From Sphaerotilus hippei (GTDB lineage: Bacteria; Pseudomonadota; Gammaproteobacteria; Burkholderiales; Burkholderiaceae_C): DNA of 64,000 nt. Each line of letters starts with the position of its first letter. Positions within the stretch are counted from its first letter, which is position 1. Where the stretch lies: positions 310,001-374,000 of the forward strand of contig NZ_QJJS01000001.1 of the NCBI RefSeq assembly GCF_003201595.1, written 5' to 3'. This document shows, in pieces, positions 1-64,000 of this stretch. The notes below the pieces were generated by a model that made no database searches, was not told where the DNA came from, and worked only from the letters and a program-made list of their open reading frames with translations. Made by a program: the position numbers and the translations under genes.

Positions 1-1336
1 GCGCCATGTAGGGAATGTGTTCATGCTCGAGCAGGCGCGCCAGGTTCTGGCCCGAACGGCCATAGCCGCAGATGATGACGTGGGCCTCGGTGCGGATCGA
101 GCGCCGGGCGATGCTGGTCAGCTGCACCGACTGCATCAGCCAGTCGGTCGCCGACAGCCGCATCACGACGCGGTCGCTGTGCAGGATGATGAAGGGCGTG
201 GCCAGCATCGACAGCACCATGGCGGCCAGCACCGGGCTCATCCACTGGTTGGCGATCAGGTGCTGCTCGGCCCCCAGCGTCAGCAGCACGAAGCCGAACT
301 CGCCGGCCTGCGCGAGGTAGAGGCCGGTGCGGATGGCCACGCCCGGCGTGGCGCCGAACCAGCGCGCCAGCGCCGCCACCGTCACCGCCTTGGTCAGCAC
401 CGGCAGCACGCTCAGCGCCAGCACCAGGGCCCACTGGTCGAGCACCGGGCGCCAGTCGAGCTTCATGCCGATGGTGATGAAGAACAGGCCCAGCAGCACG
501 TCGTGGAAGGGCCGGATGTCGGTTTCCACCTGGTGCTTGTATTCGGTCTCGGCGATCAGCATGCCGGCGACGAAGGCGCCGAGCGCCAGCGACAGTCCGG
601 CGTGTTCGGTCAGCCAGGCCAGGCCCAGCGTGACCAGCAGCAGGTTGAGCACGAAGAGCTCCTCGCTCTTGCGCTTGGCCACCAGCGTGAGCCACCAGCG
701 CATCAGCTTCTGGCCGCCCCACAGCAGCAGCGTCAGCAGCACGGCGGCCTTGGCCAGCGCCGAGCCCAGCGTGCGCCAGAGGTCGTCACCGCCCTGGGCC
801 AGCGACGGGATCAGCACCAGCAGCGGCACGACGGCCAGATCCTGGAACAGCAGCACGCCCATGACCCGCCGGCCGTGCTCGCTCTCGATCTCGAGCCGCT
901 CGGCCATCATCTTGGCGACGATCGCGGTGCTGGACATCGCCATGGCCGAGCCGAGTGCCACCGAGCCCTGCCAGGACAGCTCCCAGGCGCGGCCCAGCAG
1001 GCTGAAGAGCCAGGCGAGCATCACGTTGCCGACCACCGCGCCGAGCACGGTCAGCACCACCTGCCCCATGCCCAGGCCGAACACCAGCTTGTGCATGCTG
1101 CGCAGCTTGGGCAGGTTGAACTCCAGCCCGATGACGAACATCAGGAAGACCACGCCGAACTCGGCCAGGTAACGCACCCCGGCCGAGTCGCGCGCCAGGG
1201 CCAGCGCGTTCGGTCCGATCACCACGCCCACCAGCAGGTAACCCAGCATCGCGGGCAGTTTCAGCAGGCGGCAGCCGACGACACCCAGGACGGCGGCAAA
1301 CAGATAAAGCAGAGCGAGTTCGAGGTTGGTGGCCAT
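1..1336 (-). CDS. kefB: KefB-type cation:proton antiporter (3' end outside window)
   Basis: Monovalent cation/proton antiporter-2 family protein of the inner membrane. The frame opens at ATG 1336 and is still open at base 1, so the C-terminus is missing. The first 400 residues are a run of hydrophobic helices, beginning with a segment reading LLYLFAAVLGVVG, as expected for the Na/H exchanger domain. Near the truncated end the sequence HVIICGYGRSGQNLARLL is the Rossmann dinucleotide loop that opens a TrkA-N (RCK) domain. KefB and KefC couple this domain to glutathione-adduct gating of K+ efflux. It is divergent from kdsD, as in other Burkholderiales. The ion specificity is not visible from sequence. 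Confidence 0.9.
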   Translation of the reverse strand, partial: MATNLELALLYLFAAVLGVVGCRLLKLPAMLGYLLVGVVIGPNALALARDSAGVRYLAEFGVVFLMFVIGLEFNLPKLRSMHKLVFGLGMGQVVLTVLGAVVGNVMLAWLFSLLGRAWELSWQGSVALGSAMAMSSTAIVAKMMAERLEIESEHGRRVMGVLLFQDLAVVPLLVLIPSLAQGGDDLWRTLGSALAKAAVLLTLLLWGGQKLMRWWLTLVAKRKSEELFVLNLLLVTLGLAWLTEHAGLSLALGAFVAGMLIAETEYKHQVETDIRPFHDVLLGLFFITIGMKLDWRPVLDQWALVLALSVLPVLTKAVTVAALARWFGATPGVAIRTGLYLAQAGEFGFVLLTLGAEQHLIANQWMSPVLAAMVLSMLATPFIILHSDRVVMRLSATDWLMQSVQLTSIARRSIRTEAHVIICGYGRSGQNLARLLEHEHIPYMA

Positions 1337-1386
1337 GCATTCCCTAGAATCGCCCTATCCTAAATCAGCCCAGTGCCCGCCTGCCT

Positions 1387-2373
1387 GTGACCTCCTTGCC
1401 CTTCGATGCCGACCGTGCCCTGCAGATGGCGCGCCAGACCTTGCAGATCGAGGCCGATGCGCTCCACGAGCTGCAGGCCCTCCAGGGCGAGAGCTTCGTG
1501 CGCGCGGTCGAGGCCATGCTGCGTGGCACCGGGCGGGTGGTCGTCATGGGCATGGGCAAGAGCGGCCACGTCGGCCGCAAGCTGGCCGCCACGCTCGCCT
1601 CCACCGGCACGCCGGCGCTCTTCGTGCATCCCGGCGAAGCCAGCCACGGCGACCTGGGCATGGTGCTGGCCGACGACATCGTGCTGGCGCTGTCGAACTC
1701 CGGCGAGAGCGACGAGCTGGCCGCCATCCTGCCCGCGCTCAAGCGCCTGGGCGTGACGCTGGTGGCGATGACCGGCCGGGCCGAGTCGACGCTCGCGCGC
1801 CACGCCGACCTGGTGCTGTCCACCCAGGTGCGCCGCGAGGCCTGCCCGCTCAACCTGGCGCCGACCGCCAGCACCACCGCCCAGCTGGCGCTGGGTGATG
1901 CGCTGGCGGTGGCCCTGCTCGACGCCCGCGGCTTCCGCGAGGAGGACTTCGCCCGCTCGCATCCGGGCGGTGCGCTCGGCCGCAAGCTGCTGACCCATGT
2001 GCGCGACATCATGCGCAGCGGGGACGCGGTCCCGCGCGTGACGCCCGCCACGCCCTTCCTGGAGATGATGCGCGAGATGAGCCGCGCCGGACTCGGGGCC
2101 ACGGCGATCGTCGACGGGCAGGGGGCGGCGGTCGGCATCTTCACCGACGGCGACCTGCGGCGCTCGATCGAGCGGGGCATCGACCTGCTCACGCTGACGG
2201 CCGGGCAGGTGATGCATGCCCAGCCACGCACCGTGCGCGACGATGCGCTGGCGGTCGAGGCGGCCGTGCTGATGGAAGAGGCCCGTGTCACCACGCTGCT
2301 GGTGCGCGACGCCGCCGGTGGCCTGGTCGGCGCCCTGAACACCAACGATCTGATGCGCGCCAAGGTCATCTGA
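1387..2373 (+). CDS. kdsD: Arabinose-5-phosphate isomerase (KdsD/KpsF/GutQ family)
   Basis: Interconverts ribulose-5-phosphate and arabinose-5-phosphate, the first committed step toward Kdo for lipopolysaccharide. Residues 45-165 are a SIS sugar-isomerase domain with GMGKSGH at 55-61, HPGEASHGDLG at 81-91 and SNSGES at 103-108. Two CBS domains follow (about 205-262 and 270-328), the usual KdsD layout at 328 residues. The start is GTG; no ATG in frame precedes the conserved N-terminal helix. kdsC begins 20 bases downstream, so the two Kdo-pathway genes are probably co-transcribed. Confidence 0.94.
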   Translation: MTSLPFDADRALQMARQTLQIEADALHELQALQGESFVRAVEAMLRGTGRVVVMGMGKSGHVGRKLAATLASTGTPALFVHPGEASHGDLGMVLADDIVLALSNSGESDELAAILPALKRLGVTLVAMTGRAESTLARHADLVLSTQVRREACPLNLAPTASTTAQLALGDALAVALLDARGFREEDFARSHPGGALGRKLLTHVRDIMRSGDAVPRVTPATPFLEMMREMSRAGLGATAIVDGQGAAVGIFTDGDLRRSIERGIDLLTLTAGQVMHAQPRTVRDDALAVEAAVLMEEARVTTLLVRDAAGGLVGALNTNDLMRAKVI

Positions 2374-2392
2374 GCCGGGCGCCCCGTTTGCC

Positions 2393-2983
2393 ATGACTCC
2401 ACCACTTCCGCGCCCGATCCGTCCCGTGCTGCAGTTCGACCCGGCCCTGCTGCTGCAGGCCCAGGGCGTGCGTGTGGCGATCTTCGACGTCGATGGCTGC
2501 CTGACCGACGGGCGCATCTACATCGGCGAGCAGGGCGAGGGCGTCAAGGCCTTCAACACGCTCGATGGCCAGGGGCTGAAGCTGCTGGCCCAGGCCGGCA
2601 TCGAGCCGGTCGTGATCACCGGGCGTGATTCGCCCGCCGTGCGGCGCCGCTGCACCGATCTGGGCGTGCGCCACGCGCTGTTCGGCGTGCACGACAAGCT
2701 GGCGGCCGCCGACGGCCTGCTCGATCGCCTGCAGCAGCCGTGGGAGGCGCTGGCCGTGATCGGCGACGACTGGCCCGATCTGCCGCTGCTGACCCGCGCC
2801 GCGCTGGCCTGCGCGCCGGCCAATGCCCACGAGGAGGTGCTCGCCGCGGCCCACCACGTGACCCGCCGCAGCGGCGGCCATGGGGCCGCGCGTGAGTTCT
2901 GCGACCTGCTGCTGGTCGCCTCGGGCCGTTATGCCGAACTGCTGCGCGGCCATCTGCTGACGCTCGACGGCGGCACCGCCTGA
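2393..2983 (+). CDS. kdsC: 3-deoxy-D-manno-octulosonate 8-phosphate phosphatase
   Basis: HAD-superfamily phosphatase that removes phosphate from Kdo-8-phosphate in LPS core synthesis. HAD motif I is the FDVDGCLTDGRIY stretch at residues 30-42 with both aspartates. Motif II is the threonine in VVITGRDS, and motif IV is the aspartate pair in VIGDDWPDLPLL. The protein has no cap domain, and at 196 residues it is slightly longer than most KdsC proteins because of a proline-rich N-terminal extension. It lies between kdsD and lptC on the same strand with short gaps, which supports the pathway assignment. Confidence 0.93.
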   Translation: MTPPLPRPIRPVLQFDPALLLQAQGVRVAIFDVDGCLTDGRIYIGEQGEGVKAFNTLDGQGLKLLAQAGIEPVVITGRDSPAVRRRCTDLGVRHALFGVHDKLAAADGLLDRLQQPWEALAVIGDDWPDLPLLTRAALACAPANAHEEVLAAAHHVTRRSGGHGAAREFCDLLLVASGRYAELLRGHLLTLDGGTA

Positions 2984-2993
2984 CGCGCCGGCG

Positions 2994-3674
2994 ATGGACG
3001 TCGACACCCAGCCCCTGCCCCTGCCGCCGCTGCTGGCGCGTCACCAGGATCATGGACTGCGCCCCCGGCGCTCGCCCCTGGCCTGGCTGCGCGAGCAGGT
3101 GGTGAACTACTTTCCCCTGCTGATGCTGGCGGTGCTGGCGGCGGCCTCGTGGTGGCTGGTCCAGCACACGCCCGAGGCCGGCGCCGACCGCACGCAGGCA
3201 CCGCTGCGGCATGAGCCCGACTACCAGATGCGCGGCTTCTCGGTCCAGCAGTACACGGCGGCCGGCCCGGCCCGGGGCGTGATCGAGGGGGATGTCGTGC
3301 GCCATTACCCGGACACCGACGAACTCGAGATCGATGGCGTGCGCCTGCGCTGGGCCGACGACGAGGGGCACCTGATGCATGCGACGGCCGCCCGCGCGAT
3401 CGCCAGTGCCGATGGCCGGCGGGTGCGGCTGGAAGGCGGGGCCCGGGTGCGACGCGACGCCGTGCCCGGCCTGCGCGCCGAGCTGGAGTTCACCAGCGAG
3501 GTGATGCTGTTCGACAGCGACCGCTCGACGGTGCGCAGCGACCGCCCGGTGACCCTGCGTGACGGGGTCCATCGCCTGCAGGCGGGTTCGCTGGTCTACG
3601 ACCACCGGGCGGCCGACCTGCTGCTCGGCGGCCCGGTCCACGGGGTGCTGCAGCCCGGCGTCGCCGTGCGCTGA
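2994..3674 (+). CDS. lptC: LPS export system protein LptC
   Basis: Bitopic inner-membrane protein that passes LPS from the LptBFG transporter to LptA in the periplasm. A charged N-terminus of about 35 residues is followed by one membrane helix (YFPLLMLAVLAAASWWLV). The rest is a periplasmic LptC/OstA-type beta-jellyroll domain with regular short beta strands and the characteristic phrase YQMRGFSVQQY. Length (226 residues) and position after kdsC fit the family. The usual next gene, lptA, is not here; an SDR follows instead. Confidence 0.88.
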   Translation: MDVDTQPLPLPPLLARHQDHGLRPRRSPLAWLREQVVNYFPLLMLAVLAAASWWLVQHTPEAGADRTQAPLRHEPDYQMRGFSVQQYTAAGPARGVIEGDVVRHYPDTDELEIDGVRLRWADDEGHLMHATAARAIASADGRRVRLEGGARVRRDAVPGLRAELEFTSEVMLFDSDRSTVRSDRPVTLRDGVHRLQAGSLVYDHRAADLLLGGPVHGVLQPGVAVR

Positions 3675-3682
3675 GGCGTGGG

Positions 3683-4480
3683 ATGGACGACTTGGCTCGT
3701 CAGCGCCTGCCCCTGGTGTTCATCACCGGGGCCTCGAGCGGCATCGGCCAGGCGCTGGCGCTGCAGTACGCCCGTCGCGGCTGGCGGCTGGCGCTGGTGG
3801 CCCGGCGGGTCGAGCGCCTCGAGGCCTGGGCCCGCGAGCAGGGGCTGGGTCCCGAGGTCTGCGTGGCCTACGAGGCCGATGTCCAGGATGTCGACCGCAT
3901 CGTGGCGGTGGGGCAGCGCTGCCTGATCGAGCAAGGCCTGCCCGAGGTCGTCATCGCCAATGCCGGCATCAGCGTGGGCATCGACACCGCCGAGCGCGAC
4001 GATCTCGAGGTGCTGCGCGAGATCCATGCGACCAACACCGTGGGCCTGGCCGCCACCTTCCATCCCTTCATCCGGCCGATGCGCCTGGCGCGGCGTGGCC
4101 GGCTGGTCGGCGTGGCGAGCGTCGCCGCGATCCGCGGTCTGCCGGGTCATGGGGGCTACTGCGCCAGCAAGGCCGCCGTCGTGAGCTACTGCGAGAGCCT
4201 GCGCCTGGAGCTGCGCGGCGACGACATCCGCGTCGTCACGCTGGTGCCCGGTTTCGTGGACACGCCGCTGACCCGCGGCAATCCCTACGCCATGCCGTTC
4301 CTGATCTCGGCCGACACCTTCGCGGCGCAGGCGGTCAAGGCGATCGATGCCGGCGTGCGCTGGCGAGTCATCCCGTGGCCGATGGCCTGGGTCGTGTGCT
4401 TGCTGCGCCTGCTGCCGTCGCCGATCTATGACCGTGTCCTGCAGGGGAGGGGACGCAAGCCCCGCCGGTCCGGGTCCTGA
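3683..4480 (+). CDS. Short-chain dehydrogenase/reductase
   Basis: NAD(P)-dependent oxidoreductase of unknown substrate. The classical SDR cofactor motif TGASSGIG lies at residues 15-22, the structural NAG motif is in VVIANAGIS, and the active-site YCASK matches YxxxK with an upstream serine in GVASVAA. A C-terminal hydrophobic segment (WVVCLLRLLPSPIY) is typical of the membrane-associated SDR group related to DltE and YqjQ. It starts 8 bases after lptC and is probably the last gene of that operon, because a strong hairpin terminator follows within 4 bases of its stop. Confidence 0.9.
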   Translation: MDDLARQRLPLVFITGASSGIGQALALQYARRGWRLALVARRVERLEAWAREQGLGPEVCVAYEADVQDVDRIVAVGQRCLIEQGLPEVVIANAGISVGIDTAERDDLEVLREIHATNTVGLAATFHPFIRPMRLARRGRLVGVASVAAIRGLPGHGGYCASKAAVVSYCESLRLELRGDDIRVVTLVPGFVDTPLTRGNPYAMPFLISADTFAAQAVKAIDAGVRWRVIPWPMAWVVCLLRLLPSPIYDRVLQGRGRKPRRSGS

Positions 4481-4483
4481 CGC

Positions 4484-4510
4484 AAAAAAGCGGACCCGAG
4501 GTCCGCTTTT
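4484..4510. terminator. Bidirectional intrinsic terminator
   Basis: The stem AGCGGAC / GTCCGCT encloses a 5-base CCGAG loop and is flanked by an A run on the left and a T run on the right, so it can stop transcription from both sides. It separates the convergent SDR gene and RNA-binding protein gene. Confidence 0.92.
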
Positions 4511-4565
4511 GATCGTGCGTGTTCAGCGCAGGATCGACGCCTGGAGGGCGGCGATCCTGACGTGA

Positions 4566-5057
4566 TCAGTAGCCGCCGCCGCCGCCGTAACCGCCGCCGC
4601 CGCCGAAGCCGCCACGACCGCCACCGCCGCCACCACCTTCACGACGGCCACCGCCGCCGTAGGGGCTGCGGAAACCGCCGCCACCGCCGCCGCCTTCACG
4701 GCCGCCGCCACCACCAGCGCCGCCGCCGAAGCCGCCGCCGCCTTCACGACGGCCGCCGCCGCCAGCACCGCCGCCACCGTAGGGGCTGCGGAAGCCGCCC
4801 GGACGCTCTTCGCGAGGACGGGCTTCGTTCACGACCACAGCGCGACCGCTGATGGCTTGACCATTCAGGCCGTTGATGGCGGACTGGGCTTCGGGATCCG
4901 AACCCATCTCGACAAAACCGAAGCCCTTGGAGCGGCCGGTTTCGCGATCCATCATGACCTTGGCGGAGGTCACGGTGCCGAACTGGGAGAACGCGTCGTT
5001 CAGATCTTCGTCACGAACGCTGTAGGCAAGGTTGCCCACGTAGAGTTTGTTGCCCAT
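4566..5057 (-). CDS. RRM-domain, glycine-rich RNA-binding protein
   Basis: Small RNA-binding protein resembling bacterial cold-induced Rbp proteins. Residues 3-80 form one RNA-recognition motif with RNP2 (LYVGNL) and RNP1 (KGFGFVEM). The remaining 80 residues are a low-complexity tail almost entirely of Gly with RREGGGG and FRSPYGGGG units; the latter occurs twice. Such tails usually promote RNA binding or self-association (known for Gly-rich RRM proteins; inferred here). The tail is encoded by long CCGCCGCCA-type triplet runs that are prone to slippage, so its length may vary between strains. The 5' leader contains a large inverted repeat. Confidence 0.93.
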   Translation of the reverse strand: MGNKLYVGNLAYSVRDEDLNDAFSQFGTVTSAKVMMDRETGRSKGFGFVEMGSDPEAQSAINGLNGQAISGRAVVVNEARPREERPGGFRSPYGGGGAGGGGRREGGGGFGGGAGGGGGREGGGGGGGFRSPYGGGGRREGGGGGGGRGGFGGGGGYGGGGGY

Positions 5058-5358
5058 GGAAGAGCGCCTTTCAACAGAAACAAAGTACCAGAGTACTGAT
5101 CAACCAAGTGGCGGAGCTAAGCCAGTACTCATTCCAGGGAACAGAGAAGGCGCCGCATCCAGACACGAGGAACCATTATGGGGGACAGTCAAGCCCTGTC
5201 CAGTCGATCAGGGCGATAAGTGTTGTAACGGCGTCGAGATTTTGAGCACGGGCAATCGGTACTTGTGTGTTCCTTTCGGGTTTTCCCGGATCGGGACACA
5301 CCCTCCCGGGCGTGTTTTTCCGTTCCGGGTCGGCGGTGGCCCGCTCACAATCGTGGGC
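5058..5358. other. Intergenic region between RRM protein and marC
   Basis: A 301-base divergent gap without a convincing gene. It holds the RRM leader with the GAGTACTG / CAGTACTC repeat (5091-5130), and a second imperfect element GGACAG-N7-CTGTCC around 5174-5192. Next to marC it carries a GC-rich stretch and a CACAAT hexamer a few bases before the marC ATG, which could be a -10 for a nearly leaderless transcript. No clear -35/-10 pair could be fixed on either strand. Confidence 0.5.
5091..5130 (-). repeat. Inverted repeat in the leader of the RRM gene
   Basis: GAGTACTG at 5091-5098 and CAGTACTC at 5123-5130 are perfect 8-base reverse complements separated by 24 bases, 34-73 bases upstream of the RRM start. 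It could be an mRNA hairpin in the 5' untranslated region or a protein-binding site. Confidence 0.5.
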
Positions 5359-6000
5359 ATGGATCTCTTCAAGCCGCTGGTGGCCCTGCTGGCCATCGTC
5401 AACCCGATCGGGGTCGTCCCCTTCTTCATCCATTTCACGAACACGCTCAGTGCCGAGCAGCGACGGCGCACCATCCGCGTCTCGTCGTTCACCGCCTTTC
5501 TGGTCATCTCGATCAGCGCGCTGGCGGGTCTGCAGGTGATCCAGTTCTTCGGCATCTCGCTGGCATCCTTCCAGGTCGGCGGGGGCACGCTGCTGCTGAT
5601 CAGCGCCCTGCAGATGCTCAATGCCCAGCCGGCAGAGGCCCGGCGCGACGAGGTCGACGAGGGCGCCCAGCGTGCCGACACCGGTGCCAGCATCGCCGTG
5701 GTGCCGCTGACCATCCCGCTGCTGACCGGGCCGGCGACGATCTCGACCATGGTCATCTATGCCGACCACACCCGCCACTGGTGGGAGCTGGGCGTGCTGG
5801 TCGGCTACGGGGTCGTGGTCGGTCTGGCCACCTTCGTGGCGTTTTCGGCCGCCGGGCGCATCGCGCGCCTGCTCGGACAGACCGGCATCAACGTGATGAC
5901 CCGGCTGATGGGGCTGATCCTGGCCGCCCTGGCGGTGGAGATCATGGCCGAGGGCCTGATCAAGCTCTTCCCGGTGCTGGCCTCCCACCTGGCCTCCTGA
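5359..6000 (+). CDS. marC: MarC family inner-membrane protein
   Basis: Integral membrane protein of the MarC/YchE/YhgN family, of unknown physiological role. The frame can be extended upstream, but ATG 5359 gives 213 residues, the normal family length, and starts exactly at the conserved MDLFKPLVALLAIVNPIGVVPFF segment (first helix). About six hydrophobic helices are visible, with the family-typical LTIPLLTGPATIST phrase near residue 118. The region between helices 3 and 4 (EARRDEVDEGAQ) is charged and probably cytoplasmic. It is followed by the GMC gene after 25 bases. Confidence 0.9.
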   Translation: MDLFKPLVALLAIVNPIGVVPFFIHFTNTLSAEQRRRTIRVSSFTAFLVISISALAGLQVIQFFGISLASFQVGGGTLLLISALQMLNAQPAEARRDEVDEGAQRADTGASIAVVPLTIPLLTGPATISTMVIYADHTRHWWELGVLVGYGVVVGLATFVAFSAAGRIARLLGQTGINVMTRLMGLILAALAVEIMAEGLIKLFPVLASHLAS

Positions 6001-6025
6001 CCCCGCCCCCTCGCCCTGGAGCCCC

Positions 6026-7681
6026 ATGTCCCGCTTCGACTACATCGTCATCGGTGCCGGCACGGCCGGCTGCCTGCTGGCCAACCGGCTCAGCGCGAAC
6101 CCCGCGCACCGGGTGCTGCTGCTCGAGGCCGGTGGCATGGACGACTACCACTGGATCCACATCCCGGTGGGTTACCTGCACTGCATCGGCAATCCGCGCA
6201 CCGACTGGCTCTACCAGACCGAACCCGATCCGGGCCTGAACGGGCGACGCCTGCGTTATCCACGTGGCAAGGTGCTCGGGGGGTGCTCGAGCATCAACGG
6301 GATGATCTACATGCGTGGCCAGGCGCGTGACTACGACCAGTGGGCCCGCCTGACCGGCGACGACGGCTGGCGCTGGGAAGCCTGCCTGCCGGCCTTCCGC
6401 CAGCACGAGGACCACTGGCGGCTCGACCCGGCCCGGGTGGCCGGCACCGACGCCTCCTTCCAGGCGGCGCATGGCCACGGCGGGGAATGGCGGGTGGAGC
6501 GCCAGCGCCTGTGCTGGGCGGTGCTTGATGCCTTCGCCGAGGCCGCCACGCAGGCCGGCCTGCCGCGCACCGACGACTTCAACCAGGGCAGCAACGAAGG
6601 CGTGGGCTATTTCGAGGTCAACCAGCGCCGGGGCTGGCGCTGGAACGCGGCCAAGGCCTTCCTGCGTCCGACCTGCCTGGGGCGGCCGAACTTCGCGCTC
6701 TGGACCGGTGTGCAGGTCCGGCGCCTGCTGCTCGAGCCGGGGGCCGACGGCCGGCCGCGCTGCGTGGGCGTCGAGGTGCAGACGCCCCACGGGGTCGAGA
6801 CGGTGCATGCCGACCGCGAGGTGATCCTGAGTGCGGGGTCGATCGGCAGCGTGCAGGTGCTCGAGCTGTCGGGCATCGGCGACCCCGCGGTGCTGCAGCC
6901 GCTGGGCCTGCCGGTCGTGCGGGCGCTGCCGGGGGTCGGGCGCAACCTGCAGGACCACCTGCAGATCCGCTCGGTCTACCGGGTCGAGGGTGTGCCCACG
7001 CTCAACACCCGGGTCCGCAGCCTGTGGGGCCGGGCGTGCATCGGCCTGGAGTACGCGCTGCTGCGTCGCGGGCCGATGAGCATGGCGCCGTCGCAGCTGG
7101 GGGCCTTCACCCGGTCGTCGCCGGAGCAGCCCTGGCCCGATCTCGAGTACCACGTCCAGCCCCTGTCGCTGGATGCCTTCGGCGAGCCGCTGCACGACTT
7201 CAATGCCTTCACGGCCAGCGTCTGCAACCTCAACCCCACGTCCCGTGGCCGGGTGCATGTGCGTTCGCCCCGCTGCGAGGACGCTCCGCTGATCGAGCCC
7301 GGCTACCTCGCGACCGCCGAGGACCGGGAGGTCGCGGTCCGCTCGCTGCGCCTGACCCGCCACATCGTGGCCCAGCCGGCCTTGCAGGCGCTGCAGGCCC
7401 GCGAGGTCCGGCCGGGCCTGCAGTTCCAGAGCGACGAGGATCTGGCCCGGCTGGCAGGCGACATCGGTACCACGATCTTCCATCCCGTGGGCACCTGCCG
7501 CATGGGGGCCGAGCGGGAGCCCGGTGCGGTGGTTGACACCCGCCTGCGGGTGCAGGGCGTGAGCGCATTGCGTGTCGTCGATGCCAGCGTGATGCCCACC
7601 ATTACCAGTGGCAACACCAACGCCCCCACGCTGATGCTGGCCGAGCGGGCCGCGGCCTGGATCCTCGCCGATGCCGCCTGA
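6026..7681 (+). CDS. GMC-family FAD-dependent oxidoreductase (choline dehydrogenase-like)
   Basis: Flavoprotein oxidising an alcohol group. The N-terminal dinucleotide motif IVIGAGTAGCLLANRLS is followed by the ADP-binding glutamate in LLLEAG. GMC signature 1 is seen as RGKVLGGCSSINGMIYMRG and signature 2 as GSIGSVQVLELSGIG. The C-terminal catalytic block HPVGTCRMG and the NTNAPTLMLAERAA end are intact. At 551 residues it matches choline/alcohol dehydrogenases of this family. No signal peptide is seen, so it is likely cytoplasmic. The true substrate cannot be deduced, as betaine-pathway partners are absent. Confidence 0.9.
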   Translation: MSRFDYIVIGAGTAGCLLANRLSANPAHRVLLLEAGGMDDYHWIHIPVGYLHCIGNPRTDWLYQTEPDPGLNGRRLRYPRGKVLGGCSSINGMIYMRGQARDYDQWARLTGDDGWRWEACLPAFRQHEDHWRLDPARVAGTDASFQAAHGHGGEWRVERQRLCWAVLDAFAEAATQAGLPRTDDFNQGSNEGVGYFEVNQRRGWRWNAAKAFLRPTCLGRPNFALWTGVQVRRLLLEPGADGRPRCVGVEVQTPHGVETVHADREVILSAGSIGSVQVLELSGIGDPAVLQPLGLPVVRALPGVGRNLQDHLQIRSVYRVEGVPTLNTRVRSLWGRACIGLEYALLRRGPMSMAPSQLGAFTRSSPEQPWPDLEYHVQPLSLDAFGEPLHDFNAFTASVCNLNPTSRGRVHVRSPRCEDAPLIEPGYLATAEDREVAVRSLRLTRHIVAQPALQALQAREVRPGLQFQSDEDLARLAGDIGTTIFHPVGTCRMGAEREPGAVVDTRLRVQGVSALRVVDASVMPTITSGNTNAPTLMLAERAAAWILADAA

Positions 7682-7704
7682 TGCCCCGTCGCGGTGCGGG
7701 AAAG

Positions 7705-7890
7705 CCCCGATGCAGGGCCTGCAGGCCTGCCCCTACAGTTCGGGCACTCGCAGCGAACCCCGATCAGGAGGTCGCGCCAGAGCGAGGGGCTGAGGAGACG
7801 ACAAGAGGGCTGGTCAAGGTTTTGCGCGGAACACTCCAACAACAGCGCAGACACCAGTTCAAGAAGAAGCTGCGGCACCCCGTGGCATGC
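7705..7890 (+). ncRNA. ssrS: Candidate 6S RNA
   Basis: This gene-free stretch ends about 10 bases before a strong terminator. Its 3' end, GTTCAAG followed a few bases on by AGCTGCGGC, resembles the 3' arm of enterobacterial 6S RNA as remembered. The two ends can pair in steps: AUGC (7710) with GCAU (7885), GGG with CCC, and GCAG (7721) with CUGC (7870). The implied length of about 185 bases is that of 6S RNA. A GUUCG/CGAAC hairpin lies at the position of the central bubble. If correct, it would sequester the housekeeping RNA polymerase in stationary phase. A different small RNA or a long leader remains possible. Confidence 0.42.
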
Positions 7891-7899
7891 AAAAATGAG

Positions 7900-7933
7900 A
7901 AGGCGCCGGTTCACCCCGGCGCCTTTTTATTTT
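7900..7933 (+). terminator. Intrinsic terminator after candidate ncRNA
   Basis: A perfect 9-bp stem AGGCGCCGG / CCGGCGCCT with a 6-base loop is followed directly by five T residues and a further T-rich stretch. It sits only 20 bases before the TSUP gene, so it closes whatever is transcribed from the preceding 270-base gap. Confidence 0.9.
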
Positions 7934-7952
7934 CCGTGGTGGTGCGTGCGTG

Positions 7953-8717
7953 ATGTGGGATGTGGTCTGGGTGACGATGGCGGCCGGTCTGGCCGGGTTC
8001 GTGGATGCCATCGTCGGTGGTGGTGGCCTGATCCTGGTGCCGGTGATGTTCTCGGTCTTCCCCGCGGCGGCACCGGCTTCGCTGTTCGGCACCAACAAGG
8101 CGGCCGCGGTCTGGGGCACCGCCTGGGCCACCGGGCAGTACGCGCAACGGGTCCGGATGAACTGGGCCACGCTGCTGCCGGCGGCGCTGGTCGCCGCGCT
8201 GGCCAGCCTGCTGGGCGCCTGGGCGGTCACGGTCGTGCCCTCCGGCGGCCTGCGCAAGGCCCTGCCCGTGATCCTGCTGCTGCTGCTGCTCTACACCCTG
8301 CTGCGCAAGGATCTGGGGCGGGTGCACCAGCCGATGCATGAGGCGGCGGGTGAGCGCTGGCGAGCGGTGCTGGTCGCGGCCGCCATCGGCGCCTACGACG
8401 GCTTCTTCGGCCCCGGGACCGGCAGCTTCTTCGTCTTCCTGTTCGTGCGCTGGCTGGGCTACGACTTCCTGCATGCCTCGGCGGCGGCCAAGCTGCTCAA
8501 CACGGCCACCAACCTGGCCGCTCTGGCGCTGTTCGCCGCCAAGGGACATGTCTGGTGGTGGATGGCGTTGCCGATGGCGTTGGCCAACGTGCTGGGCAGC
8601 CTGCTGGGCGCGCGGCTGGCGCTGCGGCGGGGCGCCGGTTTCGTGCGCGGGGTCTTCCTGGTGGTGGTCGGCCTGCTGATCCTGCGCACCGGCTTCGATG
8701 CCTGGCGGCTGCCCTGA
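7953..8717 (+). CDS. TSUP (TauE/SafE) family membrane permease
   Basis: Predicted anion exporter/importer of the TauE/SafE family, many of which handle sulfite, sulfonates or related organic anions. There are about eight hydrophobic segments; the first contains the family motif GFVDAIVGGGGLILVP and the second repeat contains GAYDGFFGPGTGSFF, the two inverted-repeat signatures. ATG 7953 was chosen over the overlapping GTG 7950. No catabolic partner gene is adjacent, so the substrate is unknown. It converges closely on the MBL gene (6 bases between stops). Confidence 0.9.
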   Translation: MWDVVWVTMAAGLAGFVDAIVGGGGLILVPVMFSVFPAAAPASLFGTNKAAAVWGTAWATGQYAQRVRMNWATLLPAALVAALASLLGAWAVTVVPSGGLRKALPVILLLLLLYTLLRKDLGRVHQPMHEAAGERWRAVLVAAAIGAYDGFFGPGTGSFFVFLFVRWLGYDFLHASAAAKLLNTATNLAALALFAAKGHVWWWMALPMALANVLGSLLGARLALRRGAGFVRGVFLVVVGLLILRTGFDAWRLP

Positions 8718-8723
8718 GGGGGC

Positions 8724-9500
8724 TCAGAACTCGAAGGTGTCGCCGCGCTGCAGGGCCGTGATCGGCATGCCCAGGCCGGCGGCGGCTATCTGACCGGTCA
8801 CGGCGGCCATCTCGCCCGGCTTGACGTGGGTGAAGGCCACGATGGTGTCGCCATCCAGGTGCGACAGCTCCTGGATCAGCAGGCTGGGACACAGGTGCCG
8901 GCTCACCTCGGCCAGCGCCCGATCGTCGTCGCTGAAGGCGGCCTCGATCACCAGCTGAGCCAGCGGCCGGCCCCTGAGGGCCTCCCAGAGGGCTGGATTG
9001 GGTCCGGTGTCACCGGTGTAGACCCACCAGCCGGCCGCGGTCGCGACGGCGAAGCCACAGGCGGGCACGGTGTGGGACGCCGGCAGCACCTCGATCTTCA
9101 GGTCGGCGATCTGCAGCAGCTGCCCGATCTCGAACGGCACCAGCTCGATGATGGGGCGCTCCCGCGTCGGCAGCACGGTGAAGTCGGGCCAGATCACGTT
9201 GTTGAAGATGTGCCGGCGCAGTGCCTCCAGCGTGGCCGGCAGGCCGTGCACCCGGATCGGCCCGGAGCGCTCGCGCGACAGCCGGCGCTGCAGCACGCTG
9301 TCGGCCAGCAGGGCGATGCCCAGCACATGGTCCAGGTGGGAGTGCGACAGCAGGATGTCGTCGATCTCCAGCAGTTCGTCCAGATCGAGGTCTCCCACCC
9401 CGGTGCCCGCATCGACGAGGACACGCTGGTTCAGCAGGAAGGAGGTCGTCCGTTTGTCCCGGGCGATCGATCCCGAACATCCGAGCACACGCAAATACAT
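8724..9500 (-). CDS. MBL-fold hydrolase, class II cyclic-nucleotide phosphodiesterase-like
   Basis: Metallo-beta-lactamase-fold phosphohydrolase. The metal-binding motif is seen as LLSHSHLDHVLG near residue 55, with later ligands in SHTVPACGF, YTGDTGPN and AFTHVKPGE. The start MYLRVLGCSGSI is typical of the class II cAMP phosphodiesterase-like group; ATG 9500 was preferred to the TTG just upstream. At 258 residues it is of normal size. It lies immediately downstream of the FHA/PP2C/kinase genes on the same strand, which suggests a signalling role, but cyclic-nucleotide hydrolysis is only an inference from family resemblance. Confidence 0.82.
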   Translation of the reverse strand: MYLRVLGCSGSIARDKRTTSFLLNQRVLVDAGTGVGDLDLDELLEIDDILLSHSHLDHVLGIALLADSVLQRRLSRERSGPIRVHGLPATLEALRRHIFNNVIWPDFTVLPTRERPIIELVPFEIGQLLQIADLKIEVLPASHTVPACGFAVATAAGWWVYTGDTGPNPALWEALRGRPLAQLVIEAAFSDDDRALAEVSRHLCPSLLIQELSHLDGDTIVAFTHVKPGEMAAVTGQIAAAGLGMPITALQRGDTFEF

Positions 9501-9627
9501 CAAGGGTCTCTCAGGCTGGGGGTGGTCGCGCTATGGTGCCGACCGCCCCGGGTGCTCGCAAGCCGGCGGGCGAGCACTTCCTCACTGCTTGATGCCCGGC
9601 ATGTTCCCTTGACCGGAGATCGGGGGC

Positions 9628-9652
9628 CCCGGCGTGACAATCGCACGCCGGG
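9628..9652. repeat. Hairpin between FHA and MBL genes
   Basis: CCCGGCGTG and CACGCCGGG form a perfect 9-bp inverted repeat with a 7-base loop, 35 bases past the FHA stop codon on the minus strand. There is no T run, so it may be a weak terminator or an mRNA-stabilising hairpin. Confidence 0.45.
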
Positions 9653-9687
9653 TCGAGGTGCCGGGCAGAGGCCTCGGCACGGGCTCG

Positions 9688-10380
9688 TCAGGGCTGCACG
9701 AACTGCATCTGCGTGCCCGCCAGCTCGATGACGTCGCCGTCCTTCAGGTGCACCGGATCCCCCATCACCACCGAGCCGTTCACCAGCGGCCGGTTGGCAC
9801 CTTCGACGTGGGCGAAGACATAACCGCCCGGGCGCTTGGTGATCGAGGCGACCTGCACGCCGGGCTTGCCGACCGTGGTCACCACCTTGGTCAGCGCCAC
9901 CTCCCGCCCGGCTGCCGCACCCGACAGCACCCGGATCGAGGCCTGGGCCACCGTCGGGGCGGCGGCCAGGTGGCCGAAGTTCGAGGCGGGCAGCTGGCCG
10001 GGCAGCGTGGCCGAGGACATGGGGCGCGTGGCGGCCATCGAGCTCGGAATCTGCCCGGGCTTGAGAATCATCGTCTTCTCGTAGTCCGAGTTGTCCTCGA
10101 CCAGGTACTTGATCTTGTACTTGCCGATCTCGACGGTGTCGTTGTGCTGCAGCAGCTGGCGCTTGACCGCACGGCCGTTGATGTAGGTGCCGTTGGTGCT
10201 GTTCTGGTCCTCGATGTAGACGTCCTGGCCGACCATCTGGAGCACCGCATGCTCACCGCTGACCGCCAGGTTGTCGATGACGATGTCGTTGTACGGACGG
10301 CGTCCCAGGGTGGTCTTGTCCTTGGTCAACTGGACTTCCTTGATGACCACGCCGTCCAGCGAAACAACGAGTTTGGGCAT
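9688..10380 (-). CDS. FHA domain protein
   Basis: Phosphothreonine-binding signalling protein. The N-terminal FHA domain (residues 1-95) shows the canonical core: TLGRRPYNDIVID with the binding arginine, then SGEHAVL, then NSTNGTYING. A linker of about 60 residues rich in Ala, Ser and Thr contains potential phosphosites (EKTMILKPGQ resembles the phospho-motif seen in small FHA proteins). The C-terminal 80 residues look like a second, degenerate FHA-like beta sandwich ending LKDGDVIELAGTQMQF. It is followed by the MBL gene and preceded by the PP2C and kinase genes on the same strand, so it is the probable substrate or effector of that kinase. Confidence 0.9.
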   Translation of the reverse strand: MPKLVVSLDGVVIKEVQLTKDKTTLGRRPYNDIVIDNLAVSGEHAVLQMVGQDVYIEDQNSTNGTYINGRAVKRQLLQHNDTVEIGKYKIKYLVEDNSDYEKTMILKPGQIPSSMAATRPMSSATLPGQLPASNFGHLAAAPTVAQASIRVLSGAAAGREVALTKVVTTVGKPGVQVASITKRPGGYVFAHVEGANRPLVNGSVVMGDPVHLKDGDVIELAGTQMQFVQP

Positions 10381-10434
10381 GAACGTCCTCTGTATCTTGG
10401 TCTCTGTGCAGTCCGAACCCGGTCGGCGGCGTTT

Positions 10435-11217
10435 TCAGCGTTTGAATGGCCACCACGACCGTGCGCCGTCGGCGCTGCTCTGCGTGGCGATCAGAATCAC
10501 GGCGATATTATCCCGTCCGCCTGCCTGATTGGCTGCTTCTACAAGCGCATCGGCCGCGCTCGCCGCTTCGCCGTGCGCGACGAGCACCTCGCCGATCTGT
10601 TCGTCGGTCAGCATGTCCGACAGCCCGTCCGAGCACAGCAGGAACCAGTCCTGCGGCAGGACCGGGTGGATGTGGGTCTCCAGCAGCACCACGTCCTCGA
10701 CGCCGACCGCGCGTGTCACGAGGTTGCGGTGGCTGCTGTAGAGCGCCTGCTCGGGCGTGATGAGACCGGCGTCGAGCTGCTCCTGGAGCAGCGAGTGGTC
10801 GCGGGTGAGCTGGACCAGCCGGCCATCGCGCCAGCGGTAGGCCCGCGAATCGCCGATGTGGCCCAGCAGCAGGCGGCTGCCGCGCAGCACCCCCACCACC
10901 AGCGTCGTGCCCATGCCGGCGTACTGGGCGTTGGCGTTGGCGGCGTTGAAGATGGCGCGGTTGGCGTTGTCCACGCAGATGTCCATCGCGCGGCGCACGT
11001 CCAGGTCGCTGGCTTCCGTGCCGGTCTCCTTGAGCCAGTAGCCCAGTTCCGAGCGGATGTATTCGGTCGCCATGTGGCTGGCGACCTCACCGGCGTTGTA
11101 GCCGCCCATGCCGTCGGCCAGCACGACCAGGCCCGCGTTCTCTTCGATCGCGACCGAGTCTTCATTGTTCAGGCGTGCACGACCCGTGTCGGTGACGGCG
11201 TAGAACTCGATGTTCAT
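10435..11217 (-). CDS. PP2C-type Ser/Thr protein phosphatase
   Basis: Metal-dependent protein phosphatase of the bacterial Stp/PppA group. All family motifs are present in order: ARLNNEDS near residue 14, LADGMGGYNAGE near 33, GTTLVVGVLRG, LGHIGDSRAYRW near 118, FLLCSDGLSDML near 190 and the closing AGGRDNIAVILI. The aspartates for two metal ions are intact. At 260 residues it is a soluble stand-alone catalytic domain. It lies between the kinase and FHA genes on one strand, a classical kinase/phosphatase pair acting on shared targets. Confidence 0.94.
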   Translation of the reverse strand: MNIEFYAVTDTGRARLNNEDSVAIEENAGLVVLADGMGGYNAGEVASHMATEYIRSELGYWLKETGTEASDLDVRRAMDICVDNANRAIFNAANANAQYAGMGTTLVVGVLRGSRLLLGHIGDSRAYRWRDGRLVQLTRDHSLLQEQLDAGLITPEQALYSSHRNLVTRAVGVEDVVLLETHIHPVLPQDWFLLCSDGLSDMLTDEQIGEVLVAHGEAASAADALVEAANQAGGRDNIAVILIATQSSADGARSWWPFKR

Positions 11218-11334
11218 GATCGGATGGGCGAGGGCAATGTCTTCAGGATCTGCATTCTGGGGTCTGCGGCAGAAACTCAGCAGCTTGCGTGCCTGCCATC
11301 GTGCGGATTGGCGAGACTTCCTGCACCGAAGCGA

Positions 11335-12291
11335 TCATGCCCGACCTGGCGCCGGTGCGGTGCCGGGCTCGATCATCGTGCGCACGAGTTCCAGATCGGC
11401 GGCCACGTCGGCACCGTGACGGTAGCGCAACTCCGGTCGTTTCTCCAGCAGGATGCTGACCACGTTGCACACCGCCTCGGGGATGGAGGGGCGGCGCGAG
11501 CGCACGGTCGGCGCGGGCGTGTGGGTCACCGCGTGGATCAGGTCGGCCATCGAGTGGCCCTGCAGCGGCAGGTGGCCGGTGAGCAGCTGGAACAGCGTGA
11601 CCCCGAGCGCGTACAGGTCCGCACGTCCGTCGACCGCGCGGCCGGCCAGCTGTTCGGGCGCCATGTACAGCGGCGAGCCCAGCACCAGGCCGGTCCGGGT
11701 CCGGCTGGCGTCCGCGATGCGCGCGATGCCGAAGTCCATGACCTTCACCTGATCGTTCAATGCATCGACCATCACGTTGGTCGGCTTGATGTCCCGGTGG
11801 ATGATGCCCTGCTCGTGGGCGAAGTGCAGGGCACGCGCCACGCGGGCCCCCACGCGCAGGACCTGCGGCAGGCTCAGGCGCTGCTGGCGCTGGACATGCT
11901 GGCCGAGGTCCTCGCCCCGCAGTCGCTCCATCGCGATGTAGGACCACGCGCCTTCTTCGCCGGACTCCAGCACCTGCACGATGTCGGGGTGCTGCAGGCG
12001 GCCGGCCGCCTCGGCCTCGCGCTGGAAGCGGCTGCGGGCCTCCTGCAGCGCGAACCCGTCGAACTCGCTGCCCAGAGCCAGCGTCTTGATGGCGATCTCG
12101 TGGCCGTCCCGGGGGTCCCGGGCCAGGTAGACCCGGCCCATCGTGCCACGGCCGATCTCGTGCATCAGCTGGAAGCGGCCCAGACGGTGAGGCCGCTGCT
12201 CGCGCTCGGCCAGCGGTGGCTCGTGCAACTCGGGCGGGACGGTGTCGTCGTCGCCGAGCGTCGGGTTCAGGAAGGTGAGCGTGCTGCTCAT
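11335..12291 (-). CDS. Hanks-type Ser/Thr protein kinase
   Basis: Eukaryotic-like protein kinase. The glycine loop IGRGTMGRVYLA lies near residue 46, the ATP-orienting lysine in EIAIKTLAL, the catalytic loop in IIHRDIKPTNVMVD, the DFG motif in VMDFGIARI and the APE motif in MAPEQLAG. At 318 residues it has no transmembrane helix or PASTA-type sensor domain, so it is a soluble kinase whose activation must come from partners or localisation. It is upstream of the PP2C and FHA genes on the same strand with about 120 bases in between, consistent with one signalling module. Confidence 0.94.
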   Translation of the reverse strand: MSSTLTFLNPTLGDDDTVPPELHEPPLAEREQRPHRLGRFQLMHEIGRGTMGRVYLARDPRDGHEIAIKTLALGSEFDGFALQEARSRFQREAEAAGRLQHPDIVQVLESGEEGAWSYIAMERLRGEDLGQHVQRQQRLSLPQVLRVGARVARALHFAHEQGIIHRDIKPTNVMVDALNDQVKVMDFGIARIADASRTRTGLVLGSPLYMAPEQLAGRAVDGRADLYALGVTLFQLLTGHLPLQGHSMADLIHAVTHTPAPTVRSRRPSIPEAVCNVVSILLEKRPELRYRHGADVAADLELVRTMIEPGTAPAPGRA

Positions 12292-12354
12292 GGGCTGTGC
12301 CGGTGCATCGACATGGAAGTTAGCACAGCCCGTGCGTCGGGGCGCCCCCGTGCG

Positions 12355-13080
12355 TCAGGCCTTGGCGGCGTGGCGGCTGGCGATCACGCGGCCCGCGACG
12401 AACACCAGCACGGCACCGGCGATGCCCGCGGCATAACGCACCGTGGCGCTGGCCTCGCCCGGCGTGCCGTCGGCGGCGGCCTGGGCCAGGTAGGGCACGA
12501 CTGCCGGGTCGGACACGGCCATCGTGCCGGCGATCCAGCCCAGCAGCATCGCGCCCAGCGTGATGATCATCGGGAAGCGGTCCATCAGCTTGATCACCAG
12601 TTGGCTGCCCCAGACGATGATCGGGATGCTGACCAGCAGGCCGAAGATCACCAGCGGCATCTGGTGCTCACCCCCGAGGGACTCGGTCGCCCCGGCGATG
12701 GCGATGACGTTGTCCAGGCTCATCACGAAGTCGGCCACGATGACGGTCTTCACGGCGGCCCAGAGCTTGTCGCTGGCGTGGATGGCGTGGTCGCCCTCGT
12801 CTTCCGGGACCAGCAGCTTGATGCCGATCCACAGCAGCAGCAGCGCACCGGCGACCTTCAGGAAAGGCACTTTCAGCAGGGTCAGCGCGAAGAAGATCAG
12901 CACGACCCGCAGCAGGATGGCCCCGGCGGTGCCCCACAGGATGCCGGCGCGTCGCTGGGCTTCCGGCAGCTTGCGGCAGGCCAGCGCGATCACGACGGCA
13001 TTGTCGCCACCGAGCAGGATGTCGATGAGGATGATCTGGCCGACGGCCAGCAGGAAGTCAGGGGTCAGGAATTGTTCCAT
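12355..13080 (-). CDS. TerC family integral membrane protein
   Basis: TerC/Alx family membrane protein, in several bacteria linked to manganese export or membrane-protein metalation. About seven hydrophobic helices are visible, with the two family signatures containing buried aspartates: LIDILLGGDNAVVIAL near residue 18 and VADFVMSLDNVIAIAG near 117. The central cytoplasmic loop (VPEDEGDHAIHASDK) carries acid and histidine residues. At 241 residues it has the usual length. The leader upstream contains several nested inverted repeats but not a recognisable Mn riboswitch core. Confidence 0.9.
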   Translation of the reverse strand: MEQFLTPDFLLAVGQIILIDILLGGDNAVVIALACRKLPEAQRRAGILWGTAGAILLRVVLIFFALTLLKVPFLKVAGALLLLWIGIKLLVPEDEGDHAIHASDKLWAAVKTVIVADFVMSLDNVIAIAGATESLGGEHQMPLVIFGLLVSIPIIVWGSQLVIKLMDRFPMIITLGAMLLGWIAGTMAVSDPAVVPYLAQAAADGTPGEASATVRYAAGIAGAVLVFVAGRVIASRHAAKA

Positions 13081-13432
13081 GGCGTGTCCACAGGAGGGGC
13101 GGTGATGGGGTGACCCTGACAGCGACGGCCGGGGCCGGATCGTCTCTGGCGATCCTACGGCGCGCAGTGTAGGGCCCGGCCGGGCCCGGTCTCGTGCGTA
13201 GAGGTGCGTAGATCCGCACGCTGTTGGCCTCCGTCGAGGCCTGCCGACGCGGACCGGGAGCGCATGCGCTGGTTTTCACGGGCGTTTAATCGGGGTGGGG
13301 GCTGGAAATCGCCTTTTCAACGCCATGGGCAGGCATTACCATTCGCGCGCCAAGTGATCGCGAGAATGCCTGCTCATGCAGCGGGTGCCCGGCACTGACC
13401 TGTTCACTGTCCCCTGATGGAGTAGATTCGAT
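13081..13432. other. Divergent intergenic region, terC / SWIB gene
   Basis: A 352-base gap with no credible gene. On the terC side there are three consecutive inverted repeats: GGATCG-N7-CGATCC (13137-13155), CCTAC-N10-GTAGG (13154-13173) and the 16-base palindrome GGGCCCGG/CCGGGCCC (13172-13187). They would fold in the terC leader. On the SWIB side only a purine-poor stretch and a short leader are visible; no sigma-70 promoter could be fixed with confidence. Confidence 0.5.
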
Positions 13433-13774
13433 ATGGCAACTGCTAAGAAAGCCGCCGCAAAGACCCCCGCAGCAAAATCCGCCCCGGCCCAGAGCGCAGC
13501 GGTGTCCGAAGCGGCTCCGGCCAAGCGTGCGCCCAACGCGGCTTTCATGAAGGCGATGACCCCGTCGGCTGCGCTGGCGGCAGTGATCGGCAAGGAGCCG
13601 GCACCGCGCACCGAAGTGACCAAGAAGGTCTGGGAATACATCAAGAAGCACAACCTCCAGGACGCGGCCAACAAGCGCATGATCAACGCCGATGCCAAGC
13701 TGAAGGCGATCTTCATGAAGGATCAGGTCTCGATGTTCGAGATGACCAAGCTGATCAGCAACCAGCTGTCCTGA
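13433..13774 (+). CDS. SWIB/MDM2 domain protein
   Basis: Small DNA-associated protein with a eukaryotic-type SWIB fold. The first 35 residues are an Ala/Lys/Pro-rich basic tail of histone-like character (AKKAAAKTPAAKS). Residues 38-113 form the SWIB domain: FMKAMTPSAALAAVIG, then the EVTKKVWEYIKKHNLQD helix and INADAKLKAIF, with a C-terminal helix ending in MFEMTKLISNQL. Such proteins occur in Burkholderiales and in Chlamydia, where SWIB is fused to topoisomerase; a nucleoid function is inferred only. A bidirectional terminator follows. Confidence 0.92.
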   Translation: MATAKKAAAKTPAAKSAPAQSAAVSEAAPAKRAPNAAFMKAMTPSAALAAVIGKEPAPRTEVTKKVWEYIKKHNLQDAANKRMINADAKLKAIFMKDQVSMFEMTKLISNQLS

Positions 13775-13807
13775 GCGCCGGGCGGCAACCGGCCGCTCCC
13801 GCCCAGC

Positions 13808-13839
13808 AAGAAGCCCGGCTCCGCCGGGCTTCTTCGTTT
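13808..13839. terminator. Intrinsic terminator between SWIB gene and argC
   Basis: The stem AAGAAGCCCGGC / GCCGGGCTTCTT with a 3-base TCC loop is followed by CGTTT on the plus strand. It ends the SWIB transcript and, being symmetrical, probably also the convergent argC transcript whose stop lies at its edge. Confidence 0.82.
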
Positions 13840-14780
13840 CAGAGCCCCAGGTCCTCGGCCACGCCCAGGTGCACGTTCATCGACTGCACCGCCGCACCGC
13901 TCGCACCCTTGCCCAGGTTGTCCAGGCGGGCCATCAGCAGCACCTGCTCGCCGCGGGCGAACACGAACAGGTCGACCCGGTTGGTGTCGTTGCAGCCCTG
14001 CACGTCGAAGAAGCCGTCCTGCAGCGTCGCCCCGTCGTTCAGCGGCATGACCCGCACGAAACGCTCGCCCGCATAGTGGGCCTCGAGTGCCGCATGCAGC
14101 CGGGGCGCGTCGGCCTGGGCCGCCAGCTGGGCGCGGTGCAGCGGGATGCTGACCGCCAGGCCCTTGTAGAACGGGCCGACCACCGGCATGAACACCGGCG
14201 CGACCTCCAGCCCGGTGTGGGCCATCATCTCGGGCAGGTGCTTGTGCGCCAGGCCCAGCGCGTAGGGGCGCGGGGCCATCAGGCGGGCGTCGCCACCGGC
14301 TTCGTACTGCTCGATCATCTTCTTGCCGCCGCCGGAATAACCGGTGATCGACGTCGCGCTCACGCCCAGGCTGCGCGGCACCAGTCCGGCATCCACCAGC
14401 GGGCGCATCGCCAGGATGAAGGCGCTGGCGTGGCAGCCGGGGTTGGCGATGCGCTTGCTGGCGCGCAGGCGCTCGCGCTGGCCGGCCGCGAGCTCGGGCA
14501 GGCCGAAGGACCAGGCCGCATCGATGCGGTGCGCGGTGCTGGCGTCGATCAGGCAGGTCTTCGGGTTGGTGACCAGTGCGGCGGCCTCGATGGCGGCCGC
14601 ATCGGGCAGGCACAGGAAGGCGATGTCGGCGGCGTTCAGCAGGCGGGCCCGCTCGGCGGCATCCTTGCGCAGCTCGGGCGCGATGCGCAGCACCTCGACA
14701 TCGTCCCGGCCGGCGAGATATTCATGGATGCGAAGGCCGGTGGTGCCTTCCTGGCCGTCGACGAACACAGCATGCTTCAT
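13839..14780 (-). CDS. argC: N-acetyl-gamma-glutamyl-phosphate reductase, type 2
   Basis: NADPH-dependent third step of arginine synthesis. The start at ATG 14780 gives 313 residues, the size of the short type 2 ArgC; an extension to 14834 adds residues without resemblance to the family. The N-terminus carries [17 protein letters not shown] for cofactor binding. The catalytic cysteine lies in [10 protein letters not shown] near residue 115 and the conserved histidines in [10 protein letters not shown]. It stands alone, away from other arg genes, which is usual in this order. It is divergent from the hydrolase gene, with 46 bases between the starts. Confidence 0.92.
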
Positions 14781-14826
14781 GGGGTCCTCTTCACAGTGCG
14801 CTGCAGCAAAAACAGGAGAATACGGC

Positions 14827-15399
14827 ATGAACAAGTCGGTTGAGACATGGCATGTGCTGGTGCTGCCCGGGTGGCAGGATTCCGGTGCGCAGCACTGGCA
14901 GTCCCGCTGGGTGCTGCGCCACGGCTACGAGCGGGTGGAGCAGGACGACTGGCTCTGGCCACGCCGTGGCGACTGGATGGCCCGGCTCGACGAGGCGGTG
15001 CTGGCCCGCCCGGTCGGGCAGCCGCTGGCGCTGGTGGCGCACAGCCTGGGGTGCCAGCTGGTGGCGGCCTGGGCCGAGCACAGCCGGCACGCGCAGCGTG
15101 TGCACGCCGCGCTGCTGGTGGCGCCGCCCGACACCGAACGCGAGGACATGCCGCCCCAGCTCCACAACTGGCGGCCGATGCGCCGTTCGCCGCTGCCCTT
15201 CGAGGCCCTGGCGCTGCTGTCGTCCGACGATCCGTACGCCACGCCCGAGCGGGCCGTCGACCTGTGCCGCAGCTGGGGAGCCGGCCACGAGGTGGTCGGT
15301 GCCCTGGGCCACCTGAACGACCACTCCGGCCTGGGTGACTGGGACGAGGGTCACCAGCGACTGCTCCGGCTGCTCGGCAGATCACGGACAATCGCCTGA
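14827..15399 (+). CDS. RBBP9/YdeN family serine hydrolase
   Basis: Small alpha/beta hydrolase of unknown substrate. At 190 residues it shows the family opening [18 protein letters not shown], the nucleophile elbow VAHSLGCQL (GxSxG variant with serine near residue 74) and the C-terminal catalytic histidine in [17 protein letters not shown] 14827 matches the family N-terminus. Its TGA overlaps the ATG of parB, so the two are translationally coupled. In related bacteria such a hydrolase lies between parA and parB; parA is missing here. Confidence 0.87.
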
Positions 15400-16307
15400 T
15401 GGTGACGAAGAAGCCCAAAGGACTTGGACGTGGATTGGAGGCCCTGCTGGGCCCGCAGGTGGCCGATGCGCCGCGGGCGGGTGCTCCGGCGGGTCAGCCT
15501 CATGCCGTCAAGCTGAGCCAGCTCTGTGCTGGCAAGTACCAGCCGCGCACGCGGATGGATGAAGGCTCGCTGTTCGAGCTGGCGGAAAGCATCAAGAGCC
15601 AGGGCGTGATGCAACCCATTCTGGTGCGTCCGATCGCTGCCAGCGATGGCTTGCCGATGTACGAGATCATCGCCGGCGAGCGGCGCAGCCGTGCGGCCCG
15701 CCTGGCGGGGCTCGAGGAGGTGCCGGTGCTGGTGCGCGACGTGCCCGACCAGGCCGCCGCCGCGATGGCGCTGATCGAGAACATCCAGCGCGAGGACCTC
15801 AATCCCCTCGAGGAGGCCCAGGGCGTGCAGCGCCTGGTCAGCGAGTTCGGCCTGACGCACGAGGAGGCCGCCCAGGCCATCGGGCGCTCGCGCAGCGCGA
15901 CCAGCAATCTGCTGCGCCTGCTGAACCTGGCCGCGCCGGTGCAGCAGATGCTGATGGCCGGTGACCTCGACATGGGGCACGCCCGTGCGCTGCTGCCGCT
16001 GGACAAGGTGCACCAGATCACCTGCGCCAACGAGATCGTCGGCCGCCAGCTGTCGGTGCGCGAGACGGAAAAGCTCGTGTCGCGCCAGGACGAGGCCCGC
16101 CAGGAGCCGGCACGCCGCGACCGTGGCGAGAAGTCGCGTGACCTGCAGCGCCTCGAGGAGCAGCTCGCCGACGTGCTGACCGCACCGGTCGAGATCCGTG
16201 TGCGCAAGCGCACCCGCCGGGGCGAGCAGGGCGAGATCGCGATCGGCTTCTCGTCGCTGGAAGAACTCAACGGCCTGCTGGACCGGCTGGGCCTGACCGA
16301 GCGCTGA
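15399..16307 (+). CDS. parB: Chromosome-partitioning protein ParB
   Basis: CTP-dependent DNA clamp that loads at parS sites and organises the replication-origin region. The N-terminus GLGRGLEALLG is the segment that recruits ParA. The ParB/Srx CTP-binding domain contains EIIAGERRSRAARLAG near residue 88, followed by ENIQREDLNPLEEAQ. A helix-turn-helix (LTHEEAAQAIGRSRSATSNLLRLL) recognises parS. The C-terminal 50 residues form the dimerisation domain. It is 302 residues long. No canonical parS (TGTTTCACGTGAAACA) was noticed within the window. Confidence 0.95.
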   Translation: MVTKKPKGLGRGLEALLGPQVADAPRAGAPAGQPHAVKLSQLCAGKYQPRTRMDEGSLFELAESIKSQGVMQPILVRPIAASDGLPMYEIIAGERRSRAARLAGLEEVPVLVRDVPDQAAAAMALIENIQREDLNPLEEAQGVQRLVSEFGLTHEEAAQAIGRSRSATSNLLRLLNLAAPVQQMLMAGDLDMGHARALLPLDKVHQITCANEIVGRQLSVRETEKLVSRQDEARQEPARRDRGEKSRDLQRLEEQLADVLTAPVEIRVRKRTRRGEQGEIAIGFSSLEELNGLLDRLGLTER

Positions 16308-16347
16308 ACGCGGGCGGCCCCGACCGCCGCCCGATCGTGCATGCAAT

Positions 16348-16364
16348 CCGGCACGGGGTTTGCT
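16348..16364 (+). promoter_or_regulatory. Distal sigma-54-type promoter upstream of prkA
   Basis: CCGGCACGGGGTTTGCT matches the consensus TGGCACG-N4-TTGCW at all specified positions except the first T, with exact GG-N10-GC spacing (GG 16350-16351, GC 16362-16363). The start would be near 16375, giving a leader of about 280 bases. Confidence 0.55.
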
Positions 16365-16608
16365 CATGTCAACCTCGAAAGCATGCGTATCGTTCCGGAG
16401 TGGAAGAACGCACACTTTTGTGCACAGCGAAGATAAAGCCGACGAAGGCGTCCGTTCTTTGATGGACGGCGCCCCGCAAGTTGAACCAAGCTGTCACCAT
16501 CAGGTCATAACGTTGATGCTGCAGAGCGACGGAAAGCTCTGATGTAGCCTCGCCCCGCCAACCAGACCCCTGCGGGCAAGGGACTCCATCAGATCTTCCC
16601 TGGTGCAG

Positions 16609-16623
16609 TGGCAATGATCCTGC
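16609..16623 (+). promoter_or_regulatory. Proximal sigma-54-like promoter upstream of prkA
   Basis: TGGCAATGATCCTGC has GG-N10-GC spacing (GG 16610-16611, GC 16622-16623) but weaker consensus in the -12 box (CTGC for TTGC). The predicted start near 16635 leaves a 22-base leader containing the Shine-Dalgarno sequence, the better placed of the two candidates. Confidence 0.4.
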
Positions 16624-16656
16624 CGCCGCACCCCCTGAACCCACCAGGAGGCCTGC

Positions 16657-18579
16657 ATGGACGTGATCAGCAACTTCGCCGCACGGTATGAACGCACGCG
16701 TGAGGAGGAGATGTCCCTCGAGGACTATCTCGCAGAGTGCAAGCGTGATCCCCTGACGTATGCCACCGCCGCCGAGCGCATGCTCAAGGCGATCGGTGAG
16801 CCGCAGATGGTCGACACCCGCAACGATCCACGCCTGTCGCGCATCTTCGCGAACAAGGTCATCAAGATCTACCCGGCCTTCGCCGAGTTCTACGGCATGG
16901 AAGACTCCATCGAGCAGGTGGTGTCCTACTTCCGCCACGCCGCCCAGGGGCTTGAGGAGAAGAAGCAGATCCTCTATCTGCTGGGCCCGGTCGGTGGCGG
17001 CAAGAGCTCCATCGCCGAGCGCCTCAAGCAGCTGATGCAGGAGGTGCCGTTCTATGCGATCAAGGGCTCGCCGGTCAACGAGTCCCCGCTGGGACTGTTC
17101 GACCCGGCCGAGGACGGTGCGGTGCTCGAGAAGGAGTTCGGCATCCCGCAGCGTTTCCTCAACCGCATCATGAGCCCCTGGGCCGTCAAGCGGCTGGAGG
17201 AGTTCGGCGGCGACATCCGCCGCTTCAAGGTCGTCAAGCGTTACCCCAGCATCCTCAAGCAGGTCGGCATCGCCAAGACCGAGCCGGGTGACGAGAACAA
17301 CCAGGACATCTCGTCGCTGGTGGGCAAGGTCGACATCCGCAAGCTCGAGACCTACGCCCAGGACGATCCGGACGCCTACAGCTACTCCGGCGGCCTGTGC
17401 CTGGCCAACCAGGGCCTGCTCGAGTTCGTCGAGATGTTCAAGGCGCCCATCAAGGTGCTGCACCCGCTGCTGACGGCCACCCAGGAGTCCAACTACAAGG
17501 GCACCGAAGGTTTTGGCGCGATCCCCTTCGACGGCATCGTGCTTGCGCACAGCAACGAGAGCGAGTGGAAGGCCTTCCGCAACAACAAGAACAACGAGGC
17601 CTTCCTCGACCGCATCTACATCGTCAAGGTGCCGTACTGCCTGCGCGTGAGCGAGGAGGTGAAGATCTACGAGAAGCTGCTCAAGGGCAGTTCGCTGGCC
17701 GGCGCCACCTGCGCACCGGGCACGCTGAAGATGATGAGCCAGTTCGCCATCCTGACTCGCCTGAAGGAGCCCGAGAACTCGAGCCTGTTCAGCAAGATGC
17801 AGGTCTACGACGGCGAGAACCTGAAGGACACCGACCCGCGCGCCAAGAGCTACCAGGAGTACCGCGACTACGCCGGCGTCGACGAGGGCATGAGTGGCAT
17901 CAGCACGCGCTTTGCCTACAAGATCATCTCCAAGGTCTTCAACTTCGACAGCCAGGAGCTGGCGGCCAACCCGGTGCACCTGATGTATGTGCTCGAGCAG
18001 CAGATCGAGCGTGAGCAGTTCCCGCCCGAGGTCGAGCAGAAGTACACCGGCTACATCAAGGAGCTGCTGGCACCCCGCTACGCCGAGTTCATCGGTAAGG
18101 AGATCCAGACCGCCTACCTGGAGAGCTATTCCGAGTACGGCCAGAACATCTTCGATCGTTACGTGATCTATGCCGACTACTGGATCCAGGACCAGGAGTT
18201 CCGTGACACCGACACCGGCGAGGTGTTCGACCGCGTGGCGCTGAACGCCGAGCTCGAGAAGATCGAGAAGCCGGCCGGCATCGCCAACCCGAAGGACTTC
18301 CGCAACGAGATCGTCAACTTCGTGCTGCGTGCCCGGGCCAACAACCAGGGCAAGAACCCGCTGTGGACCAGCTACGAGAAGCTGCGCACGGTGATCGAGA
18401 AGAAGATGTTCTCCAACACCGAGGAGCTGCTGCCGGTCATCAGCTTCAACGCCAAGGCCAGCGCGGACGAGGCGAAGAAGCATGAGGACTTCGTCAATCG
18501 CATGGTCAACAAGGGGTACACGCCCAAGCAGGTGCGCCTGCTGTGCGAGTGGTATCTGCGCGTGCGCAAGTCGAGCTGA
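16657..18579 (+). CDS. prkA: PrkA/YeaG serine protein kinase
   Basis: AAA+ ATPase and serine kinase acting in nutrient-stress and stationary-phase responses. At 640 residues it has the usual length. The AAA domain Walker A is LLGPVGGGKSS near residues 108-118. The PrkA C-terminal kinase-like region (roughly 400-640) ends in VNKGYTPKQVRLLCEWYLRVRKSS. It heads the operon prkA-yeaH-spoVR, the same order as yeaG-yeaH with ycgB partners in gammaproteobacteria, where the three are known to act together. Sigma-54-like promoters lie upstream. Confidence 0.96.
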   Translation: MDVISNFAARYERTREEEMSLEDYLAECKRDPLTYATAAERMLKAIGEPQMVDTRNDPRLSRIFANKVIKIYPAFAEFYGMEDSIEQVVSYFRHAAQGLEEKKQILYLLGPVGGGKSSIAERLKQLMQEVPFYAIKGSPVNESPLGLFDPAEDGAVLEKEFGIPQRFLNRIMSPWAVKRLEEFGGDIRRFKVVKRYPSILKQVGIAKTEPGDENNQDISSLVGKVDIRKLETYAQDDPDAYSYSGGLCLANQGLLEFVEMFKAPIKVLHPLLTATQESNYKGTEGFGAIPFDGIVLAHSNESEWKAFRNNKNNEAFLDRIYIVKVPYCLRVSEEVKIYEKLLKGSSLAGATCAPGTLKMMSQFAILTRLKEPENSSLFSKMQVYDGENLKDTDPRAKSYQEYRDYAGVDEGMSGISTRFAYKIISKVFNFDSQELAANPVHLMYVLEQQIEREQFPPEVEQKYTGYIKELLAPRYAEFIGKEIQTAYLESYSEYGQNIFDRYVIYADYWIQDQEFRDTDTGEVFDRVALNAELEKIEKPAGIANPKDFRNEIVNFVLRARANNQGKNPLWTSYEKLRTVIEKKMFSNTEELLPVISFNAKASADEAKKHEDFVNRMVNKGYTPKQVRLLCEWYLRVRKSS

Positions 18580-18653
18580 CGGGACCCGGAGGGGTCAGGT
18601 CTTCCCCGCCGCCCTGCCGGGTGGCGGGGCGGTCGAAACCAACAAGGTGAACC

Positions 18654-19952
18654 ATGCTGCACCAGATCATCGATCGCAGACTGGCAGGCAAGAACAAGTC
18701 CATCGGCAACCGCGAGCGTTTCCTGCGCCGCTACAAGGAACAGATCAAGGGGGCGGTGCGGCGCGCCATCGATGGCCGCGGGATCCGTGACCTCGAGCGT
18801 GGCGAGGACATCAAGATCCCGAAGAAGGACATCAACGAACCCGTCTTCCACCATGGTCAGGGCGGGCAGCGCGAGATGGTCCACCCCGGCAATCGCGAGT
18901 ACGTCACCGGCGACCGCATCAAGCGGCCGCAGGGTGGTGGCGGCGGGGGAGGCGGCTCCGGCAGCGGTCAGGCCAGCGATTCCGGCGAAGGGGAGGACGA
19001 CTTCGTCTTCTCGCTGAGCAAGGAGGAGTTCATGCAGGTCTTCTTCGAGGACCTCGCGCTGCCGCATCTGGTGCGCACCCAGCTGGCCGAGACCCCCGAG
19101 TGGAAGAGCCACCGGGCGGGTTACTCCAGCGACGGCACGCCCAACAACCTGCACGTCGTGCGTTCCATGCGAGGTGCCCTGGGGCGGCGCATCGCGCTGG
19201 GTGCCTCCAGCCGGGCCGAGCTGCAGGAACTCGAGGCCAGGCTGCTGGCGCTGCCCGTGGTCGGCGAGGCCGACGAGGTGGTCGAGCGTGAGCGCGAGAC
19301 CCTGCTGGCCCAGGTCGAGGCCTTGCGGGCGAGGGTGGCACGCATCCCTTTCCTTGATCCGATCGACCTGCGCTTCCGCAGTCGCGTGCGGGTGCCGGTG
19401 CCCACCAGCAAGGCGGTGATGTTCTGCCTGATGGACGTGTCGGGCTCGATGGACGAGTCGCGCAAGGAGCTGTCCAAGCGCTTCTTCATCCTGCTCTACC
19501 TGTTCCTGACGCGGCACTACGAAAAGATCGACATCGTCTTCATCCGCCACCACACCCAGGCCCAGGAGGTGGACGAGCAGGGCTTCTTCCACTCGACCGA
19601 GACCGGGGGCACGGTGGTCTCCAGCGCGCTGGTGCTGATGGAGGAGGTGATCCGCGCCCGCTATCCGAGCGACCAGTGGAACATCTATGGTGCCCAGGCC
19701 AGCGACGGCGACAACTGGCACCACGACAGCGGTCGCTGCCGCGAGCTGCTCGAGCAGAAGATCCTGCCGCTGTGCCGTTATTACGCCTATGTGCAGGTGG
19801 CCGAGGCCGAGCAGAACCTCTGGGACGAATACCGTCGCCTGGCCGAGACGTCCGGGCCGCACTTCGCGATGCGCAAGGTGACCGAAGCCTCGCAGATCTA
19901 TCCGGTCTTCCGTGACCTGTTCAAGAAGGAAGGCGCCCAGGCCGTGGCCTGA
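18654..19952 (+). CDS. yeaH: YeaH/YhbH family protein (DUF444, vWA domain)
   Basis: Partner of PrkA in the stress operon; biochemical role unknown. The N-terminal third is basic (RRLAGKNKSIGNRERFLRRYKEQIKG), followed by a flexible Gly/Ser-rich linker near residues 95-110. From about residue 255 lies a von Willebrand A domain with the MIDAS metal site DVSGSMDES and a later TGGTVVSSAL. At 432 residues it matches the family. The gap to prkA is 74 bases and to spoVR 33 bases, on one strand. Confidence 0.94.
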   Translation: MLHQIIDRRLAGKNKSIGNRERFLRRYKEQIKGAVRRAIDGRGIRDLERGEDIKIPKKDINEPVFHHGQGGQREMVHPGNREYVTGDRIKRPQGGGGGGGGSGSGQASDSGEGEDDFVFSLSKEEFMQVFFEDLALPHLVRTQLAETPEWKSHRAGYSSDGTPNNLHVVRSMRGALGRRIALGASSRAELQELEARLLALPVVGEADEVVERERETLLAQVEALRARVARIPFLDPIDLRFRSRVRVPVPTSKAVMFCLMDVSGSMDESRKELSKRFFILLYLFLTRHYEKIDIVFIRHHTQAQEVDEQGFFHSTETGGTVVSSALVLMEEVIRARYPSDQWNIYGAQASDGDNWHHDSGRCRELLEQKILPLCRYYAYVQVAEAEQNLWDEYRRLAETSGPHFAMRKVTEASQIYPVFRDLFKKEGAQAVA

Positions 19953-19985
19953 CGCACCCCATCCGGCCTTCAAGGGGACACCAGC

Positions 19986-21593
19986 ATGAATGCAGCCGAC
20001 GACATCACCTCCGCCCTCGAGAGGCCGACCGCCGCCGCACCGGTCGTGGCCGGCGCCCGGTCCCTGCGCGAGCCCCTGCCGCTGCTCCAGCGGCCCGAGG
20101 CACCGCTGCCGGCGCCCAGCGACTGGAGCTTCGAGCTGATCGAGCGCTACCACGACGTGATCCGCGAGACCGCGCGGCGCTTCGGCCTCGACACCTACCC
20201 GAACCAGCTCGAGATCATCACCGCCGAGCAGATGATGGACGCCTACGCGTCGGTCGGCATGCCGGTCAACTACCGCCACTGGAGCTACGGCAAGGAGTTC
20301 ATCTCGACCGAGAAGAACTACAAGCGCGGCGCCATGGGCCTGGCCTACGAGATCGTCATCAACAGCAACCCCTGCATCAGCTACCTGATGGAGGAGAACA
20401 CGCTGCCGATGCAGGCGCTGGTGATCGCGCACGCGGCCTACGGCCACAACAGCTTCTTCAAGGGCAACTACCTGTTCCGCATGTGGACGGATGCGTCGTC
20501 CATCATCGACTACCTGGTCTACGCGAAGAACTACGTGGCCGAATGCGAGGAGCGCCACGGACTGGAGGCGGTCGAGGCCTTCCTCGACAGCTGCCACGCG
20601 CTGATGAACCACGGGGTGGACCGTTACCGCCGGCCCAGCAAGAAGACGCTGTCCCAGGAACTGGCCGAACGCAAGGAGCGCGAGGCCTATGCGCAGCAGC
20701 AGGTCAACGACCTGTGGCGCACGCTGCCGCGGCGCGCTGACAAGCCCGACGATGCGCCCGAGGCGCGGCGCTTTCCGGCCGAGCCGCAGGAGAACCTGCT
20801 CTATTTCATCGAGAAGAACGCCCCGCTGCTCGAGCCCTGGCAGCGCGAGATCGTGCGCATCGTGCGCAAGGTGGCGCAGTACTTCTACCCGCAGCGCCAG
20901 ACCCAGGTGATGAACGAGGGCTGGGCCACGTTCTGGCACCACAAGCTGCTCAACACCATGTACGACGACGGCCATCTGACCGACGGCGTGATGATCGAGT
21001 GGCTCAAGTCGCACACCAACGTGGTCTACCAGCCCCGGGTCACCGACCGGGGCTACAGCGGCATCAATCCGTATGCGCTCGGGTTCGCGATGTACACCGA
21101 CATCAAGCGCATCTGCGAACACCCGACCGATGAGGACCGCGAGTGGTTCCCCGAGATCGCCGGCACGCCCTGGCTGCCCGCGCTCGATCAGGCGATGCGC
21201 AACTTCAAGGACGAGAGCTTCATCGGTCAGTACCTGAGCCCCAAGCTGATGCGTGACCTGCGCCTGTTCGCGATCCTCGACGATGAAAAACGCCCCGAGC
21301 TGGAGATCAGCGCGATCCACGACGATTCCGGTTACCGCAGGGTGCGCCAGGCGCTGTCGCACCAGTACGACCTGGGGCAGCGTGAGCCCAACATCCAGGT
21401 CTGGAACGTGCAGCTGCGCGGCGACCGTTCGCTGACCCTGCGGCACTTCCAGCACAACGACCGGCCGCTGGACGACAGCGCGCAGGAGGTGCTGCGCCAC
21501 GTGACCCGGCTGTGGGGCTTCGACGTGCACCTGGAGAGCGTCAACAGCGCCGGCGACATCCGCAAGCGCTGGACCGCCAAGGCGGCACCCTGA
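19986..21593 (+). CDS. spoVR: SpoVR/YcgB family protein
   Basis: Third member of the PrkA-YeaH-SpoVR complex; named for a Bacillus cortex-formation mutant, but widely conserved in non-sporulating bacteria under stress control. At 535 residues it shows the family landmarks NYRHWSYGKEF, EIVINSNPCISYLMEENT, HAAYGHNSFFKGNYLF, MNEGWATFWHH and GINPYALGFAMYTDIK. The conserved His and Glu residues suggest a metal site (inference). The N-terminus is about 30 residues longer than in E. coli YcgB. It is the last of the three-gene operon; the Crp-like gene follows after 42 bases. Confidence 0.95.
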   Translation: MNAADDITSALERPTAAAPVVAGARSLREPLPLLQRPEAPLPAPSDWSFELIERYHDVIRETARRFGLDTYPNQLEIITAEQMMDAYASVGMPVNYRHWSYGKEFISTEKNYKRGAMGLAYEIVINSNPCISYLMEENTLPMQALVIAHAAYGHNSFFKGNYLFRMWTDASSIIDYLVYAKNYVAECEERHGLEAVEAFLDSCHALMNHGVDRYRRPSKKTLSQELAERKEREAYAQQQVNDLWRTLPRRADKPDDAPEARRFPAEPQENLLYFIEKNAPLLEPWQREIVRIVRKVAQYFYPQRQTQVMNEGWATFWHHKLLNTMYDDGHLTDGVMIEWLKSHTNVVYQPRVTDRGYSGINPYALGFAMYTDIKRICEHPTDEDREWFPEIAGTPWLPALDQAMRNFKDESFIGQYLSPKLMRDLRLFAILDDEKRPELEISAIHDDSGYRRVRQALSHQYDLGQREPNIQVWNVQLRGDRSLTLRHFQHNDRPLDDSAQEVLRHVTRLWGFDVHLESVNSAGDIRKRWTAKAAP

Positions 21594-21635
21594 GCGCGCC
21601 GGCGGCTGCCGTGGCGGCGCTCTAGACGGGGTGGC

Positions 21636-22313
21636 ATGAGCGCTGCTGCCCCCTCCCTGCTGGATCGCCTGGTCTGCCTGTACCCGGTGTTGGGCGATTC
21701 GGCGCCGCCCGGCTGGGTGGCCGATGTGGCCCGCATGGGGCCGGTGATGCAGGTGCCCGTCCACACCGTGCTGTTCGACGAGGGTTCGCCTTGCCTGGGA
21801 TTCCCGATGGTGCTGTCCGGTGCGGTGCAGGTCGCCCGGGGCGCGCCGCAGGGCCGGGCGCTGGAGCTCTATCGGGTGCAGCCCGGCGAGGTCTGCGTCG
21901 TCTCGGCCGCGTGCCTGTTCGGCGGCAGCGTGCTGTCCGCCCACGGCGTGGCGGTGCAGGCCACCGAGCTGCTGGTGCTGTCGCCCGGGACCTTCATGCG
22001 CTGGAGCGAGCACGAGCCGTTCCGGCGTTTTGTCTTCGGCCAGTTCGCCACCCGCCTGTCGGACCTGATGGCGCTGACCGAGGCCGTCGCCTTCCAGCGG
22101 CTGGACCAGCGTCTGGCCGGCACCTTGCTCGGTCGTGGCCAGGTGTTGCACCTGACGCACCAGCAGCTGGCCGACGAGCTGGGCACGGTGCGCGAGATGG
22201 TGACCCGGCTGCTCAAGCGCTTCGAGCAGGCCGGCTGGGTGCGGCTGGGCCGCGAGCGCATCGAGCTGCTGGAGGCCTCGGCGCTGCGGCAGCTGTCGGC
22301 GGGCCCGGTCTGA
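21636..22313 (+). CDS. Crp/Fnr family transcriptional regulator
   Basis: DNA-binding regulator with an N-terminal cyclic-nucleotide-like beta barrel (residues 25-130) and a C-terminal winged helix. The effector pocket lacks the cAMP signature, and cysteines at 14, 53, 87 and 93 do not form an FNR cluster pattern, so the signal is unknown. The recognition helix TVREMVTRLLKRF has R186, E187 and R191 at the spacing of E. coli CRP R180, E181 and R185, which read TGTGA half-sites. A perfect TGTGA-N6-TCACA palindrome lies 20 bases downstream, before the DUF2892 gene. It may also be cotranscribed with spoVR. Confidence 0.92.
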   Translation: MSAAAPSLLDRLVCLYPVLGDSAPPGWVADVARMGPVMQVPVHTVLFDEGSPCLGFPMVLSGAVQVARGAPQGRALELYRVQPGEVCVVSAACLFGGSVLSAHGVAVQATELLVLSPGTFMRWSEHEPFRRFVFGQFATRLSDLMALTEAVAFQRLDQRLAGTLLGRGQVLHLTHQQLADELGTVREMVTRLLKRFEQAGWVRLGRERIELLEASALRQLSAGPV

Positions 22314-22332
22314 CCTCGCGCCGGTCGACCCG

Positions 22333-22354
22333 ATCTGTGACTCCAGTCACAGAT
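22333..22354 (+). promoter_or_regulatory. Crp-type operator upstream of the DUF2892 gene
   Basis: A 22-base site with perfect 10-base arms and a 2-base centre; the core is TGTGACTCCAGTCACA, exactly TGTGA-N6-TCACA. Its centre lies 67 bases before the DUF2892 ATG, suitable for class II activation if transcription starts near 22385. Confidence 0.75.
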
Positions 22355-22410
22355 CCTGGCAGGAGGCCGCTCCACACTGCAGGTCTTCCTGGACGGATGG
22401 AGTGCCTCTC

Positions 22411-22605
22411 ATGAAAACCAATGTCGGCGGAATCGACCGCCTGCTTCGCATCGTCGTCGGCCTCGTGCTGCTGTTGCTGGCCGCCACGGGCCAGGTCGGC
22501 GCCTGGGGCTGGATCGGCATCGTGCCCCTGGCCACCGGCCTGATGAAGAGCTGCCCGCTCTATTCGATCATCGGGCTCGACACCTGTCCGATGAAAAAGA
22601 CCTGA
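22411..22605 (+). CDS. DUF2892 small inner-membrane protein
   Basis: 64-residue membrane protein of the DUF2892 family (the membrane part also found in YgaP rhodaneses). MKTNVGGIDRLLRIVVGLVL is the family start: a short amphipathic lead and then a first helix, with a second helix around WGWIGIVPLATGLM. The C-terminus has CPLYSIIGLDTCPMKK with two cysteines spaced as in relatives. The function is unknown; homologues are often linked to sulfur or redox stress. It is preceded by a Crp-type operator next to a Crp-like gene and ends 4 bases from the convergent gntR gene. Confidence 0.88.
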   Translation: MKTNVGGIDRLLRIVVGLVLLLLAATGQVGAWGWIGIVPLATGLMKSCPLYSIIGLDTCPMKKT

Positions 22606-22609
22606 GGCC

Positions 22610-23347
22610 TCAGCCGCGCGGGTCCGCGGCCGCCGGTTCCCGGTAACCGGCGAACAGGTCACGGCGTGGGGCCGGTGCGCTGGCGGGCTGCACCAGCGAA
22701 CGCTCCAGCTCCTGCAGGTGGCGTCGCATCTCGGTGGCGGCGCTGCCGGGGCTGCCCCGCAGGGCCTGGATCAGCTCGACATGGCGGTGTGCCACGCAGA
22801 CCGGTTTCTGGCTGGCCTGGTAGAGCGCCATCAGCATCGAGGTGGTGGGCAGCAGGCCGTCGAGCAGGCGCAGCAGCAGCGGGTTGCCGCTCATGCGGGC
22901 CAGCGCCCGGTGGAACTCGCCCGACAGCCGGATCGAGTTCGGCCGGTCGTTGCGGGCCAGTGCCTGCTCCTCCTGGCGCACCAGGGCGTGCAGCTGCTCC
23001 AGCTGTTCGTCGCTGAGCTGGCCGGCGATGCGGCGGGCCACGTCGCACTCGAGCAGCCGGCGCACGTCGAACACCTGCCGGGCCTCCTCGTAGGTCGGCG
23101 ACGGCACCACCGCACCACGGTTGTGGCGCAGCTCGATCACCTGGTCCTGCGCCAGCCGGTGCAGGGCCTGGCGCACGAGGGTGCGGGACACGCTGAACTG
23201 CTCGGCCAGCGCCTCCTCGCGCAGGCGGGTGCCCGGCGGCAGGCGCAACTCGAGGATGGCGGCGTGGATGCTGTCGTAGACCCGCTGGGTCGGGGTCTGT
23301 CCGGTGTCGGCGGGCGCAGGCAGTTCAGGGTGGAAGGCGTCGTTCAT
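22610..23347 (-). CDS. GntR family regulator, FCD (FadR) subfamily
   Basis: Repressor-type regulator, 245 residues. The N-terminal winged helix runs from TQRVYDSIHAAILELRLPPGTRL through the recognition helix in VSRTLVRQALHRLAQDQVIEL. The C-terminal helical FCD domain carries the metal/ligand residues Asp and His in VRRLLECDVARRI, GEFHRALARMSGN and HRHVELIQAL. It is the last gene of the ABC transporter operon, 42 bases after the second permease gene, so it probably autoregulates. Two copies of TTGTATGCAA in the intergenic region at the head of the operon are its likely operators. Confidence 0.92.
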   Translation of the reverse strand: MNDAFHPELPAPADTGQTPTQRVYDSIHAAILELRLPPGTRLREEALAEQFSVSRTLVRQALHRLAQDQVIELRHNRGAVVPSPTYEEARQVFDVRRLLECDVARRIAGQLSDEQLEQLHALVRQEEQALARNDRPNSIRLSGEFHRALARMSGNPLLLRLLDGLLPTTSMLMALYQASQKPVCVAHRHVELIQALRGSPGSAATEMRRHLQELERSLVQPASAPAPRRDLFAGYREPAAADPRG

Positions 23348-23389
23348 AAGCGTTCGCCCTGAGGCGGGTCGTGGGGGCCTCGCGGGGCG

Positions 23390-24322
23390 TCAGGCTCGGC
23401 GACGTTGCCACAGCACGACCACGCTCAGCGTCAGCCCCATGACCAGGAAAGATACCACCGTCGTCACCGTGCCCAGCGCGTAGATCACCGGCGTGGTCAC
23501 GGTGGTGGTCAGGCCCTGCAGCTCCAGAGGCAGCGTGTTCAGGTCGCCCATGGCCTGCGAGCTGCGGGCGATCTCGTCCCAGCTCAGCGTGAAGCCGAAC
23601 ATGCCCACGCCCACCAGACTGGGCCCGATCAGCGGCAGCACCACGTGCACGAAGGTCTGCCAGGGCGAGGCGCCCAGGTCGCGGGCCGCTTCTTCGTAGG
23701 CCGGATTGAAGCGGTTGAACACCGCGAACATGATCAGCAGTCCGAAGGGCAGGGTCCAGGTCAGCTGGGCCCCCAGGCCCGAGCTGTACATGCCCAGCGT
23801 GGTGGTGAAACCCTCGGCCGCTTCCGGCGACCAGACCTCGAGCAGCGAGCGCACCCCGGCGTCGAGCAGGCGGAAGCTCAGCCCGATGCCCAGCGAGACG
23901 ATGATCGACGGCATGATCAGGCTGGCCACCACCACGTAGAACAGCGCCGTGCCGCCAAGCAGTTTCTTGCGGTAGGCCAGACCGGCCAGCAGCGAGCAGC
24001 CCACCGTCAGCACCATCACCACCGCGCCCAGGCCGAGCGAGCGCCGGAAGGCCGCACCGATGTCGATCACGCCGATGCCCTCCCACAGCGTGCGGAACCA
24101 GTGCAGCGACACGCCGCGCATCGGGAAGGTCAGTCCGCCCTCCGGTCCCTGGAAGCTCAGCACGAAGATGGCCAGCATCGGCCCGTAGAGGAACAGCACG
24201 AAGGCCGCGAACACGCTGCCCAGCAGCCAGAAGCTCAGCGGCCGTCCGGGCTGGACCCGGGCGCGACCGGCGGCCCCCTCCCTCGGGGAGGTGGCCGCCG
24301 CAGGCGGACGGCGGGTCGTCAT
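23390..24322 (-). CDS. ABC transporter permease (PotC type)
   Basis: Second inner-membrane permease of a spermidine/putrescine/opine-type importer. ATG 24322 gives 310 residues. The protein starts with a Pro/Arg-rich cytoplasmic tail and has six hydrophobic helices. The cytoplasmic EAA loop reads EEAARDLGASPWQTFVHVVLP near residue 215, which docks on the ATPase. It starts 2 bases after the stop of the first permease gene, so they are tightly coupled. A 40-residue insertion before the EAA loop (DAGVRSLLEVWSPEAAEGF) is longer than in E. coli PotC. Confidence 0.92.
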   Translation of the reverse strand: MTTRRPPAAATSPREGAAGRARVQPGRPLSFWLLGSVFAAFVLFLYGPMLAIFVLSFQGPEGGLTFPMRGVSLHWFRTLWEGIGVIDIGAAFRRSLGLGAVVMVLTVGCSLLAGLAYRKKLLGGTALFYVVVASLIMPSIIVSLGIGLSFRLLDAGVRSLLEVWSPEAAEGFTTTLGMYSSGLGAQLTWTLPFGLLIMFAVFNRFNPAYEEAARDLGASPWQTFVHVVLPLIGPSLVGVGMFGFTLSWDEIARSSQAMGDLNTLPLELQGLTTTVTTPVIYALGTVTTVVSFLVMGLTLSVVVLWQRRRA

Positions 24323-24324
24323 GT

Positions 24325-25209
24325 CTACAACTCCTTGCGCAGGTTCACCAGCCGCATCATCGCGGCGATCATCAGCAGCACCACGGCCAGCAGGATCACG
24401 GCATTGGCCGCGGCGATCGGGAACTGCAGGTAGCTGGTCTGCACCTGGATGATCTTGCCCACCGAGGCGATCTGCTGGCCACCCATCACGCCCACGGTGA
24501 CGAAGTCGCCCATCACCAGCGCGATCACGAAGATGGAGCCGATGATCAGCCCGGTGCGGCTCAGCGGCAGCACCACGTGCACGACGGTCTGCCAGGGCGA
24601 GGCGCCGTTGTCGCGGGCGGCCTCCAGCAGCGAACGGTCGATGCGCATCATCGAGTTGAAGATCGGCACGATCATGAACATCGTGTAGAGGTGCACGAAG
24701 GCCAGCACCACCGAGAAGTCGGAGAACAGCAGCCACTCGATGGGCGTGTCGATCAGCCCGATGCCCTGCAGGCTCTGGTTGATCAGGCCGTTGCGCCCGA
24801 GCAGCGGCACCCACGAGATCATGCGGATGACGTTGCTGGTCCAGAACGGTACGGTGCAGACGATGAACAGCACCGTCTGCAGCAGCTGGCTGCGGATGTG
24901 GAAGGCCAGGAAGTAGGCGATCGAGAAGCCCAGCAGCGAGGTGATCAGCCAGGTCAGCACGCTGAACTTCAGCGTCGACAGGTAGGTCTTCAGCGTCACG
25001 CACAGGTCGCCACCGCCGACCGAGCAGCCGGCGAAGATGTCGACGTAGTTCTGCAGCGTGAACGCGGGAATCAGCTCGTACTCGGTGGCCTGCCAGAAGC
25101 TGACCATCAGCACGAGCGCCAGCGGCACGATGAAGAACAGCGCAAACACCGCCGTCAGCGGCGAGGCCTGCAGCCAGGCGTGGAGGGAGGTGCGTGCGTG
25201 TCGCATCAT
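24325..25209 (-). CDS. ABC transporter permease (PotB type)
   Basis: First permease subunit, 294 residues with six predicted helices. The EAA loop is LEAARDNGASPWQTVVHVVLPLS near residue 195. A periplasmic loop after helix 1 (AGCSVGGGDLC) contains two cysteines that could form a disulfide. It follows the binding-protein gene by 25 bases and precedes the second permease gene by 2 bases. Substrate class is inferred from the binding protein only. Confidence 0.92.
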   Translation of the reverse strand: MMRHARTSLHAWLQASPLTAVFALFFIVPLALVLMVSFWQATEYELIPAFTLQNYVDIFAGCSVGGGDLCVTLKTYLSTLKFSVLTWLITSLLGFSIAYFLAFHIRSQLLQTVLFIVCTVPFWTSNVIRMISWVPLLGRNGLINQSLQGIGLIDTPIEWLLFSDFSVVLAFVHLYTMFMIVPIFNSMMRIDRSLLEAARDNGASPWQTVVHVVLPLSRTGLIIGSIFVIALVMGDFVTVGVMGGQQIASVGKIIQVQTSYLQFPIAAANAVILLAVVLLMIAAMMRLVNLRKEL

Positions 25210-25234
25210 CGTGTGCCGGTCAGGGAGACGTCGC

Positions 25235-26554
25235 TCAGGCGGCGACGAACTCGTTCCACTTCTGGACCATGTAGGCGTTCTCGTCCATCACGGCGTTCCA
25301 GCAGGCGATGCCGCCCATGCGGGCCTCGTAGCTGCCGCCGTCGCGCACCGAGCCCGCCTTGGCCAGCACGTCACCGTTGGGGCTCTTGATGTCCTGCGAG
25401 GCGGCCTTGCCTTCCATCCAGTAGGCCCACTCGTAGGCTTCCATCTTGGCCTTGGCGGTGTCGAGCACGGCGCTGTAGTAGCCCTGGCGGTTCAGGTAGG
25501 CGCCCGCCCAGCCGTCGAGGAACCAGTTGATGAACTCGTAGACGCCATCGGCCTTGCGCCCGGTGACGGTCTTGGGCACGCCGAAGCCGGCGGCCCAGGC
25601 GCGATAGCCTTCCTTCAGCGGCTGGAAGGTGCAGGCGATGCCCTTGGTGCGCACGGCGGTCACGGCCGGCGACCACATCGACTGGATCACCACCTCGCCC
25701 GAGGCCATCAGGTTCACCGACTCGTTGAAGTCCTTCCACAGGCTGCGGAACTGGCCCGCCTTCTTCGCCTCGATCAGCGTCTTGATCGTCAGGTCGATTT
25801 CCTTCTTGGTCATGTTCCCCTTGTCGGGGTACTTGTAGATCCCCATGGCCTCCACGACCATCGCCGCGTCCATGATGCCGATCGACGGGATGTTCAGGAT
25901 CGCGGCCTTGCCCTTGAACTCGGGGTTGAGCAGCTCGGCCCAGGAGTTGATCGGACGCTTGATCAGGTCGGGGCGGATGCCCAGCGTGTCGGCGTTGTAG
26001 ACGGTGGGGATCAGCGTCATGAAGCCGGTGGGCGTGGCGGAGAACTTGGTGCTCTTGCCGCCTTCGAGGTACATGACCTTCTTCGGTGCGGTGCCCTGGT
26101 CGCCGACCTTCTTGCCGGCGACTTCGCCCTTGGTGAACAGCGAGGTGATCTTGTCGGCGTTCTTGATGCGCTTGACGTCGATGCCCAGCAGGTTGCCGGT
26201 CGGGATGATCTTCTTGAGCGAGAAGTACTCGGTGTCGATCAGGTCGAAGCTGTTGGGCGCGGTGACGGCGCGCTTGGTCACGTCGTCGGTGGTGACCGGG
26301 ATGTACTGGATCTTGATGCCGGTGTCGGCCTCGAACTTCTCGGCGATCGCCTTGTCCTGGTTCACCGCGGTGCCCAGGTAGCGCAGCACGATCTTCTCCT
26401 GCGCGTGCACGAAGGGGAAGCCGGTGATGCCGGTGGCGGCCACGCCGGCGCCGGCGGCGGCCTTCAGGAAGCCGCGGCGTGGACTGGCCACGGTCGGGGC
26501 GGTGTCGGGGGTCACGCTCGGCGGCGTCGTCTGGGGATCGAACTCAGCGGACAT
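25235..26554 (-). CDS. ABC transporter substrate-binding protein (PotD-like, Tat signal)
   Basis: Periplasmic binding protein for a small cation or amine-like solute, 439 residues. ATG 26554 was chosen; the leader has the twin-arginine motif PRRGFLKAAAGAG followed by a hydrophobic stretch and an AQE cleavage region, so it is exported folded by Tat. The mature part begins IVLRYLGTAVNQDKAIAEKFEADTG, the usual type II binding-protein lobe, with WAELLNPEFKGKAAI and FINWFLDGWAGAYL later. It resembles PotD/opine-binding proteins but is longer than polyamine-binding PotD. Its ligand may be related to hydantoin or allantoin given the divergent racemase (inference). Confidence 0.9.
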   Translation of the reverse strand: MSAEFDPQTTPPSVTPDTAPTVASPRRGFLKAAAGAGVAATGITGFPFVHAQEKIVLRYLGTAVNQDKAIAEKFEADTGIKIQYIPVTTDDVTKRAVTAPNSFDLIDTEYFSLKKIIPTGNLLGIDVKRIKNADKITSLFTKGEVAGKKVGDQGTAPKKVMYLEGGKSTKFSATPTGFMTLIPTVYNADTLGIRPDLIKRPINSWAELLNPEFKGKAAILNIPSIGIMDAAMVVEAMGIYKYPDKGNMTKKEIDLTIKTLIEAKKAGQFRSLWKDFNESVNLMASGEVVIQSMWSPAVTAVRTKGIACTFQPLKEGYRAWAAGFGVPKTVTGRKADGVYEFINWFLDGWAGAYLNRQGYYSAVLDTAKAKMEAYEWAYWMEGKAASQDIKSPNGDVLAKAGSVRDGGSYEARMGGIACWNAVMDENAYMVQKWNEFVAA

Positions 26555-26612
26555 GGCATTCACTCCGGGGTTGGGAAGCTGCAGGGAACGGGGATCTCGG
26601 GCTCGGGCGGCC

Positions 26613-27635
26613 TCAGGCGGCCAGTGCGTGGGCGTCGGCGGCATGCCAGCGCATGCCCACCTGCTGGCCGGGCCGCCACGGCGCGGCGTGGAAGGCGGCG
26701 TCGGGCAGGCTGGCCATCCAGCGGGCGGGGTTCCGGGCCTCGTCGTCCGCCGAGGCGGCACGGGTCTCGTCGGTCGGGGCGAGGTGCACCTGCACCTGCG
26801 CGCCCTGGTATTCGACGGCGGTGACCTGCACGGCCAGCTCGCCGGGTGCGGGCTCGGCCAGCGTGATGCGGTCGCAGCGCACGGCCACCTTGCCCGCTGG
26901 CGTGTCGATCACGTTGTGCGCGCCGATGAAGCGGGCCACGAACTCGGTGCGCGGGCGCTCGAACACCTCGCGGGCCGAACCGGCCTGCTCGATGCGGCCC
27001 TGGTTCATCACCACCACCAGATCGGCCAGGGCCATCGCCTCTTCCTGCGAGTGCGTGACGTGGATGAAGCTCATGCCCAGCTCCTGGTGCCAGCGCTTGA
27101 GCTCGGCGCGCATCCGCACGCGCAGGAAGGGGTCCAGCGCCGACAGCGGCTCGTCGAGCAGCAGCACCCGCGGGCGGGTCATCAGCGCCCGGGCCAGCGC
27201 CACACGCTGCTGCTGGCCGCCCGACAGGGCGGCGGGCAGGCGCTGCGCATACGGCTCCATCGCCACCAGCTTCAGCAGCTCCTGGGCACGGGCTTCACGC
27301 TCGGCACGGGCCACGCCCTTCATGCGGGCGCTGAAGGCCACGTTGTCCCGCACGCTCAGGTGCGGGAACAGCGCATAGCTCTGGAACATCATCGCCGTGC
27401 CGCGCTCGGCCGGCGACAGGTGCGTGATCTCGCGCCCGCCCAGCACGATGCTGCCTTCTGTCGGGTCCTCGTGGCCGGCGATCATGCGCAGCGTCGAGGT
27501 CTTGCCACAGCCCGAAGGCCCGAGCAGGCAGCAGTAGCTGCCCGCGGGAATCCTCAGGTCGATGCCCGCCACCGCGAGGGACTGGCCGTAGTCCTTCTCG
27601 AGGTGGATGAGCTCCAGGTCGGTGCGGTCGTTCAT
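26613..27635 (-). CDS. ABC transporter ATP-binding protein (PotA type)
   Basis: ATPase subunit of the importer, 340 residues from ATG 27635. It has Walker A GPSGCGKTST near residue 40, Q-loop FQSYALFPHL, signature LSGGQQQRVALARAL near 140, Walker B VLLLDEPLSALD and the switch histidine in HVTHSQEEAM. A C-terminal TOBE/MalK-type OB domain follows from about 245. It is the first gene of the operon ATPase - binding protein - permease - permease - gntR. A TTGTATGCAA operator lies only 9 bases upstream of its start codon, so repressor binding would block the transcript's very beginning. Confidence 0.93.
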   Translation of the reverse strand: MNDRTDLELIHLEKDYGQSLAVAGIDLRIPAGSYCCLLGPSGCGKTSTLRMIAGHEDPTEGSIVLGGREITHLSPAERGTAMMFQSYALFPHLSVRDNVAFSARMKGVARAEREARAQELLKLVAMEPYAQRLPAALSGGQQQRVALARALMTRPRVLLLDEPLSALDPFLRVRMRAELKRWHQELGMSFIHVTHSQEEAMALADLVVVMNQGRIEQAGSAREVFERPRTEFVARFIGAHNVIDTPAGKVAVRCDRITLAEPAPGELAVQVTAVEYQGAQVQVHLAPTDETRAASADDEARNPARWMASLPDAAFHAAPWRPGQQVGMRWHAADAHALAA

Positions 27636-27643
27636 GGACTGCT

Positions 27644-27653
27644 TTGTATGCAA
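27644..27653. promoter_or_regulatory. Putative GntR operator, transporter side
   Basis: TTGTATGCAA, first of two identical decamers in the 241-base divergent region. It lies 9-18 bases upstream of the ATPase ATG on the minus strand. The half-palindromic TTGnn..nnCAA form is typical of FCD-type GntR operators. Confidence 0.6.
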
Positions 27654-27835
27654 TCGCTGTGCCACTGGACCGGATCCGCCGCCGGGCCGCACGTCCTGCC
27701 GCGCACCACCGCGGCGTGCCTCTTGCAGCACGCTGGCGGGACGGCCGGCCACGGCGGCGGTCCCGCCGAACCGGTCCAGCCGGCGTGCACCAAGCACAGG
27801 CGATCCGCTGCATCCTGCAGCACATCACGCACTTT

Positions 27836-27845
27836 TTGTATGCAA
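27836..27845. promoter_or_regulatory. Putative GntR operator, racemase side
   Basis: Second identical TTGTATGCAA, here in an AT-rich context with T and A runs on its two flanks, 31-40 bases upstream of the racemase ATG and 192 bases from the first copy. Confidence 0.6.
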
Positions 27846-27876
27846 AATAGACCTCGGCCCTGAGGAGAGGCCCACC

Positions 27877-28602
27877 ATGAAACTGCTGATCATCAATCCC
27901 AACACCTCGACCGCGATGACGACGGGCATCGCCGCGGCGGCCCGTCAGGTGGCCGCGGCGGACACGCGGATCGTCGCGGTGCAACCCAGCTTCGGCCCGC
28001 TGTCCATCGAGGGGCATTTCGACGAGACCATCGCGGCGGCTGGCGTGGCCGAGCAGGTGCGGCTGGCCGCGCCCCACGACGCGGTGGTCATCGCCTGCTT
28101 TGGCGACCCGGGCCTGGACGCGGCCCGCGAGGCCACCCGGGCGCCGGTGCTGGGCATCGCCGAGGCGGCCTTCCACGCGGCCAGCTTCGTGGCCACCGGG
28201 TTCTCGGTCGTCACCACGATGACGCGGACCTGCGTCATCGCCGAGCACCTGCTGCACCGCTACGGCTTCGAGCGCCGCTGCCGCGGGGTGCACGGCACCG
28301 ACATCCCCGTGCTGGCGCTCGAGGACGGCGGCGCGGGCTGCGTCGATCAGATCGAGGCGGCCGCCCGCGAGGCGCTGAGCCGCGACCGCAGCGGCGCCAT
28401 CGTGCTGGGCTGCGCGGGCATGGCCGCGCTGTGCGCCGAACTGACCCGGCGCCTGGGCGTGCCGGTGATCGATGGCGTGGCGGCTGCCGTCAAGTTCGCC
28501 GAGGGCCTGGCCGCGCTGGGCCTGGGCACGAGCCAGCACGGCGACTATGCGCCGCCGCTGCCCAAGACCTACGCGGGCTGGGCCGCGCCGCTGGGCTGGT
28601 GA
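27877..28602 (+). CDS. Asp/Glu/hydantoin racemase family protein
   Basis: Cofactor-independent racemase, 241 residues. It begins with the family phrase MKLLIINPNTSTAMT. The two catalytic cysteines are C74 in VIACFGDPGLDAARE and C179 in AIVLGCAGMAAL, both in the form typical of hydantoin and allantoin racemases rather than glutamate racemase. It is transcribed divergently from the ABC transporter operon, and both promoters carry the same decamer operator, so import and racemisation are probably co-induced. The actual substrate is not proven. Confidence 0.88.
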   Translation: MKLLIINPNTSTAMTTGIAAAARQVAAADTRIVAVQPSFGPLSIEGHFDETIAAAGVAEQVRLAAPHDAVVIACFGDPGLDAAREATRAPVLGIAEAAFHAASFVATGFSVVTTMTRTCVIAEHLLHRYGFERRCRGVHGTDIPVLALEDGGAGCVDQIEAAAREALSRDRSGAIVLGCAGMAALCAELTRRLGVPVIDGVAAAVKFAEGLAALGLGTSQHGDYAPPLPKTYAGWAAPLGW

Positions 28603-28623
28603 CGCAGCAGGCCTGCGGCGGCT

Positions 28624-29391
28624 TCAGTCGCAGACCGGCACCGGGCGGGTCTTGAGCGTGTGGCGCTGGTGTTCGTAGTCGGGCATCACGCCGTGCACCA
28701 GGGCCCAGAACGCCGGGCCGTGGTTCATCTCGCGCAGGTGGGCAAGCTCGTGCACGACGACGTAGTCGATCACCGGCAGCTCGAAGTGGATCAGGCGCCA
28801 GTTCAGGCGCACGGTGCCATCGCTGCTGGCGCTGCCCCAGCGGGTGCGCGCGGCGCTCAGGCGCAGCTGGCGGGGCTGCACCTGCAGCCGCGGCGCATGG
28901 TGCAGCACCCGTTCCTGGAACAGCGTGAGGGCCTGGCGCTGCAGCCAGGCGAGCGTGGCGTGGCGCAGATGGTCCGCCGGGGTGTCCTCGGGGCGGGCGG
29001 CCGCGCCCAGGCCGATCTGCAGGCGCCGGTCGGCGCCCAGCACGACGCCCCGCTGGCCGGGCACCAGCGTCAGGGTCAGCGGGGTGCCGAGGTAGGGCAG
29101 GCTGCCACCCTCGGCCCACTGCACCCGCTGGGTGTCACGCTGCAGCACCCGCTCGGCCTGCTCGGCGAGCTTGCGCAGGATCCAGGCGGCCTTGCTGCGC
29201 AGGGCGTCGTCGATGTCGGCCTGCGCGACCCAGCGGGGCGCACGCACCACCAGGCCTTCCGGGCCGACGACAAAACCGATCGTGCGGCGCCGGGCATGTC
29301 CCAGCTCGTAGCCGACCAGCTGCGGGCCGAGCTGCACGCTGCGGTTGCTGCGCACATGGCGCCACGGCGGCGCGGGGCTGGCCTGCGTCAT
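28624..29391 (-). CDS. YgjP-type zinc metallopeptidase (DUF45/M48-like)
   Basis: Soluble putative metalloprotease of the YgjP/WLM group, 255 residues. The N-terminus contains the family phrase RRTIGFVVGPEGLVVRAPRWV. The zinc site is VVVHELAHLREMNHGPAFW (HExxH with a downstream histidine) near residue 220, preceded by TRWGSASSDGTVRLNWRLI, both diagnostic for the family. The substrate is unknown. It follows plsC on the same strand with 16 bases between, an order conserved in Burkholderiales. Confidence 0.92.
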   Translation of the reverse strand: MTQASPAPPWRHVRSNRSVQLGPQLVGYELGHARRRTIGFVVGPEGLVVRAPRWVAQADIDDALRSKAAWILRKLAEQAERVLQRDTQRVQWAEGGSLPYLGTPLTLTLVPGQRGVVLGADRRLQIGLGAAARPEDTPADHLRHATLAWLQRQALTLFQERVLHHAPRLQVQPRQLRLSAARTRWGSASSDGTVRLNWRLIHFELPVIDYVVVHELAHLREMNHGPAFWALVHGVMPDYEHQRHTLKTRPVPVCD

Positions 29392-29407
29392 GCCCGTGGG
29401 GTCTCGT

Positions 29408-30163
29408 TCAGGTCGGGCGGCCCCGATAGGCTTGGGGATCGAGGCGCTGCATCTCGCCTTCGATCCAGGCCTCGACTTCCTGCATCAGCTCGTCCGGGCG
29501 CCGCCCGACCGGCGAGATCGGCCGGCCGATCGACACGTCGATCACGCCCGGGCGCAGCAGGAAACTCTTGCGCGGCCAGCAGCGGGCCGACGTGACGGCG
29601 ATCGGCACCAGCGGCGTGCCGGTGGTGACGGCCAGGCGCGAGGCGCCGGTCTTGTAGTCGCCCTTCTCGCCGCGGGCCGTGCGCGTGCCTTCGGGGAACA
29701 TGATCATCCAGCTGCCCTTGGCCATGATCTCGCTGCCCTGCTGGACCACCTTGCGCCACGCCTCGGAGCGCCGGGCGCGGTCGATGTGCACCATGTCGAG
29801 CCGGCCGATGGCCCAGCCGAAGAAGGGGATGTAGAGCAGTTCGCGCTTGAACACGTAGGCCAGCGGGTGCGACATGATCGCCGGCAGGGCGAAGGTCTCC
29901 CAGGTCGACTGGTGCTTGGGCACGAGGATGACCGCGGCCTTCTCGTCGGCCGCGGTGGGCAGGTGCTCCATGCCCTGCACACGCCACTGCACGCCGCAGA
30001 TCCAGCGGGCGCCCAGCACCGCCAGCCGCAGCCAGCCGGCGCAGAGCCAGTACAGCGGCTGGCCCTTCATGACGGCCGAGGCCAGCACGGCCACCAGACT
30101 CCAGGGGATGACCGTGACGGTCAGCCACAGGATGAACAGCGCGGAGCGCAGGTAGATCAGCAT
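29408..30163 (-). CDS. plsC: 1-acyl-sn-glycerol-3-phosphate acyltransferase
   Basis: Membrane-bound acyltransferase making phosphatidic acid. ATG 30163 gives 251 residues; the longer frame upstream adds only Arg/Pro-rich non-family residues. There is an N-terminal membrane helix (LFILWLTVTVIPWSLVAVLA). Acyltransferase motif I HQSTWE (HxxxxD-type variant with Glu) lies near residue 84 and motif III FPEGTRTARG near 160. The Glu in motif I is the form common in proteobacterial PlsC relatives. It starts downstream of gmhB on the same strand, consistent with an envelope operon. Confidence 0.9.
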   Translation of the reverse strand: MLIYLRSALFILWLTVTVIPWSLVAVLASAVMKGQPLYWLCAGWLRLAVLGARWICGVQWRVQGMEHLPTAADEKAAVILVPKHQSTWETFALPAIMSHPLAYVFKRELLYIPFFGWAIGRLDMVHIDRARRSEAWRKVVQQGSEIMAKGSWMIMFPEGTRTARGEKGDYKTGASRLAVTTGTPLVPIAVTSARCWPRKSFLLRPGVIDVSIGRPISPVGRRPDELMQEVEAWIEGEMQRLDPQAYRGRPT

Positions 30164-30239
30164 GGTGTGGGGCGCGGCCCGGCAGCGAGCCGGCCGCTTT
30201 CTGGGCGGAAGAAAGGACGGGCGTGGCGGGGCGCCACGC

Positions 30240-30887
30240 TCATGGCTGGGGAGGAGCGGGGGGCGGCGTGGCGCCGGCCCCCGAGGCCAGGCGGCGCGCC
30301 TCCTGGACGCGGCGCTTCTCGGCGCTGAGCAGCTGGTCGGCGAACGTGGCCAGGTCGGCATGCACGACCAGGCCGGGCACCCGCTGGCGCATGGCCTCGA
30401 TGCCGGCGTCGTCCAGTCCGCCGGACTTGCCGGTCAGCACCAGGTGCGGCTTGCAGCCGGCCGCGGCGCTGGCCTGCAGGTCCCGCAGCGTGTCGCCGAC
30501 GGCGGGCACGCTGCGCAGGTCCACGCCGTAGCGCTCGCCGATCTGGGTGAACAGGCCGGGCAGGGGCTTGCGGCAGTCGCAGTCGTCCTCGGGCGCATGC
30601 GGGCAGAAGAACACCGCGTCGATGCGCCCGCCGAGCGTGGCCAGGCGCTCGTTCATCTTCAGGTGCATCGCGTTGAGCGCGGACATGTCGAACAGGCCGC
30701 GCCCCAGGCCCGACTGGTTGGTCGCGACCACGACATGCCAGCCCGCCTGGTGCAGGCGGGCGATCGCCTCCAGCGCGCCGGGCATCGGCACCCATTCTTC
30801 CGGGGACTTGACGTAGTCGTCGCGGTCCTCGTTGATGGTGCCGTCGCGGTCGAGGATGACCAGCTTCATCGGGTTGCGTTCGGCCAT
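30240..30887 (-). CDS. gmhB: D-glycero-beta-D-manno-heptose-1,7-bisphosphate 7-phosphatase
   Basis: HAD phosphatase in ADP-heptose synthesis for LPS core, 215 residues. HAD motif I is ILDRDGTINED, motif II is in VVATNQSGLGRG, and the structural zinc loop CPHAPEDDCDCRKP carries the diagnostic cysteines and histidine. Motif III/IV appear as KPLPGLF and VGDTLRDL. The start could be ATG 30887 or ATG 30869 (MKLVILD); the longer one is given. It follows glyS by 7 bases. The last 30 residues are Ala/Pro-rich and probably unstructured. Confidence 0.92.
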   Translation of the reverse strand: MAERNPMKLVILDRDGTINEDRDDYVKSPEEWVPMPGALEAIARLHQAGWHVVVATNQSGLGRGLFDMSALNAMHLKMNERLATLGGRIDAVFFCPHAPEDDCDCRKPLPGLFTQIGERYGVDLRSVPAVGDTLRDLQASAAAGCKPHLVLTGKSGGLDDAGIEAMRQRVPGLVVHADLATFADQLLSAEKRRVQEARRLASGAGATPPPAPPQP

Positions 30888-30894
30888 GGAGCGC

Positions 30895-33036
30895 TCAGGT
30901 CGCCAGTTTCGACAGGTCGGCCACCCGGTTCATGGCCGCGTGCAGCATCGCCAGCAGGCCCAGGCGGTTGGCGCGCAGCGCCGGATCCTCGGCGTTGACC
31001 ATCACGTCGTCGAAGAAGGCGTCGACCGGCGCCTTCAGCGCGGCCAGCGCCTGCAGGCTGCTGGCGTATTCACCCTGCTCGAACAGGCGGTCGGCGTCGG
31101 GCTGCACGGCGGCCAGCGCGGCAGCCAGCGCCTGCTCGGCCGCGACCTGCAGCAGCGCGGCGTCGATGCGCGCCTCGACCGTGCCCTCGGCCTTCTTCAG
31201 GATGTTGCCGATGCGCTTGTTGGCGGCGGCCAGCGAAGCGGCTTCCGGCAGCGCCGAGAATGCCCGCACCGCAGCCAGCCGGCGCGGGACATCGCCCAGG
31301 CGGCTGGGCGACAGCGCGAGCACGGCATCCACTTCCTGGGCGCTGTAGCCCTGCTCACGCAGGCTGACGGCCAGGCGGTCGCCGAAGAAGGCCAGCAGCG
31401 CGGTGCGCGGATCGCTGATCAGCTCGCCGAAGGCCGGCAGCGCGGCCCGGATCAGCTCGGCCAGGTCGAGCGGCAGGTTGTTCTCGACCAGGATGCGGAT
31501 CACGCCGAGCGCATGGCGGCGCAGCGCGAACGGATCCTTGTCGCCGGTGGGCAGCTGGCCGATGCCGAACAGGCCGATCAGCGTCTCCAGCTTGTCGGCC
31601 AGCGCGACCACCGTGCCGCTGTGGTTGCGCGGCAGGCTGTCGCCGGCGAAGCGCGGCTTGTAGTGGTCCTCGATGGCGATGGCCACGCCATCGCGCAGGC
31701 CTTCGTGGCGGGCGTAGTAGCCGCCCATGATGCCCTGCAGCTCGGGGAACTCGCCGACCATGTCGGTCAGCAGGTCGGTCTTGGCCAGCAGCGCGGCCTG
31801 CTGCACCTTGCTGTCGAGCACCTTGAAGTGGTCGTCGGCGTCCACCGTGTACGGCAGCGTGGCCATGCTCAGCTGCGTGACGATGGCGTGTCCGATGGCG
31901 CGCACGCGCTCGGCGCGCTCGCCCTGGGTGCCCAGCTTGCCGTGGTAGACCACCTTGGCCAGGCCGTCCACGCGCGACTCGAGCGTCTTCTTGCGGTCCT
32001 GGTCGAAGAAGAACTTGGCGTCGGCCAGGCGCGGGCGCACGACCCGCTCGTTGCCGCCGATGACCGCGCTCGGATCGTCCGGCGTGATGTTGCTGACGAC
32101 CAGGAACTTGTTCGTCAGCTTGCCGTGTCCGTCCAGCAGCGGGAAGTACTTCTGGTTGGCCTTCATCGTCAGGATCAGGCATTCCTGCGGCACGCCCAGG
32201 AATTCCTTCTCGAACTGGCAGGTCAGCACGTTCGGGCGCTCGACCAGCGCGGTGACCTCGTCGAGCAGCGCGTCGTCCTCGATCGGCTTGAGGCCTTCCC
32301 GGGCGGCCGCGGCCTCGAGCTGGCGCACGATCTCGGCGCGGCGGGCGTCGAAGCCGGCGATCACCGAGCCTTCGCGGGCGAGCTGCTCGGCGTAGTGGTC
32401 GGCGTGCTGCAGCGTGACCGTCGGCAGGGCCGCCTCGAAGCGGTGGCCCGTCGTGGTGCGGCCGGCTTCCAGGCCCAGCGCGCTCAGCGCGACGACCTGC
32501 TCGCCATGCAGCGCGACCAGGCCATGGGCCGGGCGCACGAAGTTCACGCTGCTCCAGCCGTCGGCCAGCTGGTAGGTCATGACCTTGGGGATGGGCAGCC
32601 GGGCCAGCGCCTCGTCCAGCGCCTTCTGCAGGCCGTCGGCCAGCGTCGCGCCGGGCACGACCGAGTCGAGGAACAGCGCTTCGGCCTTGCCGTCGGGCTG
32701 GCGCTTCAGCGTGGGCACGACCGACGCGTCGGCACCGACCGCGGCGAGCTTCTTCAGCAGCGCGGGCGTGGCCTGGCCATCGGCCGTCAGCGCCACCGCC
32801 ACCGGCATCAGCTTGAGCTGCACGGCCTTGTCGGCCGCACGGGCCGACACGCCGGTGACGTGCACGGCCAGGCGGCGCGGCGAGGCGAACGGGGTCACGA
32901 CGGCGTCGGTCGCCGCCAGGCCGCTGGCCTTCAGGCTGGCGGCCAGCGTGCCTGCAAACGACTCGCCCAGCTTCTTCAGCGCCTTGGGCGGCAGTTCTTC
33001 GACGAAGAGTTCAAGCAACAGGTTCTGCACGGTCAT
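30895..33036 (-). CDS. glyS: Glycine--tRNA ligase beta subunit
   Basis: Beta subunit of the heterotetrameric bacterial glycyl-tRNA synthetase, responsible for tRNA binding. ATG 33036 gives 713 residues, close to the normal 690-710. It opens with the family-typical LLLELFVEELPPKALKKL and contains KFFFDQDRKKTLESRV, YHGKLGTQGERAERVR and the HD-like stretch GEFPELQGIMGGYYA...GEG-type region. A C-terminal anticodon-binding domain ends NRLGLLAMLHAAMNRVADLSKL. It starts 2 bases after glyQ stops, so the two are coupled. Confidence 0.96.
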   Translation of the reverse strand: MTVQNLLLELFVEELPPKALKKLGESFAGTLAASLKASGLAATDAVVTPFASPRRLAVHVTGVSARAADKAVQLKLMPVAVALTADGQATPALLKKLAAVGADASVVPTLKRQPDGKAEALFLDSVVPGATLADGLQKALDEALARLPIPKVMTYQLADGWSSVNFVRPAHGLVALHGEQVVALSALGLEAGRTTTGHRFEAALPTVTLQHADHYAEQLAREGSVIAGFDARRAEIVRQLEAAAAREGLKPIEDDALLDEVTALVERPNVLTCQFEKEFLGVPQECLILTMKANQKYFPLLDGHGKLTNKFLVVSNITPDDPSAVIGGNERVVRPRLADAKFFFDQDRKKTLESRVDGLAKVVYHGKLGTQGERAERVRAIGHAIVTQLSMATLPYTVDADDHFKVLDSKVQQAALLAKTDLLTDMVGEFPELQGIMGGYYARHEGLRDGVAIAIEDHYKPRFAGDSLPRNHSGTVVALADKLETLIGLFGIGQLPTGDKDPFALRRHALGVIRILVENNLPLDLAELIRAALPAFGELISDPRTALLAFFGDRLAVSLREQGYSAQEVDAVLALSPSRLGDVPRRLAAVRAFSALPEAASLAAANKRIGNILKKAEGTVEARIDAALLQVAAEQALAAALAAVQPDADRLFEQGEYASSLQALAALKAPVDAFFDDVMVNAEDPALRANRLGLLAMLHAAMNRVADLSKLAT

Positions 33037-33038
33037 GA

Positions 33039-33992
<954 letters not shown>

Positions 33993-34199
33993 GGTGGCAG
34001 TGGGTCGCAGCGTGGTGGCGGCTGCCCGGGGGGCAGCCGTTGGGGGACGGCAATCTGAACCGCGGCCGGCACGGCCGCCCCGCATTCGCAGGGGCAGCTC
34101 ATCGTGCCGCACGGAAAGGCAGATTCTAGGCCGCCGGCCCGTGTGCCGGGGAGGGGCGGATGCCGCGCGGCCGCGCCGGTGTCGCCACCGGCCCGTGGC

Positions 34200-35078
34200 T
34201 CAGCGCTGCGCGGTGCGCCATTCCCGGCCCTCGAACGGCCGGGTCTGGATGGTGTCGATGTAGTGCGGGTTGGGCAGGCGCACCTGGCGCTCGGCCCGCA
34301 CCAGCGCGAACAGGCGGCCGGCGGCGACGCTGTCGTCGAGGGCCTGCCGGTCCTTCAGCGCGCACAGCTCGTGCTGCAGCGCGACCTGTTCGGCGTCGGG
34401 CAGCGGACGGGCGCGGCGCGACAGCGCATTGAGCTGATGGCGGATCGCCACCATGCGCTCGCGGTCGGCCTGGCGGCGCTGGCGCCGGATCAGGCTGGCA
34501 CTCGCCCGCACCTGGCCGGCACCGGCCAGCCAGCCGGTGCGCGGCAGCTTGATGGCGCCGCCGCTGTGCAGCTCCAGCGCGAGGTAGCAGGTGCCCAGGC
34601 GCCGGCCCATGAAGCCAGCCTCGGTCGGATCCCGGCCATCGAGGCCACGCTCGACCACATGCACCCGCGAGATCTCGCCGAGCGCCAGCCGCCGCACTTG
34701 GCGTGAGCGCCCGCGCCGCCACACCACCTGCCAGGCGCTGACCTGCACGCATTCCCAGGTCCACAGGTCCCAGGCGGCCGCCGCGGCCAGGCCCAGGGCC
34801 GCCAGGGCCCACGCCGGCGTGAATCCGGCCCAGCCGAGCCAGGCGCACAGCCCGCTCACCAGGATGCCCAGGCCCACCTCGAGCGAGGCCCGCGAGCCGG
34901 GCGTGAACAGCGAGCGCTGGTAGCCGGCCGAGGCCTCCCGGTCGGGCACCATCGGCTGGCGGCGCAGCAGCAGGGCCTGCACGCCCCGGGTCAGCAGCTG
35001 TTCCAGGACCAGCGCGGTGGCCAGGCAGCACAGCAGGGCCAGCCAGGCGGGCAGCGGATCGTGCAGCAGCGGGTTCAT
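34200..35078 (-). CDS. Membrane protein with PH-like domain, function unknown
   Basis: 292-residue protein not recognised as a named family. Two hydrophobic segments are visible: residues 10-33 (PAWLALLCCLATALVLEQLL) and 65-100 (VGLGILVSGLCAWLGWAGF and a second Ala-rich helix). The part after residue 105 alternates short strands (VQVSAWQVVWRRGRSRQVRRLALGEI, then YLALELHSGGAIKLPRTG), which resembles a bacterial PH-type domain behind a membrane anchor. The C-terminal third is Arg-rich and helical. It follows the MurU-like gene by 9 bases on the same strand, so a joint envelope role is possible. Confidence 0.75.
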   Translation of the reverse strand: MNPLLHDPLPAWLALLCCLATALVLEQLLTRGVQALLLRRQPMVPDREASAGYQRSLFTPGSRASLEVGLGILVSGLCAWLGWAGFTPAWALAALGLAAAAAWDLWTWECVQVSAWQVVWRRGRSRQVRRLALGEISRVHVVERGLDGRDPTEAGFMGRRLGTCYLALELHSGGAIKLPRTGWLAGAGQVRASASLIRRQRRQADRERMVAIRHQLNALSRRARPLPDAEQVALQHELCALKDRQALDDSVAAGRLFALVRAERQVRLPNPHYIDTIQTRPFEGREWRTAQR

Positions 35079-35087
35079 GGGGTGGGC

Positions 35088-35894
35088 TCAGGTCGTCGCA
35101 GGCGGGGGCTGCAGGGCCGACCACTGCGCCGGCGTGCCGACGTTTTCCCAGCGGCCGGGGTAAGGTTGCAGGCTGATGCGCTGCGCGGCCAGGCCGTCGT
35201 GCAGCAGCGGCCCCAGCGCGGCGCGGGTGCCGGCCGGGGTGGCCGCGAGCAGGTCGCGGTGCATCAGCGCGAGGTTGGCGTAGGTGCAGCGTCCGCCGTC
35301 GGGCAGGGCATCCGCCTCGGCCCGGGCCAGGCCCAGCGAGGCCTCGGCGCCGATCGCGGGCTGCGGCGCACCGGGGGCGAAATCCCCTCGGGGGTGAAAG
35401 GCCGGATTGGGCACGGTCCACAGGTGGGCCAGCAGGCCGCTGCGCACGAAGCGCTGGGCCAGCTCGGCGTCGAAGCGGAAGTCCGGTGCCCAGATGTCGC
35501 CCGAGATGACCCAGAACGCCTCGCGGCCGTCGGCGCACAGCCAGTCCAGCACGGTGGCGATGCCACCGGCCGTCTCCAGCGCCCCGCCGTGCTCACGCTG
35601 CTCGTGGGAATAGCGCAGGTGCAGGCCGAAGCGGCTGCCGTCGCCCAGCACCTCGGGAAACTGCACCTCGAGCCAGGCGGTGTTGATCACCACGTCCTGC
35701 ACCCCGTCGCGCGCCAGCGCCTGCAGGTGCCACTCGATCATCGGCCGGCCCAGCACCGGCAGCAGCGGCTTGGGCGTGCGGTCCGTCAGCGGACGCATGC
35801 GCTCGCCCCGTCCGGCGGCCAGCACGATGGCACGCAGGGGTAGGGGGGGTGTTGCCGGAGCGGAGAGGGACACGGGAGCGGGTGCTGGGTTCAT
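35088..35894 (-). CDS. Sugar-phosphate nucleotidyltransferase (MurU-like)
   Basis: Probable N-acetylmuramate-1-phosphate uridylyltransferase of the peptidoglycan recycling bypass, or a related NDP-sugar pyrophosphorylase, 268 residues. The pyrophosphorylase signature is AIVLAAGRGERMRPLTDRTPKPLLPV near residue 22, with the metal aspartate in WVISGDIW and the sugar site in TAGGIATVLDWL and RWENVGTP. The N-terminus is about 20 residues longer than MurU. The usual partner kinase gene amgK is not adjacent, which weakens the specific assignment. It is divergent from tkt. Confidence 0.82.
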   Translation of the reverse strand: MNPAPAPVSLSAPATPPLPLRAIVLAAGRGERMRPLTDRTPKPLLPVLGRPMIEWHLQALARDGVQDVVINTAWLEVQFPEVLGDGSRFGLHLRYSHEQREHGGALETAGGIATVLDWLCADGREAFWVISGDIWAPDFRFDAELAQRFVRSGLLAHLWTVPNPAFHPRGDFAPGAPQPAIGAEASLGLARAEADALPDGGRCTYANLALMHRDLLAATPAGTRAALGPLLHDGLAAQRISLQPYPGRWENVGTPAQWSALQPPPATT

Positions 35895-36116
35895 TTTTGA
35901 AAGCTGCGGGGCAGTTTAGGAAACGAGGTGTGCAAATGCTGCCCCCGAATCGATGGGGTTCGTGAGGCGGATCGTGTGCGAATGGCGAAAAATCGCCGGT
36001 CATCGGCGGACCGCTCTCCGGTGCCCGTGGCAGCCCGTGTGGAAGGGGCTGCGCGCCGTGCGCCTAAAATCGGTGGGTTGTCCTCCTCCACACGGCGTCT
36101 CTCGCCGCACAGCGCC

Positions 36117-38177
36117 ATGGCCGCATCACAAGAAATCTCCTCGTCTTCGACCGCCCAGATGGCCAACGCCATCCGTGCACTGGCCATGGACGCCGTGCAG
36201 CAGGCCAATTCCGGCCACCCCGGCGCCCCGATGGGCATGGCCGAGATCGGCGTGGCGCTGTGGAAGCGTCACCTGAAGCACAACCCCGCCAATCCGCTGT
36301 GGGCCGACCGTGACCGCTTCGTGCTGTCCAACGGCCACGGCTCGATGCTGATCTATGCGCTGCTGCACCTGACCGGCTACGCGCTGAGCCTGGACGACCT
36401 GAAGGCCTTCCGCCAGATGCACAGCAAGACGCCGGGCCACCCGGAAGTCGGCGTGACGCCGGGCGTCGAGACCACCACCGGCCCGCTGGGCCAGGGCATC
36501 ACCAACGCGGTGGGCATGGCGCTGGCCGAGAAGCTGCTGGCTGCCGAGTTCAACCGCGACGGCCACACCGTGGTCGACCACCGCACCTACGCCTTCCTGG
36601 GCGACGGCTGCCTGATGGAGGGCATCAGCCACGAGGCCTGCGCGCTGGCCGGTGCCTGGAAGCTCAACAAGCTGGTCGCCCTGTACGACGACAACGGCAT
36701 CTCGATCGACGGCCAGGTCGCTCCCTGGTTCATCGACGACACCGCCGGGCGTTTTGCCGCCTATGGCTGGAACGTGGTCGGTCCGGTCGACGGCCATGAC
36801 GTCGAGGCCGTCGACGCCGCCATCGCCCAGGCCCGCCAGAGCGGCGACAAGCCCACGCTGGTGATCTGCAAGACCCACATCGGCAAGGGCTCGCCCAACC
36901 GCGCCAACACCTCCAAGGCCCACGGCGAGCCGCTGGGTGCCGAGGAGATCAAGCTGACCCGCGAGTCGATCGGCTGGAGCGCCGAGCCCTTCGTGATCCC
37001 CGCGGACGTCGCCGCTGCCTGGAACTGCCAGGTCGCCGGTGCCGCCAGCCAGGCCGCGTGGGACGAGCGTTTTGCCGCCTACGCCGCCGCCTTCCCGGAA
37101 CTGGCCGCCGAGTTCACCCGCCGCATGGCCGGTGAACTGCCCGACACCTTTGCCGAGATCGCCGTCGAGGTGGTCGCCGCCGCTCACGACAAGGCCGAGA
37201 CGGTCGCCAGCCGCAAGGCCAGCCAGCTCGCGCTGGAGCACTTCACCGCGAAGCTGCCCGAGATGCTGGGCGGCTCGGCCGACCTGACCGGCTCGAACCT
37301 GACCAACACCAAGTCCACGCCCAACCTGCGCTTCGACGCGGCCGGCGCCGTGGTCAAGAACGAGGCCGGCCAGGGCGGGCGCCACATCAACTACGGCGTG
37401 CGCGAGTTCGGCATGGCCGCCATCATGAACGGCGTGGCGCTGCACGGCGGCTACATCCCCTACGGCGGCACCTTCCTGACCTTCAGCGACTACAGCCGCA
37501 ACGCCATCCGCATGGCCGCGCTGATGAAGCTGCGCGTGGTGCATGTGTTCACCCACGACTCGATCGGCCTGGGCGAGGACGGCCCGACCCACCAGTCGGT
37601 CGAGCACGCCGCCAGCCTGCGCCTGATCCCCGGCCTGGACGTCTGGCGTCCGGCCGACACCACCGAGACCGCGGTCGCCTGGACCATGGCGCTGGCCAAC
37701 AAGCATCGCCCCAGCGCGCTGCTGCTGAGCCGCCAGAACCTGCCCTACGCACCCAAGACCGATGCCGACGTCATCACCAAGGGCGCCTACGTGCTGGCCG
37801 AGCCCAGCGAAGTGGGCTTCAAGGAAGGCAAGAAGGCCAAGGCCGTGATCATCGCCACCGGCTCCGAAGTGCAGCTGGCGCTGCACGCCCAGGCTGAGCT
37901 GGCCAAGCTGAAGATCCCCGTGCGCGTGGTCAGCATGCCCTCGACCACGGTGTTCGACCGCCAGAGCGTCGCCTACAAGACCGAGGTGCTGCCGGCCAAG
38001 CTGCCGCGCATCGCGATCGAGGCCGGCGTGACCGACTTCTGGTGGAAGTACGGCTGCGACGCCGTCATCGGCCTGGACACCTACGGCGAGTCGGCTCCGG
38101 CCGGCGTGTTGTTCAAGCACTTCGGTTTCACCCCCGAGAACGTGGTGGCCACCGTGCGGAAAGTACTCGGCGCGTAA
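36117..38177 (+). CDS. tkt: Transketolase
   Basis: Thiamine-diphosphate enzyme of the pentose phosphate and, where present, Calvin pathways. ATG 36117 gives 686 residues, within the normal range; upstream extension is not family-like. Recognised are [26 protein letters not shown], the ThDP motif [18 protein letters not shown] near residue 160, [21 protein letters not shown], the catalytic glutamate in [15 protein letters not shown] and [18 protein letters not shown]. The gap gene follows 81 bases downstream on the same strand, an arrangement common in betaproteobacteria, so co-expression for carbon flow is likely. Confidence 0.97.
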
Positions 38178-38243
38178 GCATCGCCAGCGCACACTCGACG
38201 GGTTTTGTCCCGACGGGATCCGGTTTCCTGTTTTGTCCGTTAA

Positions 38244-39257
<1,014 letters not shown>

Positions 39258-39282
39258 ATCGCCGCTGACCTGCACTCGCGGG

Positions 39283-39298
39283 CGTGACTTCGGTCACG
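39283..39298. promoter_or_regulatory. Palindrome resembling the Crp-type operator core
   Basis: CGTGACTTCGGTCACG is a perfect 6-base inverted repeat with a TTCG centre, in the 3' region of gap. It shares TGAC-N4-GTCA with the site at 22333-22354. It could be a regulator site for the acyltransferase gene or a UUCG tetraloop hairpin stabilising the gap mRNA. Confidence 0.4.
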
Positions 39299-39315
39299 TG
39301 CCCGGAGTAAGCTGG

Positions 39316-39352
39316 AGGGCTTTGCTCCCACGAGCAGGGCCCTTTTTCTTTT
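39316..39352 (+). terminator. Intrinsic terminator after gap
   Basis: An outer stem AGGGC / GCCCT and an inner stem GCTC / GAGC separated by a small internal loop are followed by CTTTTTCTTTT. It would end the tkt-gap transcript just before the acyltransferase gene. Confidence 0.78.
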
Positions 39353-39365
39353 GTCCGCGCGATCC

Positions 39366-40547
39366 GTGAATCCTGCCGCTGCTCTTCCTTCCGGCGTGAA
39401 TGCCGCCCCCGTGCCGCGTGCGTCCCCCGCGGGCGGCCCGCCGGTCGGCGTGATCGATCTGGTGCGTGTGCTGGCCACCCAGCTCATCGTCTGGCATCAC
39501 CTGGCCTTCTACGGCCCGATGTCGGACGTGGTCCATCGTGAGTGGCCGCTGCCGATCGGCGCGCTCTACGACCACGGTCGCCTGGCCGTCCAGGTCTTCC
39601 TGGTGCTGGGCGGGTACCTGGCCGCCCGCTCGCTGGCCGGGCGCCTGACGCTGCCCCCCGGGCGGGCCGTGCCCGCCTTGCCGCTGCCCAGGCTGCTCTG
39701 GCAGCGCTACGTGCGCCTGGTCCAGCCGCTGGGCGTGGCGCTGCTGCTGGCCATCGCCGCGGCGGCGCTGGCGCGCCAGCTGATGGACCACGAGGCCACC
39801 CCCGCGGCGCCGACCTGGGAGCAGTGGGCCGCCCACCTGCTGCTGCTGCACGACGTGCTGGACTACGACGGCCTGTCGGCCGGCGTCTGGTACGTGGCCA
39901 TCGATTTCCAGCTGCAGGCCCTGCTGATCGCCTGGGCCTGGCTGTGCCGCCTGGCCATGCCGGGGGCCAGCCGCTGGCCGCAGCGCCTGTTCTTCGTCGG
40001 CTCGGCCCTGCTGACCGTGGTGTCGCTGCTGTGCTTCAACCGCCAGCCCGAGCTGGACGTGTGGGCGCCGTATTTCTACGGCTCCTTCGGCCTGGGCGTC
40101 ATGGTGCAGGGCCTGACCCGTCGGGGCCGGCCCTGGGGCGCGCTGGCGGCGCTGCTGCTGCTGGTCGGGCTGGTGCTGGAGGTCGAGTGGCGGCTGCGCA
40201 TCCTGGTGGCGGGGGGCACGGCGATGGCGCTGGTCGTCTGCGTGGCGTCCCGCCGCTGCGCGGACTGGCAGCCCGCGGCATGGCTGCAGGGCCTGGCGCG
40301 GGTGTCCTACGCCCAGTTCCTGCTGCACTATCCGCTGGCGCTGGTGGTCAACGCCCTGGTGTTCCGCCTCTGGCCCGAGCAGGTGGTGGCCAATGCCGCC
40401 GGCATGCTCGCGATCTGGCTGCTCAGCCTGCCGGCGGCGATGCTGTTCCATGCCCTGGTCGAGGCGCCGACCGCGACCCGGCACTGGCAGGCGCTGGGTC
40501 GCCTGCTGATGCGCTTGCTGCGCCTGCCCCGGCCGAGCGTGGGCTGA
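39366..40547 (+). CDS. Acyltransferase-3 family membrane protein
   Basis: Integral membrane O-acyltransferase of the OafA/acyltransferase-3 type; the acceptor is unknown (often LPS O-antigen, exopolysaccharide or peptidoglycan sugars). The protein has about ten hydrophobic helices. The family start VIDLVRVLATQLIVWHHLAFYGPMSD contains the catalytic-type histidine pair after the first helix. The tail APTATRHWQALGRLL is short, with no SGNH domain. The start is uncertain: GTG 39366 or GTG 39396 are possible, while TTG 39351 lies in the preceding terminator T run and is rejected. It converges on the DUF445 gene. Confidence 0.82.
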   Translation: MNPAAALPSGVNAAPVPRASPAGGPPVGVIDLVRVLATQLIVWHHLAFYGPMSDVVHREWPLPIGALYDHGRLAVQVFLVLGGYLAARSLAGRLTLPPGRAVPALPLPRLLWQRYVRLVQPLGVALLLAIAAAALARQLMDHEATPAAPTWEQWAAHLLLLHDVLDYDGLSAGVWYVAIDFQLQALLIAWAWLCRLAMPGASRWPQRLFFVGSALLTVVSLLCFNRQPELDVWAPYFYGSFGLGVMVQGLTRRGRPWGALAALLLLVGLVLEVEWRLRILVAGGTAMALVVCVASRRCADWQPAAWLQGLARVSYAQFLLHYPLALVVNALVFRLWPEQVVANAAGMLAIWLLSLPAAMLFHALVEAPTATRHWQALGRLLMRLLRLPRPSVG

Positions 40548-40556
40548 CGCGGCGCT

Positions 40557-41855
40557 TCAGCGCAGCGCCGCCCAGAGCAGGTCGGCGCCGTGCAGCAGCA
40601 GGCCGATGCAGCCGCCGACCAGCGTGCCGTTGAGGCGGATGAACTGCAGGTCGGGGCCGACGCTGAGCTCGACGCTGTGCACCAGCTCCCGCTCGTCCCA
40701 GCTGCGCACGGTGCTGGCGATGTGCCGGGTGATGCCGTCGCGCAGGTCGTCGGCCACGGCGGCGGCGGCGTCTTCCAGGTGCTGCTGCAGCGCGGCGCGC
40801 AGCGGTGCGTGGTCCGCCAGCGCGGCGGCCAGCGTCTGCAGGGCGGTCGTCAGCTGGGTGCGCAGGGCCGAATCGTCCTGTGCCAGATCGGCCTGGATCC
40901 GTGAGCGCAGGCCCTGCCACAGGCCGTGCAGGCCCTGCTGCACGGTCGGGTCGTCCAGCAGTCCGGCCTGCTGGCGGGCGATGCGATCGCGCCAGTCCGG
41001 GTCGTGCTGCAGCCGGTCGATGGTGCGCTGCAGTGCCTCGCTCCAGGCGATCCGCCGGGGGTGGTCGGCCTGGGTGGCCACACGCTGCAGCCAGTCGCGG
41101 GCCCCGCGCAGCAGGCTCTGGGTGATGCGCTGGCTGTAGTCGGCCGGGTTGGCGAGCAGGCCCAGCGCCTTGAGCGTGCGGGGGTATTCCTTGTCCGCGA
41201 CCTCGATGAGCAGGTCCGACAGCATGTCGTGCACCTGCGGATCGTCCAGCCAGCGCTCCATCTGCTCCAGCGTCAGCGTCAGCAGGCGCTGGTCGTGCCC
41301 GCTGGCGCTGAGCCAGCGCAGCAGGCGAGCGGCCGCATCGGCGCTGTCGACCTGCGCGAGCTGGTCACGCACCAGCCCGGTCAGCACCCCGCGCACCCGT
41401 TCGTCGTCGACGGTGTCGAGCGCGCCGGCCATCAGGCGGGCCAGGCGCTCGCCGAGCCAGCGGGCATGGGTCGGGTCGGCCAGCCAGCGGGTCAGCTGCT
41501 CGACCGGCTGCAGCGCGCGCAGCCGCTCCATCAGCCGGTCGCGGCCGAGGAAACGGTCGCGGATGAAGGCCGCCAGGCTGTCGGCGACCCGGGCCTGGTT
41601 GCGTGGCAGGATGGCCGTGTGCGGAAAGGGCAGCCCCATCGGGTGGCGGAACAGCGCGACGACCGCGAACCAGTCCGCCAGCGCGCCCACCATGGCCGCC
41701 TCGGCGAAGGCGGCGATCCAGGCCCAGGTGCCGTCGGGCGCCTGGGCGCGGGCCAGTACGTACAGGGCGCTGACCGCCACCAGCAGGCCGGTGGCCAGCC
41801 GCTTGCCGCGGCGCAGCGCCGCTTCCTTGTCGGCGCCCGCCCCGGCCGCCGTCAT
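40557..41855 (-). CDS. DUF445 (YjiN) family membrane protein
   Basis: 432-residue inner-membrane protein of unknown function. The first 60 residues contain the family signature GTWAWIAAFAEAAMVGALADWFAVVALFRHPMG followed by IPHTAILPRNQ-like PFPHTAILPRNQARVADSLAAFI. A long amphipathic helical region with repeated Trp/Leu/Asp blocks follows and could be coiled. The C-terminus returns to a hydrophobic segment (FIRLNGTLVGGCIGLLLHGADLLW). It lies 15 bases after the SPOR gene on the same strand, in the birA-SPOR-DUF445 run. Confidence 0.88.
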   Translation of the reverse strand: MTAAGAGADKEAALRRGKRLATGLLVAVSALYVLARAQAPDGTWAWIAAFAEAAMVGALADWFAVVALFRHPMGLPFPHTAILPRNQARVADSLAAFIRDRFLGRDRLMERLRALQPVEQLTRWLADPTHARWLGERLARLMAGALDTVDDERVRGVLTGLVRDQLAQVDSADAAARLLRWLSASGHDQRLLTLTLEQMERWLDDPQVHDMLSDLLIEVADKEYPRTLKALGLLANPADYSQRITQSLLRGARDWLQRVATQADHPRRIAWSEALQRTIDRLQHDPDWRDRIARQQAGLLDDPTVQQGLHGLWQGLRSRIQADLAQDDSALRTQLTTALQTLAAALADHAPLRAALQQHLEDAAAAVADDLRDGITRHIASTVRSWDERELVHSVELSVGPDLQFIRLNGTLVGGCIGLLLHGADLLWAALR

Positions 41856-41870
41856 CGGGGCCGCCGCCGT

Positions 41871-42515
41871 TCAGCCATTGCGGCAGGGCTGGAAACGTTT
41901 GCCGTGCAGCGGCGCGCCGATGCCCTTCAGGCTCTCCTGCACCGACACGTCGGCCGCCGGCACGCGGATGGTGTGCCAGACGGTGGGCGGCGTGAGCGTG
42001 ACGATGCGCGCCGACCGCAGGCGCTGGCTCTCGAGCCGGCGCACCGCCTCGCGCGCCTCCTCGATGCCGTTGAAGCGGCCCAGCGACAGCCCGGGCACCA
42101 GCGTGGCGGGTTCCTCGACCTCGGTGTAGCCGATGTTGCGCTTCTTCAGGTCCTCGATGCGCCGCTGCATGGCCTCCGGCTTGGCGTAGCGGCCCATGTA
42201 GACCAGCCACACCCCGGGCTTCTCGAGCCGGGTGACGGCCCAGCCGCCCTGCGGCAGCAGCGCCCGCACCGCGTTGTCGGCGCTGCTGAACTCGGCCGGC
42301 GTGAACGGGCCGGCCTCCAGGCAGATCGGCGGGGGCGCCACCAGGCTGCCGGGCGCGACCGGGCGGATCAGGTCCGGCTGCACCTGCTGGGCGATGCGCT
42401 GGGGCTCGCGGTCGGCCTCGGGCGACAGGTCGATCACCGAACGCAGCCAGCCCTGGGTCCAGCCGAAGAACAGCAGGTTGGCCGCGACCAGCAGCAGCAC
42501 CAGACCCCTCAGCAT
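41871..42515 (-). CDS. SPOR-domain-like membrane-anchored protein
   Basis: 214-residue protein with an N-terminal membrane anchor (LRGLVLLLVAANLLFFGWTQGWL) and a periplasmic part. Residues 65-155 hold a SPOR-like fold: ICLEAGPFTPAEFSSADNAVRALL, then WLVYMGRYAKPEAMQRRIEDLKKRNI and LSLGRFNGIEEAREAVRRLES. SPOR domains bind denuded glycans at the division septum, so a cell-envelope function is inferred. It overlaps the end of birA by 7 bases, an operon typical of Burkholderiales in which birA is followed by a SPOR protein. Confidence 0.82.
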   Translation of the reverse strand: MLRGLVLLLVAANLLFFGWTQGWLRSVIDLSPEADREPQRIAQQVQPDLIRPVAPGSLVAPPPICLEAGPFTPAEFSSADNAVRALLPQGGWAVTRLEKPGVWLVYMGRYAKPEAMQRRIEDLKKRNIGYTEVEEPATLVPGLSLGRFNGIEEAREAVRRLESQRLRSARIVTLTPPTVWHTIRVPAADVSVQESLKGIGAPLHGKRFQPCRNG

Positions 42516-43336
42516 GGGCGCACGCTCACTTCGCCGCTGGCCACCGGCTGCAGCGTGCCGTCGTCGCGCCGGACCCGCAGCTGGCCGTCGCGGTCGGGGC
42601 CGATCGCCGTGCCCCGCAGCTCGCCGGCCGAGACGGTGCGACCGGCCAGCACGTCCCGCTCGGCGTAGGCCGGCAGCAGCGGCGCCAGCCCGTCCCGCTC
42701 GAAGGCCTGCAGGGCCTGCAGCAGCGGGGCGGCGATGCGGTGCAGCGTCCGGGGGGCATCCAGGTCGGGCTGCAGCTCCTGCACGCCGGCATAACCGGTG
42801 CGGAAGCCGCCTTCGGGTCCGGCGCTCGGGCCGGCGGCCGGTCGGGCCAGGATGTTCAGTCCGCAGCCGATCACGGTCCAGCGGCCCTCGGGGTCACCCG
42901 GCAGGGCCACGGTCTCGATCAGGATGCCACCGAGCTTGCGGTCGGCGCCGTCGGTCAGCCAGAGGTCGTTGGGCCACTTGATGCCCAGGCGCGGTGGCGC
43001 GGACGGGTCCAGCGCGCGCGCCAGCGCCAGGCCCACCGCCAGCGACAGGCCGGACCAGTCCCGGGGGGCGTAGCGCAGGCCGAGCGAGAAGGTCAGCGAG
43101 CCGCCGGGCTCGCTCCACCAGGGCCGGCCCAGGCGGCCACGACCGGCCGTCTGCTGCTCGGCCACCATCAGGCAGGTCGAGGTGTCGCCGGCACGGGCGC
43201 GCTCCATCAGCGAGGTGTTGGTCGAGCCGGTGCGTGGCAGGACCTCCACGCTCAGGTCCGGGGCCAGGGGCAGCAGCAGCTGCCAGAGGGTTTCAGCATC
43301 CCAGTGCAGCATGGGTTCCAGGCGGGGGGCAGTCAC
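42509..43336 (-). CDS. birA: Biotin--[acetyl-CoA carboxylase] ligase
   Basis: Attaches biotin to carboxyl-carrier proteins. The catalytic domain shows TGSTNTSLMERARAG, the biotinyl-AMP loop AEQQTAGRGRLGRPWWSEPGGSL near residue 62 and IKWPNDLWL near 120, plus GGILIET. A C-terminal SH3-like domain follows (DGQLRVRRDDGTLQPVASGEV). There is no N-terminal helix-turn-helix, so it is a monofunctional ligase, not a bio repressor. The start is uncertain between GTG 43336 and ATG 43312; the longer one is used, and neither has a clear Shine-Dalgarno. Confidence 0.93.
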   Translation of the reverse strand: MTAPRLEPMLHWDAETLWQLLLPLAPDLSVEVLPRTGSTNTSLMERARAGDTSTCLMVAEQQTAGRGRLGRPWWSEPGGSLTFSLGLRYAPRDWSGLSLAVGLALARALDPSAPPRLGIKWPNDLWLTDGADRKLGGILIETVALPGDPEGRWTVIGCGLNILARPAAGPSAGPEGGFRTGYAGVQELQPDLDAPRTLHRIAAPLLQALQAFERDGLAPLLPAYAERDVLAGRTVSAGELRGTAIGPDRDGQLRVRRDDGTLQPVASGEVSVRPC

Positions 43337-43352
43337 GCGCAAGCTGGCGCGC

Positions 43353-43883
43353 TCAGCGCTTGGGTGCCAGCATGGTGCCGCGGCAGGTCGCGGCGCCGCA
43401 GCGGCAGGCGTAGGCTTTTTTCAGTTTGGCAGTGTATCGTTCGTCGATCACCAGTCGGTAGTCGAAGAACAGTTCCTCGCCTGCATCGATGTCGCGCAGC
43501 GCGCAGATGAAGATGCGGCCGTCGATCTCCTCGGCCTCGCAGTTGGGCGCGCAGGCGTGGTTGATCCAGCGTGACGAATTGCCTTGATGCGCTCCGTCGA
43601 TCACATGACCGTCGTCCAGATGGAAATAGAACGTATGGTTCGGGTCCGAGGGATCGTGCGGGTGACGCCGCAGCGCCTCGTCCCAGTCGATGATCTCGCC
43701 CTTGTATTCGATGATGCGCTCGCCGTGCTGCAGGGGCAGGACGGCGAAGACGCCCCGGCCATGCACGCCGGAGCGGCGCACCTGGATGCGCCTCTGCCCG
43801 GTGGCGGGCGGGGGGGCGGCGAGGGCGGAATCGGCGTCGAGGCCGGCGTTGGGGGCGGGGCGCTGGCGACGCGTCGTGCTCAT
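43353..43883 (-). CDS. SET-domain protein-lysine methyltransferase
   Basis: 176-residue bacterial SET protein. ATG 43883 was chosen; a longer frame upstream overlaps topB and is not family-like. Residues 31-150 form the SET domain: VRRSGVHGRGVFAV, GEIIDWDEAL, then the cofactor/knot motif RWINHACAPNCEAEEI (108-115) and GEELFFDYRL (136-142). A post-SET zinc site is formed by C115 with C160, C162 and C167 (CRCGAATC). Such proteins occur in Burkholderiales and Xanthomonadales and resemble eukaryotic histone methyltransferases; targets are unknown. It is divergent from topB. Confidence 0.9.
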   Translation of the reverse strand: MSTTRRQRPAPNAGLDADSALAAPPPATGQRRIQVRRSGVHGRGVFAVLPLQHGERIIEYKGEIIDWDEALRRHPHDPSDPNHTFYFHLDDGHVIDGAHQGNSSRWINHACAPNCEAEEIDGRIFICALRDIDAGEELFFDYRLVIDERYTAKLKKAYACRCGAATCRGTMLAPKR

Positions 43884-43974
43884 GGGTGCGAGAACTTGGT
43901 TAGATTGAGGTGTGTGAGCGCGCGTGCGCACGCCTGCGCGCAGGGACCGGATTGTAGAGAGCACAGTTGAAAGC

Positions 43975-46563
43975 ATGAGCAAATCACTCGTCATCGCCGA
44001 GAAACCGTCGGTCGCGCAGGACATCGTCCGCGCGCTCACCCCCGTGTCCGGCAAGTTCGAGAAGCATGCCGAGCACTTCGAGAACGACCATTACGTGGTC
44101 AGCTCCGCCGTGGGCCACCTCGTGGAGATCCGCGCGCCGGAGGAGTTCGACGTCAAGCGCGGCAAGTGGAGCTTCGCGAACCTGCCGGTGCTGCCGCCGC
44201 ATTTCGACCTGGAGCCCATCGACAAGAGCAAGAGCCGGCTCGGTGCGGTGGTCAAGCTGATCAAGCGCAAGGACGTCACCACGCTGATCAACGCCTGTGA
44301 CGCCGGGCGGGAAGGGGAGCTGATCTTCCGACTGATCGTGCAGTACGCCGACGGCGGCAAGGGCAAGCTCGACAAGCCGGTGCAGCGCCTGTGGCTGCAG
44401 AGCATGACGCCCCAGGCCATCCGCGACGGCTTCGACCGCCTGCGCAGCGATGCCGACATGCGCGGCCTGGCCGATGCGGCACGCAGCCGCAGCGAGGCCG
44501 ACTGGCTCGTGGGCATCAACGGCACCCGCGCGATGACCGCGTTCAACTCGCGCGACGGCGGTTTTTTCCTGACGACGGTCGGGCGGGTGCAGACCCCCAC
44601 GCTGTCGATCATGGTCGAGCGCGAGGAGAAGATCCGCAAGCACGTCGCGCGCGACTACTGGGAGGTGCGCGCCGACTTCGCCGCGGCCGCCGGCCTCTAC
44701 GAAGGCAAGTGGTTCGACCCGAAGTTCAAGAAGGACGAGGATGGCGAGCGCCGTGCCGACCGGGTCTGGACCGCCGCCGAGGCGCAGGCCATCGCCGATG
44801 CCGTGCGTGGCCAGGCCGGCACGGTGCGCGAGGAGGCCAAGCCCAGCACCCAGGCCAGCCCGTTGCTCTATGACCTGACCACGCTGCAGCGCGAGGCCAA
44901 CTCGCGCTTCGGCTTCTCGGCCAAGACCACGCTGTCGCTGGCCCAGGCGCTCTACGAGAAGCACAAGGTGCTGACCTACCCGCGGACCGACGCCCGGGCG
45001 CTGCCCGAGGACTACGTCAGCGTGGCCAAGGAGACGCTGGCGGCCATCGCCAGCGAGGACCTGCCCGGCCCGCTGCGTGACCTGGCCCTGCATGCCCGCA
45101 AGGCGCTCAACGAGGGTTACGTCAAGCCCAGCAAGCGCATCTTCGACAACAGCAAGATCTCGGACCACTTCGCGATCATCCCGACGCTGCAGACGCCCAA
45201 GAGCCTGAGCGAGATCGAGGCCAAGCTCTACGACCTGGTGGTCAAGCGTTTCATCGCGGTGTTCTACCCGTCGGCCGAGTTCATGGTCACGACCCGCATC
45301 ACGCAGGTCGAGGGCCACAGCTTCCAGACCAACGGCAAGGTGCTGGTCAACCCGGGCTGGCTGGCCGTCTACGGCAAGGAGGCCGCGGGCGAGGACGCCA
45401 ACCTGGTCGCGGTGCAGCCGGGCGAGGGCGTCTCGGTCGACGAGCTGAAGGTCGCCGCCCAGCGCACCAAGCCGCCGGCCCGCTACAACGAGTCGACGCT
45501 GCTCAGCGCGATGGAAGGCGCCGGCAAGCTGATCGACGACGAGGAGCTGAAGGCGGCGATGCAGGAGAAGGGCCTGGGCACGCCTGCCACGCGCGCGGCC
45601 ATCATCGAAGGCCTGATCCTCGAGAAGTACCTGCTGCGCGAAGGCCGTGACCTGATCCCCACGGCCAAGGCCTTCCAGCTGATGACGCTGCTGCGAGGCC
45701 TGGCCATCGAGGACCTGACCAAGCCCGAACTGACCGGCCAGTGGGAATACCAGCTCACGCAGATCGAGAAGGGCCAGCTCAGCCGCGCCGACTTCATGGC
45801 CGGCATCGCCGACATGGCCCGGCGCGTGGTGGCCAAGGCCAAGGAATACGACCGCGACACCATTCCGGGCGACTACGCCACGCTGAAGGCCCCCTGCCCG
45901 AACTGCGGCGGCGTGGTCAAGGAGAACTACCGGCGCTTCGCCTGCTCCGGGACCGACGGTCACGGTGCGGGCTGCGGCTTCTCGATCGGCAAGATCCCGG
46001 GCGGGCGGGCCTTCGAGCTGCACGAGGCCGAAGCCTTCCTGCAGGATCACAAGATCGGCCCGCTGGAGGGTTTCCGCTCCAAGGCCGGCTGGCCCTTCAC
46101 CGCCGAGCTCAAGCTGGTGCGCGACGAGGAGGCCGGCAACTGGAAGCTCGAGTTCGACTTCGGCGAGGACGCCAAGAAGGACGACGAATCGGGCGAACCG
46201 GTCGACTTCAGCGCGCAGCCGAGCCTGGGCAGCTGCCCCAAGTGCCAGAGCCATGTGTTCGAGCACGGCACCAGCTACGTCTGCGAGCACTCGGTGGGCG
46301 CCAACACCACTTGCGACTTCAAGACCGGCAAGATCATCCTGCAGCAGCCGGTGACCCACGAGCAGATGAACAAGCTGCTGGCCGCGGGCAAGACCGACCT
46401 GCTGGACGGCTTCGTCTCCAACAAGACCCGCCGCAAGTTCAAGGCCTTCCTGGTCTACGACAAGAAGGAAGGCAAGGTGGTGTTCGAGTTCGAGCCGCGT
46501 CCGGCACGTCCGGCGGGCAAGACGGCCGCCCGGGCGGGAGCGGCGAAGAAGACCGCCGCCTGA
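43975..46563 (+). CDS. topB: DNA topoisomerase III
   Basis: Type IA topoisomerase, 862 residues from ATG 43975. The Toprim domain has LVIAEKPSVAQDI at the start and the acidic triad in INACDAGREGELIF near residue 105. The catalytic tyrosine is near residue 335 in VLTYPRTDARALPEDY. The C-terminus carries two Cys4-type zinc modules: CPNCGGVVKENYRRFACSG near 640 and CPKCQSHVFEHGTSYVCEH near 755, then a basic Ala/Lys tail. This long form, with zinc modules beyond the 650-residue core, is typical of betaproteobacteria and mobile-element relatives alike. Confidence 0.95.
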   Translation: MSKSLVIAEKPSVAQDIVRALTPVSGKFEKHAEHFENDHYVVSSAVGHLVEIRAPEEFDVKRGKWSFANLPVLPPHFDLEPIDKSKSRLGAVVKLIKRKDVTTLINACDAGREGELIFRLIVQYADGGKGKLDKPVQRLWLQSMTPQAIRDGFDRLRSDADMRGLADAARSRSEADWLVGINGTRAMTAFNSRDGGFFLTTVGRVQTPTLSIMVEREEKIRKHVARDYWEVRADFAAAAGLYEGKWFDPKFKKDEDGERRADRVWTAAEAQAIADAVRGQAGTVREEAKPSTQASPLLYDLTTLQREANSRFGFSAKTTLSLAQALYEKHKVLTYPRTDARALPEDYVSVAKETLAAIASEDLPGPLRDLALHARKALNEGYVKPSKRIFDNSKISDHFAIIPTLQTPKSLSEIEAKLYDLVVKRFIAVFYPSAEFMVTTRITQVEGHSFQTNGKVLVNPGWLAVYGKEAAGEDANLVAVQPGEGVSVDELKVAAQRTKPPARYNESTLLSAMEGAGKLIDDEELKAAMQEKGLGTPATRAAIIEGLILEKYLLREGRDLIPTAKAFQLMTLLRGLAIEDLTKPELTGQWEYQLTQIEKGQLSRADFMAGIADMARRVVAKAKEYDRDTIPGDYATLKAPCPNCGGVVKENYRRFACSGTDGHGAGCGFSIGKIPGGRAFELHEAEAFLQDHKIGPLEGFRSKAGWPFTAELKLVRDEEAGNWKLEFDFGEDAKKDDESGEPVDFSAQPSLGSCPKCQSHVFEHGTSYVCEHSVGANTTCDFKTGKIILQQPVTHEQMNKLLAAGKTDLLDGFVSNKTRRKFKAFLVYDKKEGKVVFEFEPRPARPAGKTAARAGAAKKTAA

Positions 46564-46585
46564 CGGGGCGGATCCTCAGGCCGGG

Positions 46586-47110
46586 TCAGGCGACGTGGCG
46601 TCGCGATCCGGCCTGGTCGCCGGCGACCGGCACCGATCGAAGCCGCACCTGCTTGAGCAGCTCGATGAAGGTGTCGAGCGACAGCATCGGGCAGACGTGG
46701 GCGGACTTCATGCCCAGCAGTTCCTGGTCGGCGGTCACCACGGCATGGGCCTGGCCGGCCATGGCCAGGCGCACGTAGGGCAGGCCGGGCGGATCCCCCG
46801 CACGCATCTGGTCCTCGGCGTGCGGCACCCGCACCTTCAAGGTGTGCGGCAGGTAGTCGACCAGCAGCACCTGCTGGTCGTAGCGGGAAAAACCCAGCTG
46901 CGGCAGCGCCAGCCGGGTCGTCAGGTCGAACAGCGTGGCCTTGCACATCATCGGGCGGAAGACGCCGTTCTGCCACGCGTGGCGCAGCTGGGCGGCCGCG
47001 CCGCCACCGAACATCAGTGCCGACACCACGATCGTGGCGTCCAGCACCACCCGGGGCGGTTTGCCCCTGCGCGCGGCGAGCGTGGCAGCGAAGGTCTCGG
47101 CGGGTGTCAT
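46586..47110 (-). CDS. PIN-domain protein (putative toxin, no antitoxin seen)
   Basis: 174-residue PIN-fold protein of the COG1569-like group, putative Mg-dependent RNase. The first acidic residue lies in RVVLDATIVVSAL near residue 23. The later active-site segment reads AGDPPGLPYVRLAMAGQAHAVVTADQELLGM, where one of the usual acidic residues is replaced (DPPG for DPDD-like). No antitoxin-sized gene precedes or overlaps it; the region upstream is the DUF1289 leader. It could be a domesticated or degenerate toxin. It converges on topB, with stop codons 22 bases apart. Confidence 0.75.
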   Translation of the reverse strand: MTPAETFAATLAARRGKPPRVVLDATIVVSALMFGGGAAAQLRHAWQNGVFRPMMCKATLFDLTTRLALPQLGFSRYDQQVLLVDYLPHTLKVRVPHAEDQMRAGDPPGLPYVRLAMAGQAHAVVTADQELLGMKSAHVCPMLSLDTFIELLKQVRLRSVPVAGDQAGSRRHVA

Positions 47111-47212
47111 GTCGATGCAAGGGGCGGCGTGCGCAGATGCGGCATTATCGGCACAGCCTCCGCCGATCGCGCAAAGATCCTGCTCAATATTCCAATTTTT
47201 TCATTTAGAGCC

Positions 47213-47422
47213 ATGATGACCACCGATGCCGATCCCGTCCCCAGTCCTTGCGTGAACCTGTGTCGCATGGACCGTCAGCGGCGCTGGTGCGAAGGCTGCC
47301 TGCGTACCATCGACGAGATCGCCGGCTGGTCGCGCATGGACGAGAGCAGCAAGCGTGCCGTCCACGCGCTGCTGCCCGAGCGCCGCGAGCAGCGTGCGGC
47401 CGAGGGGCCTCGAACGGATTAG
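47213..47422 (+). CDS. DUF1289 small cysteine protein
   Basis: 69-residue protein of the DUF1289 family. SPCVNLCRMDRQRRWCEGCLRTIDEIAGW carries four cysteines in the pattern CxxxC-x8-CxxC, suited to binding iron or zinc; the following helical part has the conserved ARTIDEI-W type phrase. The function is unknown. The start is ATG 47213 (or ATG 47216). The leader is unusually AT-rich for this window (around 47190-47212), a likely promoter region, facing away from the PIN gene. Confidence 0.85.
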   Translation: MMTTDADPVPSPCVNLCRMDRQRRWCEGCLRTIDEIAGWSRMDESSKRAVHALLPERREQRAAEGPRTD

Positions 47423-47620
47423 GGACAGTCCCAGGCAGTGCTTACCCGAGGCGATCGGGGCGGTGCTGGAACCTGTCTCACATCAAGAAAAGCCGGCTCC
47501 GGGTTCTTGCTGATCTTGTAAGGTTCTGTTGTGAATCCGTCAGGAATCGGTCAGACATGCCCCTGACATTGCGCTCCAGCGCCGCAGGTCGCGGTGCCGG
47601 GAATGACTGGAGACGCAACC

Positions 47621-49318
47621 ATGGCAAGCACCACCCTGCCTGCTCGTTCCGCCGCATCGCCGATGACGTCCGAGGAGAAGAAGGTCATCTTCGCCTCGTC
47701 GCTCGGCACGGTGTTCGAGTGGTACGACTTCTACCTCTACGGATCGCTGGCGGCCATCATCGCCAAGCAGTTCTTCTCGGGGCTGGATCCGACCTCCGCC
47801 TTCATCTTCGCGCTGCTGGCCTTCGCTGCGGGGTTCATCGTGCGGCCCTTCGGCGCGCTGGTGTTCGGGCGGCTGGGCGACATGATCGGGCGCAAGTACA
47901 CCTTCCTGGTGACCATCCTGATCATGGGCCTGTCGACCTTCATCGTCGGCGTGCTGCCTTCCTACGCGTCCATCGGCGTGGCCGCCCCGGTCATCCTGAT
48001 CGGCCTGCGCATGCTGCAGGGCCTGGCGCTCGGCGGTGAATACGGCGGCGCGGCCACCTATGTGGCCGAACATGCGCCGCACGGTCGCCGCGGGGCCTAC
48101 ACCGCCTGGATCCAGACGACCGCCACGCTGGGCCTGTTCCTGAGCCTGATGGTCATCCTGGGCACCCGCACCGCCATCGGCGAGGAGGCCTTCGGCGACT
48201 GGGGCTGGCGGGTGCCGTTCATCGTCTCGATCCTGCTGCTGGGCGTCAGCGTCTGGATCCGGCTGTCGATGAACGAATCGCCGGCGTTCAAGAAGATGAA
48301 GGAAGAAGGCAAGACCTCCAAGGCGCCGCTGTCCGAGTCCTTCGGCCAGTGGAAGAACCTGAAGGTCGTGATCCTGGCGCTGTTCGGCCTGGTGGCCGGC
48401 CAGGCGGTGGTCTGGTACTCAGGGCAGTTCTACGCGCTGTTCTTCCTGACCAACGTGCTGAAGGTGGACGGCCCGACGGCCAACATCCTGGTGGCCGTCT
48501 CGCTGATCATCGGCACGCCGTTCTTCGTCATCTTCGGCACGCTGTCGGACAAGGTCGGCCGCAAGCCGGTGATCATGCTCGGCCTGGCGCTGGCGGTGCT
48601 GACCTACTTCCCGCTGTTCAAGGCGCTGGCGGAGACCGCGAACCCCAAGCTCGCGGCGGCCCAGGCGTCGGCCCGGATCACCGTGACGGTGGACCCGGCC
48701 CAGTGCTCGTTCCAGGGCAGCCCGATCGCCCGTGACGTGGACTTCACCACGCCGTGCGACATCGCCAAGCGCACGCTGGCCCAGGCTGCGGCCAGCTACG
48801 ACACGGTGATGCAGGCCGGGGCGTCGGGCACGGTGCGCATCGGTGACAAGGAGATCGTGGCACCGAGCGCGACGCTGACGGCGGGCGGGCACAAGTTCGA
48901 CGAGAACAGCGCCAAGACCATCGCGGCGTTCAAGAAGGAAGTGGCCGAGGCGCTGAAGGCCGCCGGTTATCCGCCCAAGGCCGATCCGATCCCGATGGGC
49001 TCGGCCCAGTGGCTGAAGATCGTCGGCATCCTGTCGATCCTGGTGATCTACGTCACGATGGTCTACGGCCCGATCGCCGCCATGCTGGTGGAGCTGTTCC
49101 CGACCCGCATCCGCTACACCTCGATGTCGCTGCCGTATCACATCGGCAATGGCTGGTTCGGTGGCCTGATGCCCACGATCGCCTTCGCGATGGTGGCCCA
49201 GAACGGCAACATCTTCCACGGCCTCTGGTACCCGGTCACGATCGCCGCGGCCACCTTCGTGATCGGCATGCTGTTCGTGCGCGAGACCAAGGACATCGAC
49301 ATCTACGCCCAGGATTGA
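47621..49318 (+). CDS. MHS-family major facilitator transporter with periplasmic insert
   Basis: Metabolite:H+ symporter, 565 residues from ATG 47621 (GGAGA Shine-Dalgarno). Twelve helices are visible. The MHS signature is FASSLGTVFEWYDFYLYG in helix 1; the loop 2-3 motif is GRLGDMIGRKYTFL and the loop 8-9 motif SDKVGRKPVIM. Between helices 9 and 10 there is an insert of about 110 residues with two cysteines (PAQCSFQG and FTTPCDIAK), predicted periplasmic by the positive-inside rule. Typical MHS members are near 440 residues. A 46-residue membrane protein follows at once. The substrate is probably an organic acid (family inference). Confidence 0.92.
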   Translation: MASTTLPARSAASPMTSEEKKVIFASSLGTVFEWYDFYLYGSLAAIIAKQFFSGLDPTSAFIFALLAFAAGFIVRPFGALVFGRLGDMIGRKYTFLVTILIMGLSTFIVGVLPSYASIGVAAPVILIGLRMLQGLALGGEYGGAATYVAEHAPHGRRGAYTAWIQTTATLGLFLSLMVILGTRTAIGEEAFGDWGWRVPFIVSILLLGVSVWIRLSMNESPAFKKMKEEGKTSKAPLSESFGQWKNLKVVILALFGLVAGQAVVWYSGQFYALFFLTNVLKVDGPTANILVAVSLIIGTPFFVIFGTLSDKVGRKPVIMLGLALAVLTYFPLFKALAETANPKLAAAQASARITVTVDPAQCSFQGSPIARDVDFTTPCDIAKRTLAQAAASYDTVMQAGASGTVRIGDKEIVAPSATLTAGGHKFDENSAKTIAAFKKEVAEALKAAGYPPKADPIPMGSAQWLKIVGILSILVIYVTMVYGPIAAMLVELFPTRIRYTSMSLPYHIGNGWFGGLMPTIAFAMVAQNGNIFHGLWYPVTIAAATFVIGMLFVRETKDIDIYAQD

Positions 49319-49348
49319 ACCCGCGGGCTGAACAAGGAGGAACTTCTC

Positions 49349-49489
49349 ATGTGGAAACTGGCGCTCGGATTCCTGGCCTTCGCCGCGCTGGCGCTGTTCA
49401 TCATGGCGCGCAGCGGTGCCGACGTGGACATGGGGGGCGAGCAGCACGGCATCGCCTCGCACGAGCCGGCTTCGGCCGCATCGAACTGA
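49349..49489 (+). CDS. Small single-helix membrane protein (46 aa)
   Basis: Short ORF with a perfect Shine-Dalgarno AAGGAGG 8 bases before the ATG, 30 bases after the transporter stop. The product starts MWKLALGFLAFAALALFIMA, one membrane helix, followed by a hydrophilic tail with acidic residues and two histidines (DVDMGGEQHGIASHEP). No known family was recognised. Tight linkage to the MHS gene and the terminator just after it suggest a regulatory or stabilising partner of the transporter (inference). Confidence 0.8.
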   Translation: MWKLALGFLAFAALALFIMARSGADVDMGGEQHGIASHEPASAASN

Positions 49490-49531
49490 AGCGCGGCGGC
49501 CGTGACGCCTGAGTGGTCCAGGCGATGAAAG

Positions 49532-49561
49532 AAGGGGCGGCCTCTCGCGAGGCCGCCCCTT
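49532..49561. terminator. Hairpin terminator between small ORF and ahpF
   Basis: A 13-bp perfect stem (AAGGGGCGGCCTC and its complement) with a TCGC loop lies between convergent genes. The T tract is only two bases on the plus strand, but the very strong stem and position support bidirectional termination. Confidence 0.78.
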
Positions 49562-49580
49562 GCGCCTTCAGTGCCGGGTG

Positions 49581-51149
49581 TCAGGCGGCGGCCGGCGTGC
49601 GGATCAGGTGGTCGAAGGCGCTGAGCGCGGCCTTGGCGCCTTCGCCGGTGGCGATGATGATCTGCTTGTAGGGCACGGTCGTCACGTCACCCGCGGCGAA
49701 GATGCCCGGCACGCTGGTGTGGCACTTGGCGTCGACGATGATCTCGCCGAACTTGCTCAGCTCCACCGTGCCGCGCACGAACTCGGTGTTGGGCACCAGG
49801 CCGATCTGCACGAACACGCCGGCCAGATCGAGCAGGTGCTCGTCGCCGCTGACCCGATCCTTGTAGCGCAGGCCGTTCATCTTCTGGCCGTCGCCGGTGA
49901 CCTCGGTGGTCTGGGCGTTGACGTGGATGGTGACGTTGGGCAGGCTCTTGAGCTTGTCCACCAGCACCTGGTCGGCCTTGAGCTGGTCGGCGAATTCGAG
50001 CAGCGTGACGCTCTTGACCACGCCGGCCAGGTCGATCGCGGCCTCGACGCCGGAGTTGCCGCCGCCGATCACCGCCACGTCCTTGCCCTTGAACAGCGGG
50101 CCGTCGCAGTGCGGGCAGTAGGCCACGCCCTTGGTCTTGTATTCCTGCTCGCCGGGCACGTTCATGTTGCGCCAGCGCGCGCCGGTGGCCAGGATCACGG
50201 TGCGGCCCTGGAGCACGGCGCCGTTGTCCAGCGTGACCGCGGCGTAGCCGCCCGGCTGCTCGGCCGGATCGATCTTCGCCACCCGCTGCAGCGTGATGAT
50301 GTCCACGCCGTAGTGGCGCACATGCGCTTCCAGCGCGGCGGCGAACTTCGGCCCTTCGGTCTCCAGCACGGAGACGAAGTTCTCGATGCCCAGCGTGTCC
50401 ATGGTCTGGCCGCCGAAACGCTCGGCCACGATGCCGGTGCGGATGCCCTTGCGCGCGGCGTACACCGCGGCGGCGGCGCCGGCCGGGCCGCCACCGATGA
50501 TCAGCACCTCGTACGGGGCCTTTTCATTGAGCTTGGCCGCTTCGCGCCTGGCGGCGCCGGTGTCGATCTTGGCCAGGATCTCGCCGACTTCCATGCGGCC
50601 GTTGCCGAAGGGCTGGCCGTTCAGGAACACGCTGGGCACGGCCATGATCTGGCGGTCCTCGACCTCCTTCTGGAACAGGCCGCCGTCGATGGCCACGGCG
50701 CGGATGCGCGGGTTGAACACCGCCATCAGGTTCATCGCCTGCACCACGTCCGGGCAGTTGTGGCAGGTCAGGCTCATGAAGGTGTCGAAGGCGAAGTCAC
50801 CCTCGAGCGCCTTGATCTGCTCGAGCACCTCGGGCTCGACCTTGGGCGGGTGGCCGCCGGCCCACAGCAGCGCCAGCAGCAGCGAGGTGAACTCGTGGCC
50901 CATCGGCACGGCGGCGAAGTGCACGCCCATGTCGTGGCCGACGCGGGTGATCTGGAAGGAGGGGCGGCGCTCGAACGTGCCGTCCAGGCGCACGCCGATC
51001 CTGTCCGGCGCGATGGCGGCGATCTCGGTGACCAGCTCGCGGATGTCGGCGGCGCCTTCGGAGTCGTCGAGGCTGGCGATCAGCTCGATGGGCTGGGTGA
51101 TGCGCTCGAAATAGGAGGCGAGTTGTGCCTTGGTGCTGTCGTCCAACAT
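49581..51149 (-). CDS. ahpF: Alkyl hydroperoxide reductase subunit F
   Basis: NADH-dependent flavoprotein that re-reduces AhpC, 522 residues. The N-terminal tandem thioredoxin-like domain carries C129 and C132 (LTCHNCPD), the FAD site is [21 protein letters not shown] near 215-235, the redox dithiol C345/C348 lies in [12 protein letters not shown], and the NADH site is [14 protein letters not shown]. These positions match E. coli AhpF exactly. It lies downstream of ahpC on the same strand with a 182-base spacer containing a large hairpin. Confidence 0.97.
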
Positions 51150-51196
51150 GATGCGGTCCTTTCGCAGGGAGATTCAGGCGTGGTCGTTCCGACCCC

Positions 51197-51236
51197 GTTG
51201 AAAGCACCCCGGCACGGGCCGCGGGACGCTTTCAAC
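51197..51236 (-). repeat. Hairpin in the ahpC-ahpF spacer
   Basis: GTTGAAAGC (51197-51205) and GCTTTCAAC (51228-51236) are perfect 9-base complements enclosing a GC-rich 22-base segment that can pair further. On the ahpC-ahpF mRNA it could act as an attenuator or 3' stabiliser that keeps ahpC above ahpF. Confidence 0.65.
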
Positions 51237-51331
51237 AGGGCCCGAGAGGGGCCCGGGCGGGCGCGGGGCCCGCCGGGGAAGCTGGATCGACCGGCGTGAG
51301 GCCGGTCTCGAGCCGCTTCATCGCATGCAGA

Positions 51332-51895
51332 TCAGATCTTGCCGACCAGGTCGATGCTCGGAGCCAGGGTCTTGGCGCCTTCCTTCCACTTGGCCGGGCA
51401 GACCTGGCCGGGGTTGGCGGCGGTGTACTGGGCGGCCTTCAGCTTGCGCAGGGTTTCCGACACGTCACGGGCGATCTCGTTGCTGTGGATCTCGGCCGTC
51501 TTGATCACGCCATCGGGGTTGATGACGAAGGTGCCGCGCAGCGCCAGGCCTTCTTCGGGGATGTGCACGCCGAAGGCATTGGTCAGCGTGTGGGTCGGGT
51601 CGCCGACCAGCGGGAACTTGGCCTTGCCGACGGCCGGCGAGGTCTCGTGCCACACCTTGTGCGAGAAGTGGGTGTCGGTGGTGACGATGTAGACCTCGGC
51701 ACCGGCGGCCTGGAAGGCGGCGTAGTTGTCGGCAGCGTCCTCGATCTCGGTCGGGCAGTTGAAGGTGAAGGCGGCCGGCATGAAGATCAGCACGGACCAC
51801 TTGCCCTTCAGGCTCTCTTCGCTGACCTCGATGAACTTGCCGTTGTGGAAGGCCTGGGTCTTGAAGGGCTGGACTTGGGTGTTGATCAGGGACAT
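51332..51895 (-). CDS. ahpC: Alkyl hydroperoxide reductase subunit C (peroxiredoxin)
   Basis: Typical 2-Cys peroxiredoxin reducing peroxides, 187 residues. The peroxidatic cysteine C47 is in FTFNCPTEIED and the resolving cysteine C166 in GQVCPAKW, with the conserved threonine and arginine of the active site present (ALRGTFVI). It is the first gene of ahpC-ahpF. The leader on the minus strand has a TAAGAT -10-like hexamer near 51940; an OxyR site is expected by function but no clear four-part ATAG motif was seen. Confidence 0.97.
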   Translation of the reverse strand: MSLINTQVQPFKTQAFHNGKFIEVSEESLKGKWSVLIFMPAAFTFNCPTEIEDAADNYAAFQAAGAEVYIVTTDTHFSHKVWHETSPAVGKAKFPLVGDPTHTLTNAFGVHIPEEGLALRGTFVINPDGVIKTAEIHSNEIARDVSETLRKLKAAQYTAANPGQVCPAKWKEGAKTLAPSIDLVGKI

Positions 51896-52119
51896 TGCAA
51901 ATTCCTACGTTGGTTGAAGTGGCGATAGAGATCTTATGTCGGCTGGCCGGCAAACTGCATTGAATCGCCATATGTGGCTCATTGAGTCCGCCTATTTTTT
52001 GCCTCGACAGGCCGCTCGGGTTTGCGCCCGGACAGGTCCGTCGAGGATGTTCCCGCAGCGCGGGCCGGCCCGCAAGCCCGTGCAACGTCACCGTCGGCGA
52101 CCACCGGGGGCCGTGCGGG

Positions 52120-53034
52120 CTACCAGGCCCCGTCCTGCTGCTGGCGATGCGGCTCGAAGGCTTCCAGCAGGAAGTCCACCAAGGCACGGGTCTTGGCGGA
52201 CAGGTTGCTGCGCGTCGGAAACACGGCATAGATGTCGGCGGGAGGCAGGCTCCAGTCCGCCAGCACCGGTTTCAGCCGGCCCGAGCGCAGCATGGGTGCC
52301 GCCTCCCAGACGGATCGCATCAGGATGCCGTGCCCATCCAGGGCCCAGCCGACCACGCACTCGCCATCGTTGGAGGCCAGCGGTCCGCGCACCTTGACGG
52401 CTTCCGCACGGGCGCCGCTGCGAAGGTGCCAGGTGCCGAAGGTTTCGTCGCTCTCGCGGATGAACAGGCAGGCGTGCCGGGCGAGGTCCCGCGGTGAGGC
52501 CGGCTCCCCGGCACGGCGCAGGTAGGCCGGCGAGGCGCACAGCAGGCGTCGGTTGTGGGCCAGCAGCCGGGCGGTCAATCGAGCGTCCGGCAACTCGCCG
52601 AATCGCAGCTGCAGATCGAAGCCCTGCTCGATCAGGTTCACGGGCCGATCCGTGAGGTGCAGCTGCAGTTCGACGTCCGGATAGTCGCGCGTGAACCTCG
52701 ACAATGCGGGCGCGATGTGCCGCCGGCCGAAGCCCAGCGTGCAGCAGACACGCACCAGTCCCTTGGGGATGGCGCGGCTGCCGGACACGGTGCGCTCGAG
52801 GGCCTCCAGTTCTTCCAGCACCCGGGCGCCCTCTGAAAAATAGGTCTCGCCCTCCGGCGTGAGGCTGAGGCGGCGGGTGGATCGCTGCAGCAGCCGCACG
52901 CCCAGGCGCCGCTCGATGGCCGCCAGCCGCTTGCTCACCGCGGGAGGCGTCACGCCGATCTGCTGAGCCGCCGCGACCAGGCTTCCATGCTTGACCAACA
53001 AGGCAAAAAAGGCGATGTCGGAGAAGGCGTCCAT
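52120..53034 (-). CDS. LysR family regulator
   Basis: LysR-type regulator, 304 residues. The N-terminal winged helix FFALLVKHGSLVAAAQQIGVTPPAVSKRLAAIERRLGVRLLQRS is of the standard form, followed by the effector-binding domain (RVCCTLGFGRRHIAPALSRF, then FDLQLRFGELPDARL). It belongs to the large DsdC/GcvA-like set with a short linker. It is divergent from the Bug-type binding protein gene; a perfect inverted repeat lies between them, so it likely controls the tctC-leuCD-hydrolase run. The inducer is unknown. Confidence 0.93.
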   Translation of the reverse strand: MDAFSDIAFFALLVKHGSLVAAAQQIGVTPPAVSKRLAAIERRLGVRLLQRSTRRLSLTPEGETYFSEGARVLEELEALERTVSGSRAIPKGLVRVCCTLGFGRRHIAPALSRFTRDYPDVELQLHLTDRPVNLIEQGFDLQLRFGELPDARLTARLLAHNRRLLCASPAYLRRAGEPASPRDLARHACLFIRESDETFGTWHLRSGARAEAVKVRGPLASNDGECVVGWALDGHGILMRSVWEAAPMLRSGRLKPVLADWSLPPADIYAVFPTRSNLSAKTRALVDFLLEAFEPHRQQQDGAW

Positions 53035-53055
53035 TCATTCCTCTGGGGACCGAAA

Positions 53056-53082
53056 GAACTGCTTCTGAAGATATTGCAGTTC
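53056..53082 (+). promoter_or_regulatory. Inverted-repeat operator for the LysR regulator
   Basis: GAACTGC (53056-53062) and GCAGTTC (53076-53082) are perfect complements with a 13-base spacer in the 110-base divergent region, 63-89 bases before the binding-protein ATG, the position expected of a LysR recognition site. Confidence 0.62.
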
Positions 53083-53144
53083 ACATGTTCACTCCTAGCA
53101 TACCGGTACCGCGACCTGCGGCCACAAGACCTGGAGACAAAAGC

Positions 53145-54107
53145 ATGCAACTTCGATCATTGGTGGCGGCTCTGGCACTTTCCGTGTCGAGTCTGCCCCT
53201 CTGGGCCCAGAGCTACCCTGAACGTGCGGTCAAGCTGCTGGTGCCCTACGCGCCCGGTGGCAGCGCCGACATCGTGGCCCGCCTGATCGCGGATGAATGG
53301 GGCAGGTCGCTGGGCAAGCCGGTGTTCATCGAGAACAAGGCGGGCGCAGGGGGCAACCTGGGCGTGGATGCCGTCGCCAAGTCGATTCCCGACGGTCACA
53401 CCATCGGTCTGCAGACGGTGTCGTTGGCCATCAATCCGGCCCTCACGCCCAGGATGCCCTACGACACGCTGAAGGATCTGGCCCCCATCGGCATGGTGGC
53501 GACTTCGCAGCATGTGCTGGTCGTCCATGACCGGCTGCCCGTCAGCAACCTCAAGGAGCTCCTGGCGCATGCCAGGAGCAAGCCGGGCAAGCTGACCTAC
53601 GGCTCGGCGGGCGGCGGCAGCACCCTGCACATGTCGGCCGAGTTGTTCAAGGCGGTGGGTGGCCTGGCCATGCTTCACATTCCCTACCGCGGAGGCGGCC
53701 AGGCCCTGACGGACACCCTGGCCGGACAGGTGGACATGTCCTTCCCGGTGCTCTCCGCCGCGGCTGGCCATGTCCAGGCCGGAAAGGTCCGTGCGCTGGG
53801 TGTCACGGGCAGCAAGCGCTCGCCGCTGATGCCCGACGTCCCGACGATCGCGGAAGCCGGTTTGCCGGGCTACGCCTTCGAGACCTGGTTCATGGTGTTC
53901 GCTCCGGCGCAAGTTCCCAAGCCCGTGCTGGACAAGCTCAACAGCTCGCTCAACGCCGTCCTGCAATCTCCCGCCATCAAGGAGCGCATGGCCAGGGAAG
54001 GCTTCGACGCCACTTCATCGACTCCGGCACAGGCGCGCGTGCGCCTGGAGTCGGAGATGCCCAGATGGGCCAGGCTCGTCAAGGAGCGTGGCATCACCGC
54101 GGATTGA
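53145..54107 (+). CDS. Bug-family (TctC) periplasmic solute-binding protein
   Basis: Periplasmic binding protein of the tripartite tricarboxylate transporter group, 320 residues from ATG 53145 (GGAGA upstream). The signal peptide is LRSLVAALALSVSSLPLWAQ, cleaved before SYPERAVKLLVPYAPGGSADI, the Bug hallmark. Other family blocks are FIENKAGAGGNLG and YGSAGGGSTLHMSAELFK. These proteins usually bind carboxylates; membrane partners tctA and tctB are not linked here. It is the first gene of a cluster with leuC- and leuD-like genes. Confidence 0.93.
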   Translation: MQLRSLVAALALSVSSLPLWAQSYPERAVKLLVPYAPGGSADIVARLIADEWGRSLGKPVFIENKAGAGGNLGVDAVAKSIPDGHTIGLQTVSLAINPALTPRMPYDTLKDLAPIGMVATSQHVLVVHDRLPVSNLKELLAHARSKPGKLTYGSAGGGSTLHMSAELFKAVGGLAMLHIPYRGGGQALTDTLAGQVDMSFPVLSAAAGHVQAGKVRALGVTGSKRSPLMPDVPTIAEAGLPGYAFETWFMVFAPAQVPKPVLDKLNSSLNAVLQSPAIKERMAREGFDATSSTPAQARVRLESEMPRWARLVKERGITAD

Positions 54108-54194
54108 CATGCACCCGTCCTCTCCTCCTGACCCGCGCAGCGTCGATTGGCCTGCACCGGGATCCCGGCCCCTCACCCCCTTCGGCCCACACGC

Positions 54195-55607
54195 ATGACA
54201 GCCAGAACCCTCTATCGCAAACTGGTGGACAGCCACACCGTGGCGCAGATGGACGAACAGAACGTGCTCCTGTTCTGCGATCTGCACCTGATGAACGAGT
54301 ACACCAGCCCGCAGGCCTTCGCCGGCTTGCACGAAGCCGGACGCGGCGTTCCGGTCCCCGGGCAGAACGTGGCCGTGGTGAGTCACATCATCCCGACGCA
54401 CCCGGGCCGGTTTCGCGTGATCGCCGATCCGGCCTCGGCACTGCAGGCCAGCAATCTCAGGAAGAACTGCGACCACTTCAACATTCCCCTGTTCGACACC
54501 AACGACGCGCTGCAAGGCATTGAGCATGTGGTCGCGCCGGAGCACGGCCTCATCCGTCCGGGCATGGTGGTCATCTGCGGCGACAGCCACACGACCACCT
54601 ACGGTGCGCTCGGTGCACTCGGCTTCGGCATCGGAACCACTGAAGTCGAGCATGTGCTCGCGACCCAGACCCTGGTGTATCGCCTGGCCAGGGACATGCA
54701 CATCCGCGTCGATGGACGACTGCCGATGGGCACGACCGCCAAGGACCTGGTGCTCGCCATCATCGGTCGCATCGGTGCGCAGGGCGCGCGTGGTTTCGTG
54801 GTCGAGTATTCCGGCCCGGCGATCGATGCGCTGTCGGTGGAGGCTCGCTTCACGCTGTGCAACATGACGGTCGAGGCCGGTGCACGCGGCGCGTTGATCG
54901 CCCCGGATCAAGCCGCCATCGACTACGTGATGGCCCATGCGCCGGACCTGCTGGAGCACCGCGACGCCGCCTTGGGTGCCTGGCAGCAGTTGCGCAGCGA
55001 TGAAGGCGCCTTCTTCGAGGTCGAGCATCAGTTCGACGCCTCCCGGATCGCGCCGCATGTCACCTGGGGCACCAGCCCCGATCAGGTGGTCGCCATCGAT
55101 GGTGTCCTGCCGCGTCTGGCGGCACTGGACGCCGGCCCCGTGCGCAGCAGCGCCGAGCGTGCGCTGGCCTACACGCAACTGCAGGAAGGCGCGCGCCTGG
55201 CCGGAACGGCGGTGCAACATGTGTTCATCGGCTCCTGCACCAATGGACGCATCGAAGATCTGCGTGCGGCCGCCAGCGTGGTTCGAGGGCGTCAGGTGGC
55301 CACGGGCGTGCGTGCCATGGTGGTGCCGGGCTCGGGTGCGGTGAAGGCCGCCGCCGAAGCCGAGGGCCTGGCCGACGTGTTCATCAACGCAGGTTTCGAA
55401 TGGCGCAACCCGGGCTGCTCCATGTGTCTGGCGATGAATGACGACGTGCTCGCCGACGGCGTGCGCTGCGCCTCCACCACCAACCGCAATTTCGAGGGCC
55501 GCCAGGGCCGCGGCGCCATCACTCACCTCATGAGCCCCGCGATGGCCGCCGCCGCCGCGGTGACGGGGCGCATCACCGACGCACGCCAACTGGAGATCCT
55601 CCCATGA
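54195..55607 (+). CDS. leuC: LeuC-type aconitase-family large subunit
   Basis: Fe-S hydro-lyase large subunit, 470 residues, same size as LeuC. The [4Fe-4S] ligands are one cysteine in VFIGSCTNGRIEDLRAAA and two in NPGCSMCLAMNDDVL; the substrate region has ICGDSHTTTYGALGALGFGIGTTEVEHVLATQ. It is clearly LeuC-like, but there is no leuB or leuA here and its neighbours are a LysR regulator, a carboxylate-binding protein and a dehalogenase. It may be a paralogue acting on another 2-substituted malate (for example citramalate or dimethylmalate) rather than leucine synthesis. leuD overlaps its stop by 4 bases. Confidence 0.86.
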   Translation: MTARTLYRKLVDSHTVAQMDEQNVLLFCDLHLMNEYTSPQAFAGLHEAGRGVPVPGQNVAVVSHIIPTHPGRFRVIADPASALQASNLRKNCDHFNIPLFDTNDALQGIEHVVAPEHGLIRPGMVVICGDSHTTTYGALGALGFGIGTTEVEHVLATQTLVYRLARDMHIRVDGRLPMGTTAKDLVLAIIGRIGAQGARGFVVEYSGPAIDALSVEARFTLCNMTVEAGARGALIAPDQAAIDYVMAHAPDLLEHRDAALGAWQQLRSDEGAFFEVEHQFDASRIAPHVTWGTSPDQVVAIDGVLPRLAALDAGPVRSSAERALAYTQLQEGARLAGTAVQHVFIGSCTNGRIEDLRAAASVVRGRQVATGVRAMVVPGSGAVKAAAEAEGLADVFINAGFEWRNPGCSMCLAMNDDVLADGVRCASTTNRNFEGRQGRGAITHLMSPAMAAAAAVTGRITDARQLEILP

Positions 55608-56245
55608 GCGATCCGAGCCTCATTCATGTCCATGGCCGTGCCGCGGCCCTGCGCATCGAGAACCTGGACACGGACCAGATCATCCCCAAGCAGTTCCTGC
55701 GCGGCATCGACAAGTCCGGGCTCAAGGACGGCGTCTTCCATGACCTGCGATGCGACGGCGCCGGACAGGTCCGTCCCGACTTCGTGCTCAACCAGCCGGC
55801 CTACGGCGATGCCTCGATCTTGATCGCTGGCAACAACTTCGGCTGCGGCTCCAGCCGTGAGCACGCGGTGTGGGGACTGCAGCAGCTGGGCATCCGTGCC
55901 ATCGTGGCGCCCAGCTTCGGCGAGATCTTCTACTCCAACGCGATGAACAATCGCCTGCTGCTGGTGATGTTGCCGCAGGCCACCGTCTCGCGGTTGATGG
56001 CGGACGCGGACGATCCGACCACCAACCAGGTCCGGATCGACCTGGAGGCCATGTCGCTGCGCAGCGCCACCGTGCAGGCCGGCTTCGAACTGATGCCGCG
56101 CCATCGCAGGATGTTTCTCGAAGGCCTGGACAGCATCGGCCTGTCGCTGACCTTCCAGGCGCAGATCGATGCCTTCGCCCAGGACCACTGGGCCCGCCAG
56201 CCCTGGCTGCGCGACGTGGCGGCCCTCACCAGGAGCCGCCTGTGA
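55604..56245 (+). CDS. leuD: LeuD-type aconitase-family small subunit
   Basis: Swivel domain partner of the large subunit, 213 residues. It contains LDTDQIIPKQFLRGIDKSGL near the start and the family-specific AGNNFGCGSSREHAVWGLQQ with the substrate-binding serine/arginine, then IVAPSFGEIFYSNAMNNRLL. It overlaps the large-subunit stop (ATGA) and overlaps the next gene by 4 bases (GTGA), so three genes are translationally coupled. The pair's substrate is uncertain, as stated for the large subunit. Confidence 0.88.
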   Translation: MSDPSLIHVHGRAAALRIENLDTDQIIPKQFLRGIDKSGLKDGVFHDLRCDGAGQVRPDFVLNQPAYGDASILIAGNNFGCGSSREHAVWGLQQLGIRAIVAPSFGEIFYSNAMNNRLLLVMLPQATVSRLMADADDPTTNQVRIDLEAMSLRSATVQAGFELMPRHRRMFLEGLDSIGLSLTFQAQIDAFAQDHWARQPWLRDVAALTRSRL

Positions 56246-57174
56246 CCGACCCGCGAGCCCGTGGCCCGGCGAGCGAGGCCATGGAGGATCTGTTCCCCGG
56301 ATTCAGCACGCAGGACCTCACCACCGAGCCCGGCGTGCACATCCGCGTGCGCACCGGCGGGCGGGGCGCTCCGCTGCTGCTGCTGCACGGCCATCCGCAG
56401 ACCCACGCCATCTGGCACAAGGTGGCGCCGGCGCTGGCGGCGCACTTCACGCTGGTGCTCGCCGACCTGCGGGGCTATGGCGACTCGGCCAGGCCGGCCG
56501 GCGATGCCGGACACCTGGCCCACAGCAAGCGCACGATGGCGCGCGACATGCTGCACGTGATGCGGTCGCTGGGCCATGAGCGCTTCAGCGTGCTGGCGCA
56601 TGACCGTGGTGCCCGCGTGGCCCACCGGCTGGCGCTGGACCATGCCGCCGCAGTGCGCCGTCTGGTGCTGCTCGACATCGCGCCCACGCTGGCGATGTAC
56701 GAGCAGACCGGCGAGGCCTTCGCGCGGGCCTACTGGCACTGGTTCTTCCTGATCCAGCCGGCACCGCTGCCCGAGCGGCTGATCGCCGCCGATCCCGCCG
56801 CCTATGTGCGTGACGTGATGGGCCGCCGCAGCGCGGGCCTGGCGCCCTTCGACCCGCGTGCGCTGGCCGAGTACCAGCGCACGCTGGCGCTGCCGGGCAC
56901 CGCCCACGGCATCTGCGAGGACTACCGCGCTTCGGCCGGCATCGACCTGGAGCACGACCGCACCGACCGCGACCGCGGCGTGCGCCTGGCGGCGCCGCTG
57001 CTGGCGCTGTGGGGCCGCGACGGCGTGGTGCACCGCTGCTTCCAGCCGCTGGCCGAGTGGCGGCGGGTGGCCGACGACGTGCGCGGCGAGGCCTTGCCCT
57101 GCGGCCACTACATCGCCGAGGAAGCGCCCGACGTGCTGCTGCAGGCGGCGCTGCCCTTCCTCACCGCCGCCTGA
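56242..57174 (+). CDS. Haloacetate (fluoroacetate) dehalogenase-type alpha/beta hydrolase
   Basis: 310-residue alpha/beta hydrolase from GTG 56242 (ATG 56281 is an alternative). Against remembered Rhodopseudomonas fluoroacetate dehalogenase numbering, a constant offset of 11 aligns nucleophile D121 and carboxylate-binding R122 and R125 (HDRGARVAHRLALDH), acid D145 (VLLDIAP) and halide-pocket H166-W167 (YWHWFFL). The base H289 (PCGHYIAEEAP) and probably Y228 (CEDYRASAG) also fit with a 2-residue gap. The full pocket suggests real haloacetate hydrolysis, although epoxide hydrolases share the fold. It is translationally coupled to leuD. Confidence 0.82.
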   Translation: MTDPRARGPASEAMEDLFPGFSTQDLTTEPGVHIRVRTGGRGAPLLLLHGHPQTHAIWHKVAPALAAHFTLVLADLRGYGDSARPAGDAGHLAHSKRTMARDMLHVMRSLGHERFSVLAHDRGARVAHRLALDHAAAVRRLVLLDIAPTLAMYEQTGEAFARAYWHWFFLIQPAPLPERLIAADPAAYVRDVMGRRSAGLAPFDPRALAEYQRTLALPGTAHGICEDYRASAGIDLEHDRTDRDRGVRLAAPLLALWGRDGVVHRCFQPLAEWRRVADDVRGEALPCGHYIAEEAPDVLLQAALPFLTAA

Positions 57175-57213
57175 TCACCGGCCCGCATTGCCTCGTGCAC
57201 GGCACCGCGACGC

Positions 57214-57861
57214 TCAGGCCTCGATCAGTCCCCAGCGCAGTGCCAGCAGCGTCAGCTCGGCCTGGTTGGAGGCGGCCAGCTTCTGCTTGACGTGGTAGAG
57301 GTGGGTGCCGATGGTGCTGGCCGACAGCTTGAGCGCCTGCGCGATCTCCTGGACCGAGCGGCCCCGGGCCAGCTGCACGAAGACCTCGAACTCGCGCGCG
57401 GACAGCGCGTCGACGGGGTTGCTGCCGCCGTCGAGCGCGGCCAGCGCCAGCTGCTGGGCGGTGGCCGCGTCGAGGTAGCGGCGCCCGGCGCCGACGCAGC
57501 GCACCGCCTGCGGCAGCGCATCGGGCGCGCTGCCCTTGGAGAGGAAACCCAGCGCGCCGGCGTCGAGCGCGCGCCGGGCGTGGGCGCTGTCGTCGTGGGC
57601 TGACAGCACCAGCACCTTCAGCTGGGGCTCGCGCGAGCGCAGCCGGCGCAGGGCCTCGAGCCCGCCCATGCCGGGCATCGACAGGTCGAGCACGACGACG
57701 TCCGGCCGGGCGGTGGCCAGCAGCGTCAGGGCTTGCTCGCCGCTGTCGGCCTCGGCCACGACGCTCAGGTCCGGGCTGGCGCCCAGCAGCATGCAGAACC
57801 CCATGCGCACCAGCGTGTGGTCGTCGACCAGCATGATGCGCAGCGGCGCGTGTTCCGTCAT
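57214..57861 (-). CDS. NarL/LuxR-type response regulator
   Basis: Two-component response regulator, 215 residues from ATG 57861. The receiver domain has the acidic pair in MLVDDHTLVRMG, phospho-acceptor aspartate in DVVVLDLSMPGMGG near residue 56 and the lysine in LGFLSKGSAP. The C-terminal LuxR helix-turn-helix is LSAREFEVFVQLARGRSVQEIAQALKLSASTIGTHLYHVKQKL. It overlaps the kinase gene by 4 bases. Its location beside the pqq operon suggests control of PQQ or PQQ-dependent alcohol oxidation, as with ExaDE-type systems (inference). Confidence 0.93.
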   Translation of the reverse strand: MTEHAPLRIMLVDDHTLVRMGFCMLLGASPDLSVVAEADSGEQALTLLATARPDVVVLDLSMPGMGGLEALRRLRSREPQLKVLVLSAHDDSAHARRALDAGALGFLSKGSAPDALPQAVRCVGAGRRYLDAATAQQLALAALDGGSNPVDALSAREFEVFVQLARGRSVQEIAQALKLSASTIGTHLYHVKQKLAASNQAELTLLALRWGLIEA

Positions 57862-59300
57862 CCGAGGCCCTCCGGGGGTGATGGTGTCAGCGGCAGTGTG
57901 GCACGCAGGCGGGTGCCGGGCCGGCCATCCGCGCCGGCGGTGTCGTCCCGCGCCGCCAGTTCCAGCTCGCCGCCGAGCGCCTGCACCCGCTCCAGCAGGC
58001 CGCGCAGGCCGTGGCGGCCCCGGGTCTGCGCATCGGCGGGCAGGCCGATGCCGTCGTCCTCGAGCTGCAGCGTGGCCCGGTCGGCGTGGCCGTGCAGGGC
58101 CAGCGCCAGGTGCCGGGCGCCGCTGTGGCGCAGCGCATTGGTCAGGCCTTCCTGGGCGACGGCGTAGAGCGTGCGGGCGACGTCGCGGGGCAGCGCGCGG
58201 GCCAGCGCATCCCGGTCGGCCGGCGCCTGCCATTCGAGCGTGATGCCGGGGTGGCTGGCCCGGGTCCGGTCGACCAGCCCCGTCAGCGCGTCGGGCAGGC
58301 CGAGCTCGTCGAGCGCGGGCGGGCTCAGGCGCGGGATCAGCCCGTGCATCGCGTCATAGAGCCGGGCGGCCTCGTCGCCGATCAGCCGGGCCGCCTGCGC
58401 GCCGCTGTCGTCGTGCTGCCGGTCCAGGCGCTGCTGCAGCCCCCGCGCCAGGCTGCGGATGGCGGTCACCGACTGGGCGAACTCGTCGTGCAGCTCCCGG
58501 GCGATGGCGCGGCGCTCGGCGTCGGTGTGGGCCTCGAGCCGGCGCATGAACTCGCGGTGCTCCGACAGCCTGCGCTCGGCCTCGAAGGCGCGCAGGCGGG
58601 CGTCGAGCTGCTCCTCGATCGCCGCGGCCAGGCGGTTGACCTCCCGTCCGATCAGGCTGGCTTCCTTGCCGGGCAGGGCGGGCAGGCGCACGTGGTAGTC
58701 GCCCTCGCGCAGCCGGCTCAGGCCGGTGACGATGGTCGGCCAGGGCCGCAGGGCCCGCCCGACCAGCCAGAACACGCCCAGGTGCAGCAGCACCAGCGCG
58801 CCCGCGCCCAGCAGCGCCAGGCGCTGCAGCTCGTCCCAGCCGTCGAGGATGGCCCGCGAAGGATCGGCCTCGACCGTCAGCCGCCCGCCCGGCAGGTCGA
58901 TCACCTGGCGCTGCGGCAGCGGTGCCACCAGCGTGCTGTACCAGGCCGGCGCTTCGCGGCCCTGCTTGTAGATCGAGGGCGGCGAGCGGAACAGCACCTC
59001 GCCCGTGTCGCTCTCGAGCGTGATGTCGTTGGCGCGCACCCGGCCGAGCTGCTCGAGGAACTGGCCCATCGCTCCCGGCCCGGCGCGGGTGTAGACCCAG
59101 GTGACCCGCTGCAGCAGCTGGCTGGCGACCCGGTTGGCCGCGACGATCTCCTCGTGCACGCTGCGGCGCGTGCTGTCGATCTGCAGCGCCACCAGCACGG
59201 CCACGAACACGCCCGTCAGCAGGGCGACGAGCGTGTGGATCTGCAGGCGCAGGCCCCAGCGCGGGGGGCGTGCGGGCAGCGTGTCGGTCGGCGTGGACAT
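57858..59300 (-). CDS. Sensor histidine kinase (NarX/UhpB-type)
   Basis: Membrane sensor kinase, 480 residues from ATG 59300. The first membrane helix is LQIHTLVALLTGVFVAVLVALQ, then a periplasmic sensor of about 125 residues, then the second helix LALLGAGALVLLHLGVFWLVG and a HAMP domain. The phospho-acceptor histidine is in ERRAIARELHDEFAQSVTAI (HisKA_3) and the ATP-binding domain has LTNALRHSGARHL, DDGIGLPADA and GRHGLRGLLERV. It pairs with the response regulator by gene overlap and is divergent from pqqA (198 bases between starts). Confidence 0.93.
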   Translation of the reverse strand: MSTPTDTLPARPPRWGLRLQIHTLVALLTGVFVAVLVALQIDSTRRSVHEEIVAANRVASQLLQRVTWVYTRAGPGAMGQFLEQLGRVRANDITLESDTGEVLFRSPPSIYKQGREAPAWYSTLVAPLPQRQVIDLPGGRLTVEADPSRAILDGWDELQRLALLGAGALVLLHLGVFWLVGRALRPWPTIVTGLSRLREGDYHVRLPALPGKEASLIGREVNRLAAAIEEQLDARLRAFEAERRLSEHREFMRRLEAHTDAERRAIARELHDEFAQSVTAIRSLARGLQQRLDRQHDDSGAQAARLIGDEAARLYDAMHGLIPRLSPPALDELGLPDALTGLVDRTRASHPGITLEWQAPADRDALARALPRDVARTLYAVAQEGLTNALRHSGARHLALALHGHADRATLQLEDDGIGLPADAQTRGRHGLRGLLERVQALGGELELAARDDTAGADGRPGTRLRATLPLTPSPPEGLG

Positions 59301-59363
59301 GGTCGCGATTGTCGGCCGGCCCGTCGACGCTGCCGCGGGCCCGGGGGCCGGCCGGTCCCGCAT

Positions 59364-59391
59364 TCATGAAAATCATGAGCGCCGATTCATG
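59364..59391. promoter_or_regulatory. Clustered TCATGA motifs between the kinase gene and pqqA
   Basis: Two identical palindromic hexamers TCATGA (59364-59369 and 59373-59378) separated by AAA, and a third TCATG at 59387. They lie in the divergent region and may be sites for the NarL-type regulator encoded next door. Confidence 0.42.
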
Positions 59392-59429
59392 CGGGTGACG
59401 AGGACGGCGCAGGCCGTGCCGCCGACACT

Positions 59430-59469
59430 GGAATCGATGCAGCGCCAAGCCCGGTGCCGCATCGATTCC
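59430..59469 (+). repeat. Long perfect hairpin in the pqqA leader
   Basis: GGAATCGATGC (59430-59440) and GCATCGATTCC (59459-59469) are perfect 11-base complements. Inside, GCGCC can pair with GGTGC (one G-U), leaving a 6-base loop and one A-C mismatch. It ends 28 bases before the pqqA ATG. Confidence 0.75.
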
Positions 59470-59497
59470 ATCCACCGCCTGTTCAGGAGACGACACC

Positions 59498-59572
59498 ATG
59501 ACCTGGGAAACCCCCGCTGCCTGCGATTTCCGTTTCGGTTTCGAGATCACGATGTACGTGGCCGCTCGCTGA
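59498..59572 (+). CDS. pqqA: PQQ precursor peptide PqqA
   Basis: 24-residue ribosomal precursor of pyrroloquinoline quinone, MTWETPAACDFRFGFEITMY followed by VAAR. The cross-linked pair E16 and Y20 in the invariant ExxxY motif is present. AGGAGA lies 8 bases upstream of the ATG as Shine-Dalgarno. It is the first gene of pqqABCDE; a long hairpin in its leader may protect the high-level pqqA message or regulate it. Confidence 0.96.
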   Translation: MTWETPAACDFRFGFEITMYVAAR

Positions 59573-59605
59573 GCGACCCGGACCTCGCCGAACCTCTGGC
59601 CTGAC

Positions 59606-60535
59606 ATGCCGGGCTCCTCCATGACCCTGCGGGTGCTCGGTTCGGGCGCCGGCGGTGGCTTTCCGCAGTGGAACTGCAACTGCGTCCAGTGCACCGCCGT
59701 GCGCGCCGGCTCGCCCCATCACCGGGCCCGCACCCAGTCGTCGATCGCCGTGGGCGGCCCCGACGACTGGCTGCTGGTCAATGCCTCCCCCGACATCCTG
59801 ACCCAGCTGCAGCGCAGCCCGGCGCTGCAGCCGGCACGGGCCGTGCGAGACACCGGCATCGCCGCCGTGCTGCTGTGCGATGGCCAGATCGACCACAGCA
59901 CCGGCCTGTACATGCTGCGCGAGCGTGGCACGCCGCTGCCGCTGTGGACCACCCGGCCGGCCTTCGAGGACCTGAGCCAGGGCAACCCGATCCTGCGCGT
60001 GCTGTCGCACTACTGCGGCGTCGACTGGAACGAGCTGCCGATCGATGGCACCTCGTTCAGCGTGCCCGGGGTCGCCGGCCTGCGCCTGACGGCGATGCCG
60101 CTCGACAGCAAGCCCGCGCCCTACTCGCCGCACCGCGAACGGCCGGTGCCCGGTGACAACATCGGCCTGGTGTTCGAGAACCTGCGCACCGGCGGGCGGG
60201 TCTTCTACGCGCCCGGCCTGGGCGAGATCAGCCCGCTGGTCTGGGAGACGCTGGGCACGGTCGATGCCGTGATGGTCGACGGCACCTTCTGGACCGACGA
60301 CGAGATGATCCGCCTGGGCTTCTCGAAGAAGACCGCCCGCGACATCGGCCACCTGCCGCAGTCCGGCCCCGGCGGCATGCTCGACTGGCTCGCCCGCCTG
60401 CCCGCGAGCACCCGCAAGCTGCTCATCCACATCAACAACACCAATCCGATTCTCGACGAGTCGTCGCCCGAGCGGCGCGCGGTCGAGGCCGCGGGCGTCG
60501 AGGTGACGTTCGACGGACTGGAACTCACGTTCTGA
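59606..60535 (+). CDS. pqqB: PQQ biosynthesis protein PqqB
   Basis: MBL-fold protein, proposed hydroxylase of the PQQ intermediate, 309 residues. It begins at ATG 59606 or more likely ATG 59621 ([21 protein letters not shown]). The paired cysteines of the conserved NCNCVQC segment bind a structural zinc. The MBL ligand region appears as [16 protein letters not shown], a PqqB-specific variant. It lies 33 bases after pqqA. Confidence 0.95.
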
Positions 60536-60543
60536 GCCTGCCC

Positions 60544-61323
60544 ATGAGCACCGCCACCGGCAACCGCTTCGGTACCCCGTTCAACGCGCCCGCCACCTTC
60601 CGTGCCCGCGAGCCCGACGCCCCGGCCTGGGACCGCGTCGCCTTCGAGGCGCAGCTGCGCGAGCAGGGCAGGAGCTATCACATCCACCACCCGTTCAACG
60701 TCATGCTGAACACGGGCCGCGCCACGCCCGAGCAGATCCGCGGCTGGGTGGCCAACCGCTTCTACTACCAGATCGCCATTCCGGTGAAGGACGCGGCGGT
60801 GCTGGCCAACTGCCCGGACCGCGAGGTGCGGCGCGAGTGGATCCAGCGCCTCCTCGACCACGACGGCTTCGAGATCGGCGGGGTGAAGGACGAAGGGGGC
60901 ATCGAGGCCTGGATCCGCCTCGGCCAAGCCGTGGGCCTGGGCCGCGAGGAGATCACCGACCTGCGCCACGTGATCCCGGCGGTGCGCTTCGCGGTCGATG
61001 CCTACGTGAACTTCGCGCGCCACGCGCCGTGGCAGGAGGCGGTGTGCTCGTCGCTGACCGAGCTGTTCGCGCCCGAGATCCACAAGCAGCGCCTGGCCAC
61101 CTGGCCCGAGCACTACGGCTGGATCGAGCCGACCGGGCTGCAGTACTTCCGCAACCGCGTCAGCCAGGCGCGACGTGACGTCGAGCAGGGGCTGGCGGTC
61201 ACGCTCGGCCATTTCCGCAGCCGCGACCAGCAGGAGCGGGCGCTGGAGATCCTGCGCTTCAAGCTCGACATCCTCTGGGCGATGAACGACGCGATGGCGC
61301 AGCGCTACGGGGTGGCGGCATGA
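60544..61323 (+). CDS. pqqC: Pyrroloquinoline-quinone synthase PqqC
   Basis: Cofactor-free oxidase that closes the last ring of PQQ, 259 residues. Family landmarks are [32 protein letters not shown] in part, [31 protein letters not shown] and the C-terminal [19 protein letters not shown]. The active-site histidines and tyrosines of these blocks are present. Its TGA overlaps the pqqD start by 4 bases. Confidence 0.97.
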
Positions 61324-61619
61324 CGACGCCGACCTCCGCGCCCGACACCCGGCTGCCCGACACGACGACCCCGCGCCTCGGCCGCGGTTTCCGCCTGCAG
61401 TGGGAAGCGGCGCAGGGCAACCACGTGCTGCTCTACCCCGAGGGCATGGTCAAGCTCAACCGCAGCGCGGGCGAGATCCTGACCCGCTGCACTGGCGAGG
61501 CGGCGCTGCCGCAGTTGGTCGCCGATCTCGAGGCGGCCTTCGGTGCCCCCGACCTGCGTGGTGACGTCGAACGTTTCCTCGCCCTGGCCCGCCAGCAGCG
61601 CTGGGTGGACTGGGCATGA
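61320..61619 (+). CDS. pqqD: PQQ peptide chaperone PqqD
   Basis: 99-residue RiPP recognition element that presents PqqA to PqqE. The winged-helix core is seen as [34 protein letters not shown] with VLLYPEG and [13 protein letters not shown] family motifs, then a helical end. The N-terminal 18 residues are Thr/Pro-rich. It overlaps both neighbours by 4 bases, consistent with strict co-translation. Confidence 0.95.
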
Positions 61620-62764
61620 GCGCGGTGCCGACCGTCGGCCCGCCGCTGTGGCTGCTGGCGGAGGTGACCTACCGCTGTCCGCTGCACTGCGTGTTCTGCT
61701 ACAACCCGATCGACCTGGCCGACACCGGGCGCGCCGACGAGCTGTCGACCGCCGACTGGCTGCGCGTGCTGCGCGAGGCGAGGGCGCTGGGCGCGGTGCA
61801 GTGCGGCTTCTCGGGCGGCGAGCCGCTGATGCGCGAGGACCTCGAGGACCTGATCGCCGAGGCCCGCCGGCTGGGGTATTACACCAACCTGCTGACCTCG
61901 GGCGTCGGCCTGAGCCCCGAGCGTGCCGCGTCGCTGAAGGCCGCCGGGCTCGACCACGTGCAGCTCAGCTTCCAGGACTCGACCCGTGAGCTGAACGATT
62001 TCCTCAGCCACACGAAGACCTTCCAGCTCAAGCAGGGCGTGGGCGAGCTGATCAAGTCGCACGGCTGGCCGATGGTGATGAACGTCGTCATCCACCGCCT
62101 CAACATCGATCACATCGACCGCATCATCGCGATGGCCGACGCGCTCGGCGCCGAGTACCTGGAGCTGGCCAATTCCCAGTACTACTCGTGGGCGCACCTG
62201 AACCGGGATCACCTGCTGCCCACCAGCGAGCAGATCCGCCGCGCCGAGGCCGTCACCGACGCCTGGCGCGAGAAGGTGGCCGACCGGATGAAGCTGTTCT
62301 TCGTGGCGCCCGACTACCACGAGGGCCAGCCCAAGAAGTGCATGAACGGCTGGGGCAACGTCTTCCTGACGGTCACGCCCGACGGCACCGCGTTGCCTTG
62401 CCACACCGCGAAGATGCTGCCCGGGCTGGCCTTCCCGAACGTGCGTGACCACGACGTGCGCCACATCTGGCACGACAGCGAGGGCTTCAACCGCTACCGC
62501 GGCACCGGCTGGATGAAGGGCGCCTGCGCCACCTGCCCGGACCAGCAGAAGGACCTCGGCGGCTGCCGCTGCCAGGCCTTCCTGCTGACGGGCGATCCGG
62601 CCGCGACCGACCCGGTCTGTCCGAAGAGCGAGCGCCACGGGATCGTGCAGGCGGCGGTGGCCGCGGCCGATGCCGGCGAGGTACCGACGCGTCCGCTGGT
62701 GTTCCGCGATCCGAAGTCTTCCCGCCTGTTGACGCACCCTGGCGCGGGCCCTCGAACTTCCTGA
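61616..62764 (+). CDS. pqqE: PqqA peptide cyclase PqqE (radical SAM)
   Basis: Radical SAM enzyme forming the Glu-Tyr carbon-carbon bond in PqqA, 382 residues. The SAM cluster cysteines are C21, C25 and C28 in CPLHCVFC, with the GGEP motif in GFSGGEPLM. The C-terminal SPASM domain has cysteines in KKCMNGWGN, ALPCHTAK, KGACATCPDQQ, GGCRCQAF and DPVCPKS for auxiliary clusters. It ends the pqqABCDE operon; no pqqF protease is adjacent. Confidence 0.97.
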   Translation: MSAVPTVGPPLWLLAEVTYRCPLHCVFCYNPIDLADTGRADELSTADWLRVLREARALGAVQCGFSGGEPLMREDLEDLIAEARRLGYYTNLLTSGVGLSPERAASLKAAGLDHVQLSFQDSTRELNDFLSHTKTFQLKQGVGELIKSHGWPMVMNVVIHRLNIDHIDRIIAMADALGAEYLELANSQYYSWAHLNRDHLLPTSEQIRRAEAVTDAWREKVADRMKLFFVAPDYHEGQPKKCMNGWGNVFLTVTPDGTALPCHTAKMLPGLAFPNVRDHDVRHIWHDSEGFNRYRGTGWMKGACATCPDQQKDLGGCRCQAFLLTGDPAATDPVCPKSERHGIVQAAVAAADAGEVPTRPLVFRDPKSSRLLTHPGAGPRTS

Positions 62765-62827
62765 CCAGGATCAAGTTCCAGCGCTGACACGAAGCCTACA
62801 GTGAGCCATCACAGCAAGGAACCGACC

Positions 62828-63271
62828 ATGTTCAAGCACCTTCTCGTCCCCGTCGATGGCTCCGAACTGTCGCTGCGTGCGATGGATTCCAGCATCGAGC
62901 TGGCCCGCCAGCTGGGCGCGCGCATCACCGCCTTCGTTGCCGAACCTGACGTGCCCCTGGCCGCGGTCAGTTCCAACCCGACGACCTTCGTCAAGCAGGT
63001 CGAGGCGCATCAGGCCAAGTCCGATGCCCACGCCCGCAACGTGCTGGGCGCGTTCGAGGAGCGTGCCAAGGCCGCCGGCATCACGTTCGTCGGCGAGACG
63101 CTGACCACCGTGGCCGTCGACAACGCCATCGTCGAGACCGCCGAGCGCTGCGACTGCGACCTGATCCTGATGGTCACCCACGGGCGTGGCGCCTTCGGTG
63201 AGCTGCTGTTCGGCTCGCACACCAAGAACGTGATGTCGCGCACCAAGCGCGCGGTGCTGGTCCTGCACTGA
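62828..63271 (+). CDS. Universal stress protein (UspA family)
   Basis: 147-residue stress protein from ATG 62828. It starts FKHLLVPVDGSELSLRAMDSSIELARQLG and has the ATP-binding type motif GRGAFGELLFGSHTKNVMSRTKRAVLVLH (G-2x-G-9x-G-S/T), so it is probably an ATP-binding Usp. It lies 63 bases after pqqE on the same strand but with its own Shine-Dalgarno AAGGAACC; a regulatory link to PQQ is not shown. Confidence 0.93.
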   Translation: MFKHLLVPVDGSELSLRAMDSSIELARQLGARITAFVAEPDVPLAAVSSNPTTFVKQVEAHQAKSDAHARNVLGAFEERAKAAGITFVGETLTTVAVDNAIVETAERCDCDLILMVTHGRGAFGELLFGSHTKNVMSRTKRAVLVLH

Positions 63272-63325
63272 GCCGTCGGCCGCCCGGCGCGCTCCGGCCC
63301 GGTGTTCACGCGCCGTGCCGACGGC
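63272..63325 (+). repeat. Long inverted repeat after the usp gene
   Basis: GCCGTCGG (63272-63279) and CCGACGGC (63318-63325) are perfect complements, enclosing a GC-rich segment directly after the usp stop. It lacks a T run, so it may be a weak terminator or a stabilising 3' hairpin. Confidence 0.4.
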
Positions 63326-63415
63326 CGGCAGCGTTCTCCTGATGGCAGACTGAAGGCGCGCGGAGCCGATCGGGTGCAGTGGTGCACCCTCGCCGCGCCC
63401 TGGAGGATCCTGCCC

Positions 63416-64000
63416 ATGCCTGCTGCCGTGCCCACGTCGCCCCACCTTCCTCGCATTGCCCTGGTGACCGGCGCGGGCAGCGGCATCGGCCGGGCCACGG
63501 CCCTGGCCCTCTGGCGCCAGGGCTGGACGGTCGTGCTGACCGGGCGTCGCCTCGAGACCCTGCAGGCCACGCTGGACCTCGCCCGCACCGAGCTCGACGT
63601 CGACCTGAGCGAGCGCAGCCTGCTGGTGAGCGCGGACGTCACCGACGAAGCGGCGGTGGCCGGGCTGTTCGAGACGATCCGCCTGCGTTTCGGCCGCCTC
63701 GACCTGCTGTTCAACAACGCGGGCCTCTTCACCCAGGGCGTGTCCATCGAGGACCTGAGCCTGCAGGCTTGGCGTGCCTCGGTCGACACCAACCTCACCG
63801 GCGTCTTCCTGTGCACCCGCGAGGCTTTCCGCCTGATGAAGGCCCAGCAGCCGCAGGGCGGGCGCATCGTCAACAACGGCTCCATCTCCGCCCACGCTCC
63901 CCGGCCGGGCTCGGTGGCCTACACCTCGACCAAACACGCGATCACCGGCCTGACCCGCACCGCCGCGCTGGACGGCCGGGCATGGAACATCGCGGTCGGG
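63416..64000 (+). CDS. Short-chain dehydrogenase/reductase (3' end outside window)
   Basis: Classical SDR cut off by the window end after 195 residues. The cofactor motif is ALVTGAGSGIGRATAL near residue 16, the NNAG motif is in LLFNNAGLF, the catalytic serine in VNNGSISAH and the YxxxK as YTSTK. The extension ASVDTNLTGVFLCTREAF is of the usual form. TGGAGG lies 9 bases before the ATG. The substrate is unknown. Confidence 0.9.
   Translation, partial: MPAAVPTSPHLPRIALVTGAGSGIGRATALALWRQGWTVVLTGRRLETLQATLDLARTELDVDLSERSLLVSADVTDEAAVAGLFETIRLRFGRLDLLFNNAGLFTQGVSIEDLSLQAWRASVDTNLTGVFLCTREAFRLMKAQQPQGGRIVNNGSISAHAPRPGSVAYTSTKHAITGLTRTAALDGRAWNIAVG

What the first reader, a model, noticed from the sequence alone, without database searches (positions are those of the whole stretch)
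52120..57174. LysR-controlled cluster joining a carboxylate-binding protein, a LeuCD-type hydratase and a dehalogenase
LysR, Bug/TctC, LeuC, LeuD and a haloacetate-dehalogenase-type hydrolase form one divergent unit with 4-base overlaps between the last three genes. No leuA or leuB is near. Such coupling suggests one catabolic route: uptake of a (halogenated or branched) carboxylate, dehalogenation, and isomerisation or hydration by an aconitase-family enzyme. I know of no described pathway with this exact gene set.
Basis: partly seen in the sequence, partly recalled or inferred. Interest (0 to 1): 0.72.

Follow-up and report, generated by a model that had tools for sequence, protein, structure and literature searches.

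The report
LeuCD paralogue paired with dehalogenase-like hydrolase
A small, mobile gene set shared by many bacteria pairs an enzyme usually labelled 'fluoroacetate dehalogenase' with a remodelled copy of a leucine-pathway enzyme, and it probably breaks down a small diacid rather than a halogenated compound.

Summary
All five genes are present, with 4-base overlaps at leuC/leuD and leuD/hydrolase. The genome has a separate leuC-leuD-leuB, so this pair is a paralogue (LeuC 54% identical). Its LeuC falls in a separate clade (SH-aLRT 99) with fixed changes near the active site. The hydrolase lies within 0.7 kb on the same strand at 33 of 37 LeuC2 loci (36 of 399 family genomes), in two gene orders, and the pairing recurs in Pseudomonas, Rahnella, Pantoea and Klebsiella plasmids.

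New clue: in family genomes without an intact linked LeuC2, the hydrolase gene adjoins a tartrate/D-malate dehydrogenase gene in 50 of 80 tested. Of 80 named LeuC2 loci, 16 carry a 2-hydroxycarboxylate transporter and none of these 16 has the hydrolase. The hydrolase keeps dehalogenase catalytic residues, but its pocket tryptophan is usually arginine. The only fluoride-exporter match in the loci held is beside a reference dehalogenase on plasmid pUO1.

Best reading: the hydrolase makes a 2-hydroxy-dicarboxylate that LeuCD2 or tartrate dehydrogenase consumes. My specific guess, inferred only, is epoxysuccinate to tartrate to oxaloacetate.

The parts
52120..53034 (-). LysR-type regulator, divergent from the operon
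   Evidence: Pfam HTH_1 and LysR_substrate; best NCBIfam model is TtdR, tartrate regulator, 255.5 bits, well below its cut-off of 398. A LysR match (38% or more identity) lies within 7.5 kb at 71 of 80 named LeuC2 loci.
53145..54107 (+). TctC/Bug solute-binding protein (likely start 53145; longest ORF from 53085)
   Evidence: Pfam TctC 246.6 bits. TctC (45% or more identity, within 7.5 kb) at 17 of 80 named LeuC2 loci, 7 with and 10 without FAcD.
54195..55607 (+). LeuC2, large subunit of an aconitase-family hydro-lyase
   Evidence: Aconitase family, NCBIfam NF009116 733.6 bits and TIGR00170 596.6 bits; separate clade SH-aLRT 99; N34, Y36, I65, E110, T134, Y136.
55604..56245 (+). LeuD2, small subunit
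   Evidence: Aconitase_C, NCBIfam NF002458 and TIGR00171; L40 and V89 in 111 of 111 LeuD2 against F and P in 26 of 26 biosynthetic.
56242..57174 (+). FAcD-type alpha/beta hydrolase with Asp nucleophile (D121)
   Evidence: Best PDB match 9c9f, named fluoroacetate dehalogenase, 77% identical; D121, R122, R125, D145, H166, W167, Y211, H289 kept; Arg196 near the site of the pocket Trp.

Best explanation
A horizontally acquired, LysR-controlled catabolic operon for a small dicarboxylate. The Bug/TctC protein binds the acid for uptake. The FAcD-type hydrolase attacks the carbon next to a carboxylate with its Asp nucleophile and leaves a hydroxyl there, giving a 2-hydroxy-dicarboxylate. LeuCD2, a remodelled aconitase-family enzyme, then dehydrates it. 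In other bacteria a tartrate/D-malate dehydrogenase takes the place of LeuCD2 as the consumer. My specific commitment: epoxysuccinate to tartrate by the hydrolase, then tartrate to oxaloacetate by LeuCD2. Shown here: genes, overlaps, paralogy, conserved linkage, alternative partner, residue changes. Inferred: order of steps, substrate, product. I give about 0.55 to the general statement (hydrolase makes a 2-hydroxy-dicarboxylate used by LeuCD2) and about 0.25 to the epoxysuccinate/tartrate version.
For: FAcD next to LeuC2 at 33 of 37 loci in family genomes, in two orders, and within 7.5 kb at 42 of 80 named loci in four arrangements; divergences of the two proteins correlate (Mantel r 0.73, highest of 2000 shuffles 0.30, 64 loci; kinship of hosts not controlled). 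FAcD next to TTC (at most 94 bp, same strand) in 50 of 80 other genomes. 2HCT carriers at 16 of 80 loci, none with FAcD (Fisher p 8e-7, kinship not corrected), in Burkholderiales and in Pseudomonas alike. DctA within 1.9 kb at 7 loci, all with FAcD. Arg at 196 in 68 of 73 LeuC2-linked and 31 of 31 TTC-linked hydrolases where H1, FA1, 3qyj and 8sdc have Trp. LeuC2/LeuD2 changes. Precedent for dehalogenase-like epoxysuccinate hydrolases: the two known CESH[L] are about 30% identical to L-2-haloacid dehalogenase (PMC6429283, passage). The Klebsiella version adds a FAH-family gene, a family that includes acylpyruvase FAHD1, fitting an oxo-acid product, though its best relatives are HpaG-type and deoxyrhamnonate enzymes.
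Against: No substrate was tested. Arg196 is also in 29 of 34 unlinked relatives, including 9c9f, which its depositors call fluoroacetate dehalogenase; so it marks a subfamily, not the linkage. The alignment of Arg196 with the Trp is uncertain by one residue against H1 and FA1. All dehalogenase catalytic residues are kept. TTC is present in 78 of the 80 genomes and acts on D-malate too. 38 of 80 named LeuC2 loci have no FAcD within 7.5 kb, 10 of them with TctC. One further DctA locus (L111, DctA 4.9 kb away) lacks FAcD; counting it, the DctA association has p 0.06. L197 has LeuC2, 2HCT and a distant FAcD-like gene together. 30 of the 80 genomes have neither an adjacent TTC nor an intact linked LeuC2.
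Confidence: 0.5

Rival explanations
1. D-malate route: LeuCD2 is a maleate (or citraconate) hydratase giving D-malate (or citramalate), the hydrolase makes D-malate from a 2-halosuccinate, and a TTC-type D-malate dehydrogenase elsewhere in the genome finishes the job.
For: Two TTC genes over the family cut-off in the window's genome, away from the operon; FAcD-TTC pairs; LeuCD2 directly followed by TTC at L109 and L170. Maleate hydratases of LeuCD type are recalled, not tested.
Against: 2HCT carriers, which import 2-hydroxy-acids, beside FAcD-less LeuCD2 (16 of 80 loci) suggest that a 2-hydroxy-acid is the substrate of LeuCD2, not its product. A natural source of 2-halosuccinate is not known to me.
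Confidence: 0.2
2. Haloacetate use or detoxification: the hydrolase is a true fluoro- or chloroacetate dehalogenase, and LeuCD2 deals with a side product or backs up an inhibited aconitase.
For: All catalytic and halide-site residues kept; 77% identity to 9c9f, named fluoroacetate dehalogenase.
Against: CrcB-type fluoride exporter homologues were found in none of 280 loci held except pUO1; no fluoride riboswitch in the window (but none in the pUO1 stretch either, so weak). TTC as other partner has no role in haloacetate use. FAcD-less LeuCD2 loci are common (38 of 80).
Confidence: 0.12
3. A spare isopropylmalate isomerase that lies beside a hydrolase by chance.
For: LeuC2 passes the NCBIfam leuC cut-off (596.6 against 560.25 bits).
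Against: A complete leuCDB elsewhere; separate clade; fixed changes; conserved linkage.
Confidence: 0.03

Closest known systems
Isopropylmalate isomerase LeuCD (E. coli b0072/b0071; the genome's own leuCD)
   Same: Same two-subunit aconitase-family architecture; over the NCBIfam leuC and leuD cut-offs; 55% (LeuC) and 43% (LeuD) identical to E. coli.
   Different: Separate clade, fixed changes at several pocket positions, no leuA or leuB near, linked to a hydrolase and LysR.
Fluoroacetate dehalogenases (H1 of Delftia acidovorans, FA1, 9c9f)
   Same: Asp nucleophile, Arg pair, His-Trp-Tyr halide site, catalytic His and Asp.
   Different: 43% identical to H1; Arg in place of the pocket Trp; partners LeuCD2 or TTC, whereas the pUO1 gene taken as H1 lies near crcB. 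9c9f itself shares the Arg.
Tartrate dehydrogenase/D-malate dehydrogenase (TTC, TIGR02089)
   Same: Occupies the place next to the hydrolase in 50 of 80 genomes, so probably uses the same product.
   Different: An NAD-dependent dehydrogenase family, unrelated to LeuCD; not in this operon.
cis-Epoxysuccinate hydrolases (CESH)
   Same: Proposed reaction type; CESH[L] resemble haloacid dehalogenases (PMC6429283, passage).
   Different: CESH[L] resemble L-2-haloacid dehalogenase, a different protein family (that it is a different fold is recalled); no sequence comparison was made.
Maleate hydratase HbzIJ, citraconase, dimethylmalate dehydratase DmdAB (recalled)
   Same: Catabolic use of LeuCD-like proteins on small diacids (recalled).
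   Different: No sequences were at hand; kinship not tested.

Membership tests
Biosynthetic isopropylmalate isomerase (LeuCD) | Sequence over the curated leuC and leuD cut-offs | tested here: met
   TIGR00170 596.6 against 560.25 bits; TIGR00171 187.5 against 116.25
Biosynthetic isopropylmalate isomerase (LeuCD) | Groups with biosynthetic LeuC in a tree | tested here: not met
   LeuC2 clade of 44 rows, SH-aLRT 99, apart from the clade with the 29 biosynthetic rows
Biosynthetic isopropylmalate isomerase (LeuCD) | Pocket residues of biosynthetic LeuC and LeuD | tested here: not met
   Y36, E110, T134 in 116 of 116 LeuC2 against V, V (28 of 28) and S (27 of 28); LeuD2 L40, V89 in 111 of 111 against F, P in 26 of 26
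Biosynthetic isopropylmalate isomerase (LeuCD) | Linked to leuA or leuB, or the only leuCD of the genome | tested here: not met
   leuCDB at G000:C2; no leuA or leuB match in the window
Fluoroacetate dehalogenase (FAcD) | Catalytic Asp, Asp, His and the Arg pair | tested here: met
   D121, D145, H289, R122, R125
Fluoroacetate dehalogenase (FAcD) | His-Trp-Tyr halide site | tested here: met
   H166, W167, Y211
Fluoroacetate dehalogenase (FAcD) | Pocket Trp (W180 of H1) | tested here: not met
   Arg196 (Arg195 in the alignment to H1; no Trp at either place). 9c9f also lacks the Trp, so this may not be a defining feature.
Fluoroacetate dehalogenase (FAcD) | Activity on fluoroacetate | not testable with these tools
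   No assay possible
Maleate/citraconate hydratase (HbzIJ, DmdAB) | Groups with characterised members | not tested
   No characterised sequence was at hand
Tartrate dehydratase / epoxysuccinate hydrolase route | Activity on tartrate and on epoxysuccinate | not testable with these tools
   Only gene context and residues bear on it

The most novel reading that the evidence does not exclude
A large clade of enzymes annotated as fluoroacetate/haloacetate dehalogenases are dicarboxylate hydrolases in nature (epoxysuccinate to tartrate), and LeuC2/LeuD2 is an aconitase-type tartrate dehydratase. Together they form a two-enzyme route from a fungal epoxy-diacid to oxaloacetate, carried on islands and plasmids across Beta- and Gammaproteobacteria.
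Probability: 0.25. Interest if true: 0.8.

Novelty: new variant of a known kind. Interest (0 to 1): 0.6.

Why it matters
Fluoroacetate dehalogenases are much studied carbon-fluorine-breaking enzymes and are used in pollutant research. If a large clade of them works naturally on small diacids, as its gene partners suggest, many annotations ('haloacetate dehalogenase', 'leuC', 'leuD') mislead, and the origin of defluorinase activity becomes testable as a side activity of dicarboxylate hydrolases. It would also give candidate genes for a tartrate-forming and tartrate-dehydrating route. One purified enzyme pair could settle it.

Tried and rejected
Biosynthetic LeuCD: rejected by tree, residues and the second leuCDB. 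Fluoride link: no CrcB homologue in 280 loci except pUO1; no Rfam match in the window, but none in the first 34 kb of pUO1 either, so the riboswitch half is weak. Ser or Asp at LeuC position 63: not associated with FAcD (Asp 29 with, 28 without; Ser 13 with, 9 without; 1 locus not scored). Clusters c33/c34 beside FAcD-TTC, guessed in my notes to be a transporter, read by eye as HU- and PpiD-like housekeeping proteins and were dropped.

Corrections to my own counts: the 'TTC 0' printed is an artefact of an over-long query and is not used (L109 and L170 have TTC). The 76 LeuC2-linked hydrolases held truncated duplicates; one search gives 73. In one search LeuC groups were set by residue 34, so that residue is not independent there; groups were set by the better BLAST query, N34 was in 114 of 114 'window-like' rows, and 2 of 31 'E. 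coli-like' rows (L159, L177) were also N. One of the 80 genomes counted as lacking LeuC2 (G097) has a linked LeuC2 that reads in two frames; LeuC matches were absent from the other 38 of 39 such loci that I checked. In one search I used 66 of the FAcD rows (the best-scoring ones and that of G415).

Papers: searches. PMC11223199 (Delftia enzymes) is not held.
Full report
OBSERVATION. The ATGA and GTGA overlaps at 55604 and 56242 are exact. Likely starts are 53145 for TctC and 54195 for LeuC. Upstream lie AhpC (51332-51895) and an AhpF-like protein (49581-51149), downstream a two-component system. In the two same-genus relatives whose interval between AhpC and that system I read (G007, G002), the LysR, TctC, LeuC and hydrolase genes have no match there and the downstream block lies inverted. 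None of 12 same-genus genomes had a LeuC2-level match (best full-length hits 55% identity or less; two incomplete assemblies, G004 and G006, gave fragments only). The operon looks acquired.

PARALOGUE. The genome has a second leuC (768.8 bits to TIGR00170, against 596.2 here) followed by leuD and leuB; the two LeuC are 54% identical. In an 83-row tree, made with the quick method, LeuC2 forms a clade of 44 rows (SH-aLRT 99) apart from a clade of 32 rows that holds the 29 biosynthetic ones (SH-aLRT 96). One LeuC2 row comes from a 'Frankiaceae' MAG (L108), which may be mis-binned. NCBIfam subfamily NF009116 (PRK12466) outscores TIGR00170 in all five LeuC2 proteins tested and is outscored in both biosynthetic ones tested; so the subfamily is known, under the name isopropylmalate dehydratase.

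REMODELLED POCKET. Against biosynthetic LeuC, LeuC2 has N34 for H, Y36 for V, I or V65 for N, E110 for V, T134 for S and mostly Y136 for H. After removal of near-duplicates Y36, E110 and T134 are in 116 of 116, where 28 biosynthetic rows have V (28), V (28) and S (27). In the alignment to homoaconitase 4kp2, N34 stands at the His of that enzyme's THD motif; its equivalence to aconitase Gln72 is recalled. Residue 65 follows His64, invariant in both groups. LeuD2 has L40 for F and V89 for P (111 of 111 each), L48 for W (100 of 111) and G91 for A (110 of 111); that positions 30-50 form the substrate-recognition loop is recalled.

THE HYDROLASE. Its best PDB match is 9c9f, named fluoroacetate dehalogenase, 77% identical. 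G253 encodes a protein 99.7% identical to the 9c9f stretch; there it lies beside a LysR gene, without LeuC2. The reference enzyme H1 is taken here as the alpha/beta hydrolase of plasmid pUO1: its residues D105, H150, W180 and H272 fit the numbering of PMC12955510 (passages; check). It is 43% identical to the window enzyme. All catalytic and halide-site residues are kept. Near the pocket Trp (W180 of H1; PMC12955510 chose it because smaller residues there let a related enzyme accept bulky substrates) the window enzyme has Arg196. Arg is there in 68 of 73 LeuC2-linked, 31 of 31 TTC-linked and 29 of 34 unlinked relatives; the five linked exceptions have Gln (2), Thr (2) and Gly (1). H1, FA1, 3qyj and 8sdc have Trp; the aligner puts the Trp of H1 and FA1 one column earlier, so the match is uncertain by one residue.

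CONSERVED LINKAGE. FAcD matches (E<=1e-100) occur in 139 of 399 family genomes, LeuC2 (E<=1e-165) in 36 of 399, with 37 loci. At 33 of the 37 the two are within 0.7 kb on one strand: 29 in the order FAcD-LeuC, 4 as LeuC-LeuD-FAcD including the window; the misses are G203, G030, G119 and the second copy of G166. In 80 named genome loci (best 80 of a capped scan), FAcD lies within 7.5 kb of LeuC2 in 42, in four arrangements. Pairwise divergences of the two proteins correlate over 64 linked loci (Mantel r 0.73). On plasmids: Pantoea has leuC-leuD-FAcD-LysR, Paraburkholderia LysR-FAcD-leuC-leuD-symporter, Klebsiella pneumoniae MFS-leuC-leuD-FAH-FAcD-LysR (61 plasmid records match, 60 over at least 80% of the query). 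The Klebsiella LeuC, and the Pantoea LeuC tested, show the LeuC2 residues. The same Klebsiella stretch had no near match in the E. coli genomes.

THE ALTERNATIVE PARTNER. Of the 106 FAcD genomes without a linked LeuC2 at the cut-off, 80 were searched for tartrate dehydrogenase TIGR02089. In 50 of 80 a TTC gene lies at most 94 bp from FAcD on the same strand, 49 times downstream of it. TTC is present in 78 of the 80 genomes, so adjacency, not presence, is the signal. The other 30 include FAcD beside a LysR and a carboxymuconolactone-decarboxylase-family gene (L181, L193), FAcD behind a family-5 ABC transporter (L191), and G097 with a linked but frame-broken LeuC2.

TRANSPORT LOGIC. Among the 80 named loci the linked carriers are TctC (17 loci), 2HCT 2-hydroxycarboxylate carriers (16), DctA C4-dicarboxylate symporters (7 within 1.9 kb, and L111 at 4.9 kb) and an MFS family (6) (families; counts). 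All 16 2HCT loci lack FAcD within 7.5 kb (Fisher p 8e-7). The 7 close DctA loci all have it (p 0.012; with L111, which lacks FAcD, p 0.06). Kinship is not corrected for; the 2HCT pattern and the DctA pattern each occur in Burkholderiales and in Pseudomonas. TctC and MFS occur with and without FAcD, and 9 loci have neither FAcD nor any of these carriers. One locus outside the 80, L197, has LeuC2, 2HCT and a distant FAcD-like gene. The simplest reading is that FAcD makes the 2-hydroxy-acid that LeuCD2 consumes, and is not needed where that acid is imported.

MECHANISM. Step 1 (inferred): Asp121 attacks the carbon alpha to a carboxylate held by Arg122 and Arg125, with a second carboxylate near Arg196; an epoxide oxygen or a halide leaves; water frees a 2-hydroxy-dicarboxylate. 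Step 2 (inferred): LeuCD2 dehydrates it. Tartrate fits best: its dehydration gives oxaloacetate directly, tartrate dehydrogenase is the other consumer, and trans-epoxysuccinate is a fungal product that bacteria turn into meso-tartrate (last point recalled; searches listed no paper that I could see to name a gene for it). D-malate is the main alternative.

LITERATURE. Seen: PMC8567785 (whole text); PMC10790756, PMC12955510, PMC11139923, PMC13230308, PMC6429283, PMC10138715 (passages). All others were seen only as search listings. No paper held both 'haloacetate dehalogenase' and 'isopropylmalate dehydratase'. Most subscription papers are not held, so absence here is not proof.

VERDICT. A real, conserved catabolic module of known protein families, not described in what I could search, whose likely function differs from its annotation. 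The coupling is strong; the substrate is a hypothesis.

Noticed in passing
L276 (NZ_MN543579.1, 6140-19006): Klebsiella pneumoniae plasmids carry the module with an added FAH-family gene (MFS-leuC-leuD-FAH-FAcD-LysR); 61 plasmid records match. The hydrolase there is close to PDB 4nvr, deposited as 'putative acyltransferase'.
   Followed up: partly
L222:11276-13690 (plasmid pUO1): The gene taken as dehalogenase H1 lies near crcB (fluoride exporter) and a LysR gene, a context unlike that of the LeuCD2-linked hydrolases.
   Followed up: partly
L167:12050-13423 and L169:8725-10107: In two Pseudomonas genomes LeuC2-LeuD2 is followed by a MmgE/PrpD-family gene instead of a hydrolase.
   Followed up: no
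L138 and L151, about 12000-15600: LeuC2-LeuD2 followed by a PdxA-like gene (by eye), a distant FAcD-like gene (41-44% identity) and an MFS transporter.
   Followed up: no
L223-L227 (G040, G047): Another group of LeuC paralogues in two order-level relatives, with DHYV where biosynthetic LeuC has DHNV/DHNT; separate from LeuC2.
   Followed up: no
window 57214-62000: Two-component block that lies inverted relative to AhpC in same-genus genomes G007 and G002.
   Followed up: partly
window 56242-57174: The hydrolase gene has higher GC (0.743) than LeuC and LeuD (0.671, 0.660), which may mean that the operon was assembled from separate sources.
   Followed up: no
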